Assembly: GCA_900095095.1 (NCBI GenBank)
Contig: FMBT01000332.1
Span: forward strand, 1-64,000
Source: Fragilariopsis cylindrus CCMP1102
Taxonomy: Eukaryota > Bacillariophyta > Bacillariophyceae > Bacillariales > Bacillariaceae
Direction: 5' to 3'
DNA length: 64,000 nucleotides
Of the stretch, positions 1 to 64,000 are shown one piece after another. The position numbers and the translations under genes are program-made. A model generated the notes under the pieces. It ran no database searches. It saw only the letters and a program-made list of their open reading frames with translations, and had not been told where the DNA came from. How positions within the stretch are numbered: the stretch's first letter is position 1; each line of letters starts with the position of its first letter.

Positions 1-1077
1 ACAAACAACAGTGGTGAAGATGAAGATGAAGTGGTTAGTGCACCACCCTCAACAATGAAAACAGCACCTTATGCTTCTATGCCACCATCAAGTGCAACTG
101 TATCATCGGACGATGGTAATGAATACACGCAGAAATCTCGTGATAAGAAAAAAGTACAAGCACTTGCCGCCGCTGCTCTTGCTAAGAAAATACGGGACAA
201 CAAGATAGCCGAAGAAGACAGCAAGACTGCGAAGATGATACGAGACTTGGACGAAAGGATAGCAAAAGAAACTGCAGAGCGGAGAGAATACACGCAGAAA
301 TCTCGTGATAAGAAAAAAGTACAAGCACTTGCCGCCGCTGCTCTTGCTAAGAAAATAACGGGACAACAAGATAGCCGAAGAAGACAGCAAGACTGCGAAG
401 ATGATACGAGACTTGGACGAAAGGATAGCAAAAGAAACTGCAGAGCGGAAGGCACTACAAGTAGAAAAGAAAAGAAAGACTGAAAAAGAAACTGCAAAGC
501 GGAAGGCACTACAAGTAGAAAAGAAAAGAAAGACTGCAGTAGCATTGGCTGCTAAGAAAATCCGAGGACCAAACAAGAAGAAAAGAAAAAAAGGAGAGAA
601 GGTAGGATTATATTCTACAAAATAATGTAGAGATGCTTGTATCTTATTCTATTATACTCTAACCCATGTATTCGATTCTATTATTTTGTTGTTGTTGCTG
701 TTGTTTCCAGGAATCAGGATGTTGGCGGGGAATACGATACGATGCAATGACAGAGAAGCAACGGAAACAAGCAAAAGCAGAAGTAGAAGCAGCACCAAAA
801 GCTTATGAAGACATGGTGAAGATGTTTCAAGAAGCTGCGAAGAAAAAGTTGAAAGAATCGGTACGTGTTAATTCTATTTGTGTTAGTTGTCAATGTTTAT
901 CCTTATATTTCTGTTATAATCTAACTTTTATTTGTTGAATCTCCTACCTTTTTGGTATAGAAAAAATCAAACGAGATCAGCACAATTGAAAAGACACCCA
1001 CACAACGGTTGGAGACGGGCTACAGGCAACTCACACCCAAACAAACAACCGAGTTGCTTGTGGTCCTTCATAAATAA
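1..1077 (+). CDS. Lys/Ala-rich coiled-coil protein, 5' partial, two introns, one frameshift
   Basis: I do not recognise this gene. The frame is already open at base 1, so the start lies outside the window. A Ser/Pro/Thr-rich stretch leads into a charged coiled coil rich in Lys, Ala, Glu and Arg. A 165-bp segment is tandemly duplicated (121-285 and 286-451). The second copy has one extra A near 359 that moves the frame by +1, and reading continues in the new frame to 601. Two GT-AG introns fit: 602-710 (gtagga...tttccag) and 861-960 (gtacgt...gtatag). Both keep phase 0 and join exons 711-860 and 961-1077, with a stop at 1075-1077. The downstream exons are also helical and Lys-rich (about residues EKQRKQAKAEVEAAPKAYED). 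A nuclear or structural coiled-coil role is conceivable but not shown. The frameshift may be an assembly error. Confidence 0.5.
121..451 (+). repeat. 165-bp in-frame tandem duplication with a 1-bp insertion
   Basis: The block starting gaatacacgcagaaatctcg occurs at 121 and again at 286, and the copies match almost base for base. The unit is 55 codons, so the duplication itself preserved the frame. The only evident difference is one extra A in the second copy (aaaataacggg instead of aaaatacggg near 350-360). Near identity implies a recent event. Confidence 0.85.
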
Positions 1078-1875
1078 GCAACGTAAAAAACGCTTTCCTT
1101 GGACATTCGTTCTTAACAAAAGACACAACGAGTCGTGCTCTCAAGTATCTTTATCAGCAATTCGTCACGGATTAATGCATTATCCAGATACATGCCATCC
1201 AAAGGTAGTACAATGGAATGGTGTTTCTAAATTTTGTATTAACTCTCATATTCCGTTGCTTATTGCTTTATTTATGGCCTTGAGAAATGATGATGATAAT
1301 CACAAATTCAATAGTGAAGAGTGGAACAAAATTCACACGGAAGTGATGTACGGTTGCCAATACGCCATTGATCGAAGAGAAAAGAGAAAGGGAAGGTTGG
1401 ATCCAATTCGAATCCACTAACGGGATCAACCATTGAAAAGACTGGCGAAGTTGATAAGGATGGCAAGCTTGTGTGGAAACGAATTGATGCCCGTCCTAAG
1501 TTTCACAATAATGCTAACATCAGAAATACAAGTCACCAGTTTACTGGTGGTGGAACTGGTTCTGCTTATATTACAAGAACTGTTGACGGCGTGTCTATTG
1601 TTTGGCCTGAATTTAACGATATCATCACCGTACAAGCCATCACGGATCTAGGGAAAAGTCTGATGAATCATCTTTCAATTACTGATCACTCTGTTGTGGG
1701 TAAGCTCCTTGAAATGCGTCATTGGCATTCCATGAACTATTTTGGCCATCGACCTGTTGGAATCTACTGGTTCCATAAAGATGGAGGAACATTATCTTCA
1801 ATGACGAACGACGAAATGGAATCAGTAGCAAGTAAAGGTGCACAATGGATAAAGAGCACAGCTCAATACAAATAG
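1078..1875 (+). pseudogene. Decayed or indel-broken coding sequence
   Basis: Protein-like sequence continues after the stop at 1075 but in changing frames. One frame reads to 1420 and includes a hydrophobic stretch around HIPLLIALFMALR and an EEWNKIHTEVMYGCQYAIDR segment. The frame shifts near 1380-1395 and then stays open to a stop at 1875, ending with WHSMNYFGHRPVGIYWFHKD and a Lys/Gln tail. About three single-base changes would give one long frame, perhaps continuous with the upstream gene. I do not recognise a family. A decayed mobile-element gene or a host gene with sequencing indels are both possible. Confidence 0.35.
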
Positions 1876-2543
1876 AATATATATTGTTTAATATTTGTCT
1901 CATTATTATTATAAAAATGTGAATACAATTGCTAGCAGTATAAGATCAAGACCTACCGTCGTTATTGTTATCATTAGTAGCAGTATTCGAAGAGATACTG
2001 GATACTAGTAAAATAGCTAGTGTTATTACCCTCACTGGCTGGACAACCTTTGTGCTGGGTTCAATCCCCAGGTAAATTCTACTACTGTTTCTGCCTGTTA
2101 CTTTATTCAAAATAACCAGGATTTAAAACATAAAACCCCCACCATCAACTAATGCATAGACTCGTCGTCGATGATTTTATGTCATAATAAGTATATGTAC
2201 TCGACTCTACTCAATCAACTCGTCGCTGTCGAAGCCAACAGCTCAACATTTTTCTTCTTAATTTACCTACTACAGTAGTAACTACAAAATGACAAAGGAA
2301 CGATCACATTTTACGTATAATATAAATAATTATAGATATATTAGTATTTTTATTCATTGAAACAATTCTTGTAGACGTCTGAACCGTTCATACTAACTAT
2401 GGTTCAATATAGAATTATATTTCATGTGTCTTTTTCTTTTTATAATGGGTTGCTCTCTCTCTTTTCTTTTCTTTCTTTTTTTCCTGATTGTTGTTTCTTT
2501 TTTCCTTCCACTTCTTCCTTTTTCAGTCTGAATTTAGTAGAAA
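1876..2543. other. Intergenic spacer with a tRNA-like T-arm
   Basis: No credible reading frame. Positions 2055-2071 form a perfect 5-bp stem (ctggg/cccag) around the 7-nt loop ttcaatc, and ggttcaatccc matches the tRNA B-box consensus. A weak box-A-like tagctagtgtta lies at about 2009-2020, but no complementary acceptor stem is found. Further right are pyrimidine-rich tracts (2450-2525). Confidence 0.5.
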
Positions 2544-4982
2544 TCAATCAAATATTGATCTAGCAATTTCATCAAATTCATTGTAGTTGGGAACAGCAAC
2601 ACTAACGGTGCCATAAACAGCAATAAGATTGGCTGCTAATGTCCACAATAATGATATTAATGTATCATCGAATTCTAATAATAATTGATAGATTAATATC
2701 AATATTATTAAACATGATATTAAACCAAATTGGACAGTCGATACGAAAGCAACAATCCTGGACGTTGCTGGATGACCTAACTCATTCCGAAATAATTTAT
2801 ACGTTGCACGTAGGAATAAATCAAACGGAACACCCTCAGGATTATTTGTTGTTGCTCTATACATCGTTCGTCCATATTTTATAACATCACCTTTCTTATA
2901 TCGTTTTCGTGGTTCCCATTCAGATGTTTGTTGTTCCTTTTGTTGTTGCTGTAAGTGCTGTAACGTCGACGATGATTTGTTACTTTTGCTGCTGCTGGTA
3001 TTATTGTTATTATCTGATGACGACGAATGTTTATTGTCTTTGTTGTTCAACATATAATCGTCGTCGTCGTCGATTGCAATCCACCCTCCTGCAAGGTATC
3101 CTGTAATACCTAAATGTGATCGATTCAATGTCGCAGCTTGTGCCAACAATAATGAAAGTGTTGTAACCACAACAGAAATACCAATCATATATGCTGATAC
3201 AGTATCAGGTCGTAATAAATTATCACCAACCGAAAATGGTTTTTCGCCAGTACCGCCACTACTACCATCTTGATAATCACTTCGAAGTGGGGAGGTTATC
3301 CCAGCAAAGAACATTACCTTTGACAATTCCAATAGTCCCGATTTAGTTGCACATTGACCTGTTGTTTTACATGCAAATTCTGTTCTTGGTAGTATAGCAC
3401 AAATAAAAACATTTTCCATTAGACGTATCAATGCAACCTTACAAATCAATTTAAAACGATGATCTGTTATAATTGATTGATATTGTTCTAACCATGGCTG
3501 GTCACGATATTTTTCCCCCATCTCCTCTACCACCACACCCCCACCCTTCGAACTACTGTTACGATGACTAGACTTGTTACCTCCGCTATCGGCAACACCA
3601 GATAATACAGAGGACGATGCTTGTTTTTTAGATGCAGTACGTAATGATTTTACAATATTCGATGATCCAGAAACTAAATCAGGTATTGGTAATAATATAA
3701 CACGTCCGAAACAGAATATACCGAGTACTGTTGCTGGGATCATTATATAGTAAAAACATTCAATCCAACTGGGTGGAGATGATCGTTCGTATAAACCAAA
3801 TGGTGGTGTTGTATCATGTAGGTACCCGCCAGAATATCCCACCGCAGTAGAATATTTCATGGCCTCCATTTGCAATGCATGATCCGTCACAAATGGTGAG
3901 TGAACAACATTACCACTATTACTATTTAGATTATGTTCCTTAGTGGGATTATAATGACTAGCAGGTGCTGTACCATAAAAGAAATATTCTACATCACGTA
4001 ACAGGTATGTAATATCACCATATATCCAACTAAAGTATCGTGTAAAACCATTCACAGTACCACTTAAATTTTGAATAGAATTCGAATCATAGTAACTGTT
4101 GTTGTTGTCACTGTCACTGTCATCATTGTTATAATAGGATGATGGTGTTTGATTATTATTATTATAACTTAATGGATATTCATAACAAAAATATAAAAAT
4201 AATAATGTAACAATTGGTAATACCATTTGTAAGGATGGTGTGTAAGTATTAATAATGTTATTCCAATAATCTTCTGATGTTGCCACCGCTAAACTGGATG
4301 GAAATACATTCTGTATATCGGAACATTTGATATAAAACCATTCCATGGATCGATCAACTATACCACGAATAGTATTATCTTGGTTACTGTAAGTATTGTT
4401 GTTATGGTTGTTGTTCTGTTTGTTATTGGATTTATTGCTACGACGATTATATTTTGATGAGGATGATGACAATCCTGATAATAATCCGGATGATTGGGGA
4501 TTGTTGTTAGATGTTAAACTTGACACTAAATCATTTTCAACTCCCATCATAGTTGCAATATCATCTGCAGCAGTATGATTTGTACCAATGAATTTAGAGA
4601 CAATATGTGATTTGGGTCGATCAAATATTTGTCCCGCTAATACAAAAGTACAGATAAAATCAATGATATTTTCAATTGGATTAAATTGAAATTTACCAGG
4701 TGATAATATACCAGGGATGGTACGTTCACTCACACACGTGTATGTATCACAAGATATTAATAGATAACGGATCCATAAATTACGTGATAACCATACTGAG
4801 ATCAATATCGTATATCGTATATCACGTCCTATTGCTGCATATCCTAACATTGATAAACTGATTAGTAAATAGAATTCATGACGTAAATGAACAGTGGTTG
4901 GTCCAAATAGACGATAGGATATATTCCATGATGATCCGCCTCGTCGTCCTACTACTCCCGAGGATGATGATGATGATCCCAT
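2544..4982 (-). CDS. Large multi-pass membrane protein, diatom hypothetical
   Basis: An uninterrupted frame of about 812 residues from the ATG at 4982 (MGSSSSSS). An earlier in-frame ATG at 5093 would add a stretch made mostly by a CTT microsatellite, so I prefer 4982. There are about ten hydrophobic segments. They lie near the N-terminus (FYLLISLSMLGYAAI, YTILISVWLSR, IIDFICTFVLAGQIF), mid-protein (MVLPIVTLLFLYFCYEYPL, IPATVLGIFCFGRVILLPI) and C-terminus (ISVVVTTLSLLLAQAA, LISCLIILILIYQLLL, TLAANLIAVYGTVSVAV). Between them are Asn/Ser/Asp low-complexity loops. A hydrophilic stretch shortly before the last membrane segments reads EWEPRKRYKKGDVIKYGR followed by TMYRAT, which resembles a CBM5/12 chitin-binding module. 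No transporter family signature is recognised. A cell-surface or vesicle membrane protein is an inference. Confidence 0.75.
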   Translation of the reverse strand: MGSSSSSSGVVGRRGGSSWNISYRLFGPTTVHLRHEFYLLISLSMLGYAAIGRDIRYTILISVWLSRNLWIRYLLISCDTYTCVSERTIPGILSPGKFQFNPIENIIDFICTFVLAGQIFDRPKSHIVSKFIGTNHTAADDIATMMGVENDLVSSLTSNNNPQSSGLLSGLSSSSSKYNRRSNKSNNKQNNNHNNNTYSNQDNTIRGIVDRSMEWFYIKCSDIQNVFPSSLAVATSEDYWNNIINTYTPSLQMVLPIVTLLFLYFCYEYPLSYNNNNQTPSSYYNNDDSDSDNNNSYYDSNSIQNLSGTVNGFTRYFSWIYGDITYLLRDVEYFFYGTAPASHYNPTKEHNLNSNSGNVVHSPFVTDHALQMEAMKYSTAVGYSGGYLHDTTPPFGLYERSSPPSWIECFYYIMIPATVLGIFCFGRVILLPIPDLVSGSSNIVKSLRTASKKQASSSVLSGVADSGGNKSSHRNSSSKGGGVVVEEMGEKYRDQPWLEQYQSIITDHRFKLICKVALIRLMENVFICAILPRTEFACKTTGQCATKSGLLELSKVMFFAGITSPLRSDYQDGSSGGTGEKPFSVGDNLLRPDTVSAYMIGISVVVTTLSLLLAQAATLNRSHLGITGYLAGGWIAIDDDDDYMLNNKDNKHSSSSDNNNNTSSSKSNKSSSTLQHLQQQQKEQQTSEWEPRKRYKKGDVIKYGRTMYRATTNNPEGVPFDLFLRATYKLFRNELGHPATSRIVAFVSTVQFGLISCLIILILIYQLLLEFDDTLISLLWTLAANLIAVYGTVSVAVPNYNEFDEIARSIFD

Positions 4983-5003
4983 TTTTTTTTTTCCTCCCTT
5001 GTT

Positions 5004-5028
5004 CCTTCTTCTTCTTCTTCTTCTTCTT
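5004..5028. repeat. CTT trinucleotide microsatellite
   Basis: A run of cttcttctt repeats just upstream of the preferred start codon of the membrane-protein gene. On the minus strand it reads as poly-Arg codons if translation starts at the upstream ATG. Confidence 0.8.
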
Positions 5029-5093
5029 GAAACAGAATAGAATGAAGTATTCGTTATATATACTTGAAGTATACTAATAATATATACTTTCAA

Positions 5094-5435
5094 ACTAAAC
5101 TTTTGTCTTACTGCTTTATGTCTCTTTAAATGTTTACAATAGCGAAGACAAATTTAAGAATGTTAGATGTGAAATGATAGAAGATGGTGTGCATGAAAGA
5201 GGAGGAATAAAAGATTGGACTTAATTAGCGCTAAATCTGTTCGCGTCGCGCGTCGTCTGTCCGTTATTCTAATATTATTTTCAAACAATAATTTAGCAAT
5301 ATTATTTTTTCACACCGACCATGGTATTACATTACTTTACCTAATACCTGAAGCTGTCGGTACTGTATCACAATAGAGGCTTTACGGTTGGTTAACTTTC
5401 ATTATTTGATAGCTACATTTGATACATTTGATAAA
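5094..5435. promoter_or_regulatory. Divergent intergenic region
   Basis: About 340 bp between the leftward membrane-protein gene and the rightward SET gene. Both 5' ends face it, so it should hold both promoters. I see no clear TATA box or named motif. Confidence 0.4.
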
Positions 5436-6605
5436 ATGTTTGCCTCCTCGCTGATGCCGATACTACTGCTTGTACCGTATATGGTGCTGCTACTGATAAT
5501 ACCACCAGAAGCGACAGTAGTAGTAGTAGCATTTCTTCATCACGTACCGGTATGCACGAAAATAAAAAATACTCAGGAACATTATCATTATGTATCCGTA
5601 CAGTCTGATGATTATGAAATTACTAGCGAAGATGAAGAAGACTGTAGTAGTATACGATATCAAATCAATAAAGTATTAATGGACAAACGAATAGAACTTT
5701 TAGCTGCTGATACCGTCGAACTGAATAGAGTACATCCAAAGAGTATAGTTCCAGAAGATAATGAAATGAGAGATACTACTACCACTATTACTACCGATCA
5801 AATGATTACTGAAATATTACTTTCTAGTCGATTAGAGATGCCATTTCTGAAATCCACAAAAGTCGGTCCAAGTACTATTGACGGTGCAGGACGTGGTCTA
5901 TTTGCAACTGTGGATATAAATGAGGGTGAAGTTATCACATGCTATCCAGGAGATGCTGTACTATATGAGATGAGTAGTAATAGTAGTCCCTCTTCTTCTT
6001 CTTCCTCCTCCTCCACAGTAGATGATGATGATGAAAATTACGACGACGACGAAGAAAAAGAATCATATGACTATGATGAGGATGAAGATGAGGATGAGGA
6101 TGAGGATGAGGATGAGGACGAGGATGAGGATTTTACCGATGCAATGGTACTATGGGGCATCCATGTTCCCGAAAACGATCGTTGGGATGATGATGCAGTA
6201 TTTGATGGATCCGAAACAAACATTCCTTTAACAGCCTACGCTGTTTCTGTAGATGATCAATATTCCGTGATGGGCCATCCAGAGTTAGATATCAATCCAG
6301 CCTATTCTGGTCATTATGCCAATGATGGTGCAGGTCATCTTGCATTAGAAACACCAACATCCGAAGCTAATAGAGCAGCTGCGTTAGAATTGGGTTTGGA
6401 TACCGAATATTCTTCTGATAACATCGGAGTAGGAGGTGTTGAGGAGAATATTGTAGCCTATGTTCTGAAGAGTTTTGAAGTGGCGAACGCAAAAATCGTG
6501 GAACTTGGAGGTATCCATGTTGCAGTGGTTGCGACGAGAGATATTCAGGCAGATGACGAAATTATGGTAACGTATGGACCAGACCATTGGTTAGGGTATA
6601 GCTAA
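5436..6605 (+). CDS. SET-domain-like protein with N-terminal signal/anchor
   Basis: About 389 residues from the ATG at 5436. An in-frame ATG at 5388 is possible, but the nearer one is followed at once by a hydrophobic signal or anchor (SSLMPILLLVPYMVLLLI). Near residues 140-170 is a SET N-terminal-type motif, GAGRGLFATVDINEGEVI, then YPGD. Near residues 360-388 is the matching C-terminal part, HVAVVATRDIQADDEIMVTY followed by G. These are the two ends of a SET fold split by a long insert. The insert includes a Ser run and an Asp/Glu run encoded by gatgag repeats around 6075-6130. The canonical NHxxxPN motif is not evident, so methyltransferase activity is uncertain. A membrane or lumenal location is unusual for SET enzymes. 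Confidence 0.65.
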   Translation: MFASSLMPILLLVPYMVLLLIIPPEATVVVVAFLHHVPVCTKIKNTQEHYHYVSVQSDDYEITSEDEEDCSSIRYQINKVLMDKRIELLAADTVELNRVHPKSIVPEDNEMRDTTTTITTDQMITEILLSSRLEMPFLKSTKVGPSTIDGAGRGLFATVDINEGEVITCYPGDAVLYEMSSNSSPSSSSSSSSTVDDDDENYDDDEEKESYDYDEDEDEDEDEDEDEDEDEDFTDAMVLWGIHVPENDRWDDDAVFDGSETNIPLTAYAVSVDDQYSVMGHPELDINPAYSGHYANDGAGHLALETPTSEANRAAALELGLDTEYSSDNIGVGGVEENIVAYVLKSFEVANAKIVELGGIHVAVVATRDIQADDEIMVTYGPDHWLGYS

Positions 6606-6857
6606 GGTGCTTGCTTCTTTGCGTGGCGCTGAAGGGTTTATAATAATACGATAATAACATCATGATTTTGACGTGACTATAAAAGTTTAAACAATGTAAT
6701 AATAGAATGGAATAGAAACTAGCAAAGAAAAACGAAGCTAATAAGTTTATTTGTTTCTAAAATAATATATATTCAACATACGATACCCCCCATACGGTTG
6801 CATGTCACTGATAAATAATAATAACACGATTTTTTTGGAACTTCAATAAATAACCCA

Positions 6858-8855
6858 TCAATTTACTTTATTCCAACGCCGGCGACGACGCGACTCAATA
6901 TTTGACACCAAGGCTTCGATGCAGAAATCATTCGTCAGACCTACATCAGTCAGTGACTGGAATTGTTCAATACCACAAGCAGGAGATTTCAGATATGATC
7001 CATCGTTCACTTCATTTTTGTTATCGGTCTGAATTCGCAGTCCGCTATTAGCATCCGTTGAAGAAATACCGACGCAAAATTCCTCTTGAAAGATCATCAG
7101 ATCCATGCTTAAATCAGCTGTATTTTCACCGAATGTGTATCCGAAAACCTCTTCAGTGTATAACAATACACTTTCCATTGGTCCATCTGCCGCATTTCCG
7201 GCAAAAACATTTATCTTTAAATCGGTAGGAACAGCTGCAGATTCGCCAATCCAGAATCGGACAGATTCGATTTGAAATGGAATGCTTACATCGAATAGAT
7301 CGATATTGAAGCAATTCACAATATCGTTAGGATTGCCTCCTACCGTTTCCGTATCAGGATCTACACTAGCACATCCAATACCATTAGTGGGACCGTTGCA
7401 TACACCAGGTACATCCTGGAATGAAAGAACAGTAGCTCCTGATGGGAGTGGTTCGTCGACGATTGGTTCATCTACGATTGGCTCGTCAACAATTGGTTCG
7501 TCAGCAATTGGCTCGTCTACGATTGGTTCGTCTACGATTGGTTCGTCAACGTTTGGTTCGTCTACGATTGGATCATCTACGACTGGTTCGTCAACAATTG
7601 GTTCGTCTATGATTGGCTCGTCTACGATTGGTTCGTCGTCATCAACATCATCATCGCTATTTGGTAACCATGTTCCAGAACATTGAGTAAATATTTCACA
7701 TCGGTCCCGATTTGTATTACATATTGGGTTGGTACTGCATGCTTCGATGTCTCCTCCGAATCTACCACAACAACCGGCATCATCATCGACGTCATCATCA
7801 ACATCATCATCGCTATCCGATAACCATGTTCCGGAACATACAGCAAGAATTTCACATCGGTCCTGATTTGTATTACATCTTTGGTTGGTACCGCATATTT
7901 GGCCGCCGTCTATTCCGAATCCAGCACAACATCCGTCTTCAGATGGACCATCAGTACTTGAAACGTCAGCGGATGGAGCTGTAGTAATAGCAACGGTTGT
8001 TGGTGTCGTAGTCTCAGGCACGGTGGTTGAACTACCACTTGATGGAGCTGCAGTAATAGCAAAGGTTGTTGGTGCCGAAGTCTCAGGCACGGTGGTTGAA
8101 CTAGCACTCGATGGAGCTGTAGTAACAGCAACGGTTGTCGGTGCCGTAGTCTCAGGCACGGTGGTTGAACTAACGCTCGATGGAGCTTCAGTTGAACTGA
8201 CAGCGGTCGGAGCTGCAGTAGGAGACTCGGTTGTCGGAGCAAGTGTTGGTGAAGCTGTTGGAGCTACCGATAATTCACACTTCCCTAAAGTGCACACTAA
8301 TCCTCACAACATTGAGATCGTTGAAAAGCATACTATGTTTAGGTGTACAAAATCTGTAACTCCGATACAAGGAAATGTAGGTGCTGCTGTTGGGATGGTC
8401 GGAGCTGCAGTAGGAGACTCGGTTGTCGAGATTCGGTACTTGGAACGGTAGTGTTAGAAGGACTTTCAGTCATATTAGAATCGGTGGGTGCCACAGTAGA
8501 TACGCCTGCTGTTGGGGCAGATGTGGTTGGAGCAGATGTGGTTGGATTATACGATGGTGCATTTGTCTGTGGAACCTGAGTCTCTGGTGGTGGAGGAGGA
8601 TAAGGATTCTTCACTCCTTCAGGATAATAATACCTAGCAGAGAACGCAGGATTTGACGCAGGAGTTGGAGGAGCCGTTATGCTGTGAACTGCCCCACGTG
8701 TTCGAGATTTCTATTATCTTCCATTCTCTTTGTCCTCAAGTACGCCGAGGTGGAAGCATTATCGAACTACCATTTAGAACCATGACCAGTAGAAGAAACG
8801 CCCCTCGTAGCCAGCATCGACGACGGGCAATCAAGTCTCCTTTAATTCCAACCAT
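6858..8855 (-). CDS. Secreted APT/Cys-rich protein with DEPIV repeats, two exons, frameshift(s)
   Basis: A probable extracellular protein. I place the start at 8855. The first 28 residues contain a signal peptide ([18 protein letters not shown]). An 82-bp GT-AG intron (8770-8689) joins in phase to exon 2, which encodes Pro-rich and PTTSAP-type sequence. Near 8425-8440 the frame slips, and a second break follows before 8297. The remainder is open to the stop at 6858. In order it contains APT/TTVPET repeats, two copies of a Cys module (CCxxFG...[15 protein letters not shown]...CSGTWL), Asp-rich linkers, a DEPIV 15-bp minisatellite (7452-7635), and a C-terminal globular region with paired cysteines resembling diatom hypothetical extracellular domains. 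An adhesion or wall role is inferred from composition only. Confidence 0.6.
7452..7635 (-). repeat. 15-bp minisatellite encoding DEPIV
   Basis: Roughly a dozen copies of a 15-bp unit (attggttcgtctacg variants), translated on the minus strand as Asp-Glu-Pro-Ile/Val-Val/Ile. Third-base variation between copies (gat/gac, att/atc) indicates selection or age rather than simple slippage. Confidence 0.85.
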
Positions 8856-9454
8856 TGTTTTGTCAAGTAGGAGTATAATTCGGAAAGTATAACTCTATTG
8901 TAAAAAAGGTTAGATAGATATTTTCTAGTTGTCTACCTTACCAGAGTACAGTTGAAAAATTGGTGGCGAGTTGCTGTCTCCTTGTCTGCTCTGATGGCTG
9001 GTTGGTGCGAGCTAGTTGATGGCAGATATGTATAAACAAAAACAAAATTGTTGTATCGATCGCGGAAACTTCCTTCATTAGGGTCGATTGTCGCGCATTT
9101 TGTGAACTAAAAATCTCTCCCTATCGCTAACAAAATACAATGGTTTACCCTAAGTAAAAAATAACGATAAATCAGTCGTGGATCTATAAATGGTGGTTTT
9201 TAACCGTTTACGTTAAACTCGAGAAAGCGCGGTCCGCTCAGTTTTTGCATACCTTCACAAGATATCGTTACAATTAATTATTCCGATTTAAATTTAAAAA
9301 AAGGAAACCTGCTTCCTTCGATATTCACATCGAAGATGTTTTCTTGAATTTGAATTCATAACCTTTACTCTATCTTTTTCAAAGAAAAGACAGGAATTTA
9401 AATTTTTAATCAATATCTCCGCTAAGTCTATAGACAATTCATTGTATAGTAACA
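8856..9454. promoter_or_regulatory. Divergent intergenic region
   Basis: About 600 bp between the 5' ends of the leftward secreted-protein gene and the rightward sulfotransferase gene. It is AT-rich, with no reading frame of note and no motif I can name with confidence. Presumably it holds both promoters. Confidence 0.4.
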
Positions 9455-10788
9455 ATGGCAGGTAGAACTAGTTACATACGAATTGCAGTGATTGTTACTA
9501 TCTCTTGGTACGCTTTCACAACCCTATTCTTCATGATAGTGTTGAACCGAGGAGATATTGAAACCACCACGTCCCTTCGTCATGATGTCATGACTGCCAC
9601 CCTACTGCCACCAAGAAGGCATCTAAGAGAAGAAGAGACAGCAGCGGAAGCACTAACTAAAAGTAGAATCAACAAATCTAAAATTGCACCTTCTATTAAA
9701 GAAAATGGAAGCGACATAATCAATTCCGAAACAAACGAATTCATTAATACTGCAACGAATGTAAGAGCAGATGCTATACCTCCTCAATGTGATAAGCTCC
9801 CGCTTGTCAGTGGTCGTCACTTCTTTAGAAATCGACTACGGGTTGTAGATCAAGATCTTACAGACATATGTGGGCCTAAGGTTATGATTATAGGTAGCAT
9901 GAAGTGTGGAACTAATAAACTCGCAGAATTACTTCTACAGCATCCAAGAATCAAATTGAATTCGTGCAATCTTTCCAATACACAAGGAGGATGCAATCAG
10001 GGCTTATTTCAAGCAGCGCTCAAGCAAGGACTTGTCTTTGAAGGAAATGACTTTACCCACATCCGCAGAGATGATCCTGACGGCTGGCTGAATAATTATG
10101 GAAAGCGGTTGCCATTGACAGACGGAATCAGCACGATGACTTTCGATAAGTCACCTTCGTATATGGATATACCATTCTTTCCTGACGTTGCGAAAACATC
10201 AAAGAAATATCTACCCAATGTGAAAATAGTTGCAACTCTATGCAATCCAGCAGAACGCCTATTTAGTGAATTGAACCATTTGCTTAACTCGAATCGCGAA
10301 GGGTTCCATCAATTCTATCATGATAATGATGTAACTCCACCAGTAGATTTCTCTTCGTTCGTCGACTTGTTAAAACCTGAAAATCCGATATGTAATGAAA
10401 AGAATGGTTTCTGTGAAAGCAATCGGATGCAATATTTGAAGAAAGGTGAGTTTCTCAACAACCTCCGTCCCTGGTACGAGGAATACGGCGAAGAAAACGT
10501 TTTACTCGTCGACATGAGTCAAGACCCGACCATTATTGTGGAAACCTCTTGGATCACGTCGGTTCCGACGTACTGCCACTATCTGAATATCCATGGGATG
10601 ACGTGAGGACCCATGCTGTATTTTCGAGTAGTGCCTATGAGGGACGTTCATCGGCGTACCAATATTTCAATGAAGATATGAAATGGCTTGAGAGATACTA
10701 TGAACCACACAATGATGAGCTTGCAAGTAAACTTGGAAAAGATTGGCCAAGAAAATGGAGCTGTCGCTTGAATGGAAATTGTGACTAG
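9455..10788 (+). CDS. Golgi-type PAPS sulfotransferase, one frameshift
   Basis: A type II membrane protein. A short cytosolic tail is followed by an anchor (residues ~10-30, IAVIVTISWYAFTTLFFMIV), a variable stem and a sulfotransferase domain. The 5'-phosphosulfate-binding loop is visible near residue 143 (MIIGSMKCGTNKLAELL). The 3'-phosphate motif is near residue 263 (NPAERLFSELNH). Such enzymes move sulfate from PAPS onto glycans in the Golgi. The first frame stops at 10606, but conserved-looking sequence continues in another frame from about 10543 to 10788 (LLDHVGSDVLPLSEYPWDDV through WPRKWSC). One missing base in the A run of gtggaaacctc at about 10541-10544 explains it. The C-terminus belongs to the family, so this is either an assembly error or a very young lesion. 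Confidence 0.75.
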
Positions 10789-11189
10789 TTCAATATTACT
10801 TAGTGTTGTAACGAGTTTCGCATGAATACTCAACTTGGAGCTTTTCTTCGATTCTCAGAAGTATTGGAATACTCCTGACACGTCGACCGTTTGTCGTTTC
10901 ACGAATAAGTTAACTCGTGCAATATAGTACATAGATGTAGCGGCTTAGCATGTAATAATCATAGCAATCGCATAGAGTGAGATAAAGCCGAAATTCAAAT
11001 AGTATTTGGCAGGTTTTAAAAGGTCTGATGATCTTAATTTTCACTCGCAGTATATATAGATAATTATTATTCTTAAAATAGGTTGTAAAAGTTCAATCAA
11101 CATAACAACATAGCAAGTAATCACTACAATTGCACTACGTCTTCTTAGTTGTGATATATCATTTATCAATTCAAAGTAAAGTGCAGCTA
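10789..11189. other. Convergent intergenic spacer
   Basis: About 400 bp between the 3' end of the sulfotransferase gene and the 3' end of the HA-repeat gene. AT-rich, no coding signal. It should contain the two 3' UTRs and polyadenylation signals. Confidence 0.5.
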
Positions 11190-12370
11190 TTATTTAGTTC
11201 TTATCCTGGGATTGTCCCAAATAACACCAATTTCTCTGAGTCTTTCCTGTCTTACTTCACTTAGCTTTCCATAATTTTGTCTGCTAAACCAGTCTCCAAG
11301 ATTTTTACCATCTTCTTTATGATCTCTTGGGACATTACAGTCTCCCTCTCTATTTTTGTATTGTATAAGAAGTTTGCTGAATTCATCCCATCCATATTCC
11401 AACACATCCCACACTATACCTAGTTCCTCAAGCTGCTTTTCTTTTATAGTGTCAAGTATCCCTCTTTTTTTGTCTTGACGCTTATTACTTAACCACCATC
11501 CAAGCTTTTTACCATCTTCTTCGTGATCGTATGGGACATTACAGTCTCCCTCTCTATTTTTGTACTGCATAAGAATGTTGATGGTTCTATCCCATTCATG
11601 TTCATATACATTCCACACTATACCTACGTCCTCCAATTGCTTTTCTTTTACAATATCAAGTGTTCCTCTCTTTTTGTCTGCTCTCTGTTTTTTTAACCAC
11701 CATCCAAGATTTGTTCCATCTTCTATGTGTCTACTTGGGACATTACAGTCTCCCTCTCTATTATTGTATTGTAAAAGTAGAGCGAACATAGTCTCCCACT
11801 TTTGAGATAATACATCCCATACAACGCCTATCTCATCCAATCCACTTTCTCTTTTGGCATCAAGTCGTCCTTTCTTCTTATCCAGACGCTGTGCATTCAA
11901 CCAAGAACCAAGATTTTTTTCATCTTCTTTATGATCTCGTGGAACATTACAGTTTCCTACTTTTTTCTTGTATCGTACAAGAAGAGTGAACGAATCCTGC
12001 CACTGTTTAGAATATATATCCCACACAACACCTCTTCCTCCATTTCCTTTTCTTTCTCGGCATCAAGTCGTCCTTTCTTCTTGTCCATTCTTCGTGTACT
12101 CAACCATTCGCCAAGATTTTTCCCATCTTCTTTGTGATTTCGCGGAACATCACAGTCTCCTTCCCTCTCTTTGTATTGTTCTAGAAGACTGAACATAGAC
12201 GAATATGACGACGTCGATGAAGACGAAGATTTTCTGTTGGCAGCTGCAAATCCATAGTAATTATCATAATATAATGATGTTATCGTCGTCAATCTAATAT
12301 AACATAAGTTGTTGCGGTTAGAGTTCAACGTCCATATCATTTGTCGTTGGAGGAAGGTTGTCATTGTCAT
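11190..12370 (-). CDS. Helicase-associated (HA) domain repeat protein, one frameshift
   Basis: Five tandem HA-type repeats of about 67 residues. Each has a Trp (except the first), a Leu/Tyr helix, a GDCNVP core, LGxWL and DKKxGxLD, then a GVVWD-type end. The clearest lies near 11480-11660 (LMQYKNREGDCNVPYDHEED). These repeats resemble Pfam 'helicase associated domain' (PF03457), which is abundant in diatoms and often occurs without a helicase. No DEAD-box or ATPase domain is present here. The first ~50 residues (from the ATG at 12370) are Thr/Ile/Tyr- and Ser-rich and could be targeting sequence. The frame breaks once near 12028-12035 between repeats 1 and 2. Continuity of the repeat pattern across the break shows it is one gene. 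Nucleic-acid binding is presumed from the family, not shown. Confidence 0.75.
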
Positions 12371-12967
12371 TGTATAAGTGTTGTTTTTTGGCCTTAATTA
12401 TCATGACTTGATGTTAAAGAGAGAATGGAGCAAGGGGAATATTATGAGGATGGGAGATACAAGGTAACTTGCAACACACCGTACTGTAATACTGGTACTG
12501 TGACGACTAGATATGCCGTCAGGAAAATATTATTTCAGGTTTTCAGATGTGAATGCACCAATGACAGGATCCATGTCTTTCAACTCAAGTTGAGTGAGTG
12601 AGTCAGTCGAGTACATACAGGTGACATGTGTTGGAGGTTGAAGATCTCCATTTAGTGAGCGAGTCGAGTACATACGTACGGAGAACATGTGTTTGTTGTT
12701 TACGTCACTTGAGGTTTTAATTGGTGAAATCAAAATCAAAAATCAAGTCGAGGTCGAGGACTCGACTTGCCGAATGAAATGTATGCAGTAACCTATAATA
12801 GCAATCCTAGGACTACTACCTACATATACAATATGATACTATTTTCTTTCTTTCTTGTGCTACATATTTTTTATAGAGCTCGCTAACAGTTTACTGTCTC
12901 ATGATATGTTTCATACATACATAATATTTGTGTGTCTAGTGTCGAGTCGAGTGGTCAAATGTTTTTA
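12371..12967. other. Intergenic spacer with a diverged duplicated segment
   Basis: No credible gene. Two similar segments, about 12594-12630 and 12654-12695, share gtcgagtacatac and acatgtgtt cores with small differences between them. The spacer lies upstream of the HA gene and downstream of the demethylase gene. Confidence 0.5.
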
Positions 12968-15681
12968 TTATTCTGCTTTAAGAGATTTATTACCTCCAAT
13001 TACTGCAATAACCTCAACCTCATCATCGCTATCGTCGCTTCCGTCAACAACAACAATTTCTTGTCGATCACTATCTCCATCTACAGACACTTCTACCATT
13101 GAGGCTCGACGTTGGTTCAATGATGATAGTCCCTCATTTGACTGAAGAGAGTCCTTCTGTAGGGGAACATAGGGATCTATGTTCATAACATCACCCTTGT
13201 GATTTTTCAAATCTTGCTCAACACCGACTGCGATAGGTGGTAGAGGTTCCAATAGCTCATTTTCAGAACATCCAAATACAACTTCGTTATAATCATCATC
13301 AGCGTCCTTAGGTTTCAGTTCTGCACAGCGCTCTTTTACTAGTTCACAAGTTTGAGTCAACTCTTCTTCTGGTGACCATACCATAAGATATCGTCGCTCA
13401 AAAGGACAGCGACACATATAGTGAGAGTGACGAAGGCAACTGACCTTAGAGCGACTGCATTCACATGCTACAGCAGAAAAGAAACAAATGTGTTTACAGG
13501 CATGACACAACCTCTTATCATCATAGTCGGCACTGTCTTCATCTAGCTGATCTAAACGATTCGGGGGGAGCTGAATGGAATCAGAAACATCTCGAACACC
13601 TTGCGTCAATAACTTCTGACGTAGCTGTAATTCCTCGTTCACCACTCTTTCAACTTCCTGAAGGAGAAGTTTACAATTCTTGTAAGACTTTTGTTCATTC
13701 AAATGATGAGCCATAGTAAAGGTCAACCGATCGTGGGAAAAGACAGCGGGACGGGCAAATGATCGATAACGTTCGTTAGCATCCGAACCATGGGCGATCC
13801 AGTCATGTGTAGCAAAATTGACAGCTTCGCCAATGTTAGGTCCCATACTAAATCTGTGCAATGGTTTTGAATGGAAGATTAGAAGAAACAAGATACATTT
13901 TTTTTTGTTAAGAAGAGGAAGCGATAAAGAATTGATTTTTTGTAACATAAAAACAGAGGAAAACGAACACAACAAGTCAAATAAAGGAAGACTTACCCTC
14001 CGTGAAATGCACGAGGAAATGTAACTATATATTCCCCTTCATGCTGAAGGAGTTTGCTGATGGGAACTTGTGCTTCTTGTAGAAGGCGGGGACTAAATTG
14101 TGTCGTAATATGATGAAGTAAATCAGGTACATCTCTCATCTTCATGGATAGATAGCGTTTGAACACACTTTCTAAGCCACTTGCGTCCTTCTTCGTTCCG
14201 GGAACTCCATACCATTGTTTTGGTGCTCCCTTGTGATGATAATTGATACTATAGAGGTAGTTATCTTCGTTGTGCCAACAAAATGTAGTAAAGAGGGATC
14301 CATAATACATCCATGGGACGTTAATACCATTGATGCCCACTTTGACGTGACGAAGGACACTATCTGGAGTCCAAGGTATGTTATTTAGATTCCACCAAGA
14401 CTCTTTAAAATAATCCTCGGTTGCGAACTTCGGGTCAGGAAGTTTTGCTTTTCCTGGATCGAGGGTACCATGTACGGCTCTACCTCGTTCCGAAAGGGGG
14501 AATCCGGAACCAAATTCTTCGGTATCTACATCGTTGCCATACTCCACGCGGAATTCTCTAGTTTTGTTTTCCACAACGTCCCAGTAATCTTGTTCCAAAT
14601 TCTCAGGAATGAATCGACGATGGTCTTCTTCATCGATCGATGCTGCTTCCTCCCCGGCTGTCATCGTAGCACTAGTAGTAGCACTAGTACTAGTTTCGTT
14701 CATTGTGGTACTATCATCCTCACTTTTCTTACTATTATTGTTGTTTTGTTGTACGAGCAAGTCATGATCAGGATATTGCTTATTCTTATACTCCTTAGTG
14801 AATTTGCTTGCATATCGCTGATAGGATCCAGGATTATATTCTTCTCCATCGCCAAAACTGATTCCCTCGTGTATACGATGAAGGTACTGCAATTTGGTAG
14901 AAAATTTAGGTGGAGTTTCCATTTTTGCAGCTACATGATGACATACAAGTAGGTTGTTGCAACAAGCAAGAATGAGAATAAAAGATTATTAGAAATTTAT
15001 ATGTAATATCGAGTTTGTGATGCGATAAGTATTAACGCAATTTTAGCCAGAACGCAAGTAAGGGCTTTGATAATAATTTATAGTTGTCAAAAAACTAAAA
15101 ATAGGCATTAAAAACATAAAGGGCAATAGTACTTTTCGTTATATGTTGAAAAGAGCTTCTATCGTGTTGAAGGAGCTGGTTGAGCAACCTTGATGAAGGA
15201 GGATTACATACAGTAGCAATAATACTACTAGTAGCTACTGTCCGGTAGTGGGTGGAGATGATGATCGAACAAGGTTTTTCCTTGGAAGAATTCACGAAAA
15301 GAAACGTGCTACGATCAATAAACAACAGAAAAGTTTTTGTTCGTATGAAAAAATAATTTACGTACCGAAAAAGTCTTTTTCTTTCCAACCTTGTGGTGGA
15401 ACGATTTTACAGATACCATATCGTTGAGCAATCGGACGAATCTTATTAATGTAATCAAGAGGAGAACCTTCCATATCCTCAACAGAAGGATAAAATACCG
15501 GCCCCCATGGTACGTCGATTTTATTAGCAACTGCTAATTTGCTCCTGTTTTGTGTGCGCACTTCATTCGTGAAAGAAGAAGTGTTTTTGTTGTTAGGCTG
15601 TGACGAAGAAGAAGAAGACGAAGACTGATTGTGTTGTCGACGTCTCTTGTTAGCGCGACCACGTGTATTTGTGGTACTCAT
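12968..15681 (-). CDS. KDM5/JARID-like histone demethylase (JmjN-JmjC-C5HC2), three exons
   Basis: Exons 15681-15366, 14930-13997 and 13853-12968 join in phase through GT-AG introns of 435 and 143 bp, giving 711 residues. The N-terminus is basic and Ser-rich (a possible nuclear signal). JmjN is at residues ~58-100 (FYPSVEDMEGSPLDYINKIR). JmjC follows, with the iron ligands His and Glu in WHNEDNYLYSINY (~325) and the distal His in AFHGGFSMGPNIGEAVNF, which spans the exon 2/3 junction. The cofactor Lys is in GAPKQWYGVP. A C5HC2 zinc finger follows at ~528-571 (CHACKHICFF...CLRHSHYMCRCPFERRY). This order matches KDM5/JMJ14-type enzymes, which remove methyl groups from H3K4 using Fe(II) and 2-oxoglutarate. 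PHD and ARID domains are absent, as in plant JMJ14-like members. The C-terminal tail is acidic. Confidence 0.88.
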
Positions 15682-16461
15682 AGTAGTGCAAAATTAAATA
15701 CTATGATACTTGAATTACAGCAGCTTTAATAATATTTCAATTTAATTGATGTTGAAATTGAGGTCAAAATTAGCTCTTTCTTGTTTATTATAATTGCGAC
15801 GATTTGGAGCGCTGCGCGTACGCTGTTCTTGTACTATTTTTGCTTCTTTTGTTTTGAGTCAGGGCTCTCCTTCTCTTTTGACAAATAAAACAAAAGAGAT
15901 GGATGCAAATAATGAATCAAACGTACAAACTCTTACTCGAATGAATTGATATTATAACAGTAATCAAATTCAATCGAATGTTCTGTGATGTATTAGCTTT
16001 TCCAAGAGAAGTATAATAGTGATTACTACTTAGTCATATAAAAAACTTTGTTCTTTCCGGCTGTCATGGAATCAACCTCGAATGAACAGGGGACACAAAG
16101 ACCACGGGGTGTTCGTAAATAAATCTTCGCCGGACTTCGGGATTCGCCGTTAAATTATTGGTTGGTGTGAATGGGAGCAAATAATTCCGTGTCGCGGCGT
16201 GTGTGAAGTGTCAACGTTAAACGTGTGTATCGACGTACCGGGGTAGTGAGTACTAGTTTTCCCGTCTATTGAGTCGAGCTAGTCGAATCAGAATGAAAAT
16301 ATAAACATCACAAAACTACCTGTCTAACGTTAGCTAGTCATTAATAGTAGTATAATAACTCCAACTGCATCAACTTTTTCTCGAACTAATTCCGCCTCAA
16401 ATTATTACAATTCCGCTACAACCAATAATCTATCTAAGTAACGAAGAAAAAGATTGACAAG
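15682..16461. promoter_or_regulatory. Divergent intergenic region
   Basis: About 780 bp between the 5' ends of the demethylase gene (leftward) and the FAXC-like gene (rightward). It contains no gene-like frame. A locally GC-rich stretch (16100-16260) stands out from the AT-rich surroundings. No specific factor site is claimed. Confidence 0.4.
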
Positions 16462-17457
16462 ATGGCGAAGAAAATCGTTTTGTATAGCTTTCCACCAGTG
16501 CCTTATTCGTATTCGATGAGCCCCTTTGGCCTAAAAGCCGAAGCCTTCCTTCGAATGAACAACATTCCTTATGAGATGTGTTACACGAGTTCGTTCGGTA
16601 AAAACGGAACGATCCCCTACTTGCGACTATTTGATGGAGATGGCGATGACAGTGATGGCATTTACGAAGAAGTATCAGATTCCAACGAAATTATCAATCG
16701 TCTCCTCAACGACCCCGAGTTTGACACATCACTCTGCGAAAACGGTTTGACCAACGAACAAAAGGCTATTGCGCACACTTGCCTTCGGATGCTAGAGGAA
16801 CACACCGCCCAAACAGGTTTTTATTTTCGATATGCATTGCAGATGCCCGAATTCTGCGAGGCTACCGAACTCCGGGAACGTGTCTTCATGGGAGACGAAA
16901 GCTCATTCGGGAGCTTTATCTTTCATATGTTTAAGAAGAAAGGGCCAGAGGGGACCTTGAAAAAAGCAAAGTGCCGTGGCTTCACACGTTACAGTAACAA
17001 AGACGCGGTATGGTCGATGTCCTTCGAGGACCTAAAGGCGTTAGAGGATATTTTGGTCTTGTCGACCAACGACGACAACAACAACAAAGCATCAGAAGAA
17101 GAATATGCCTACTTTTTTGGTCGGTCGAATCCTAGTGTTTTAGATTGCGCCGTGTTCGGTCATTTGTCACAATTCTTGTACATACGTATCGATTTCCCTC
17201 AAAAGAAATATCTGAACGAGAACTGTCCCGGGTTGCTACGTTTTATGGAATATTTCAAAAATACGCATTTTCCCGATTGGGAATCCAAGTGTAAAAAAAG
17301 CCCCAATGAGTCACTGAGAGAGGATAGCCCGAGAATGCAAGCATTTACCAAGAAAATGAGGCGCAGATTTGGTGGCATGGTAGTGCTTTCTGTCATGGCC
17401 ACGGTCGGAGTTTTCGCTTACCATTCAATAATAAAGCCTTCCAGACAAAGAAGATAG
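16462..17457 (+). CDS. FAXC/metaxin-like GST-fold protein with C-terminal anchor
   Basis: An intact frame of 331 residues. The N-terminus (LYSFPPVPYSYSMSPFGLKA, then EAFLRMNNIPYE) is typical of the GST-N thioredoxin fold of failed-axon-connections/metaxin-like proteins. FGKNGTIPYLRL and the DSNEIINRLL segment complete it. An all-helical GST-C-like half follows (~residues 90-290), including FFGRSNPSVLDCAVFGHLSQ, the usual 'D-x-A-x-F' helix. A single hydrophobic segment near residues 303-323 (GGMVVLSVMATVGVFAYHSI) followed by a basic tail suggests a tail-anchored protein, as in metaxins of the mitochondrial outer membrane. A catalytic glutathione role is not supported. An Asp/Asn-rich insert lies near residue 205. 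Confidence 0.75.
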   Translation: MAKKIVLYSFPPVPYSYSMSPFGLKAEAFLRMNNIPYEMCYTSSFGKNGTIPYLRLFDGDGDDSDGIYEEVSDSNEIINRLLNDPEFDTSLCENGLTNEQKAIAHTCLRMLEEHTAQTGFYFRYALQMPEFCEATELRERVFMGDESSFGSFIFHMFKKKGPEGTLKKAKCRGFTRYSNKDAVWSMSFEDLKALEDILVLSTNDDNNNKASEEEYAYFFGRSNPSVLDCAVFGHLSQFLYIRIDFPQKKYLNENCPGLLRFMEYFKNTHFPDWESKCKKSPNESLREDSPRMQAFTKKMRRRFGGMVVLSVMATVGVFAYHSIIKPSRQRR

Positions 17458-18233
17458 ACGATTTTATATAATATTCAATATACGGTTCTGCATTTGCGTT
17501 GCATGGCATTCCAAGCTTGAATAGAATCCAGCAAGTACTGTACATTCACTGTATATTTATTTACATCTCAAATTATGACAGTACATGGTATATCGGCATG
17601 GAATCTTAACCCCCTATAATGAAGCTGGGAGAAAGTATTAAATCTACTGAAGTCTCTGTAGTGCTCTTTCCCACATTCAATGGGATATTCATTTGTGTAG
17701 CAAATCAAACACTACACTAATACTAGACTAAATTGTGTCTACTACCGGTAACTCAATAATATATTATGGGCGCACTCATCATCTTCAACTCTATTCTCTC
17801 AGTATTTAACTAGTTGCTTCATCATTCCAAGTCCCATATTATGATCTTACTGGATTTTTTATTTGATGATACAATGCCTGCTCCTTTGTGGTAGATTTAT
17901 TATTTGTATTATCATTATGTGTGTTTTTTCGTTTCTTTTTAAGTGAAAAGATTTTTATCCACGTATGAACGAGCTACTAGTACTAGCTGCAATTCAAGTC
18001 AAAAGAGCATCGAAAACGCCTTCGTTCTTGGCGAAGCACTAGATTTGTAGTATTAGGAATTCAGATAAGCAACACAATACCGTACAACCTATTTGTCTCT
18101 GTCATACGCGGAGCAAAGACTATCTACTGCCGAATCAGTCAGAAAAAAGGATAGAGCCAGTTAGGATATCGGAAGGGAACGACGTGGCAAAAATAAAATC
18201 GCTACTGTAGTACAGTAGATCATCATTAATAAA
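17458..18233. other. Intergenic spacer
   Basis: About 775 bp between two rightward genes. AT-rich, no frame of note, no repeat or RNA gene recognised. Confidence 0.5.
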
Positions 18234-20393
18234 ATGGGAGCATCTCCCTCTGCCGAGGAAAATAGGAATACACGACAAAAGAACGACATTGCACATCTTG
18301 GGAGATCGTGTGCCATTTGGTGACGCGGAAATTCTTCAAGTATATCGTGTCTACCATCAACTCCAAGAAAAATTTCATGGTGACAATGTTAGTAATGATG
18401 ATGGCGAGGATGGTAACGACGACCATCAGCCACAGGCGACAATATCATCTTTTTTGAAGGATGTTGGGGTATTATCTGCTGCTGAGAGTCGGGGTGAAAA
18501 AAAGAAAAAAAGAGTCCAGAAACAACTACATCCACTACTAGTAGTAATGAAACTAGAATAGAAAAAGATGAAGAAGCGGCGATTTTAGAAGAACGATTGT
18601 ACCTGTTGGAGGCAGTGGAGAGAAAGATACTACCACCTGGATTTGGTAACACATTGTACAGAACTTGTTTTATGATATCACAAGATACTTCGGAATACGA
18701 TAAGGATGATGATGATAACAGCACACGTAAACAATCAATGACAAACAACAGCAACGACGATGAAGATGATGAGTATACGCGAATGGCGCGATTGAGAAAT
18801 TCTTTGAAGGATTAGCGAATGGGACACGACGTGATCGTAAAAACTGTCACGAAATGTTTAATTCGATGTTGTACTCACACCCGGCACCAGCAGATGATGA
18901 TGATGATAATGGCAGCCCCGCTGCCGTTGATGTTAGTGATTTTGCGTATGGTGGCAATAGAACTAACAACAATGATGATGGGAAGAACAATAAAAATATA
19001 TTGAACCAATGGAATTAATTAATTTGGGATACCGTGTATGTATAGCGGCAGCATTTCTGAAAGACGCAAGTGAAGGAGATGAGGATGATGATGATGATAA
19101 AAATGATGAGAACAAAAAGAGTTTGGTCGTTTTTTACCACCCGAACAATCGGAATCTAGACCTGGATTGATTGCCTTATCAAATTCGTTGGCAGCATTAG
19201 CATCGAAACGGAAACAACGACGACTTCGTAGTAATGAACCGGCAGATAACTTGGCAGAATTAGTCGAGGAAGATGATATATTTGAATGGGTGGAACAGGT
19301 TGCACCGATGTTCGGAGCTATATTACCTACATTTTTACATTGTATCTTCTTTCCGAACAAACGTGCACCACCAACAAGAACAAGTTTCGATTATCCTCGT
19401 ATTTCACAAGAATCTCAAGTTTTTCCTTCTAGTACTTCACCTATGCTATTTAGTTTCGGATGTATGTCCCCTGCCTTGGGAGGAGAGGTACGTTCTACTT
19501 TGCTTGTCTCTATGTCTATCTGTCGCTATTGCATTGATAGTAAAACACCGTTGCTCGATGGAAATATTGTACACGTTGTATCTAAATTCCATCTTGGTTA
19601 TTGCATCAACATTGCGCTGACTATTATTTTCTATCTCGCTTCTCTCTCGGTCCAAATCTCTTCTTATGGCTTCGCATATACACCTTATTCAGTTTTATCG
19701 CCTGTATACCTCCGCTTCGGATGGTCTATCGTTTAATCGATTAATGAACGCCCTCTTAGGATACGGTGGTCCAACACTTCTCATCATACAGAGTGGTAAG
19801 TCAACATTTGGTGCATTCACCGCCTCACCTTGGAAGGAATCCAAAGACTTTTACGGGAATCATGATTGTTTTTTATATCGACTGTTGCCCGGACCCACCG
19901 CCGTTTATAGACCATCCGGGAATTCAGAACGGTTCATGTATTTAAATTCTTTTGCACGGTCACGTGGATTCGACCGACAGGCGCATGGGATCGGTTTCGG
20001 TGGATCGACTGAGCAACCGCGTTTATTCCTATCCGAATCATTCGATAGTTGTCGAGCAGGTTCGGACGATCTAGCATTCGAAAAGGGCCCTATCTTGGCA
20101 GTAGAATTGATGGTGGTGTTAGTAGTGCGGCGGACGAGATGTTCGAGATCGACAACTTGGAAGTTTGGGGTATCGGTGGAACGGATGTTGTTAAAGAAAG
20201 CTTAAAAGCCCGAAAAGCTAGCCGTGATGTTCGACAAGCTTATATAAATAAAGCAAGGAAAGTAGAAAAGGCTGCATTTTTAGACGATTTACGAAGCGGT
20301 ATGATCGAAAACAAGGCCTTTGCACATCTAGATCAAGTCCAAGGTCGAGATGGTACATGTGAACTTCTGGTGAACAGAAATGAATATGTTTAA
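18234..20393 (+). pseudogene. TLDc-domain protein, interrupted by several frameshifts
   Basis: The product starts MGASPSAEEN (ATG 18234), a possible N-myristoylation site. An N-terminal segment with HLGDRVPFGDAEILQVYRVY follows, then Asp/Asn-rich linkers. The TLDc domain itself is in the last third (LYTSASDGLSFNRLMNALLG, FGAFTASPWKESKDFYGNHD, CFLYRLLP, GIGFGG, RLFLSESFDSCRAGSDD, FEIDNLEVWGIGG). TLDc proteins bind V-ATPase and are linked to oxidative-stress resistance. A 205-bp GT-AG intron (19488-19692) joins GGE to FYRLYTS in phase. The frame shifts near 18320, 18505 (A run), 18810, 19005, 19130 and 20095. Six lesions in about 2 kb could mean a pseudogene or poor consensus, but the domain itself is well conserved, which argues against long decay. 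Confidence 0.7.
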
Positions 20394-20646
20394 TATCTAG
20401 ATGCTATATTGTTCCTATCTAATATAATGTTATGCACCTCTCTTCTTTTTAATTCAGTCTATTTGTGGATAATATATTAACATCATGAATGATTACTGCC
20501 TCTAGAAAGGGTTAAAAACTGTGTAAATGTTCAACGCATTTCGTCGCTATCGATTTACGTTTCGTTGATCAATTCCTCGCCCGTGACTTTATAATGTTAG
20601 GACCAAATTCATAGTCCGAACTAATTATAGAATATCATGAATGGAA

Positions 20647-21252
20647 TTAGGACGATGCTTCCTTGATGATCGATTCTAATTGTTTTACTGCCATATTTAC
20701 AGCATCTTGTGGTTCCTTGATCTTTACTTTTCCGTTACCTGGTTGGAAATAAACGAAGACGTTGTTGTACGTGAGCTCGTCAGTCATCTGTAGATTGTAC
20801 GCTAACTCGTCCTTGACTTCAAATAATTCTACATTTCCTGTTTCTTTTGCCAATTTCCCTACAGGGTTTTGAGATTCGCCTAAATTCCATAACTTATTCA
20901 CCGGAGGTGTTTTTAATATCGTCCGAACCTCATCCCATTTTTCTTCCTGTAAGAGATTCGGAATTGGTTGTAACTTCGTTAGGGATGATTCTAATTCCGT
21001 TACGTATTCTGCTGTTGACGCAAACGATGGTTGCGGGAAGACGGTACCAGCAACAACGGTCGCTACTACTCCTGCACCAGCATAATCCAACCAATCTCGA
21101 CGCGAGGAGTGTTGCTGAGCAGTTCGCGATGATGGTTTTATAGCTGAGAGTGCTTCTACTGAGAAGAACAACGGCGATGGACTGTTGGTCGATATAAATA
21201 GTACGCAATAAAGAAGAAATACTGTTCGTGTCGTTTGTTGAATCATTGCCAT
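20647..21252 (-). CDS. Thylakoid-lumen protein, PsbQ/Psb31-like candidate
   Basis: An intact frame of 201 residues. The layout is a multipartite diatom plastid presequence: a signal peptide (TVFLLYCVLFIST), a Ser-rich transit region (ALSAIKPSSRTAQQHSSRRD), then a twin-Arg-like hydrophobic lumen signal (YAGAGVVATVVAGTVF) ending in a PSFAS cleavage-type site. The mature ~120 residues are helical (ELESSLTKLQPIPNLLQEEK, WDEVRTILKTPPVNKLW, AVKQLESIIKEA). The pattern resembles the four-helix extrinsic proteins of photosystem II (PsbQ/Psb31 class) and related lumenal proteins. The targeting call is stronger than the family call. Confidence 0.65.
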   Translation of the reverse strand: MAMIQQTTRTVFLLYCVLFISTNSPSPLFFSVEALSAIKPSSRTAQQHSSRRDWLDYAGAGVVATVVAGTVFPQPSFASTAEYVTELESSLTKLQPIPNLLQEEKWDEVRTILKTPPVNKLWNLGESQNPVGKLAKETGNVELFEVKDELAYNLQMTDELTYNNVFVYFQPGNGKVKIKEPQDAVNMAVKQLESIIKEASS

Positions 21253-21766
21253 TTTGAATTAGGTCAGGAATGCTGTTGTTCAGTTGCTCGTTTCTTTTAA
21301 TGAATAATGAATAGGAGAGAGCAATCATGATATTCCGCCCAAGATTTTCAAGCATAATCAAATAATAATCATGACACATCGTACAACGTCATGCTCTTGT
21401 TCTCACATAACAATGAATGTTAATAAACATACCAACATACCTCAACACGAGGTCTTTTTTGTAGGGCCTTATATCCACGACTGCGTCATTTTTCATTTTG
21501 ATACTCCGTCGTGTTAAAAGTTGCGCTGTTTACAAACTAAAGTCTCAGATTGGCTGCCTTTGCTCTTTACACGTCGACATCATCATCATGTCACATCATC
21601 CAACGCCACAAAATGATCAACTTTTCACTCTGCAAGCAACCGACATTAAAACATTGATTGTGAATAATTCCTCATCAATACATTAAAAGACAAAAGTGAA
21701 CAAGAAAACGTAAAATAAACAACAATCAATTTAACAATAACTCCAAAAACAATCTACAATTCCACA
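21253..21766. promoter_or_regulatory. Divergent intergenic region
   Basis: About 510 bp between the 5' ends of the leftward lumen-protein gene and a small rightward gene. No further gene is seen. Presumably it carries the promoters. Confidence 0.4.
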
Positions 21767-22072
21767 ATGATGATGAGCACACCACCGGCATCTCCCTCAC
21801 AGCGAGAGAATAATAATAAGATGTCATCTCTTCAACAAGCGTTGTCGTCGTTGGTCGTTACGGATGAGACGAAAAGTTGTCCACACACACCGCTACAGAA
21901 CGACGTCGGTGGTGTATCCGAAATATCTCCCAAAATGGCGTTAAAGAAACAATCATCAGCATCATCATCCCTTCAACGAGAGGTAACAAAGATAAAAGTC
22001 TGTAACTTCTTGGAACATTACGATTTACAGGCACAACTGAGAGGGAAAGTACCATTAAGAGAAATGATATGA
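21767..22072 (+). CDS. Small Ser-rich hypothetical protein
   Basis: A 101-residue frame starting MMMSTPPASPSQ, preceded by an A/C-rich leader (aattccacaATG) that suits a diatom start. It has Ser-rich stretches (KKQSSASSSLQRE), an SLQQALSSLVV helix and a C-terminal segment KVCNFLEHYDLQAQLRGKVP. There is no signal peptide, membrane segment or family I recognise. Short length makes it tentative. Confidence 0.4.
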   Translation: MMMSTPPASPSQRENNNKMSSLQQALSSLVVTDETKSCPHTPLQNDVGGVSEISPKMALKKQSSASSSLQREVTKIKVCNFLEHYDLQAQLRGKVPLREMI

Positions 22073-22866
22073 ATAACTAAACTAGAATACAATACAATCA
22101 ACGAGTGGTCACCCCATAATTTTTTTGTCACATTGACTGAAATCAAACAACTTAAACTCAAGAACCAACATTATAGAAAGATAGATGATATTATACTTTG
22201 TTGTAGACAGGTCTAGTGATATAAATCATTATATAGAAAATTTAATTTAAATCACTACAGTAGTCTAATATATATTATCTCATGATAAGAAGTCTTCGTC
22301 GTCGTCGTAATAGTAGTGCCGATAGCTGTTTGTAGTTCTCGCTTCAAAAAACTAAATACAGTAGTCAAGTACTGTAGGTCCTCTAGTAGTGTACCAAGGT
22401 CGTGAACATAGGTAAGTACGTATAGTCCGTGATCAAATCCAGTCACGCACTCAATTGCGCTGCTCTGCTTGTTCGAACGGAAACCAATGAAATGATTGAT
22501 TCGAAGATAGTTCGTAGAAGTAAGATACTTCCCGCCGATCATATTGGAATCTTTTTATTTTGGCCATCTTCGACAAAAAAGAAAAAAGATGTCATGATAC
22601 TAACATTCTACAAGAATTTAAGCAGGCATATCGCGCCTTCCAAGTCCGCCCGATGGTGAGTAAACAACGATAGCTTGGTCGGGATAAAAATCTTATGACA
22701 AGAGACTAACCATTGTCTTTTAAGATTCCAGTTTTGATTCCAGTCACTCGTATTGCTCCATTGTCAATAGTGCCAATATCAGCATCATTGTCGAATACCT
22801 TCAACAGGCGAGCTAAATATACACTGAACTTTTTTACAATCGCTCCCTTCATAATAAGGTACTATA
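22073..22866. other. Spacer with a possible spliced coding remnant
   Basis: No intact gene. A protein-like stretch, LQEFKQAYRAFQVRPM, is read at about 22610-22655. It is followed by a consensus donor (gtgagt at 22656) and, about 75 bp on, a plausible acceptor (ttttaag). It could be an exon of the coiled-coil gene to the right or a relic. The upstream frame has a stop at 22521-22523. Confidence 0.25.
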
Positions 22867-23232
22867 ATGTTTTCACGGAGTAATGTGGCGGCATCGTCGA
22901 ATTCTTCGACAAAAAGTAGAAGTAGCAAGAACCTCTTGAGTAGATCTAGTAGTAGTAGAAGCAGCAAGAAAAAGATAGGTGCCGAGAAGACGAGTCCGCC
23001 ATCCACGAAAGCAAGCATTGAAACGTTGCTAAAACAGATCAACAAGCAGAATAGAACATTGGATGAACGTGCCGAGAAAGCCGAAGCGAGAGCAGAGAAA
23101 GCGGAAAGTAGAGCGGAAAAAGCAGAGGAACGAGCGTTGAAAGCGGAACAACGAGCAAAGCGCATCGAATCGAAATTAGAAACGATTATGGACAACATAA
23201 GTAGTATGAACAAGGGCAAAATATTCTGTTGA
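22867..23232 (+). CDS. Small coiled-coil protein with 7-residue repeats
   Basis: A 121-residue frame. The first half is Ser/Lys/Arg-rich and probably disordered. From about residue 55 it is a strong coiled coil, with a heptad-like RAEKAEA/RAEKAES/RAEKAEE series followed by KRIESKLETIMDNIS. No signal peptide or family is recognised. Heptad repeats of this kind usually mediate oligomerisation. It could be the 3' exon of a longer gene, since a possible upstream exon lies near 22610. Confidence 0.45.
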   Translation: MFSRSNVAASSNSSTKSRSSKNLLSRSSSSRSSKKKIGAEKTSPPSTKASIETLLKQINKQNRTLDERAEKAEARAEKAESRAEKAEERALKAEQRAKRIESKLETIMDNISSMNKGKIFC

Positions 23233-23361
23233 AGAAGAGCAAGAAGAAGAATAGGTATTACACATTTACTGTCTCACAGCTAGCACGACTACTTGTACAA
23301 GCAATTTCGGTCAGTTTCAGGGAGAAGGGAGAGTGTGGGGATATTCTGTGTGTTTGTGTAC

Positions 23362-23382
23362 ATATATATATATATATATATA
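23362..23382. repeat. AT dinucleotide microsatellite
   Basis: About ten uninterrupted AT units 3' of the coiled-coil gene. Confidence 0.9.
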
Positions 23383-23563
23383 AGAAATTAGATAACAAAC
23401 TAGGTACAAAGTAACGTCACATTACGGCAATCTTCATTTAGCTTACTACTAGTAGCTATCTTATTACAACTGTTCGAGGGCAAAAATATAGCTTTGGACC
23501 GCAACTTTCTGTATTTGTAAAATAATTTTCGTTTGACGTCGGGGACTTATGGTGGAATTGTTT

Positions 23564-24210
23564 TTACCAACCGTCAGAGCTGCTAGAGCTGCTGCTATCG
23601 CTAGAGCTATCGTAGTATGTTTGTGTGTCAGCATGAACATCACAACCTGTGCAGCAAGTGCCACATTTTCCGTGATCGCAGTTGCGTGCAGAAATTTGAT
23701 AGCACGCTTTGCATTCAGGTGGGCTGCTATCGCTAGAGCTCTCGTAGTATGTTTGTGTGTCGGCATGAACATCGCAACCTGTGCAGCAAGTGCCACATTT
23801 TCCGTGGTCGCAGCTGCGTGCAGAAATTTGATAGCACGCTGTGCATTCAGGTGGGGCTGCCTGGATATAACAACCATCAGAGCTGCTACTATCGCTAGAG
23901 CTATCGTAGTATGTTTGTGTGTCGGCATGAACATCGCAACCTGTGCAGCAAGTGCCACATTTTCCGTGATTGCAATTGCGTGCAGAAATTTGATAGCACA
24001 CTGTGCATTCAGGTGGGGTTGCCTGGATCTCCTGATAGAACACCCCTGATCTCCAGTTGTAAGCCTGTCATTGAAATCATCAGGTGTGGACACCAGCCGT
24101 ACCCATATAGTTGTATCTGAGCTGTAAGCATCATCGTACGCTTTTAATGTACGGTTATTGAGAGTGTAGTATTTGCCGTGCGCCAGGCTGTAGTGTGTAA
24201 CAACGTCCAT
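23564..24210 (-). CDS. Cys-rich tandem-repeat protein, frameshift near 24030
   Basis: An N-terminal ~58 residues from the ATG at 24210 (MDVVTHYSLAHGKYYTLNNR onward) lead to three tandem Cys-rich units of 54 and 44 residues. Each unit carries PPECxxCYQISAR, CxHGKCGTCCTGCDVHADTQ and a (S/D)-rich spacer. The Cys-rich frame is offset from the N-terminal frame. An apparent 8-base insertion (aggagatc near 24025) relative to the other repeat starts accounts for the offset. The alternative frame through the same repeats is also open to 23464, giving a His/Ala-rich product, but the Cys-rich reading looks like real protein. Eight cysteines per unit suggest disulfide or metal binding. No signal peptide is visible at this start, so an upstream exon may be missing. 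Confidence 0.5.
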
Positions 24211-24895
24211 GATCCAATCGTCATTATGTTATCCACATGAATGATGGACCCATCGCCAAACCTGTTGCTGCAAGTCTCTTGCGAATAATGTATTTGTTCT
24301 AGACGTAGTCGATGCGTCATCTTCGGGAGAAGGGAGCTTCTTACTTTTCTGACCTTCCGCCCTGGCCGACAATGAGGAATCCTTGGGCAGAGAGGGCCAA
24401 GGTGATTGTGGCTAAGCGCTGCAGCCTATATGATGGGATCTATCACACGTTTTATCAGAACAGATATTCCTTATCTCCAAAAATTCTTCATGTAAAAATT
24501 GTAATTTTAGGAAATACTGTATTTTCAAAATTAATATACATAACGCCTTTCAGGAGAGGTCAAGAGCCCGCGATTGAAGGTTTTTCTCGAGCTCGTGGGC
24601 GACTGTGACCCCTCCCCCAAATGTCAAATACGAATATCTTTCCCTCTTTCTGCAAACAAGATCCAATTACCGGTACTGTACATTGTAGTTCTTTTCTCAT
24701 CATCACATCTCGACATGACACATCGCTTCTGCTGATAAGAAAGTAAAAAAAGAGAACATCATAATTGACATCATCAATCAAGATATACCAAGTAAAACAA
24801 ATACGGTACTAATCATTGGATAGGAATCCTATTTGACCTGCCATAACAATATCTTCATTTACTATAGACCCAATAATAAACAAACACGAAACAAG
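24211..24895. promoter_or_regulatory. Divergent intergenic region
   Basis: About 685 bp between the leftward Cys-rich gene and the rightward methyltransferase-like gene. Short frames are present but none looks like protein. The segment 24300-24440 is locally more GC-rich. Confidence 0.4.
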
Positions 24896-26564
24896 ATGAA
24901 ATTCTCCCTATGCGTTCTACTTGCTGTGGCGATTTCGTCTACCGATGCCTTTACACCATTACAACCAATAACGGGTACAATAAGAAATGGACGAATTGTT
25001 CAAACATCATCATATCAGCTCAAACATCGCCGTTGTTGTGGAACTAGCGTATTGTTATCGTCCGGTGCATCAGAAGAAACAGAAGAAGAAGAAGAAGATG
25101 ACGACGATGAAGATGATGAAGATAAACCTAGACCTGTTGAAGATTACACTGGAAAAACTATATTTCAACGAACCTTTTATCGTCTGTCTCCCGATTCACA
25201 AGTTCAACTTCCGAATTCCATCATGTTGGAAGAACGACTTCGTTTTGTACCTGACACAACAAATGAAGGATATATCTTACCAGTTGGTCCTAGGTACGCA
25301 CTTAACAACTTGAAACTGCTGCTGAATTGATTTCTTAAGTTCCTTTTTCGTTTATCGAATATTCCTCGAACCTGACTCTATACTTTATCTCTTTCTTTCT
25401 TTCGTTGCTTGGGGTAGAACATTGATCGTACGAGAAGGCACTGAAGATGATGAATTAACGGATGAATTATTCCGAATGGATTTAGTTGCACCAAAAACTG
25501 ATAAGGGTACACATAACGGTCCACGTAGTTTTGATACAGAAATAGCTTCAATACTAAATTTAGCATCTAATCCAAAATGGATTCAGGGAGATGTAATAGA
25601 ATTATCATGTGGTGGCCAAGCTGGTGCATCCTGTGGTATTGTTGGACTGTTAGGTTCTGTTAGTGCAAAATTTGCATTGATGACATCAACTGAACTTGAA
25701 CAATATAAGAAACAACGAAAGGAAACGATGGAAGAAGAGGTGTCATTGAATTCTATTCAAAACCACAATCGCAATAAATTAACAAATCTTGTTCCACAAC
25801 GGATGCATCATTTAACTTTATCGGATGAATCACCTGAATCACTTCATCGTGTATCAGAAATGTATAAACGACACTTTAGTGATACATCACCGTCACCAGT
25901 TTCAGTGAAACAGGTGGAATGGAGTTATCCTCGACGACAACAACAACAACAACAACAAACGGGAGGTCGACGTCGATACGATCATGAATACCGTACAATA
26001 TTAGGATCAGATTTAGATTTAACATTTCCAACTGCAAAGGAATTATCAAGAGCTTGTGCCAATATGTTATTACCCTCAAATGAATTTGCTGTTGCAAACA
26101 TTAAAGAGGGAGCAGAAACATCACCATCATTTGGTGGACTTGGAATGGATCCAGAACCATCTGAAACGTCCTATAAGGAACCATTAGATCAAGAAGTTGA
26201 TCCAAACATTCCACCAACCTTTATCCATTTATGTCCTGATTATCGTGATGAAGTACGATATCTACGACAATTTTTAGAAAAAGGCTTTAGGATGACCGTA
26301 CGAACAAATCGTGTGAATATGGAACGATTACAATTTTATTTTCAAACATTACCACAAGATTCGCCTGAATCTGATTTAGAAGAATTGGATTCAATGGAGG
26401 TTCAAGAAGATTCTGATAAAGATTATCAATCATTAACAGCGATACATCATCCAGATTATGCCGGTGATGGCTCTGGTGAAATGTTTTTTCCATTAGAGAC
26501 TGGTGCCTACGAGGGTGGTGGTTTAAGTGTATTAGAACCAGAAACAGATGCTGGATTGTATTGA
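24896..26564 (+). CDS. Plastid-targeted methyltransferase-like protein, two exons
   Basis: Exons 24896-25293 and 25418-26564 are joined by a 124-bp GT-AG intron (gtacgc...gggtag) in phase, giving about 514 residues. The start is the ATG preceding KFSLCVLLAVAISSTDAFTP, a diatom plastid presequence with the cleavage-type A-F junction. After an acidic run, a region near residues 160-230 reads FDTEIASILNLASNPKWIQG then DVIELSCGGQAGASCGIVGL. This follows the layout of family-16 (METTL21/FAM86-type) methyltransferases, where a helix precedes the SAM-binding glycine loop. The loop is atypical. Residues ~440-480 (PTFIHLCPDYRDEVRYLRQF) may complete the fold. A Gln run lies near residue 305. The substrate is unknown. 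Confidence 0.6.
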
Positions 26565-27746
26565 ATTGTGATATCGAGGAAAGAAATGAAAGGAAAAAAA
26601 CATTCCCTGTTACAAGGGTCAGAAATTTTATGGCCCTTGTCGTGTTGTCCCTTACGTCTTATTGCGTCGTGGCTACTCAACAAAGATAAGAAAACAAAAC
26701 TAGATCAAAAATAATTTATCCGAAAAAGTAAGAATAAAACAATTATTTCATAAACGAAGCTAGTGATCCATTCATTAGCTTACAAGTATAAATATTTATT
26801 AAAGCGGAAAAGCTTAGCTAGCTAGCTAGAAAATAGAATCTAAAACACTCGTAAGAATAAGCTGGTACGCATAGAGCTAAAGAAAGAAAGTATTCGGCCA
26901 ACAATCGAATCGAACCGGATCGGATCGGATCGAATCGAATCCTCAATTCATTTATCTGTCGCCACAGATAGAGAGATAAATAGAGGTACCGTATGATGAT
27001 CATACCTGTATGGTATATCTCGTCTATTAGCTTTTGTACTAGCTAGTATTTGTAGTAGTAGGATGCAAAGGCAGTTATCGTAATTCATCACCATTATTTT
27101 ATAATGGCTGCATGTATGTAGCGTCCTAATATAGTCAAAGATGACTTATAAGCGTTGTGCAAGGAGAAACAAACTTAGGAAACTTTAGAAACAGTAAATA
27201 TACATTATGATATTATATTATATTAGGTAAACTATATTCGTAATATTGTATCTTTATTAGTAAACAGTTTTTGGGCAACTAATAATTTTTCTTAAAAAGT
27301 CTTATCTTAATCTTTTTCTTCTACTAAAGTTATTAAAGTATGAATCATTGTGGCATCGTTCAATGTATGCATTTTTGATGCTCGGAAATCAATAGTATGG
27401 TTTAATCCATCTTCTCCCCATCATATCGTATGAACTTCGTCCAACGAATGAGGTGAGGATGGATATTAGATTATGTTACACATGTTTTATTTAGTTTAGA
27501 AAGAGAATCCACCCATTTTCGTTGCTTGATCTTGTGCCGCCTGCATCTGTGGAGACAATTGAACTGGTGCCTTTGTGCGGCACGTTTTGGACCATTAATC
27601 TTCACATCCCGGGTTGTTAAGCATTGTTATCATCACTACCTAATCCAACATAACTAAACATGTAACTGATATCACTTTTAAGGACACACCAGTTAACGCT
27701 CATTCGTGACGTCAAAATGTATTCAGTTCCGCTTCAAGAGAATTTT
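26565..27746. other. Gene-poor convergent spacer
   Basis: About 1.2 kb between two 3' ends. No coding signal. A short array of cggat/cgaat pentamers lies at about 26905-26942. The rest is AT-rich. Confidence 0.5.
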
Positions 27747-28452
27747 CTATTGCGTATGCCTTTTCCAGTATGGATGGAGTTCCTTACCCAAACATTGTGA
27801 TAGTTGATGTTGACAATTATGACTTGATTTCAGTACACTTTCCATAGTGAATTCCAAATTCTCAATAACACGTTGGAAGTACTTCTTACTTCCTGGTTCT
27901 GGTTTCACATGTTTTCCGTCATCTTCATCTTCCTCGTCGTCGTGGGGGTCCAATCCCTTCGATTTACGATCTTCCTTACGTTGCTGCTGTTCAGCATCGA
28001 GTAGAAGTTTCTTTTCGTACCGGTCCTGGTTCTCTTTTTCTTCACCGTCCTTCTTGGCTTTGTCATCATCGATCTTGGCCTTCTCCTTTTCATCTAAGAA
28101 GATCTATAATGCTTAACCTCTTCGACCTTTCTGCTATATTGCATACGAACATCCTTCATTTGTGTCTGAATCGCATCAGCCTTGGATTTCCACACAGAAC
28201 GTTCTGATCGTGCCTTTTCAATCATAACATCCTTCGAATCGGATTCAGTACGGATCTTAATAAGTTCCGATTCAAACTATTGATGGTAGTTTGCATTGAA
28301 CTTTTCAAACTTTCAGTAGTGAAAACGATATTTTCAATCTCATCCGCACAAAATGGCATACAATTGTCCTTGGTAAGTTCTTGTTGTTCGTTGGCAGAGC
28401 AAAGTGCTACCGTCAAACCGACAATGATTGTACTAAATGCTGTAAACTTCAT
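27747..28452 (-). pseudogene. Secreted coiled-coil protein, broken by frameshifts
   Basis: It starts with a clear signal peptide (MKFTAFSTIIVGLTVALCSA), then a Cys pair (CMPFCADEIE) and helices. Coiled-coil sequence continues in shifted frames: ESELIKIRTESDSKDVMIEK after a shift near 28275, then DEKEKAKIDDDKAKKDGEEK after a shift near 28098. From there the frame is open to the stop at 27747 through an acidic DDEEDEDDG stretch and a C-terminal Cys pair (NCQHQLSQC). Continuous coiled-coil character across both breaks shows one gene. Diatoms encode many such small secreted coiled-coil proteins of unknown role. Two indels may be sequencing errors. Confidence 0.55.
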
Positions 28453-29169
28453 GATTGATTGCGCTATTTACTTTTTAGAAAAAAAAAGGAGGAAAGGCTT
28501 TTGGATTCTTCGAACTTTAGATTTTATGAGTTAAACAATGTTATCCAAGCAACTGATATGAAGAAAATTGTAACGTGTAACGACGAGAAAGATTGTGCTT
28601 GTACACATATTTCACGCACTTTTTCTGTCGATACTACTACGATACAATCTCCAGGCGATTCCTTTGGGCCTGTTGGTGTGTGTTACCAAAGGTAGGAAAC
28701 CTGCCTACAGTAGAAGATTCAGAAATCAGAAATTAAAATCAAAATCTTGTCGATTCCTTTGGGCCTGTTGTTGTGACCAAACAAGATAGGAAACCTGCCT
28801 AAAAGATTCAGATCAAAATCTTTGAATTGGGCCCAATATTCTGATTTTAATCGAATGAATCGAAATAAACCGTGACTGAATTCACAGTTTTAGTCAAACA
28901 ATATTACTATCAGAAACAAAAAATTACGAAAATAAATCTGAACATCATCACTTTAGCTAACCTCCTCGACACTTACTTCGACAAGCAAACAACACCTCAA
29001 AACCTATTGACCGTAATACTCGCCGTAACAGCATATCGGCTTCAAGCCACAGAGAGTATCATTAAGATGAAAATTAAGAGATGAAATCGTCCTTTGCTTG
29101 GATTTCTCAGAGCAAGAGAGACAGACAGACAGACAGACAGACACGACGTCTATTCGGACGAGAAACAGC
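28453..29169. other. Divergent spacer with a direct repeat
   Basis: About 715 bp between divergent 5' ends. It holds an imperfect direct repeat (28656-28722 and 28751-28811) and, just before the kinase-like gene, a gaca tetranucleotide run near 29115-29142. No gene seen. Confidence 0.5.
28656..28811. repeat. Imperfect ~65-bp direct repeat
   Basis: Both copies start cgattcctttgggcctgttg and share aggaaacctgccta and agattcag. They differ by small indels in the middle (ttaccaaagg versus accaaacaag). They are separated by about 28 bp. Confidence 0.8.
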
Positions 29170-30378
29170 ATGATGATGTTGCGTTTTCGAAATAAGACGA
29201 CGACCACGACCACGACGACCACGACCACGACGAAGGTATTACAAGAACAAGAAAAAGAAGTATCGTCACCTCCTTTCAGATATGGAGATAGAAAGCAAAG
29301 ACAACGTCGTCGTTTGAGCTTTCGTTCTATTATTTGCAACAATATACTGACGATGATTGTCATCATCATCATTATCATTATCTTACTACTCGTACGACAA
29401 TCGATTTTTAATTTTCAACATCTTATTCATAACAATCTTGGTTTACAACAACAACAACAACAACAACAACGTGGTGGTAATGTACTATCCAACAGCAGTC
29501 ATCACAACAACGCGACGACGACGACACTACTACTCCGAAAAAGAAAGCAACATTTCAATGCTACAATAGTATCATTATGTCCACCATTACCGGATCGTTT
29601 GATGAATTCCTATCAAAATTATGGGAAACATATTATACCACCACCTTCTGTAGAGGCATTATTATTATCAAATGAGGACGTTGATCGTCAAAGATTAATA
29701 ATGAGAACTATGAAACATGGTACTATGGGTGACATTATCTTGAAATGCCCTTCATTATCATTATCACTACCACTATCATCATCATCCTGTCGTGGGATCT
29801 TAAAAGTATATCAATCAAATACTGTCTATCAACATGTGAAATATTGTTTAACATTATTAAAAGATACGGGTATTGTTCCAAGGATATTATACAGTAATGA
29901 TACGACCCAAACTATTGTCGAAGAAGAAAAAGGACAGTATACCATGAGATCCTATTATTCAAATTCAAAATCAAAGAAGTCTACTACTATTTCTACAATA
30001 CCAATTGATTTTGATCAACAGTTACGTCGAATATTATGTATCCTTCAACAACATTCACTGATACATCGTGATATAACGGATGCTAATTTTATGATTGATG
30101 ATGAGACCGGGATGATATCAATCATTGATTTTGGGGATGCTGCCTATGTAGCTGCTTATGATGAACCATCAGCCAATGCTAATTATTACAATTGGAGGAA
30201 TAGACAAAATTTGTTCATGATCTGGTGGAATAATTATTTAGAAACTCAACGGATGGAAGAATTTATTGCAATTATTCAATCACAATTAAGGAATGGTCTA
30301 CGAACACAATGGCGACCACCATCATCCTCATCATTACGACAGCAACAGCGACAGCGACAGCAACAGTATAGCGTATAA
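29170..30378 (+). CDS. Type II membrane protein with kinase-like fold
   Basis: About 402 residues from ATGATGATG at 29170. A Thr run encoded by acgacc repeats is followed by a basic stretch and a strong membrane anchor (NNILTMIVIIIIIIILLLVR), with the remainder presumably lumenal. Kinase landmarks are a Lys strand (RGILKVYQ, ~211), the catalytic loop LIHRDITDANFMID (~298) and the metal motif IIDFGDA (~319). The glycine-rich loop is not evident and the C-lobe is short, as in Bud32/RIO-like or atypical lumenal kinases. A Golgi or ER kinase acting on secreted substrates is an inference. A Gln run and several Ser/His/Asn runs interrupt the fold. Confidence 0.6.
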   Translation: MMMLRFRNKTTTTTTTTTTTTKVLQEQEKEVSSPPFRYGDRKQRQRRRLSFRSIICNNILTMIVIIIIIIILLLVRQSIFNFQHLIHNNLGLQQQQQQQQRGGNVLSNSSHHNNATTTTLLLRKRKQHFNATIVSLCPPLPDRLMNSYQNYGKHIIPPPSVEALLLSNEDVDRQRLIMRTMKHGTMGDIILKCPSLSLSLPLSSSSCRGILKVYQSNTVYQHVKYCLTLLKDTGIVPRILYSNDTTQTIVEEEKGQYTMRSYYSNSKSKKSTTISTIPIDFDQQLRRILCILQQHSLIHRDITDANFMIDDETGMISIIDFGDAAYVAAYDEPSANANYYNWRNRQNLFMIWWNNYLETQRMEEFIAIIQSQLRNGLRTQWRPPSSSSLRQQQRQRQQQYSV

Positions 30379-30766
30379 CAAAACCAATAACAAAGTTACA
30401 AGAAATAGACTGATTTTTTTCTCTAAGAATAAAGCTTACGTAAGATTGTGTGTTTGTGCTTGTGTGAAGATGCTAAGAACCAAGCGAGGTCATTTTATGG
30501 GCAACGAATCGTAACGCCAACTAAAAACGCAAGCATAAATTTTGTTCTTGATCTTTCATCGTTAAGAACAAGATAATCTTCACGACTTTATATTTGTATG
30601 AAACAATCCAGGTTCATATAATGACTTTCCCAAAAATGAATGTTCAATTTGATTACGAAACGACGTTAATTCTGTGTTGTTCTCTTTCCTCCTTCTTCCA
30701 TTTTCTATCATTGCCAATAGAAATGTGTTCGTGTCATTTGGAATAACTTCCCTCCATGACATATAT
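30379..30766. other. Convergent intergenic spacer
   Basis: About 390 bp between the 3' ends of the kinase-like gene and a small leftward gene. No coding signal I trust. Confidence 0.45.
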
Positions 30767-31149
30767 TCAGGACTTGTACAACATTTTCCTAGAAAATACA
30801 TCCTTTATTGTCTTCAATGCTTCTTTTTCTTCTGTTGCTAGTAATTTCTTTTTACATCGAAGAATTTTGACAAAAGATGCCTCTATATTATGATATTCAC
30901 GATCATCTTTGCTATAGAATAGTTTATGTATACCATCACTAGAACCAACCTTACATAGAAGTTTTTCAATAACAGATCAGTTCGATGATGATCATATTTA
31001 TCATCTGTTTTATCAGTATAATAACTAAGATGACTATCCATAACTTCCTCTACCAAATAATCTTCATCTGGAGACATAATACTATAGTTATCGTCATCTG
31101 TAATAACACTTAACGTAAATCTTACATATGATCCAACACAAACTGTCAT
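30767..31149 (-). pseudogene. Small hypothetical protein, one frameshift
   Basis: The frame from ATG 31149 reads MTVCVGSYVRFTLSVITDDD and an acidic/Tyr-rich stretch. It slips by one base near 30975 in an A/T-rich run, then continues as EKLLCKVGSSDGIHKLFYSK and EEKEALKTIKDVFSRKMLYK to a stop at 30767. About 127 residues if joined. No family is recognised. It reads like a cytosolic globular fragment and may itself be a 3' portion of a longer gene. Confidence 0.35.
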
Positions 31150-31707
31150 CAACCTTCATGTTTCCATTACAACAATAAGAAGATGAGATGCAACCTATCA
31201 TATCATCACTGGGTAGATCTCTTGTATTTCCTCTCTTTGTTGTTGGAAGAAGAAACAATCATTTATTATTCCCTGCTTTTGACAATACGCACTTTACTTA
31301 AGATTTCTTATACAATAAGATCGTTATTTTTACTACACTAAATACATATTACTATATACGTCAATGCTTTTTGTAAGTCTAGTCTAGCTAGTTAGCTAAG
31401 AGATGATTCGTATATGAAACAATATGCAGTTCTTGGACCCGTTCCAAGAACCGTCCGGAGATGTTATATTTTTATCTGGCGTATTGGGGTATAGCTTAAA
31501 CAGATGAATGAAACAAAGCATATTATTCACTAAGATCGATCGAATGAACGAATACTGAAGGAGGGCAGTGCCTACCAAACATAGAAACCAACCAACTGAC
31601 TAGCCGATTGGCAATACGCACCAAAAGACGCCATAAACTTTCTTTCTGTGAGTATCCCTCATCCGTAATGATTAAATCGCAACCAGTATATTATTTCTTG
31701 TTTTATA
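31150..31707. other. Intergenic spacer
   Basis: About 560 bp between two leftward genes. AT-rich, no gene, repeat or RNA recognised. Confidence 0.45.
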
Positions 31708-32610
31708 TCATTCATTAGCAGCAGCATTCTCTAATGCATCAATAAGATTTTGAATATTGTCTTCTGTAATCTGAATACTACTAAGACCATCATTGTTCTG
31801 CCCAATTTGGAATGTATAACTTTCAGCATTAGCTATGAATTGACCAGCCTTCTTTGATTTCAAACTTTTTTTACCATCAGGATTTAAATTGATAACCATC
31901 GAACTTCCTTTGTCAGCTTGAACTTGAGTACCAAGAGCAATGGATAAGGTACCATCAGCAATATTAGTTTCACCACCTACTATGACAGCATTTTTTCCAC
32001 CTGAACCATTATCTCTACCACCCGTAACAACAGAACGATCACCCGTAGGAACACGATTAAAATTACCACCACCAGTTCTTACAGCTTCATTAGCATCACA
32101 TGAAATACCTTGACCACCGGAAATTGTACAACCGGAACAATTTGAAACCCTATTATCTCTACCAAAACACACTGAATTTCCTATTCCGCCAGTAATAACA
32201 GAGTCTTCTCCAGTGTTAACAATGAAATTACTGTTACCACCAGAAATTGTACATTCCGTCAGGGGTAATGAAGAGGGATCGAATGTTCGACCAGCAATAA
32301 AATTCTCTTCTCCACCCGAAATAGTTGAAAATGTTTGGTCAGCGAAATTCGATTTACCACCAGCAATGACAGCATAATCACCATCTGCAATGCTACCATC
32401 ACCACCATTAACATTAGAAAAATCACCTAATGCAGATACATCGCGTCCAAAAACCACAACACTAGATTCACCTGTCCGATCTGATGTTGCACTTCCACTT
32501 GCAGTAGCTGATGGTGCTGCAGTCGGGGTTTGGGCGTTTACCACACCGAATTGAGTGTTACTACAAGACAAGGCTGCGATTGCTAGGACGGCATAATGCT
32601 GAAACTTCAT
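31708..32610 (-). CDS. Secreted YadA-head-like beta-roll protein
   Basis: An intact frame of 300 residues. It has a signal peptide (MKFQHYAVLAIAALSC..., cleavage likely after VVNA) and a Thr/Ser/Ala linker. It then has a long run of 14-20-residue turns with the pattern (S/V)xISGGxxNxxxG, for example YAVIAGGKSNFADQTFSTIS, ECTISGGNSNFIVNTGEDSV and NAVIVGGETNIADGTLSIAL. This is the signature of the left-handed beta-roll found in heads of trimeric autotransporter adhesins (YadA/Hep_Hag type). The bacterial membrane anchor is missing. The C-terminus (SYTFQIGQNN...ENIQNLIDALENAA) ends in a short helix that could trimerise. An adhesive or matrix role is inferred from the fold. Confidence 0.7.
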   Translation of the reverse strand: MKFQHYAVLAIAALSCSNTQFGVVNAQTPTAAPSATASGSATSDRTGESSVVVFGRDVSALGDFSNVNGGDGSIADGDYAVIAGGKSNFADQTFSTISGGEENFIAGRTFDPSSLPLTECTISGGNSNFIVNTGEDSVITGGIGNSVCFGRDNRVSNCSGCTISGGQGISCDANEAVRTGGGNFNRVPTGDRSVVTGGRDNGSGGKNAVIVGGETNIADGTLSIALGTQVQADKGSSMVINLNPDGKKSLKSKKAGQFIANAESYTFQIGQNNDGLSSIQITEDNIQNLIDALENAAANE

Positions 32611-32641
32611 TTTCTTTGAAACCGTTTTGTTTTGTTTTGTT

Positions 32642-32673
<32 letters not shown>

Positions 32674-33976
32674 CGATTTCGTTTTGGTTGGCGCTAGTGC
32701 ATTACCGAAATGATGGTTGATCTTGATATATATATTGTATAGAAAAACGAAAACAAAATCAAAAAAGAAACGATTCGATTCGATTCTATTTTATCACAAG
32801 TAATTATATACTGTAATATGAAATCAATAAATGAATTAGAAGTAAATACTAGTACATACAGTAGTAGTTGTTAACCGGTCCATTTATTATTAGAGTTACA
32901 ACGTGTTCTTATCGCATGTATTGGTGTTTGCTGTACAAAGCTATCTTAATGTGCATTATTGGACGATTCATTAGGGCTGGATCCATTACAGTATTGGATC
33001 TTATATTGATCTTATTTTTAGTCCATTGAGTCACAGTTAATAGTTAGTCGAAGTAGTCGCTCATTTCGATTACGATTTCGCCGAAAATTTAGATGTCGTT
33101 TCATTGTGTCTGTAGTACGTGCGTGCGGTCATGAAAAGATTTTGCCGCCCACTCCCAACATCGGTCGCAATGCGCCTTCGCCCCCGCTGCCATTTGTTGT
33201 ATACAGTACGTTCTTCTTCTCAAAGACGTTGGCTTCCACTCTCAAGACTGGTACCAGGAGGTATAAGTTGGAAGAGGAGATAGGAAAGACTTTTTAGAAT
33301 AATTGATATGATTAAGCTATTATTATTATTATTACTATTATTATTATAGTATTATGGTGGTGGTGAGTGAGTGGTGTATTATTTATAAGTCGAATTTGTA
33401 TGCTCTATTATAGTGATAGGTTGTAGTGTGGTATGTTATGGCATCATATGATATGGTAGTTTATGCTCTAGCTGTTTTGTTGGTGGCTGGCTGTACATGG
33501 TATATAGTAAAGTGAGTGGCGCCTGTAGTATTTGTATAGACGAGTTATGAGTGTGACCGTACTCAATAATTCGTTGTTACGATATGTTGCTGTTGCTGTA
33601 TTTTGGTTAGAATAATATTGTTACCCCGTGTTTTCTATTTGTAATCATCATCATGTCTATTTAATAATCATCCAATCGATCGTACAGCGGCCTTTCAATC
33701 TATTTCGAAATGTTTCGGTTAATCGTCCTCTCTACAATTAATGATTCATTCTCGATCGATGGATCGAATCGACTGGTCCGTGCGAGCGATGAGGTGCGTG
33801 AAGAGGATTGATTTCATGCATTCTATTTTTTGTTCGTATCCCATTGTTTTCCAAAATTAAATCCAATAATATGCAGGCGTGTATGTATGCATGAATTTAC
33901 TTTAATTTCATTTCATTTCATCTGTCTTTATTTTGGATTTATCGTTGTTAAAAGTGTCATTCATTCATTCATTCAT
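32611..33976. other. Gene-poor spacer
   Basis: About 1.37 kb. It holds a gtt trinucleotide run (32644-32671), a tta/att run near 33319-33350, and an attc run near 33959-33978. No frame looks coding. Confidence 0.5.
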
Positions 33977-35183
33977 TCAATCGGACGTCCCTTGTGATGA
34001 GTTATCCATTGTAATAAATCCCTGCGTGCTATTAACGAGCGTCGATGCCTGTTCTTGTCCAACGACGAGGGGGTTGGTTTTGCCACTTGCACCAAAATGT
34101 GTCGCATCGATTGTTTCTAAATGTCCTCTATTCGATACACCGGATTGATGATTATTTAATCGATGATGTTGATTGTGTGGATTGCTCATATTCATATTCA
34201 TACTTTGGCCAAGATGACTCCCTACCCCCACTCCACCTCGACCTTGTTCTATCCTTAATATAGATTGTTCTTCCCCCGCATGACATAGAAATAGTAAAAC
34301 AGCGAATATTGTATACAATGCACTTAAGAATATACATGTCACTGCTAATATCGTAGCTATTTGTTCTACTTGATATGGTTCACTGTTCTCTCCATCTCCA
34401 TTATTATTCTCTTCTTCCTCTTCTTTTTCTCGATCATTATAGTAACTGTCTGCCACCTACAACATTTAGAAACCAATAAGAATTGTGATGCGGTTGAAGT
34501 GAGTATATATAGTAAAAGTAAAAGAGATGATCGATGATCAATGATCAATGAACAAACAAAAATAAACTAAATACCATATACGACATACGACATAGAAGAA
34601 TAGATAATAGGAAACGTACCTTAACTTCACCCAAAACAACAGCACACACCAATAACAGATTAGCAAATATTACAATAGCACCACCAAATATCCCGACCCG
34701 TAATTTGTTGGATCCGATTGAAAAGCATGGGGCGATATATACACCCCGTAATGATGTAAATCCAACAATAGCCATACTACCATAACAGGACAAGGATGTT
34801 GCTAACATCATTGTATATACAGCAACGAATGTAATTGATTTAGCTGACATTGATGATAATAACATGTTTGATTCTCGGACCTGTTCACGATATTTTTCGT
34901 CATGTGAATTATCATTCCCATTATTATTATTGTTGTTGTTGTTGTCGTCACCATCTTGACTATTATCATAGTTGTAGTAGTCTTCATTACCTTGATACCA
35001 ATCATCACCCTCGTAATATTTTTCTAAATAATTATAATGTGAATGAACTTTCACTGATAAAGCAACAGCTGTAATAAAAGCAAATAATGTCAATACTGTT
35101 GTAATCGACCATGTAAATGCTACCATCGAACGTTTATCTATAAGGAATTCACCACATAACGATGGTGTTATCCTCCTGGGCAT
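33977..35183 (-). CDS. Four-pass membrane protein, two exons
   Basis: Exons 35183-34620 and 34456-33977 join in phase through a 163-bp intron (gtacgt...gttgtag), giving 347 residues. There are four hydrophobic segments: FTWSITTVLTLFAFITAVAL, ITFVAVYTMMLATSLSCYGS, GIFGGAIVIFANLLLVCAVV and ILAVTCIFLSALYTIFAVLL. A long Asp/Asn/Tyr-rich loop (with an Asn run) separates the first two. The tail is Ser/Asn/Gly-rich and soluble. The topology suggests a tetraspan protein, but the tetraspanin CCG motif is not seen. I do not recognise the family. A role in vesicle or plasma membrane is conjecture. Confidence 0.65.
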
Positions 35184-35908
35184 GATTGATGATTTATATT
35201 TATTGTGTATTATCTACCGACGATGATGTGACGACGGTGATGATTGTGAGGAAAAAGGTATTTTTCGACTTCGGTTGTTTGTTCCCCGTTCCATCGATCG
35301 ACTTTCGGACGTATGTAATTCTTTCTGTATAGTCTTGTCTCTCTCTCTCTGTCTCTATCTATCTCTACCTCTGTGTCTTTGGCTGTCACTGGTAGTACAA
35401 TGTAGTTGCTTGCTAAGCTAACTCTGTGATGTGCTGCTCTGCAATGGTATGGTTGGCTGGTGGCTATTTGCTTATGGCTCTCCCCAACAGTCCGAATACA
35501 TCAATTATTATAGGGTGTTCTAATAATTATTTTCAACACACTGGCATGTCGCATGACAAGTAACGTTTATTTACCGTACTACGTAAAAGTGCACGAAGTT
35601 TGACAGTCTACTCTTGGCATCACTTGTGAAAAAGAGCTTGCTTCACTTTTTTTTCGTCCATACTTTTTTTACATGCATTTTCCTTTGCTAATTGAAAATT
35701 ATGTGAAATAAGAACGGAAAACAGTAATAAAACCTTGTTAAACGCACCGGACGAACCAACAGCCAATGATTAGGGCATATGAAAAACTTGAAGTGATTGA
35801 TGTACAGCATTTAAGGGGTATATTTAGGGGAAGTACCCCCTTAATTGTATATTACGGGGTATGCAAAATGCAAATTTAAAAATTGACCAAAATGAAAAAA
35901 TTACGAAC
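35184..35908. promoter_or_regulatory. Upstream region of tetraspan gene
   Basis: About 725 bp with a ct-rich tract (35337-35380) and no coding frame. It ends at the target-site duplication of the transposon-like element. Confidence 0.4.
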
Positions 35909-37173
35909 TACAATACTAGTGATACACAACGGCCGTTGATGGCAACGGCGTTGTAGCGTTGTCCCGTTGCGTTGACCAACGCAACGGTACCCCCCATCAA
36001 CGCCGTTGCGTTGATAGCGTTGATTTACAAGACTGAGTTAGCTCCAAAAAAAAAAAACCTAGTAATTACTAGTGGTACTAACTAACAAGTAACATACCTT
36101 TAACAAATGTTAGCTAGTATAACTTTAACACCTGCAACTACACCAAAATTAAAGTATATTTTCAGGTTAAAACATCTTTACCTTTTCACCTGAGGTAGCT
36201 ATGAATGGCTCCCCAATAATTTGTGATAGTTCATGTATGTGTACATTGTGGATTGAAGAAGAAAGTCATGATTATATCCTTGATGGAATATTTAGGAGAT
36301 ATACAATTGTTGATGTGTACACACCGGGTGTGGTATCTTATTATTATTCTTACTACTATTATTCTGCATATACATACTGTTATCATGATACCATTACAAT
36401 TATAATTGTATTATTATTATTATTGTGCTTCTACTACAGGTATGTATCATTATTGTTACCACTACTCAACCACCGGGTACGTCTGAAAGGCTCTGAACAT
36501 ACCATTGTTATCAATATAACTGTTCATTCTTATTACTATTACTATTCATGTACATACCTCTATCATGATACCATTACTATTATAATTGTATTATTATTAT
36601 TAATATTATTGTACTTCTACAGGTATGTATTATTATTGTTACTACTCAACCACCAGGTACATCTGAAAGGCTCTGAACATACCATTGTTTTCAATATAAC
36701 TGTTCATAACTGTGCTCTAATTTGCTTTAAACTTATTCCATATCTTATTATTGGATCGCCGTACAAGACTTGATCCGAGCTTAGCAGGTCAACTATTATA
36801 TGTAGGTAGTAATTATAAATGGTACATGCAGCAAATTGTAGAATAACTATTTAATAAATTATTAATATTATACGTCTTTTTTCTATATCCTATACTACAT
36901 TTAATATTTATCAAGTACACCAACACTTATTTATAAACTCACTTGCAACAGATTATCACAAAATCGTACTGAAAAAGAGCATAGAACACAGGGTAATTCA
37001 AAAAAACCGCCTTGCGGCGAGCTATCCAACCCCCCTTTTATTCCCCCCATTCTTTGGGGGGGTTGACCGTTGGTCAACGGCCGTTGCAACGGCTCTACAA
37101 AAGAGGGCCGTTGCAACGGCATTTTCATCAACGGCCCCCAAATGCCGTTGCGTTGTGTATCACTATACAATAC
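35909..37173 (+). mobile_element. Non-autonomous hAT-like DNA transposon with 8-bp target duplication
   Basis: The element occupies 35917-37165 (1249 bp). Its ends are perfect 15-bp inverted repeats: tagtgatacacaacg at the left and its complement at the right. It is flanked directly on both sides by tacaatac (35909-35916 and 37166-37173). An 8-bp duplication with TAGTG-type ends is the hallmark of the hAT superfamily. Both subterminal regions are packed with caacgg/ccgttg motifs in both orientations, which could form hairpins and are typical of hAT transposase-binding sites. No transposase frame is inside. The interior is AT-rich with a 180-bp tandem duplication. The perfect duplication suggests recent insertion. 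Confidence 0.85.
36351..36708. repeat. 180-bp tandem duplication inside the element
   Basis: Two copies, offset by exactly 180 bp, share tatcatgataccattac (36381 and 36561) and ctgaaaggctctgaacatac (36483 and 36663). They differ by scattered substitutions and by compensating small indels in tat/tta runs. Confidence 0.8.
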
Positions 37174-37241
37174 AGTACTGTACACAACAAGATACAACTT
37201 ACAACACAAAACGCAAAACTGGCAACTGGCAACTGGCAACG

Positions 37242-38495
37242 ATGGTTGCAACAAGTGTAGGCAAAAGGATCGCTTCATTGCTGTCGAGGACAATAATTGC
37301 TACTGATAACATTACTGGTAGTTCTAATATTAACATTAGCAGGTTGAGACAAATACAGAACAGATCTTTTGCTGCGCACGCTATACGTCGTCGTCCGCCA
37401 ATCAGGTATCTTTCGGCAGGCGTATCATGCTCATCCCTTTCTAATACTCATACTACTTGTAGTACGACGTCATTCAAAAGGTACAACAACAACAGAATTT
37501 ACTACCCCCAAAAAATAATTAACTCGAGTGCATCATATTCGCAAACTACCAACATCAATAGACGACGATGTTTCTCATCGTCGACTGGTAATGGCGATAA
37601 GGGTGATATTGGTGATGGTGATGGTGATGGTGATGGTGAACCAGTTCTACTGATCGATATAGATGATATGCAGAGTACAATCCTCGAACAATCGTCTGAT
37701 ATGGCCAGAGAGCTTAGCAATAATGGATATTACACAACAACAAATTTTCTATCTAAATCAGTCATTACTGTATTACGGTCTCAATCGATAACGTTACGGT
37801 CAATGGGTAGATTTGAACAATCGTGGTCCGAAAAGATTATTGATGGTTCAAAAATTCGATTTGATAAGGATGGTGTCTTTGCATGTGAACCAGATGGACA
37901 AGATTATTATGATGCACCTGATCTTATTGTCTATATGAGTATACTACTACAAACATTACCAGCTGCATTGAATGATCAAATGATGCAACTGCAAATGCAA
38001 ATGCAAACGCAAATTCCAAACACAACAACAACAACAATAATAGATGATGGTGCTGCACAAGATTTATCAAATTCATCCTTCAATGCAAAACTTGCTGTTA
38101 CGTCACCTGGTGGATCAAAGTATCCACTACATATTGATAATCCACAGGGAATTGATGCTGGTGATACAAGGAAATTAACTTGTATACTATATCTGAATCC
38201 AGATTACAACAAAGATGAAGATGGAGGAGAATTACGTCTACTTCTTCCATCATCATCTACAGACAAAAAAATGGAGATGGTCGATCTGACACCGGAAGGT
38301 GGACGATTATTACTGTTCTGGAGTGATGAGATGCCTCACGAAGTACTTCCAACTGCACCAAATGGTAATAAGGATGATCCATCATTGGATCGATACGCTC
38401 TTACTGTATGGATACCAACAACCAATGTAATAAAACTTCATAACGAGACATCAAAATTTCGTAACTTGAAAGATTTGGCTTTTCCTGCCTCCTGA
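37242..38495 (+). CDS. 2-oxoglutarate/Fe(II) oxygenase, prolyl-4-hydroxylase-like
   Basis: An intact frame of 417 residues from ATG 37242 (MVATSVGKRIASLLSRTIIA). The Arg/Ser-rich, acid-free first ~100 residues suggest a mitochondrial presequence. A Gly-Asp run (gatggt repeats) follows. The double-stranded beta-helix oxygenase domain spans ~residues 165-405. The HxD pair is in LHIDNPQ (~298-300), the distal iron His is in EMPHEVLP (~366) and the 2-oxoglutarate Arg is probably in LDRYALTVWI (~384). LTCILYLNPDY and EDGGELRLL match the usual P4H core. The substrate is unknown. The hAT-like element ends 76 bp upstream of the start codon, so the native promoter is displaced or replaced. Confidence 0.8.
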   Translation: MVATSVGKRIASLLSRTIIATDNITGSSNINISRLRQIQNRSFAAHAIRRRPPIRYLSAGVSCSSLSNTHTTCSTTSFKRYNNNRIYYPQKIINSSASYSQTTNINRRRCFSSSTGNGDKGDIGDGDGDGDGEPVLLIDIDDMQSTILEQSSDMARELSNNGYYTTTNFLSKSVITVLRSQSITLRSMGRFEQSWSEKIIDGSKIRFDKDGVFACEPDGQDYYDAPDLIVYMSILLQTLPAALNDQMMQLQMQMQTQIPNTTTTTIIDDGAAQDLSNSSFNAKLAVTSPGGSKYPLHIDNPQGIDAGDTRKLTCILYLNPDYNKDEDGGELRLLLPSSSTDKKMEMVDLTPEGGRLLLFWSDEMPHEVLPTAPNGNKDDPSLDRYALTVWIPTTNVIKLHNETSKFRNLKDLAFPAS

Positions 38496-39184
38496 TTGTT
38501 CTTCATTTCACAATAAAATACGGAAAGAGGGAGCCAAAAATCCTTTACAGTAAATACATGAATTTAATTGGGTCTAAGCCAACAAAACTACGACTTTAAA
38601 TCTATAGCTACAATTCTTCGCACAACTCCCAGCAGTTTTACCTCACATAATAAAACAAAGATTATTACACATTTGAGATTATGAAAATTACTTTATAGTG
38701 TGTTTTTACAGCGTGGATCATACCCGCTTTTTTGCTTTTTTACAAAGCAGGTAAGTAAAGTGGGTATCCCTACCCGCTTTTTAGGGAAGCGGTATGCTCC
38801 ACGCTTTTCAAAAACAAAAACAAAAATAAATTATTAGTTTTCGACCAACCCCCACGATATTTACAGTGCGCCGGAAAGACCCTGACAAATCGACCATTCG
38901 ATTTTTCCGCGAAAACCTTGTTGAGACACTAATAAGACATTCCACTCGTGTGCGGCAAATTCAGTGTATTTTACTTGCGATAGTTGTTACTGTACATTAA
39001 ATTAAGAATGCTGATTTTCGGACAGGTCAGAGTCACTCCTCATTCACGACACAGAATAGCTAAGAAAGGAAGGTTGTATTGATAAAACAAAAAGCATAAA
39101 CCTGAAGACGGGACATAAAACCAAGAAAGCCTTAGCTATCTTAACATCGATAAAACAAAATCATCACCCATAACATACATTAGG
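38496..39184. other. Intergenic spacer with a foldback element
   Basis: About 690 bp between two rightward genes. It contains the 97-bp palindrome at 38709-38805 and otherwise no gene. Confidence 0.5.
38709..38805. repeat. Short foldback (MITE-like) inverted repeat
   Basis: The left arm agcgtggatcatacccgctt pairs with the right arm aagcggtatgctccacgct with few mismatches. Inside, gggtatcc and taccc extend the symmetry. A hairpin of this type is common for tiny non-autonomous elements. No unambiguous target duplication is seen, only T-rich flanks. Confidence 0.65.
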
Positions 39185-40627
39185 ATGACAGCCTTGTCCG
39201 CAAAAAATGCGGAAATAACCACAAAAATAGACATCGATGCTATCACCAGTAGTGCCGTTAGTCATGGAAAAGCGCGAAACCGATTATTCATTTTCGCAAA
39301 AGTTACCATGTTTGTTTGTCTTATTATTGGTGTAGTTGCGTACAACACGCCACTTTTTGGTAAAAACATCTACTACGATGCGACTATGACAAGTATTACA
39401 AATGAGGGTCGTGATGAAGCAGTAGCAGCAGCAGATGCTGTTGTTGTAGGAGGTCCTTCTTCTTCTTCTTCTTCCGCTAGTACCACTAGTAGTAACAAAA
39501 GAAAGTTGTCCGGACTGGAACGATTATTAGTATCTGAACCAGACCCCAGTGACGAATCTGCATTAATTGCAAAAATTGCTGAAAAATTAAAACCATCTAC
39601 AATTCGTTTCATTGATGAGGACGAAGAAGACGGAGCAGTAGATACTACTGTTAAGAAGGATGGTGACATTGAAACTATTACCACCACACAAAAGAAACAA
39701 CAACGAACTATTATGGAACCACATCAAGTTTTACATTTGCATCATATGAAAACTGGTGGTACATCAATGGATCACTTACTGCGATGTGCAACGAAACGTT
39801 TAGAGAAGGAAGCTAATTATACTGTTCCGTACTATTCAATTCATGAATGTAGCCGATCCAGATTTGAAACATGTTTATCTCAACAAGATAATGTATGTCG
39901 AACATCTATGGATAAAGCTGCTGTGATGTCCTATTGTAGCGCATTAAAGCATTTAGAGGAATTTGGATGGTGGCACAATAATAATGAAAAACAACATATT
40001 AAAGCATTTACTGTATTACGTAATCCAGTGGATCGGGTTTGGTCAATGTTTCGATTCCAAACAAAGAACTGTTACAAGTGTACACCCCTGAAAGATGTAT
40101 ATAAAGCAATTGATTCTGGCAAGAAAAATTCAGGATTTGATAAACTATGTACAGATCAAATACAGAATCATGAAGTTAATAACTTATTAAGTTCTGAATG
40201 GCCATTAGAAGCATCACAGGTACGTGATGGTGATGATGATGAGGAAACTGCAGTAACACGTAGTGCAATGATTCAAGAGGCCATTAATAATATGAAGGGG
40301 TTCTTTACAGTGATTGGCATCACAGAAGAATTAGATACAACAGCACAATTATTAGGAAAGGTTATGCCATGGATGAGTGATACTATTGATGAAGAATTAT
40401 ATGGTGGGAAAATGAAATCAACATGTTCCTTGGCACATGCCAATGCATCTCCAAAAAATAATCGTTGTGGTAAAGATGGTAAATCACATTGGGATCTACC
40501 AAAACAACCTGATCAAGAAACATATGATTTAATTGTGAAACATAATTCATTAGATATGGAATTGTATGAAGCAGCTGTCTCCTATTTTGAACTACAAAAA
40601 CGTGCATTAAATTTATTAGATGAATAA
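39185..40627 (+). CDS. Golgi-type sulfotransferase, second in window
   Basis: An intact frame of 480 residues, type II topology. A cytosolic N-terminus (~35) is followed by an anchor (FIFAKVTMFVCLIIGVVAYN) and a low-complexity Ser/Ala/Val stem. The catalytic domain has a P-loop-like PAPS motif (LHHMKTGGTSMDHLL, ~186-200) and a 3'-phosphate motif (VLRNPVDRVWSMFRF, ~276-290). Multiple cysteines between them (ECSRSRFETC, DNVCRTS, KNCYKC) suggest disulfides in the lumen. The HMKTGGTS form is typical of HS2ST/carbohydrate sulfotransferase-type enzymes. It is clearly a different subfamily from the one at 9.5-10.8 kb. The likely role is sulfation of secreted polysaccharides. The acceptor is unknown. 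Confidence 0.78.
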   Translation: MTALSAKNAEITTKIDIDAITSSAVSHGKARNRLFIFAKVTMFVCLIIGVVAYNTPLFGKNIYYDATMTSITNEGRDEAVAAADAVVVGGPSSSSSSASTTSSNKRKLSGLERLLVSEPDPSDESALIAKIAEKLKPSTIRFIDEDEEDGAVDTTVKKDGDIETITTTQKKQQRTIMEPHQVLHLHHMKTGGTSMDHLLRCATKRLEKEANYTVPYYSIHECSRSRFETCLSQQDNVCRTSMDKAAVMSYCSALKHLEEFGWWHNNNEKQHIKAFTVLRNPVDRVWSMFRFQTKNCYKCTPLKDVYKAIDSGKKNSGFDKLCTDQIQNHEVNNLLSSEWPLEASQVRDGDDDEETAVTRSAMIQEAINNMKGFFTVIGITEELDTTAQLLGKVMPWMSDTIDEELYGGKMKSTCSLAHANASPKNNRCGKDGKSHWDLPKQPDQETYDLIVKHNSLDMELYEAAVSYFELQKRALNLLDE

Positions 40628-40855
40628 ATGAGAAATTACTGATGAAAAAGAATGAAGGGAGTAAATGAATGAATGAATGATAAGCGGAAGAAACGGATGA
40701 ATTAATACAGAAATAGAATCGGAAAACAAGGAGTCGAGAAGAAGAAATTAAAGAAAAAAAGAGAACTTACAATACATATTTTAGCATAAAAGTAACATTC
40801 TAAAAAGATAAAGAATCATTACTATATTTTATCTTGTACTCAAAACAAATGCTTT

Positions 40856-42513
40856 TTAACTTGACGAGCTACAGGAGGAGGATGATAATGATGATGGAAA
40901 TAATTTCGTCCTTTCTTCTCTTCGTTTTCTGAATTCATACGCATAAACAAGTGATGAAGAAAGTCGTTCTAACGTATTTACCAAAGCAACAGCCTCTTGT
41001 CGAGACAAAATGATGGTACCATTAGAATTGTCATCATGAAATAATATACGTAATGCCGTACCGATACCAAGTGTTTGCAATGTCCCCCATAATTTACATC
41101 GATCGCATCCAACACATTGCATAATACTTGTTAAATGTTGAAATCGACGTTGTAGTTCTGATTTCCGTGCTTTTGTTGATTCATCATGATCGACACCATC
41201 AGCATCAACAAGAATGTCCGATAATAATGATGATTCATTAAATGTATTAGGACATTTTTGTGGCAATGTCATAATTTCTGGTAATAATGATTCACTCCAA
41301 TACGTTGTCAATAACAACGACTCATCTTCATCAGGATATCGACTGATTTGTTGTTGTATATCATCAAGTTGTTCTGGTACTGCTGCACTTATAGCTACTC
41401 CTGCTTTCACAACAGCTCGTAACAATAATGAGAATGCTACATATAAATTTTCAACACGATCTGTATGCTTCAAAACACGATCGTATGCCATCGTATCATT
41501 CAATCCCCACATTTGACATTCACCAACTATCGTTGGACTCATTTCTAAACAATACGAATGTGCAATATGTAAAGAAATGGATGAATGTAATCCTGAAATA
41601 AATCGATTGTACAAACGTTGTTCCGATGATAGATTACAGGACATATCATCATCATCATTATCATCTTGATCATCATGAGGTGATTCGTTACCGGTATTGG
41701 TATTATCATCGTTGTTGTTATGAGTTTTTCTTCTGTTGTAGGTTGAAAACAGTTTGTTAAATGAATTGCAGACCATACCTTTTCCGCGCTTGGTCCGGTA
41801 TAGCCAGTATATCCTTCAGGATTAAGTCGAAGATCAACAACTTGTGCCGTGGTAATACTATTAGCAGTATTAGGATGTAACAACGATGGAAATGCCTCTC
41901 CGGGTAAAAAAGAATCAAAACCATTATTGTCGAAAGCTTCTTCTGGTGACGATGATGATGATTGTTGCCAACCATCAATGACATAAGATTCCACTGTTGT
42001 CACAACATTATCATCTGCTATGGCAGCACAATCAGGATCGGGTCCTGTGATTGGATTATGATCCACACCATCAAAGGACCATACTGGAGGTTCTTCACAT
42101 TCACAAACGGAACAATCTTTCATGGCACACACTGGCATGTCATGCCATAACTCACACGGTGAACATAAATCAATTTTAAAATGCGCAAAGAATGGAGTTT
42201 CAATAACTTTCTTCAACAGAGGATAGACCGTATTACGATTTACTTCCTCGATTTCCACAAAAGTACAACAGCATTCGGGTATATTCCGACCTTGATGAAA
42301 TCCCATAATTTCTGCTAATGATGTCGATGTTGTTGAATTGTTTTCGTTACTGTTGTTGCCAACGGTGGTATCAAATAGTAGTACCTTTGTTGGATGATAA
42401 CCAAGGAACACCGATATCGATCCTACCGTCACTGTCATAAAGAAAGCGATCGATCTATGACGAAGACCCAAAGGGTTCAATAATGCTTGTCGGTCGGATT
42501 GTTCAGTCTTCAT
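40856..42513 (-). CDS. ERO1: ER oxidoreductin 1 (ERO1), one frameshift
   Basis: A thiol oxidase that reoxidises protein disulfide isomerase using FAD and passes electrons to O2. It has an N-terminal membrane anchor (SIAFFMTVTVGSISVFLGYH). Recognised blocks are ECCCTFVEIEEVNRNTVYPL, FFAHFKIDLCSPCELW with the CSVC-type shuttle cysteines just after, then PVW. Next come EGYTGYTGPSAEKVWSAIHL then TNCF, and the active-site region CVGCDRCKLWGTLQTLGIGT then ALRILF, with the CxxCxxC motif. All are in family order. The frame slips by one base near 41725 in an A run (gaagaaaaactc), just after the TNCF block. Both sides are clearly ERO1, so an assembly indel or a one-base lesion is likely. A low-complexity Asn/Asp insert follows the slip. 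Confidence 0.85.
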
Positions 42514-43300
42514 CTTCTGTATTGTAATAGCTACTTCAATCCTAGTCGAGTTTATCGTCTATCGTTTTTGGCTCTCTCTCTCTCTCTCTATACTATGGTT
42601 TCCAAGATTGCCCTTTCTCTGTCTCTTTTCATTTTATGATGATTTAATTTGAAGATATAAATATTGCTTCACATCAAAGAATGATCGAATGATCGAATGA
42701 AGAATCGGCAATCTGCGAAATCGAAACGATGGTCAATCCATATAATTCGGCGTGGAAAAAAAAAATTAAATTCAAAATTGCTACGTGGTAATTGCATTTC
42801 AGTCGTGTCGCGACTCGAAATCATTCTAAAGGCGACGAAGTCGATAATGATAAATATATAGGTACATAATATTATGCATTAAGATTAGAAAGAAGACATT
42901 ATTCCATCTACATGACAGTGGGAAATGTTATCAACCAAGGCTCCACTTGTACTTATCGGATCAACACAAATAAAGCGTCTGATTCCACCAGAAAAAGTAG
43001 TGAGGTTCAATTTGGTTGGTTGGAGAATTTTCTACAGAGAAGAGGTGTGAATACATAGGAAATCAAATCTCAAGACATAACAAGAGGTGCATCAGAGGAG
43101 AGAATAAGAGAGTAAAAGCTAGCCAAACAAAAGAGAATATAGTCTATTATCGTTACACATGTATATGCACATGTACATGTACAAAACAAGATTGTGAATG
43201 GGAGATGGGAGATAAAATAAGGGGGGCCCGTACAACACAGCAGACAAACAAATACATGGCAAAAAACAAAAATACATCAAACAACCTCACTCCTAAATCA

Positions 43301-43317
43301 GGGGGGGGGGGGGGGGG
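43301..43317. repeat. Poly-G tract
   Basis: Seventeen consecutive Gs on the plus strand, isolated in AT-rich DNA. Runs of this kind form G-quadruplexes readily and are often miscounted in assemblies. Confidence 0.9.
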
Positions 43318-44476
43318 CAACTTCCAATAACCATCTGATAATCTCCCTAAGGCCAGCCATACACTTTTCCTACTAAATATGGTAGGTATAATTTTATGCA
43401 GCTCTAGCTTGTTGTACCACCACAATACCTCGCATCATCACATGCATATGCTTGTGTTGTGGTGGGAAATAGTAGTAGGGATGAAAAAATTTGAATCTTC
43501 ATATGTCTTGTTGAGAGTGTGGTTGAAACATTATGAGTTCAAACTGATAACACAAACTTTGGGAGTGTGCCTTTAATTTTCTTTGTTGGAGCAAAGGAGG
43601 AGAGACAGGGAATGAAAAAATACACAGCCAGAACATTCTTTCCTCCTTGTCTGTGTGAATAATACATAATGTATACATGACTGCCGTGTTCTACCTAAAA
43701 CCCTGCAGAAAAAGCAAAAAGCTCAGAATCCAGAAGGACATACTCTAATTTTTTATAACATAGCGCACATACTGTCCTTAACTCTGCGTTGTTCCAGACT
43801 TACTCCAGAAAATTATTGATATCATGTCATAAAGAGGTTCTCTCTTGCCATACCAAATAAGATGGTTCTTGTTCTTTCTTCCCCTTCTTTCTCTACAATG
43901 ACATACTGCTAGGATATTACTGGAAAATACAGACTCAAGCCAAAAAATGTTGACATCATAAAGTTTCTTTGCGTGCCGTGTGCATGCCACATTTCAAATA
44001 GATGGGTTATAGTTTCCCTTCTTTTTTACATTCACACTCACTCACATTGTAATGCTACTGGATGAATGAAGGCGGTGTCAGCCAGGAATAGGCACATTTC
44101 AGGACAAGAATTCTAACATTGTGTTCTAGCATGCAATGTTTCGCCACCGTGGAAAATGCTCTGAAACTCAAACCACAGTGTGTCATTAATTTTGTGTACC
44201 CAGTTTTACTCCTCTTGTAGCCTTGAGTATGCACTGCTGCTGATCAATTCAAAACCATCATTGGTAAAAATTGCAGTCAATAAACAATGTCTAGTAAAAT
44301 TGGTGTGCACCAAGAAAACGCTGGGCAGTATTGCACTGTTTGTGTCTGGTCCATTGCAGGTTCAATGTGGTCTTATTTTTTCTGATTTCCTTTTTTTCAT
44401 TTCAATTTGGTCTGCCAAAGCAACCCACACTCAATACACAAGCTGTAGTATTAGAGTTTAAGAGGGGTTGGTGTAA

Positions 44477-44503
44477 TGTGTGTGTGTGTGTGTGTGTGTG
44501 TGT
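44477..44503. repeat. GT dinucleotide microsatellite
   Basis: About thirteen GT units in the gene-poor spacer. Confidence 0.9.
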
Positions 44504-45419
44504 ACATTTTCTTCTTGTAGCTTTTGTCTATTGCTCTTCCTATTCCGTGCATCTACAAAGGATTACAAGCTATGACTTGGCATTGAGAGCTTTTTGGAAA
44601 ATATCCTCATTTATTGTATTGTGTGCACAGAAGAAGAATACAGACACAGCTCTTCGTGACAGGCTTCTTTTGACCCACTGGGTGATCCAATACAACACAA
44701 AATCAACCCAAAGGTTTTTTTGTCTCTTTTTGTTCTGGTTTTACCTTAAATAAGATTGTTTTTGATGGCATCATGTGCAACTCTGCCTCTCAAAATGTCT
44801 GTATTCATTTTCCGTAATGTGGGATACATTATTTAATCCTGCGCAAATCATGATTGTTCAAAGAATGGAAAATAAAATCTAGTACTGTCCGGGACAGAAT
44901 AAAAGAGTGATAGGGCTTACTGTAATTTTCAGCTGTAATAACGTCTGAAATTGCATGAAACTACATGCACGAGCTTAATGCAAACACACAATTTATGTAG
45001 TAGATATAAATTACTTAAAATTACCATGATTAATGCTCAACTTGTAGGCCTTTCTGTTAGTAGGCCAGTCGTGTACAAAACTACAGCATCAAAAGGGGGT
45101 AGTTATATAGCATAGTTCACCCCGACAGCTTGGAAACCCATGATAAGATTACTAAACAAGCCATTATTTCAACTTGTTTTCTTAAACAAGTTGAACTTAC
45201 AGTACGTTGACAAATTCAATTTGTTTGAAGGGGGAGGGAATATTTAAAGATTGTTAGTCCCCCTTTATAACTTTGATTAGTTTTGTCCTCGTTTTCGACT
45301 GTTTTTTTGACGTCTTTTTTCATTCGTGTAATAAGTCTAGCAAATAAATCTAAAAAGTAAAAGAAAGAATTCTTTTAATCATTCAACATTCAACATTCAA
45401 CATTCAACTCAAATCGACG

Positions 45420-47228
45420 ATGATGGCGGGGTGGTTCGAGGATGTGTTTTTGACGACGATGGGTGTTTATACTACTACTACTACTACTACTACTACTAAT
45501 AGAATAGTACAACGCAGACTGTTACGTTTCTATCATCGGCAACAACTCCTAATAGTAGTAGCAGTACTGATAATCATAGTTCTACTACTAGCACTAGTTG
45601 TTGTTTCCGGTCAGGATACGGGAAAAACGAACGATCACAGCGGCAACAGCGACAGCGACGGCGATAACAATAATATTTTGCAGTGGCAACGATGTTCTGT
45701 ATTTATAGCACCATCTTTACCTATGACAACTGACAATGACACTAACAATACTAAATTTAATTTTAATTGGGGTGTCTACGCCAATCGAAAATTTTCCAAA
45801 GGTGACATTGTGGATATCTCACCACTCACATTGCCAGTACCGGATGGGTCGAATACCATCGAAAGATCAGTACTGAATGATTATGTTTACGGGTATTGGA
45901 GAGTAGTATTCCAACCACCGAATGCGAAGGCGAATACGAATACGAAGAATAATAAGAATAATAAACGACGTCCTTCCATTGATAAATTGTATAGTGTCTT
46001 ATTCGGACCAGATATGTTTTACAATCATCATCCCACTACACCAAATGTAGAATTTACGACATTTGGACGTGAACCGGATCTGAGTAGTAGTAGTATTTCA
46101 TTGAAGAATGCTATGAATATACAAGGATTTGTGGCTCTTCGTACTATTGAACGTGGAGAAGAATTATTTACCAGTTATAATGGGAAAGAAGATGGTGGTG
46201 CGGCATGGTTTCAACGTCGTGGTCTGAAAATGGTCACACCACCAGAATCAAAATCAAAATCACTCTCCACATTTTTTGATTTGTATTCCAATCAATATTG
46301 TTCCAAGATATATGCTGGTGTGGGTAGACCATCCTGGGAAGATCGATTATTGCCCATATTACCACCAAAACAAAATTATAATCTGCCCTTCTCGATAGAG
46401 GATATACAATTACCAAAGTTCGATGCTGGATTATGGGATGCCAAAACAAAAATTAATAATATTAAACAAGGGGATCGATTAGAAATATCCACGGCACTTG
46501 TGTTATCCTTGGAATTCACCAGGAAGACCTCTCTGATGCCATTAGTCTATACCTGGCAGGACTTACACCAGGAACATCGTTCCGCATTGCAACGTTTAGC
46601 ACATCCTGATGATAATAATAATGATCATAATGAATTACGATTACAATACCAAGGACCTGATACAAATTGGATGCCCATGAATAACTTTACAACAAGAACA
46701 ACAGGAACAGGAGCTGGAGCAATACCGAATTACGACGATTTAGTGTTATTCCCAGTGGCGGGTAATATAGGGATGGTACGGCGTCGACGAACTGTAGCTG
46801 AGAAGCCTAATTGCCGATTAGTTGTTCATCCCGTGGACAACAACAACAACAACAATGATGATGTTGATGATGATGATGACTACAATAACTACAATAATAA
46901 TAATAATAATCCTTCCTCATTGTTAGAACATCCAGTGGGTGTCACAATTGAATTGATTGCAATGGAAGATATTAGGATGGCTGGTACAGATTTAATTGTG
47001 GATGTCTATGAATCGGTGGCAACACCATTCGAGTATCAATTATTATATCGTGAATTAAAATTAACTGGACAGCCCTACAATAAACAAATATTCCAACATC
47101 GTCGGCGGCAGAAGCAACAACAACAGCAACAACAGCACCAACAACAACGTAATAATAAACGTACATCTACATCACCATCTACATCATCATCATCATCAAC
47201 GACGATACCAGCTAAAGAGGAACTATAG
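45420..47228 (+). CDS. SET-domain-like protein with membrane anchor
   Basis: An intact frame of 602 residues. The N-terminus has a Thr run (actact repeats) and an anchor (LLIVVAVLIIIVLLLALVVV), so the bulk is probably lumenal or extracellular. SET features are WGVYANRKFSKGDIVDISPL (~115-135), YSVLFGPDMFYNHHPTTPNV (~190-210, which carries the NHxxxPN motif) and FVALRTIERGEELFTSYNGK (~238-258). A second similar half follows, with CRLVVHP and HPVGVTIELIAMEDIRMAGT then DLIVDV near 460-535. Asn/Asp and Gln runs are conspicuous. Diatom genomes encode many SET proteins with signal or anchor sequences whose substrates are unknown. It is only distantly similar to the SET protein at 5.4 kb. Confidence 0.7.
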   Translation: MMAGWFEDVFLTTMGVYTTTTTTTTTNRIVQRRLLRFYHRQQLLIVVAVLIIIVLLLALVVVSGQDTGKTNDHSGNSDSDGDNNNILQWQRCSVFIAPSLPMTTDNDTNNTKFNFNWGVYANRKFSKGDIVDISPLTLPVPDGSNTIERSVLNDYVYGYWRVVFQPPNAKANTNTKNNKNNKRRPSIDKLYSVLFGPDMFYNHHPTTPNVEFTTFGREPDLSSSSISLKNAMNIQGFVALRTIERGEELFTSYNGKEDGGAAWFQRRGLKMVTPPESKSKSLSTFFDLYSNQYCSKIYAGVGRPSWEDRLLPILPPKQNYNLPFSIEDIQLPKFDAGLWDAKTKINNIKQGDRLEISTALVLSLEFTRKTSLMPLVYTWQDLHQEHRSALQRLAHPDDNNNDHNELRLQYQGPDTNWMPMNNFTTRTTGTGAGAIPNYDDLVLFPVAGNIGMVRRRRTVAEKPNCRLVVHPVDNNNNNNDDVDDDDDYNNYNNNNNNPSSLLEHPVGVTIELIAMEDIRMAGTDLIVDVYESVATPFEYQLLYRELKLTGQPYNKQIFQHRRRQKQQQQQQQHQQQRNNKRTSTSPSTSSSSSTTIPAKEEL

Positions 47229-48022
47229 TTGCCGTTACAACTATGCCACTACTACTACGTGTACTACTGCACGTGTACTACTACAGCTACTTTACGTCAC
47301 GGACAACTATTTTTCCTGTTACTATTTTCGTGACACTTTGTAATTTCACCAAACCACACCACATCTCGCAGAGAATCGTCCCGACAATAAAAAATAAAAA
47401 ATCGTTATAGTCAGTGGAACGTATTAGTCCTACTGCTACTTGCTTATATACTACAGTAATTCTAATTACAATTGTGGATGCGACGGCAGAATTCAAAAAA
47501 GCAATGGAGAGCACAGAGTAGATCCAACATAATCCACTCGAATAGTGTAAAATGACATAATATACGAGAGGAATTCAGCGTTTCAATACGGATACAAAAG
47601 CAGTATCAAACAAGACGACATGTCTAATCACTATCAGAAAATTAAAAGGAAAATATCTTCAGGAAATGTAGAATTTTAATTCATTTCTATTTGATTTAAT
47701 ATAGGTTCTCTATATCTACTTTTTCTTTCTTTATTTATCTTTCTACTACCATTTTTTTCTGCTGTACGGATTGCGACTTCGATTGGCAATTATGAACAAC
47801 ACAACTCGTAATAAACAAACAAAGCTTATTAGTATTCTTCTATTCTACCGGGGAAGACGGCAGGATAGTACATGAAAATTGAACGAATTTCTCGTATGTC
47901 CAAGAAAAGCTTCTCGATCGGCTAGGTCCTTACTATGCTAAGATTTCGCCGTGCCAATCATACGGGAACGATCACAGTCTCAAAAGGCACCAGATAAATT
48001 TCAAACATTCTTGCAACCCGAT

Positions 48023-48056
<34 letters not shown>

Positions 48057-48549
48057 ACTATAAACCCGATAATTGTTCAAAGTTCCCCCCATTTCAACTA
48101 TCAATATCAATGTCATATAGAACAAAATAACCGAGCTCGATGGATGAGTTACGGTGCTATCAAACAGTAAGTCATCGTCAAGAGCCGTATCCCCGTATCC
48201 CCGTATCGATTTGGTTCGGTGACATACTCTGCTGGTTGTGTCCAATGGAATGACGAAATGCTTCTTGAGATTCACGAGAGCTAATCCTTTACTCCGTGTC
48301 TTTTCCCCGGTCTTCGAGGTAGTATTCTCCTACTTTTTTGACGAGAGAAATCATTATCCTGTTGAATCAATGCATCGCTATGCTAAAAATTGTTGGGACT
48401 TTGATTCTGTCTCTTTTTTAAAAATTTCGTAAAATAGCTGCTGTTGCCGCCTAGTCTGCCGTGGTGGGTAGAATGCAATAGTAGATAAGAAGTCATATTA
48501 TATTACGTTATGTTATGTTATGTTATGTTATACTACACTATACTACACA
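47229..48549. other. Intergenic spacer
   Basis: About 1.3 kb with no gene. It contains a TA dinucleotide run at 48029-48056 and short ttatg repeats near 48500-48530. Confidence 0.5.
48029..48056. repeat. TA dinucleotide microsatellite
   Basis: About fourteen TA units. Confidence 0.9.
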
Positions 48550-48885
48550 TTGATAGCTATTGTGGATGTTGCTGTTATTGTTTGGTACCCAAAACCGCAA
48601 GATATTTGGTAGTCTTCAAAGCTATCTGTTCCGACCGCTTTGGCGGTCGCTGTTGCAGTTGCTGTTGCGGTTGCTATGGCACATGCCCATACGTCCGGTG
48701 CTGCGTAGGCTGTTGCGGTCGCTGTTGCAAAAAGCCAAGGCTAATCCTAAGCGAGATAATAAACCGGTCACTGTTGCTGTCGCTGTCGCTGTCGCTGTTG
48801 CTGTTGGTGTATTGCGTAAAGGCGCTATTACTGTAAATCTTTCTGTGGATGATGATGTTGAAAAGAGTTCGGGTGAAGCACTCGA
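48550..48885 (-). pseudogene. Coding-like Ala/Thr sequence beyond the giant gene's stop
   Basis: Past the stop at 48886-48888 the same frame continues with Ser/Thr-rich sequence and a TATATATATATVTG stretch (about 48770-48810). After a shift, another frame reads ATATATAYAAPDVWACAIAT then ATATATATAKAVGTDSFEDY to a stop near 48550. The composition and ACAxATAT motif match the domain upstream of the stop. So the gene once extended further, or an intron or frameshift is missed here. Confidence 0.45.
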
Positions 48886-50103
48886 TTAAACATATAACGA
48901 TGACGTTGACGTTACCGCTGCTGTTGCTGTTGCTGTTGCGGTTGCATTTTCAGTCGCTGTTACGCATTCTTTAACGAAGAGTGTTTCTACCCCTCCTCCT
49001 GGTCCTGATGCAGTCGCTGTTGCCGTCGCGAATGCGCACGCTGTTTCGCCTGCTAATGCGGTTACTGTTGCTGTTGATATTGCCGTTGCTTTCATGGTTG
49101 CTGTACATGTTGATACTGATATTGCGGTCGCTGGATTGGGTGTTATTGCTAACCTTATTTCGGTCGCTGATGCTATCGATGTTGCTGTTGCAATCGCTGT
49201 TGGGGTCAATGATGCTGTAGCTGTCGATGTTGCTGACGCAGCTGCGGTCCCTGATTCAGTCGCCATAGCTATTGCGTTCGCTTCTTCAGCCGCTGTTGCG
49301 GTCACTGTTGAGCTGGATGTCCCAGATGCAGCTGCAGACGCTATTACGGTCGTTGATATCGCCGATGTTCCGGTTGCTGTTCCCGTTGCTATATCGCTCC
49401 CTACTGCAGTTGCATTCACAAATTCGGTCCCTGTTGCGGTCGCTGCTGCGGTCCCAGTTCCGGGCGATAAAGCTACTGCAGTTGCCATCGCTGCTGTAGT
49501 CCCTGTTGCGGTCGATGTTGCGGTCGCTGTTGTGATCCCATCTGCGATCGCTATTGCGTTCGCAATAAAAGGGTTTGTTGCTGTCGATGTTGCGGTCGCT
49601 ATGTCGGTTGATATTGCATGTGCGGATGCTAATTCGGCCGCTGTTGCAGTCGCTTCTGCTCCTGCACTCCCATCTTCAGCCGCGGATGCTATTGCAGTTG
49701 CGAACGCTGTTTCACCCGCTGTTGCAGTCACTGTTGCGGTCGATATTGTATCCGCTGTCGCAGACGATAATGCTGTCGCTGTTTTGACATCTGTTGCGGT
49801 TGCTGTTGCGGTTGCTGTCTCGATCGCTGTTGCACATGATACAGCTTCATTGGTCCCTGTTGATGTTGCAGTCGCTGCCAAAATTCCAGTTGCAGTTGCT
49901 CTACCAATTTCGGTCGATGTTGCTGTAGCTGTTGCGGTCCCTGCAATCGTAAAAATCGCCGATGCGCACGCTGATTCGGTTCCTGTTGCGGTCGCTGTTG
50001 CGAGTGATATTGAGCACGCTAATACTTGTGTTGAGGTAGTAACTGCTAGGGTCGCTGTATCGGGCGCTAGACACGATGAACATCCAGCTCCACACGTTGC
50101 CCC
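48886..50103 (-). other. Ala/Thr-alternating domain, copy 1 (C-terminal)
   Basis: About 400 residues. It starts with a Cys cluster (LGATCGAGCSSCLAPDTATL). A long series of alternating Ala/Thr strands follows (ATATATSTEIG, ETATATATATDV) in turns of roughly 20-25 residues. It ends with a KECVTATEN motif. Alternation of small and beta-prone residues with regular turns suggests a beta-solenoid. A homologous domain lies at 54.05-55.2 kb. Confidence 0.6.
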
Positions 50104-53100
50104 TAAATCTGTGGCAGGATCCGAACTGGGAGATGAACTCGGTGCACCACTCAGATCAGAGCTAGGGAAAAGACTAGGAACTGAACTTGGTGAAATACTA
50201 GGCCTCAAACTCGGTCTGGAACTAGGAGCAGTACTTGGGCCAGAACTTGGGCCAGAACTTGGGACAGAACTTGGAACAGAACTCGGTGCTCCGCTCGGAT
50301 CCAGACTAGGAGCAGAGCTAGAAGAAGCACTCGGATCAACACTCGGTGCTGCGCTTGGATCCACACTAGGATCCAAACTAGGAACCTCACTGGGAGCAAG
50401 GCTAGGGGTAGCGCTTAAGATAGGAGCCATTGTGGGAGCATCCGTTTCAGTGAACCTACTGGGACAAAAAATTGCGGCTTCTGCAGGAGTATCTTCTTGA
50501 ATGGTGCCGTCGCATGGTTCATTGCAGGAATCTTCCGTCACGCACGCACCGGCTGCCAAAACCATAGAAGAACACTTGCAAGAGTTTTTGCCGGTGCAAC
50601 TACCGGCTGCAGAGGAGAAAGTAGATTTGGTTCCCCAACATGAACCCTCGCCAGTACAAGCACCAGCAGCGATGACACCACCAGCCTTGTAGCAGGAACC
50701 CTCGCCAGTACAAGAAGCAGCACCAATGCCACCAGTAGCCCTGTAGCAGGCTCCTTTCTTGGTGCAAGAACCGGCGCCAATGGAACCTTCCATCACTCCA
50801 ACACAGGCATCCTCGCCAAGACATGAACTAGTCCCAACCAAGATGGCTAAACAATGGCAGTTTGTGCCTGGACCAATGCAACTTATGGCCCAATACTAGC
50901 AGTAGTTCCAAGGTTTCTACAGGGGTCAGCACCATTGCATGAACCGGCTCCGATTGTGCCTGCGACTCTCCACAGGGTGAGTCTCCAGATGATAGGCCAA
51001 TACAACTGCCGGCTCCGATGGTTGCAAGAGCACCAATACAAGCGCTTTCACCAAGGCAAGCACCTGCACCAATAGCAGCAGCAGCAGCATGTTGGCAGGC
51101 GTTTTCACCAAGGCAAGAACTTGCGCCAATTGAAGCAGCAGGCATATGTTGGCAGGCGTTTCCACCAACACAGGAGTCGGCCCCAATGAGGCCATTCGAA
51201 AATCACAGGCATTCACACCAATGCAACTATTTGCGCCAATGGTTGCAGTAGAGCAGAAGCAGGAATCATCTACTCCACAGGCACTGACACCAATAGTAGC
51301 AACTCCAACACTATTGCATACAAGAACATCAGTCTTATCAGCCTTAGATGGCGACAAACTAGGTGAGGAACTTGGACCTCCACTTGGACTTGCTGAGGGC
51401 ATGTAACTTGGGCCTCCACTTGGACTTGCAGAAGGTGAAGCACTTGGTGATCCGCTTCGAGTTGGTCTTGGGCTTGCAGAAGGTGATGCACTTGGTGATC
51501 TGCTTCGAGTAGGAGACATGGTGGGAGCATCCGTTTCAGTGAACCTACTGGGACAAAAAATTGCGGCTTCTGCAGGAGTATCTTCTTGAATGGTGCCGTC
51601 GCATGGTTCATTGCAGGAATCTTCCGTCACGCACGCACCGGCTGCCAAAACCATAGAAGAACACTTGCAAGAGTTTTTGCCGGTGCAACTACCGGCTGCA
51701 GAGGAGAAAGTAGATTTGGTTCCCCAACATGAACCCTCGCCAGTACAAGCACCAGCAGCGATGACACCACCAGCCTTGTAGCAGGAACCCTCGCCGTACA
51801 AGAAGCAGCACCAATGCCACCAGTAGCCCTGTAGCAGGCTCCTTTCTTGGTGCAAGAACCGGCGCCAATGGAACCTTCCATCACTCCAACACAGGCATCC
51901 TCGCCAAGACATGAACTAGTCCCAACCAAGATGGCTAAACAATGGCAGTTTGTGCCTGGACCAATGCAACTTATGGCGCCAATACTAGCAGTAGTTCCAA
52001 GGTTTCTACAGGGGTCAGCACCATTGCACGAACCGGCTCCGATTGTGCCTGCCGACTCTCCACAGGGTGAGTCGCCAGATGATAGGCCAATACAACTGCC
52101 GGCTCCGATGGTTGCAAGAGCACCAATACAAGCGCTTTCACCAAGGCAAGCACCTGCACCAATAGCAGCAGCAGCAGCATGTTGGCAGGCGTTTTCACCA
52201 AGGCAAGAACTTGCGCCAATTGAAGCAGCAGGCATATGTTGGCAGGCGTTTCCACCAACACAAGAGTCGGCCCCAATGAGGCCATTCGAGAAATCACAGG
52301 CATTCACACCAATGCAACTATTTGCGCCAATGGTTGCAGTAGAGCAGAAGCAGGAATCATCTACTCCACAGGCACTGACACCAATAGTAGCAACTCCAAC
52401 ACTATTGCATACAAGAACATCAGCCTTAGCAGCATTGACTTCACTAGGTGATCCACTCAGCGCTGAGCTTGGTGATGATGAAGGCTTGCTGCTTGGTGAA
52501 TTGGAAGGACTACTAGATGGCGACAAACTAGGTGAGGAATTTGGACCTCCACTTGGACTTGCTGAGGGCATGTAACTTGGACCTCCACCTGGACTTGTAG
52601 AAGGCGAAGCACAAGCACAATCACACATTGGTGAAGGTTTTGGGTTTGCAGAAGGTGGTGCACTTGGTGATCCGCTTCGAGTTGAAGAAGGTGAGAAACT
52701 GGGTCCACCACTTGGTCCAACACTTGGAGCAGAACTTAAGATAGGAGCCATGGTGGGAGCAACGGTTTCAGTGAACCTACTGGGACAAAAAATTGCGGCT
52801 TCTGCAGGAGTATCTTCTTGAATGGTGCCGTCGCATGGTTCATTGCAGGAATCTTCCGTCACGCACGCACCGGCTGCCAAAACCATAGAAGAACACTTGC
52901 AAGAGTTTTTGCCGGTGCAACTACCGGCTGCAGAGGAGAAAGTAGATTTGGTTCCCCAACATGAACCCTCGCCAGTACAAGCACCAGCAGCAATGACACC
53001 ACCAGCCTTGTAGCAGGAACCCTCGCCAGTACAAGAAGCAGCACCAATGCCACCAGTAGCCCTGTAGCAGGCTCCTTTCTTGGTGCAAGAACCAGCGCCA

Positions 53101-56100
53101 ATGGAACCTTCCATCACTCCAACACAGGCATCCTTGCCAAGACATGAACTAGTCCCAACCAAGATGGCTAAACAATGGCAGTTTGTGCCTGGACCAATGC
53201 AACTTATGGCACCAATACTAGCAGTAGTTCCAAGGTTTCTACAGGGGTCAGCACCATTGCACGAACCGGCTCCGATTGTGCCTGCCGACTCTCCACAGGG
53301 TGAGTCGCCAGATGATAGGCCAATACAACTGCCGGCTCCGATGGTTGCAAGAGCACCAATACAAGCGCTTTCACCAAGGCAAGCACCTGCACCAATAGCA
53401 GCAGCAGCAGCATGTTGGCAGGCGTTTTCACCAAGGCAAGAACTTGCGCCAATTGAAGCAGCAGGCATATGTTGGCAGGCGTTTCCACCAACACAGGAGT
53501 CGGCCCCAATGAGGCCATTCGAAAAATCACAGGCATTCACACCAATGCAACTATTTGCGCCAATGGTTGCAGTAGAGCAGAAGCAGGAATCATCTACTCC
53601 ACAGGCACTGACACCAATAGTAGCAACTCCAACACTATTGCATACAAGAACATCAGCCTTAGCAGCATTGACTTCACTAGGTGATAGACTCAGCGCTGAG
53701 CTTGGTGATGATGAAAGCTTGCTGCTGGGTGAATCCAAAGGACTACTAGATGGCGACAAACTAGGTGAGGAATTTGGACCTCCACTTGGACTTGCTGAGG
53801 GCATGTAACTTGGACCTCCACCTGGACTTGCAGAAGGTGAAGCACAATCACAATCACACACAGAAGGTGAGCACTTGGTGATCCGCTTCGAGTTGAAGAA
53901 GGTGAGAAACTGGGTCCACCACTTGGTCCACCACTTGGAGCAGAGCTTATACTTGGCTGCCCACTTGGAATTGAAGATGCAGTAGGAGCAGAACTTAGAC
54001 TTGGTGCGGCACTTGGAACAGAAGATGATTCCGGAATATCACACTGTATATCGTCCCCGGCACCTGTTGCTGTCGATGTTGCTATTGCTAATGCTGTTAC
54101 TGTTGCCGTTGCTTCTTCAGTTGCTGTGACACATTCTTCGATAGAGACTGTTTCAACAACTCCTCCAGGTTCTGATGCGGTTGCTGTTGCTGTCGCATAT
54201 GCGCACGCTGATTTGCCCGCTAATGCGGTTACTGTTGATGTGGCAAATGCGCATGCTTTCATGGTCGCTGTTGCTGTTGCTGTTGATACTGCGGTTGCTG
54301 GATCGACTTCTCCCCCTATCCTTGATTCAGTCGCTGATGCTATCGCTGTTGCTATTGCGGTTGCAGATTTTGACTGTGCCGCTGTCGCTGTTGCTGTTGA
54401 TGTTGCTGTTGCTGAAGCCATCCCTGTTTCAATCGCTTTTGCTACTGCGGTTGCTGCTTTAGCCGCTGTGGCGGTCACTGTCGCAGTTGCTGTTCCAGGT
54501 GCGGTTGCGGTCGCTGTTACGGTTGTTGATGTGGACGATGTTGCAGTACCTGTTGCAGTGGCTATTTGGGTCGCTATTGCGGTTATTATTGATGATTCGA
54601 TCGCCGTTGCAGTCGCTACTGCGGTCCCTGTTACGCCAGCCAACGCTATTGCAGTTGCGGTTGCTACAGGCGCTGTTGCAGTCACTGTTGCAGTCGCAGT
54701 TTCGCCCCCATCTGCGCTTGCTAATGCAACTGTTGAAACGGTATCTGTTGCTGTTGCTGTTGAGGTTGCTCTTTCAGTTGATATTGAAGTTGCGGACACA
54801 GCTTTGGTAGCTGTTGCGGTCGCATCTGCGGTGGCTATTTTACCCGGATCCGCTGAAGCAGTTGCTAATGCAGTCGCACTTAGGATATCTGTAGCAGTTG
54901 CAGTAGCCGTTGCTGTTTCAACCGCTGTTGAGCAGGCAGTTGCAGAGTCGGTCCCTGTTGCAGTAGAAGTTGCGGCAAGAATTCCAGTGGCAGTTGCGAA
55001 CCCAATTTCAATCGCTGTTGTAGTCGCTGTTGCTGTTCCAGCAATTGTTCCCACCGCTGTTGAGCAGGCTGTTAAGGTCCCTGTTGAAGTCGCTGTTGCA
55101 AGGGCTGTTGCACATGCTTCAGGAAGGGTTGTGACTTGTGTTGGAAGAAGTACTGTTCCAGGCGAGGATGTGCAAGTAGAACATGCAACCCCACAAGTAG
55201 CGATAGGTGAAAGACTAGGAACAGAACTTGGTGAAAGACTGGGACCTGCACTTGGGTCAAGACTTGGAACAGAACTCGGAAGAGAACTTGGTGAAAGACT
55301 GGGCCCGAAGCTTGGTCTGGAACTAGGAGCAGTACTTGGGCCAGCACTTTGGACAGAACTCGGTGCGCCGCTCGGATCCAGACTAGGAGCAGAGCTAGGA
55401 GAAGCACTCGGATCAACACTCGGTGCTGCGCTTGGATCTGCACTAGGATCAGAACTAGGAACCTCACTGGGAGCAAGGCTAGGGGCAGCGCTCGGATCAA
55501 GACTTGGGATGGAACTGGGTGCAGCACTTGGCAATACACTTGGTTCCAAACTGGGCAAGCTACTTGGTGAAAGACTGGGACCTGCGCTTGGGTCAAGACT
55601 TGGAGCAGAACTGGGGTCAAGACTTGGAGCAGAACTAGGACCACCACTTGGAAGACCGCTCGGATCAGAACTAGGACCACCACTTGGAACTACACTTGGA
55701 AGACCGCTCGGATCAGAACTAGGACCACCACTTGGAACTACACTTGGAAGAGAGCTGGGCAAATTACTTGGCTCCCCGCTCGGATTAGCACTCGGAATGG
55801 CACTCGGAATGGAACTTGGAATGGAGCTGGGGTCCAAACTAGGGACAGAACTCGGTGCACCACTCGGATCAGAGCTAGGTGAAAGACTAGGAACAGAACT
55901 TGGTGAAAGACTGGGACCTGCACTTGGGTCAAGACTTGGAACAGAACTCGGAAGAGAACTTGGTGAAAGACTGGGCCCGAAGCTTGGTCTGGAACTAGGA
56001 GCAGTACTTGGGTCAGCACTTGGGACAGAACTCGGTGCGCCGCTCGGATCCAGACTAGGAGCAGAGCTAGGAGAAGCACTCGGATCAACACTCGGTGCTG

Positions 56101-59100
56101 CGCTTGGATCCGCACTAGGATCAGAACTAGGAACCTCACTGGGAGCAAGGCTAGGGGCAGCGCTCGGATCAAGACTTGGGATGGAACTGGGTGCAGCACT
56201 TGGCAATACACTTGGTTCCAAACTGGGCAAGCTACTTGGTGAAAGACTGGGACCTGCGCTTGGGTCAAGACTTGGAGCAGAACTGGGGTCAAGACTTGGA
56301 GCAGAACTAGGACCACCACTTGGAAGACCGCTCGGATCAGAACTAGGACCACCACTTGGAACTACACTTGGAAGACCGCTCGGATCAGAACTAGGACCAC
56401 CACTTGGAACTACACTTGGAAGAGAGCTGGGCAAATTACTTGGCTCCCCGCTCGGATTAGCACTCGGAATGGCACTCGGAATGGAACTTGGAATGGAGCT
56501 GGGGTCCAAACTAGGGACAGAACTCGGTGCACCACTCGGATCAGAGCTAGGTGAAAGACTAGGAACAGAACTTGGTGAAAGACTGGGACCTGCACTTGGG
56601 TCAAGACTTGGAACAGAACTCGGAAGAGAACTTGGTGAAAGACTGGGCCGAAGCTGGTCTGGAACTAGGAGCAGTACTTGGGCCAGCCTTGGGACAGAAC
56701 TCGGTGCGCGCTCGGATCCAGACTAGGAGCAGAGCTAGGAGAAGCACTCGGATCAACACTCGGTGCTGCGCTTGGATCTGCACTAGGATCAGAACTAGGA
56801 ACCTCACTGGGAGCAAGGCTAGGGGCAGCGCTCGGATCAAGACTTGGGATGGAACTGGGTGCAGCACTTGGCAATACACTTGGTTCCAAACTGGGCAAGC
56901 TACTTGGTGAAAGACTGGGACCTGCGCTTGGGTCAAGACTTGGAGCAGAACTGGGGTCAAGACTTGGAGCAGAACTAGGACCACCACTTGGAAGACCGCT
57001 CGGATCAGAACTAGGACCACCACTTGGAACTACACTTGGAAGACCGCTCGGATCAGAACTAGGACCACCACTTGGAACTACACTTGGAAGAGAGCTGGGC
57101 AAATTACTTGGCTCCCCGCTGGATTAGCACTCGGAATGGCACTCGGAATGGAACTTGGAATGGAGCTGGGGTCCAAACTAGGGACAGAACTCGGTGCACC
57201 ACTCGGATCAGAGCTAGGTGAAAGACTAGGAACAGAACTTGGTGAAAGACTGGGACCTGCACTTGGGTCAAGACTTGGAACAGAACTCGGAAGAGAACTT
57301 GGTGAAAGACTGGGCCCGAAGCTCGGTCTGGAACTAGGAGCAGTACTTGGGCCAGCACTTGGGACAGAACTCGGTGCGCGCTCGGATCCAGACTAGGAGC
57401 AGAGCTAGGAGAAGCACTCGGATCAACACTCGGTGCTGCGCTTGGATCTGCACTAGGATCAGAACTAGGAACCTCACTGGGAGCAAGGCTAGGGGCAGCG
57501 CTCGGATCAAGACTTGGGATGGAACTGGGTGCAGCACTTGGCAATACACTTGGTTCCAAACTGGGCAAGCTACTTGGTGAAAGACTGGGACCTGCGCTTG
57601 GGTCAAGACTTGGAGCAGAACTGGGGTCAAGACTTGGAGCAGAACTAGGACCACCACTTGGAAGACCGCTCGGATCAGAACTAGGACCACCACTTGGAAC
57701 TACACTTGGAAGACCGCTCGGATCAGAACTAGGACCACCACTTGGAACTACACTTGGAAGAGAGCTGGGCAAATTACTTGGCTCCCCGCTCGGATTAGCA
57801 CTCGGAATGGCACTCGGAATGGAACTTGGAATGGAGCTGGGGTCCAAACTAGGGACAGAACTCGGTGCACCACTCGGATCAGAGCTAGGTGAAAGACTAG
57901 GAACAGAACTTGGTGAAAGACTGGGACCTGCACTTGGGTCAAGACTTGGAACAGAACTCGGAAGAGAACTTGGTGAAAGACTGGGCCCGAAGCTCGGTCT
58001 GGAACTAGGAGCAGTACTTGGGCCAGCACTTGGGACAGAACTCGGTGCGTCGCTCGGATCCAGACTAGGAGCAGAGCTAGGAGAAGCACTCGGATCAACA
58101 CTCGGTGCTGCGCTTGGATCCGCACTAGGATCAGAACTAGGAACCTCACTGGGAGCAAGGCTAGGGGCAGCGCTCGGATCAAGACTTGGGATGGAACTGG
58201 GTGCAGCACTTGGCAATACACTTGGTTCCAAACTGGGCAAGCTACTTGGTGAAAGACTGGGACCTGCGCTTGGGTCAAGACTTGGAGCAGAACTGGGGTC
58301 AAGACTTGGAGCAGAACTAGGACCACCACTTGGAAGACCGCTCGGATCAGAACTAGGACCACCACTTGGAACTACACTTGGAAGACCGCTCGGATCAGAA
58401 CTAGGACCACCACTTGGAACTACACTTGGAAGAGAGCTGGGCAAATTACTTGGCTCCCCGCTCGGATTAGCACTCGGAATGGCACTCGGAATGGAACTTG
58501 GAATGGAGCTGGGGTCCAAACTAGGGACAGAACTCGGTGCACCACTCGGATCAGAGCTAGGTGAAAGACTAGGAACAGAACTTGGTGAAAGACTGGGACC
58601 TGCACTTGGGTCAAGACTTGGAACAGAACTCGGAAGAGAACTTGGTGAAAGACTGGGCCCGAAGCTTGGTCTGGAACTAGGAGCAGTACTTGGGCCAGCA
58701 CTTGGGACAGAACTCGGTGCGTCGCTCGGATCCAGACTAGGAGCAGAGCTAGGAGAAGCACTCGGATCAACACTCGGTGCTGCGCTTGGATCCGCACTAG
58801 GATCAGAACTAGGAACCTCACTGGGAGCAAGGCTAGGGGCAGCGCTCGGATCAAGACTTGGGATGGAACTGGGTGCAGCACTTGGCAATACACTTGGTTC
58901 CAAACTGGGCAAGCTACTTGGTGAAAGACTGGGACCTGCGCTTGGGTCAAGACTTGGAGCAGAACTGGGGTCAAGACTTGGAGCAGAACTAGGACCACCA
59001 CTTGGAAGACCGCTCGGATCAGAACTAGGACCACCACTTGGAACTACACTTGGAAGACCGCTCGGATCAGAACTAGGACCACCACTTGGAACTACACTTG

Positions 59101-62100
59101 GAAGAGAGCTGGGCAAATTACTTGGCTCCCCGCTCGGATTAGCACTCGGAATGGCACTCGGAATGGAACTTGGAATGGAGCTGGGGTCCAAACTAGGGAC
59201 AGAACTCGGTGCACCACTCGGATCAGAGCTAGGTGAAAGACTAGGAACAGAACTTGGTGAAAGACTGGGACCTGCACTTGGGTCAAGACTTGGAACAGAA
59301 CTCGGAAGAGAACTTGGTGAAAGACTGGGCCCGAAGCTTGGTCTGGAACTAGGAGCAGTACTTGGGCCAGCACTTGGGACAGAACTCGGTGCGTCGCTCG
59401 GATCCAGACTAGGAGCAGAGCTAGGAGAAGCACTCGGATCAACACTCGGTGCTGCGCTTGGATCCGCACTAGGATCAGAACTAGGAACCTCACTGGGAGC
59501 AAGGCTAGGGGCAGCGCTCGGATCAAGACTTGGGATGGAACTGGGTGCAGCACTTGGCAATACACTTGGTTCCAAACTGGGCAAGCTACTTGGTGAAAGA
59601 CTGGGACCTGCGCTTGGGTCAAGACTTGGAGCAGAACTGGGGTCAAGACTTGGAGCAGAACTAGGACCACCACTTGGAAGACCGCTCGGATCAGAACTAG
59701 GACCACCACTTGGAACTACACTTGGAAGACCGCTCGGATCAGAACTAGGACCACCACTTGGAACTACACTTGGAAGAGAGCTGGGCAAATTACTTGGCTC
59801 CCCGCTCGGATTAGCACTCGGAATGGCACTCGGAATGGAACTTGGAATGGAGCTGGGGTCCAAACTAGGGACAGAACTCGGTGCACCACTCGGATCAGAG
59901 CTAGGTGAAAGACTAGGAACAGAACTTGGTGAAAGACTGGGACCTGCACTTGGGTCAAGACTTGGAACAGAACTCGGAAGAGAACTTGGTGAAAGACTGG
60001 GCCCGAAGCTTGGTCTGGAACTAGGAGCAGTACTTGGGCCAGCACTTGGGACAGAACTCGGTGCGTCGCTCGGATCCAGACTAGGAGCAGAGCTAGGAGA
60101 AGCACTCGGATCAACACTCGGTGCTGCGCTTGGATCCGCACTAGGATCAGAACTAGGAACCTCACTGGGAGCAAGGCTAGGGGCAGCGCTCGGATCAAGA
60201 CTTGGGATGGAACTGGGTGCAGCACTTGGCAATACACTTGGTTCCAAACTGGGCAAGCTACTTGGTGAAAGACTGGGACCTGCGCTTGGGTCAAGACTTG
60301 GAGCAGAACTGGGGTCAAGACTTGGAGCAGAACTAGGACCACCACTTGGAAGACCGCTCGGATCAGAACTAGGACCACCACTTGGAACTACACTTGGAAG
60401 ACCGCTCGGATCAGAACTAGGACCACCACTTGGAACTACACTTGGAAGAGAGCTGGGCAAATTACTTGGCTCCCCGCTCGGATTAGCACTCGGAATGGCA
60501 CTCGGAATGGAACTTGGAATGGAGCTGGGGTCCAAACTAGGGACAGAACTCGGTGCACCACTCGGATCAGAGCTAGGTGAAAGACTAGGAACAGAACTTG
60601 GTGAAAGACTGGGACCTGCACTTGGGTCAAGACTTGGAACAGAACTCGGAAGAGAACTTGGTGAAAGACTGGGCCCGAAGCTTGGTCTGGAACTAGGAGC
60701 AGTACTTGGGCCAGCACTTGGGACAGAACTCGGTGCGCCGCTCGGATCCAGACTAGGAGCAGAGCTAGGAGAAGCACTCGGATCAACACTCGGTGCTGCG
60801 CTTGGATCCGCACTAGGATCAGAACTAGGAACCTCACTGGGAGCAAGGCTAGGGGCAGCGCTCGGATCAAGACTTGGGATGGAACTGGGTGCAGCACTTG
60901 GCAATACACTTGGTTCCAAACTGGGCAAGCTACTTGGTGAAAGACTGGGACCTGCGCTTGGGTCAAGACTTGGAGCAGAACTGGGGTCAAGACTTGGAGC
61001 AGAACTAGGACCACCACTTGGAAGACCGCTCGGATCAGAACTAGGACCACCACTTGGAACTACACTTGGAAGACCGCTCGGATCAGAACTAGGACCACCA
61101 CTTGGAACTACACTTGGAAGAGAGCTGGGCAAATTACTTGGCTCCCCGCTCGGATTAGCACTCGGAATGGCACTCGGAATGGAACTTGGAATGGAGCTGG
61201 GGTCCAAACTAGGGACAGAACTCGGTGCACCACTCGGATCAGAGCTAGGTGAAAGACTAGGAACAGAACTTGGTGAAAGACTGGGACCTGCACTTGGGTC
61301 AAGACTTGGAACAGAACTCGGAAGAGAACTTGGTGAAAGACTGGGCCCGAAGCTTGGTCTGGAACTAGGAGCAGTACTTGGGCCAGCACTTGGGACAGAA
61401 CTCGGTGCGCCGCTCGGATCCAGACTAGGAGCAGAGCTAGGAGAAGCACTCGGATCAACACTCGGTGCTGCGCTTGGATCCGCACTAGGATCAGAACTAG
61501 GAACCTCACTGGGAGCAAGGCTAGGGGCAGCGCTCGGATCAAGACTTGGGATGGAACTGGGTGCAGCACTTGGCAATACACTTGGTTCCAAACTGGGCAA
61601 GCTACTTGGTGAAAGACTGGGACCTGCGCTTGGGTCAAGACTTGGAGCAGAACTGGGGTCAAGACTTGGAGCAGAACTAGGACCACCACTTGGAAGACCG
61701 CTCGGATCAGAACTAGGACCACCACTTGGAACTACACTTGGAAGACCGCTCGGATCAGAACTAGGACCACCACTTGGAACTACACTTGGAAGAGAGCTGG
61801 GCAAATTACTTGGCTCCCCGCTCGGATTAGCACTCGGAATGGCACTCGGAATGGAACTTGGAATGGAGCTGGGGTCCAAACTAGGGACAGAACTCGGTGC
61901 ACCACTCGGATCAGAGCTAGGTGAAAGACTAGGAACAGAACTTGGTGAAAGACTGGGACCTGCACTTGGGTCAAGACTTGGAACAGAACTCGGAAGAGAA
62001 CTTGGTGAAAGACTGGGCCCGAAGCTTGGTCTGGAACTAGGAGCAGTACTTGGGCCAGCACTTGGGACAGAACTCGGTGCGCCGCTCGGATCCAGACTAG

Positions 62101-64000
62101 GAGCAGAGCTAGGAGAAGCACTCGGATCAACACTCGGTGCTGCGCTTGGATCCGCACTAGGATCAGAACTAGGAACCTCACTGGGAGCAAGGCTAGGGGC
62201 AGCGCTCGGATCAAGACTTGGGATGGAACTGGGTGCAGCACTTGGCAATACACTTGGTTCCAAACTGGGCAAGCTACTTGGTGAAAGACTGGGACCTGCG
62301 CTTGGGTCAAGACTTGGAGCAGAACTGGGGTCAAGACTTGGAGCAGAACTAGGACCACCACTTGGAAGACCGCTCGGATCAGAACTAGGACCACCACTTG
62401 GAACTACACTTGGAAGACCGCTCGGATCAGAACTAGGACCACCACTTGGAACTACACTTGGAAGAGAGCTGGGCAAATTACTTGGCTCCCCGCTCGGATT
62501 AGCACTCGGAATGGCACTCGGAATGGAACTTGGAATGGAGCTGGGGTCCAAACTAGGGACAGAACTCGGTGCACCACTCGGATCAGAGCTAGGTGAAAGA
62601 CTAGGAACAGAACTTGGTGAAAGACTGGGACCTGCACTTGGGTCAAGACTTGGAACAGAACTCGGAAGAGAACTTGGTGAAAGACTGGGCCCGAAGCTCG
62701 GTCTGGAACTAGGAGCAGTACTTGGGCCAGCACTTGGGACAGAACTCGGGTGCGTCGCTCGGATCCAGACTAGGAGCAGAGCTAGGAGAAGCACTCGGAT
62801 CAACACTCGGTGCTGCGCTTGGATCGCACTAGGATCAGAACTAGGAACCTCACTGGGAGCAAGGCTAGGGGCAGCGCTCGGATCAAGACTTGGGATGGAA
62901 CTGGGTGCAGCACTTGGCAATACACTTGGTTCCAAACTGGGCAAGCTACTTGGTGAAAGACTGGGACCTGCGCTTGGGTCAAGACTTGGAGCAGAACTGG
63001 GGTCAAGACTTGGAGCAGAACTAGGACCACCACTTGGAAGACCGCTCGGATCAGAACTAGGACCACCACTTGGAACTACACTTGGAAGACCGCTCGGATC
63101 AGAACTAGGACCACCACTTGGAACTACACTTGGAAGAGAGCTGGGCAAATTACTTGGCTCCCCGCTCGGATTAGCACTCGGAATGGCACTCGGAATGGAA
63201 CTTGGAATGGAGCTGGGGTCCAAACTAGGGACAGAACTCGGTGCACCACTCGGATCAGAGCTAGGTGAAAGACTAGGAACAGAACTTGGTGAAAGACTGG
63301 GACCTGCACTTGGGTCAAGACTTGGAACAGAACTCGGAAGAGAACTTGGTGAAAGACTGGGCCCGAAGCTCGGTCTGGAACTAGGAGCAGTACTTGGGCC
63401 AGCACTTGGGACAGAACTCGGTGCGTCGCTCGGATCCAGACTAGGAGCAGAGCTAGGAGAAGCACTCGGATCAACACTCGGTGCTGCGCTTGGATCTGCA
63501 CTAGGATCAGAACTAGGAACCTCACTGGGAGCAAGGCTAGGGGCAGCGCTCGGATCAAGACTTGGGATGGAACTGGGTGCAGCACTTGGCAATACACTTG
63601 GTTCCAAACTGGGCAAGCTACTTGGTGAAAGACTGGGACCTGCGCTTGGGTCAAGACTTGGAGCAGAACTGGGGTCAAGACTTGGAGCAGAACTAGGACC
63701 ACCACTTGGAAGACCGCTCGGATCAGAACTAGGACCACCACTTGGAACTACACTTGGAAGACCGCTCGGATCAGAACTAGGACCACCACTTGGAACTACA
63801 CTTGGAAGAGAGCTGGGCAAATTACTTGGCTCCCCGCTCGGATTAGCACTCGGAATGGCACTCGGAATGGAACTTGGAATGGAGCTGGGGTCCAAACTAG
63901 GGACAGAACTCGGTGCACCACTCGGATCAGAGCTAGGTGAAAGACTAGGAACAGAACTTGGTGAAAGACTGGGACCTGCACTTGGGTCAAGACTTGGAAC
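48886..64000 (-). CDS. Giant modular extracellular repeat protein, 5' partial, multiple frameshifts
   Basis: A leftward coding region of more than 15 kb that enters from beyond the right edge. From N to C its modules are: a PSxx tandem array (64000 to ~55206), an Ala/Thr-rich domain bounded by cysteines (~55200-54045), a PSxx linker, a Cys-rich IGAxSC module (A), linker, module B, linker, module C, a PSxx block (~50440-50104) and a second Ala/Thr domain ending at the stop 48886. Long open stretches (2263, 939, 744 and 651 codons) are separated by single-base indels at about 56650-57380, 53868, 51795, 51197, 50962 and 50888. Each is visible by comparison with a sister copy. Modularity, cysteine content and PSxx repeats are typical of diatom wall or adhesive proteins. 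No membrane segment is visible. It might be two adjacent genes rather than one. Function is unknown. Confidence 0.6.
50445..51335 (-). repeat. Cys-rich IGAxSC module, copy C
   Basis: About 300 residues of 18-21-residue turns, each with the core IGAxSCxGxxAC. It aligns base for base with copies A and B. Three one-base deletions (near 50888, 50962 and 51197) relative to those copies break its frame locally, and together they restore it. Confidence 0.75.
51530..52440 (-). repeat. Cys-rich IGAxSC module, copy B
   Basis: Nearly identical to copy A, offset by 1232 bp. Turns such as ASIGASSCLGENACQH and AAIGAGACLGESACIG repeat through it. One deleted base near 51795 (cgccgtac versus cgccagtac) shifts the frame. 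Confidence 0.8.
52770..53670 (-). repeat. Cys-rich IGAxSC module, copy A
   Basis: The intact version of the module. It begins VLVCNSVGVATIGVSACGVD, continues with about twelve paired-Cys turns, and ends CNEPCDGTIQEDTPAEAAIF then CPSRFTET. A PSxx linker with SPSxSP and GGPSYMPSASPSGG follows in each copy. Confidence 0.8.
54045..55200 (-). other. Ala/Thr-alternating domain, copy 2
   Basis: About 385 residues. It opens with a Cys cluster (IATCGVACSTCTSSPGTVLL) and closes with an EECVTATEEATATVTA segment, like copy 1. The two copies are diverged at the sequence level but keep Cys positions and the ATATAT strand pattern, unlike the near-identical Cys modules. Confidence 0.6.
55206..64000 (-). repeat. 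672-bp coding tandem array (about 13 copies) of PSxx repeats
   Basis: The marker ggtgaaagactagg recurs at 55206, 55878 and so on. A second marker (gagagctgggcaaattactt) recurs at an exact 672-bp period from about 55750 to 63800. Between 56410 and 57748 the spacing falls 6 bp short. Six single-base deletions found by eye (near 56650, 56655, 56694, 56708, 57119, 57379) account for this. Each unit is 56 tetrapeptides Pro-Ser-x-x (672 = 56 x 12 bp), for example PSSIPSAIPSANPSGEPSNL. Copies differ at only a few sites. The array continues past the right edge. Confidence 0.92.

What the first reader, a model, noticed from the sequence alone, without database searches (positions are those of the whole stretch)
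55206..64000. 672-bp higher-order coding satellite: 56 x PSxx per unit, about 13+ copies
A 12-bp codon-level repeat is organised into an exactly 672-bp higher-order unit, tandemly copied at near identity for at least 8.8 kb inside a reading frame. This is satellite-like architecture in protein-coding DNA, implying ongoing homogenisation or very recent expansion and probably copy-number polymorphism.
Basis: seen in the sequence. Interest (0 to 1): 0.75.

Follow-up and report, generated by a model that had tools for sequence, protein, structure and literature searches.

The report
Giant diatom surface-protein gene repeat
A stretch of diatom DNA contains about 18 near-identical 672-base copies of a coding block that adds a very long proline-serine stalk to a probable cell-surface adhesion protein; it is a striking, recently expanded example of a known kind of coding repeat.

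Summary
On the minus strand of contig C439 a PSxx-coding 12-bp repeat is organised in 672-bp units (56 x 12) from 55206 to about 67475: 13.1 units in the window, 18.3 in all. Units differ by 0.25% on average; the 56 dodecamers within a unit average 60% identity. It lies in a gene on the same strand: hydrophobic N-terminal stretch, Cys domain, two fasciclin domains, second Cys domain, PSxx array, Ala/Thr region, DUF7640 domains. Coding constraint is clear: all four Pro codons are used, Ser is always AGY, and 2 of 65 distinct substitutions in three related loci hit the invariant Pro/Ser bases, 21.7 expected. Derived variants sit in many units and in all combinations, as homogenisation by exchange would give (read). 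The same segment, 2-3% diverged with sharp edges, occurs in three other contexts, one partly in an ice-binding-protein frame, one beside a Helitron. The genome is a diatom's. Copy number is uncertain: the allelic contig ends inside the array. One-base indels look like assembly errors. A new member of a known kind.

The parts
55206..64000 (-). PSxx array, 672-bp units (56 PSxx each), 13.1 units in the window; continues to about 67475 on contig C439 (L009)
58224..58895 (-). reference 672-bp unit used for comparison; the next two anchor-to-anchor units are identical to it
56650..57449 (-). two units (15 and 16) with six one-base deletions that break the frame; probable residual assembly errors
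54040..55200 (-). Ala/Thr-dipeptide region directly C-terminal of the array, same frame
50608..53606 (-). Cys-rich DUF7640 (PF24646) domains in about 1.09-1.23 kb direct duplications, with short PS linkers; frame broken in places
50135..50415 (-). second, short PSxx stretch, 80% identical to the unit
48889..50130 (-). second Ala/Thr-dipeptide region; probable C-terminal part of the gene (exact stop not settled)

Best explanation
The array is part of an exon of one giant gene (about 70.5 to 48.7 kb on C439, minus strand) for a secreted or membrane-anchored diatom surface protein. The PSxx repeat makes a very long, disordered, probably heavily O-glycosylated stalk between an N-terminal fasciclin/Cys head and C-terminal Ala/Thr and Cys-rich DUF7640 modules. 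The 12-bp repeat is old and held by selection on Pro and Ser. The 672-bp unit arose when misaligned 12-bp repeats duplicated a 56-repeat block; any such event gives a multiple of 12 and keeps the frame. That block was then amplified to about 18 copies and is being homogenised by unequal exchange or gene conversion between units. SHOWN: repeat architecture, unit identity, conserved Pro/Ser skeleton, order of the domains on one strand, sharing of the segment between loci. INFERRED: that the exons are joined in one transcript, surface location, glycosylation, adhesive role, the exchange mechanism.
For: Same-strand exons: N-terminal exon with a 19-residue hydrophobic stretch (mean Kyte-Doolittle 2.25) and a Cys domain; exon with two fasciclin domains (E 7e-58); exon with a second Cys domain running into PSxx; both introns have GTAAGAAA donors, the first one's CAG acceptor is, the second one's. 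DUF7640 (E 3e-87) in a 3' frame on the same strand. The N-terminus is shared with two PSxx paralogs, C337 and C807, at 49% and 54% identity. Pro third base CCA/CCC/CCG/CCT 22/9/13/12, Ser AGT/AGC 43/13, no exception at the four invariant bases in 56 dodecamers. In C337, C19 and C425 together 2 of 65 distinct substitutions hit those bases, 21.7 expected, p 2e-9 (2 of 87 if repeated ones are counted). Mean difference 0.25% among 17 units. Sites 102, 173 and 228 each occur in both states in several units, and every pair of them shows all four combinations (read), the sign of exchange between units; 102A is in none of four related loci and 173G in all four. Other PSxx loci have periods of their own, mostly multiples of 12: 156, 324, 144, 564, 348, 612.
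Against: No RNA, protein or raw-read data were available. The assembled frame is broken in several places in the array and in the 3' modules (near 53.87, 51.9-51.6 and 51.2 kb), so a pseudogene is not excluded. C439 and C216 differ by only 4 substitutions in 6.9 kb beside the array, so differences between their arrays may partly be consensus error. Site patterns could in part be repeated mutation. Not all periods are multiples of 12: C608 shows 237/243 (sum 480), and a few others are one base off. The substitutions counted in the related loci are not fully independent, because changes on the C439 side are shared between comparisons; the count of distinct ones reduces this. The stop codon of the gene was not settled.
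Confidence: 0.75

Rival explanations
1. Assembly artefact: the real locus has few units, and the assembler inflated the array (or collapsed a longer one).
For: The array (12.3 kb) is longer than the read N50 of 8.2-8.9 kb given for the long F. cylindrus PacBio library, if this is that assembly (PMC5634323, passages). One-base indels cluster in two units. The second contig ends inside the array.
Against: C439 joins unique sequence on both sides; C216 holds 8 anchors of its own; variant states lie in ordered blocks of 3 to 8 neighbouring units; other loci carry about 1.5 units of the same period.
Confidence: 0.12
2. Recent pseudogene or non-coding satellite: the frame is a relic and the repeat expands without function.
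For: Frame breaks at 64286, 62826, 57379-56650 and in the 3' modules; a missing base at site 173 is shared by two neighbouring units; an antisense frame is also open.
Against: Most indels are single-unit, and those in the arrays of C439 and C216 are at different sites, as errors would be; Pro/Ser bases are conserved in related loci; exons with splice signals lie upstream.
Confidence: 0.12
3. Rolling-circle (Helitron or extrachromosomal circle) amplification made the array and spread the segment.
For: About 1 kb of the same sequence lies in an open frame directly 5' of a Helitron Rep ORF with DUF6570 and Helitron_like_N, a PIF1-like ORF following.
Against: The Helitron Rep part matches at two places in the genome only, which look like alleles; segment edges differ between loci, so there is no fixed mobile unit; ordinary unequal exchange suffices.
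Confidence: 0.08

Closest known systems
Balbiani ring genes of Chironomus (abstract and passages of PMC4192438 seen; hierarchical repeat structure recalled)
   Same: Giant secretory-type protein with tandem coding repeat units; subrepeats inside units (recalled for Balbiani rings)
   Different: Different repeat and organism; PSxx, fasciclin and DUF7640 modules here. No sequence comparison was made
Intragenic tandem repeats of yeast flocculins and other adhesins (PMC3899988, PMC8621652: search listing and start of abstract only)
   Same: Tandem repeat stalk in a surface protein whose copy number can change (recalled for flocculins)
   Different: Two-level repeat with a 56-monomer unit; no evidence here of copy-number or adhesion effects
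PSxx genes elsewhere in this genome: C337, C19, C425, C108/C807
   Same: PSxx arrays; shared N-terminus in C337 and C807; shared 672-type segment in C337, C19 and C425
   Different: Another period (156 bp in C108/C807, about 28-36 copies) or only about 1-1.5 units; another head domain (ice-binding in C19)
NBPF/Olduvai coding higher-order repeats (recalled; one search gave a search listing only)
   Same: Higher-order repeat within coding sequence
   Different: Multi-exon domain triplets in primates (recalled), not a low-complexity stalk in one exon

Membership tests
Higher-order tandem repeat | units far more alike than the monomers within a unit | tested here: met
   units differ 0.25%; 56 monomers average 60% identity, 45 distinct
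Higher-order tandem repeat | head-to-tail copies with constant period | tested here: met
   10 of 12 spacings in the window are 672, the others 668 and 670
Non-coding satellite DNA | no coding constraint | tested here: not met
   2 of 65 distinct substitutions at invariant Pro/Ser bases in three related loci, 21.7 expected
Fasciclin-domain surface protein | FAS1 domains (PF02469) | tested here: met
   two FAS1 stretches in exon 2, E 7e-58
Fasciclin-domain surface protein | FAS1 exon and PSxx exon in one transcript | not testable with these tools
   only splice-site reading, no RNA
Fasciclin-domain surface protein | signal peptide or membrane anchor | tested here: inconclusive
   hydrophobic stretch at residues 52-72 after an acidic N-terminus; no dedicated predictor
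PT disordered repeat (PF04886) | profile match over the cut-off | tested here: met
   275.9 bits, cut-off 26.2, for the stretch L009:230-3787
ShK domain (PF01549), for the two Cys domains | profile match over the cut-off | tested here: not met
   9.5 bits against cut-off 20.9, E 2, for one; no match for the other
Copy-number-variable intragenic repeat | copy number differs between alleles or strains | tested here: inconclusive
   allelic contig C216 ends inside the array

The most novel reading that the evidence does not exclude
PSxx blocks form a genome-wide pool of exchangeable stalk cassettes: the same 672-bp seed, carried as about 1.5 units with sharp edges, has been copied between non-allelic genes with different head domains (fasciclin in C439, ice-binding in C19, an unnamed head in C337) and to a Helitron-linked frame, and was then expanded in one of them.
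Probability: 0.4. Interest if true: 0.6.

Novelty: new member of a known kind. Interest (0 to 1): 0.42.

Why it matters
It gives a clear two-level coding repeat in a diatom in which old selection on Pro/Ser and very recent unit homogenisation can be separated by base position. Variants shared by some units but not others make concerted evolution inside an exon measurable, and strains can be tested for stalk-length variation. The presence of the same segment near an ice-binding domain and beside a Helitron suggests that surface-protein stalks are exchanged between genes.

Tried and rejected
Open reading frames as evidence of coding: rejected, because a unit without stops stays open in any number of copies and the antisense frame is open too. 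The antisense LGxx frame as the coding one: rejected, because base 6 is a pyrimidine in 56 of 56 dodecamers, which Ser AGY requires and which the antisense reading does not require in the 25 of 56 codons that lie in four-fold boxes, and because domain-bearing exons lie on the minus strand.

C216 as a copy-number comparison: rejected, the contig ends in the array; C807 likewise ends in its array, against C108. The 26-base anchor gave 0 exact matches in viral contigs. Relatives outside this genome were otherwise not sought; the other held collections are prokaryote, metagenome, phage and plasmid.

Species name: 27 silicon transporter matches, exons and alleles counted apart (of 14 control genomes one rings, below the cut-off), make it a diatom, and 53 ice-binding matches, pieces included (0 of 14 controls), suggest a cold-adapted one. 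Fragilariopsis cylindrus is my guess (PMC5634323, passages: 745 primary contigs of 59.7 Mb plus 288 alternate of 9.1 Mb; here 818 contigs, 67.9 Mb), but the figures do not match exactly and no marker was compared. A look into the Antarctic Nitzschia paper (PMC13149256) failed on a short search term and was not repeated.

Literature: in the listings (titles and starts of abstracts) I saw no paper on PSxx arrays in diatoms; these are word searches of open-licence papers only, and none of those papers was read for it. Structure prediction was not used.

Choices in counts: in the diversity figure the variant table was typed by hand, deletions at variant sites (unit 7 site 102, units 15 and 16 site 173, unit 16 site 228) were counted as the reference base, and the two partial end units were left out. 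A first count of 2 of 87 substitutions included repeats of one change in both part-units and in several loci; one search recounts distinct ones as 2 of 65.

Full report
WHAT IS THERE. The window is the first 64000 bases of contig C439 (323283 bases) of a 67.9-Mb, 818-contig genome. Silicon transporter matches (27) make it a diatom; 53 matches to the ice-binding family suggest a cold-adapted one, and the size is near that of the Fragilariopsis cylindrus PacBio assembly (passages of PMC5634323), though not equal. From 55206 a PSxx-coding repeat on the minus strand runs to the window's end and on to about 67475. A 26-base anchor gives spacings of 672 in 10 of 12 cases in the window, and alignment to a cyclic unit gives 18.26 units in all.

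TWO LEVELS. A unit is 56 dodecamers, 45 distinct, with an average pairwise identity of 60%. Whole units are nearly identical: 17 complete units differ by 0.25% on average. Three sites (102, 173, 228) vary by substitution in more than one unit; three more substitutions are singletons (319, 200, 191). The rest are one-base indels; all but one are confined to single units, the exception being a missing base at site 173 in two neighbouring units. Indel sites in the arrays of the two haplotype contigs do not coincide, so I read them mainly as residual assembly errors.

THE 12-BP LEVEL IS OLD AND SELECTED. In 56 of 56 dodecamers the Pro and Ser codons keep their first two bases, while the Pro third base takes all four letters (22/9/13/12) and the Ser third base only T or C (43/13). 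In the related segments of C337, C19 and C425 together, 2 of 65 distinct substitutions fall on the four invariant bases (21.7 expected, p 2e-9); in the Helitron-side segment of C531 3 of 17 distinct ones do (3 of 20 uncorrected, p 0.06), so constraint is not shown there. The other bases change freely: 10 of 26 substitutions are synonymous in C337, 9 of 20 in C531, 11 of 26 in C19 and 14 of 35 in C425, where 25% of possible changes are synonymous. So Pro-Ser every four residues is what matters.

THE 672-BP LEVEL IS RECENT AND PROBABLY STILL MOVING. 102A is in none of four related loci, 173G in all four and 228G in three. In C439, 102A is in 9 of 18 units (8 with G, 1 gapped), 173A in 11 of 19 (6 G, 2 gapped) and 228A in 8 of 19 (10 G, 1 gapped); in C216, in 1, 2 and 2 of 8 units (all read). 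Each pair of sites shows all four combinations in C439. This is what exchange between units gives. The two contigs are nearly identical next to the array (4 substitutions in 6.9 kb, 48300-55205) but differ by 2.5% just beyond it (80 substitutions in 3210 aligned bases, 45073-48299). Part of the array difference may be consensus error.

THE GENE. Upstream on the same strand (C439 numbering): exon 1, 70483 to about 68870, with an acidic N-terminus, a hydrophobic stretch, Lys/Ser/Gly-rich repeats, a PT-rich part and a Cys domain; exon 2, about 68848 to 67907, with two fasciclin domains; exon 3 from about 67787, with a second Cys domain and then the array. The two introns have the same donor, GTAAGAAA, and exons 1 and 2 both end in the residues IPEG. 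Downstream come an Ala/Thr-dipeptide region, then DUF7640 domains in 1.09-1.23 kb direct duplications, a short second PSxx stretch and a second Ala/Thr region to about 48.9 kb. If the frame is whole, the protein has some 7000 residues (inferred from coordinates). The assembled frame is not whole.

RELATIVES IN THE SAME GENOME. The unit search reported 240 matches; the rows listed, cut off, lie on 31 contigs, alleles included, and only 38 of 174 candidates were scored. Identity profiles in 96-base windows show the 672-type segment at 92-100% over about 1 kb in C337 and at 96-100% beside a Helitron Rep in C531 (probable allele C478), and in C19 mostly at 95-100% with windows down to 70% at internal indels; outside, identity falls to the 49-79% of any two PSxx stretches, or to unrelated DNA beside the Helitron. 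Substitutions amount to 2.5%, 2.0% and 2.7%; C425 has 5.7% over 611 bases. In C19 the frame that holds the latter part of the segment continues into an ice-binding domain (E 4e-57). In C531 the frame continues into DUF6570 and a Helitron_like_N domain; that Rep part has two matches in the genome, C531 and C478. Other arrays have other periods: 156 bp over 4.5 kb in C807 and 5.5 kb in C108, and 324, 144, 564, 348, 612 and 300 elsewhere, mostly multiples of 12 (nine loci examined, of which C807 and C108 may be alleles). Reading side by side, nine contigs (C439, C631, C425, C131, C303, C614, C144, C587, C52) have the Cys domain just on the N-terminal side of a PSxx array on the same strand; in C31 and C617 it is on the C-terminal side and in C464 on the other strand. 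Both lists were cut off.

HOW IT MOST LIKELY WORKS. PSxx is a disordered stalk (it matches the PT disordered repeat profile), likely glycosylated on Ser and perhaps hydroxylated on Pro (inferred), which holds fasciclin and Cys-rich modules apart at the cell surface. A repeat of 12 bases lets misaligned strands or chromatids pair in any register of 12, so duplications keep the frame without selection for length; once a 672-bp duplication existed, it was the longest and best match and so drove further rounds (inferred). That would explain why different loci have different periods, why most are multiples of 12 and why units are uniform. The segment shared between loci calls for copying between non-allelic genes, probably ectopic gene conversion, of a stretch that already carried about 1.5 units (inferred).

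VERDICT. It belongs with known coding tandem repeats of giant secreted or adhesive proteins; what is less usual is the clean two-level structure and the sharing of one segment between genes with different heads. Stalk-length polymorphism remains open.

Noticed in passing
L012:5979-9170 (C531) and L014 (C478): About 1 kb of PSxx of the 672 type (one 48-bp deletion) lies in an open frame directly upstream of a Helitron Rep ORF that has only these two, probably allelic, matches in the genome.
   Followed up: partly
L016:4422-6638 (C19): PSxx array and an ice-binding domain (PF11999) in one open frame.
   Followed up: partly
L017 and L018 (C807, C108): A PSxx higher-order array with another unit, 156 bp (13 PSxx), 4.5-5.5 kb long, in a gene with an N-terminus like that of the window's gene.
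   Followed up: partly
G000:C108:21262-29551: Fasciclin domains recur at about 1090-bp spacing, a tandem array, followed on the same coding strand by a PSxx stretch.
   Followed up: no
window 37155-38495, 39185-40627 and 9455-10606: A 2OG-Fe(II) oxygenase (the superfamily of prolyl hydroxylases) and two sulfotransferase-like ORFs on the same contig as the Pro-rich gene.
   Followed up: no
G000:C307:566304-567440 and C146:25025-26158: DUF7640 and ice-binding matches lie next to each other on one strand at two loci.
   Followed up: no
L014:3256-4115 and the matching part of C531: A short-period tandem repeat whose translation is rich in Cys, Val, Tyr, Leu and Thr, present in both probable alleles of the Helitron locus.
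   Followed up: no
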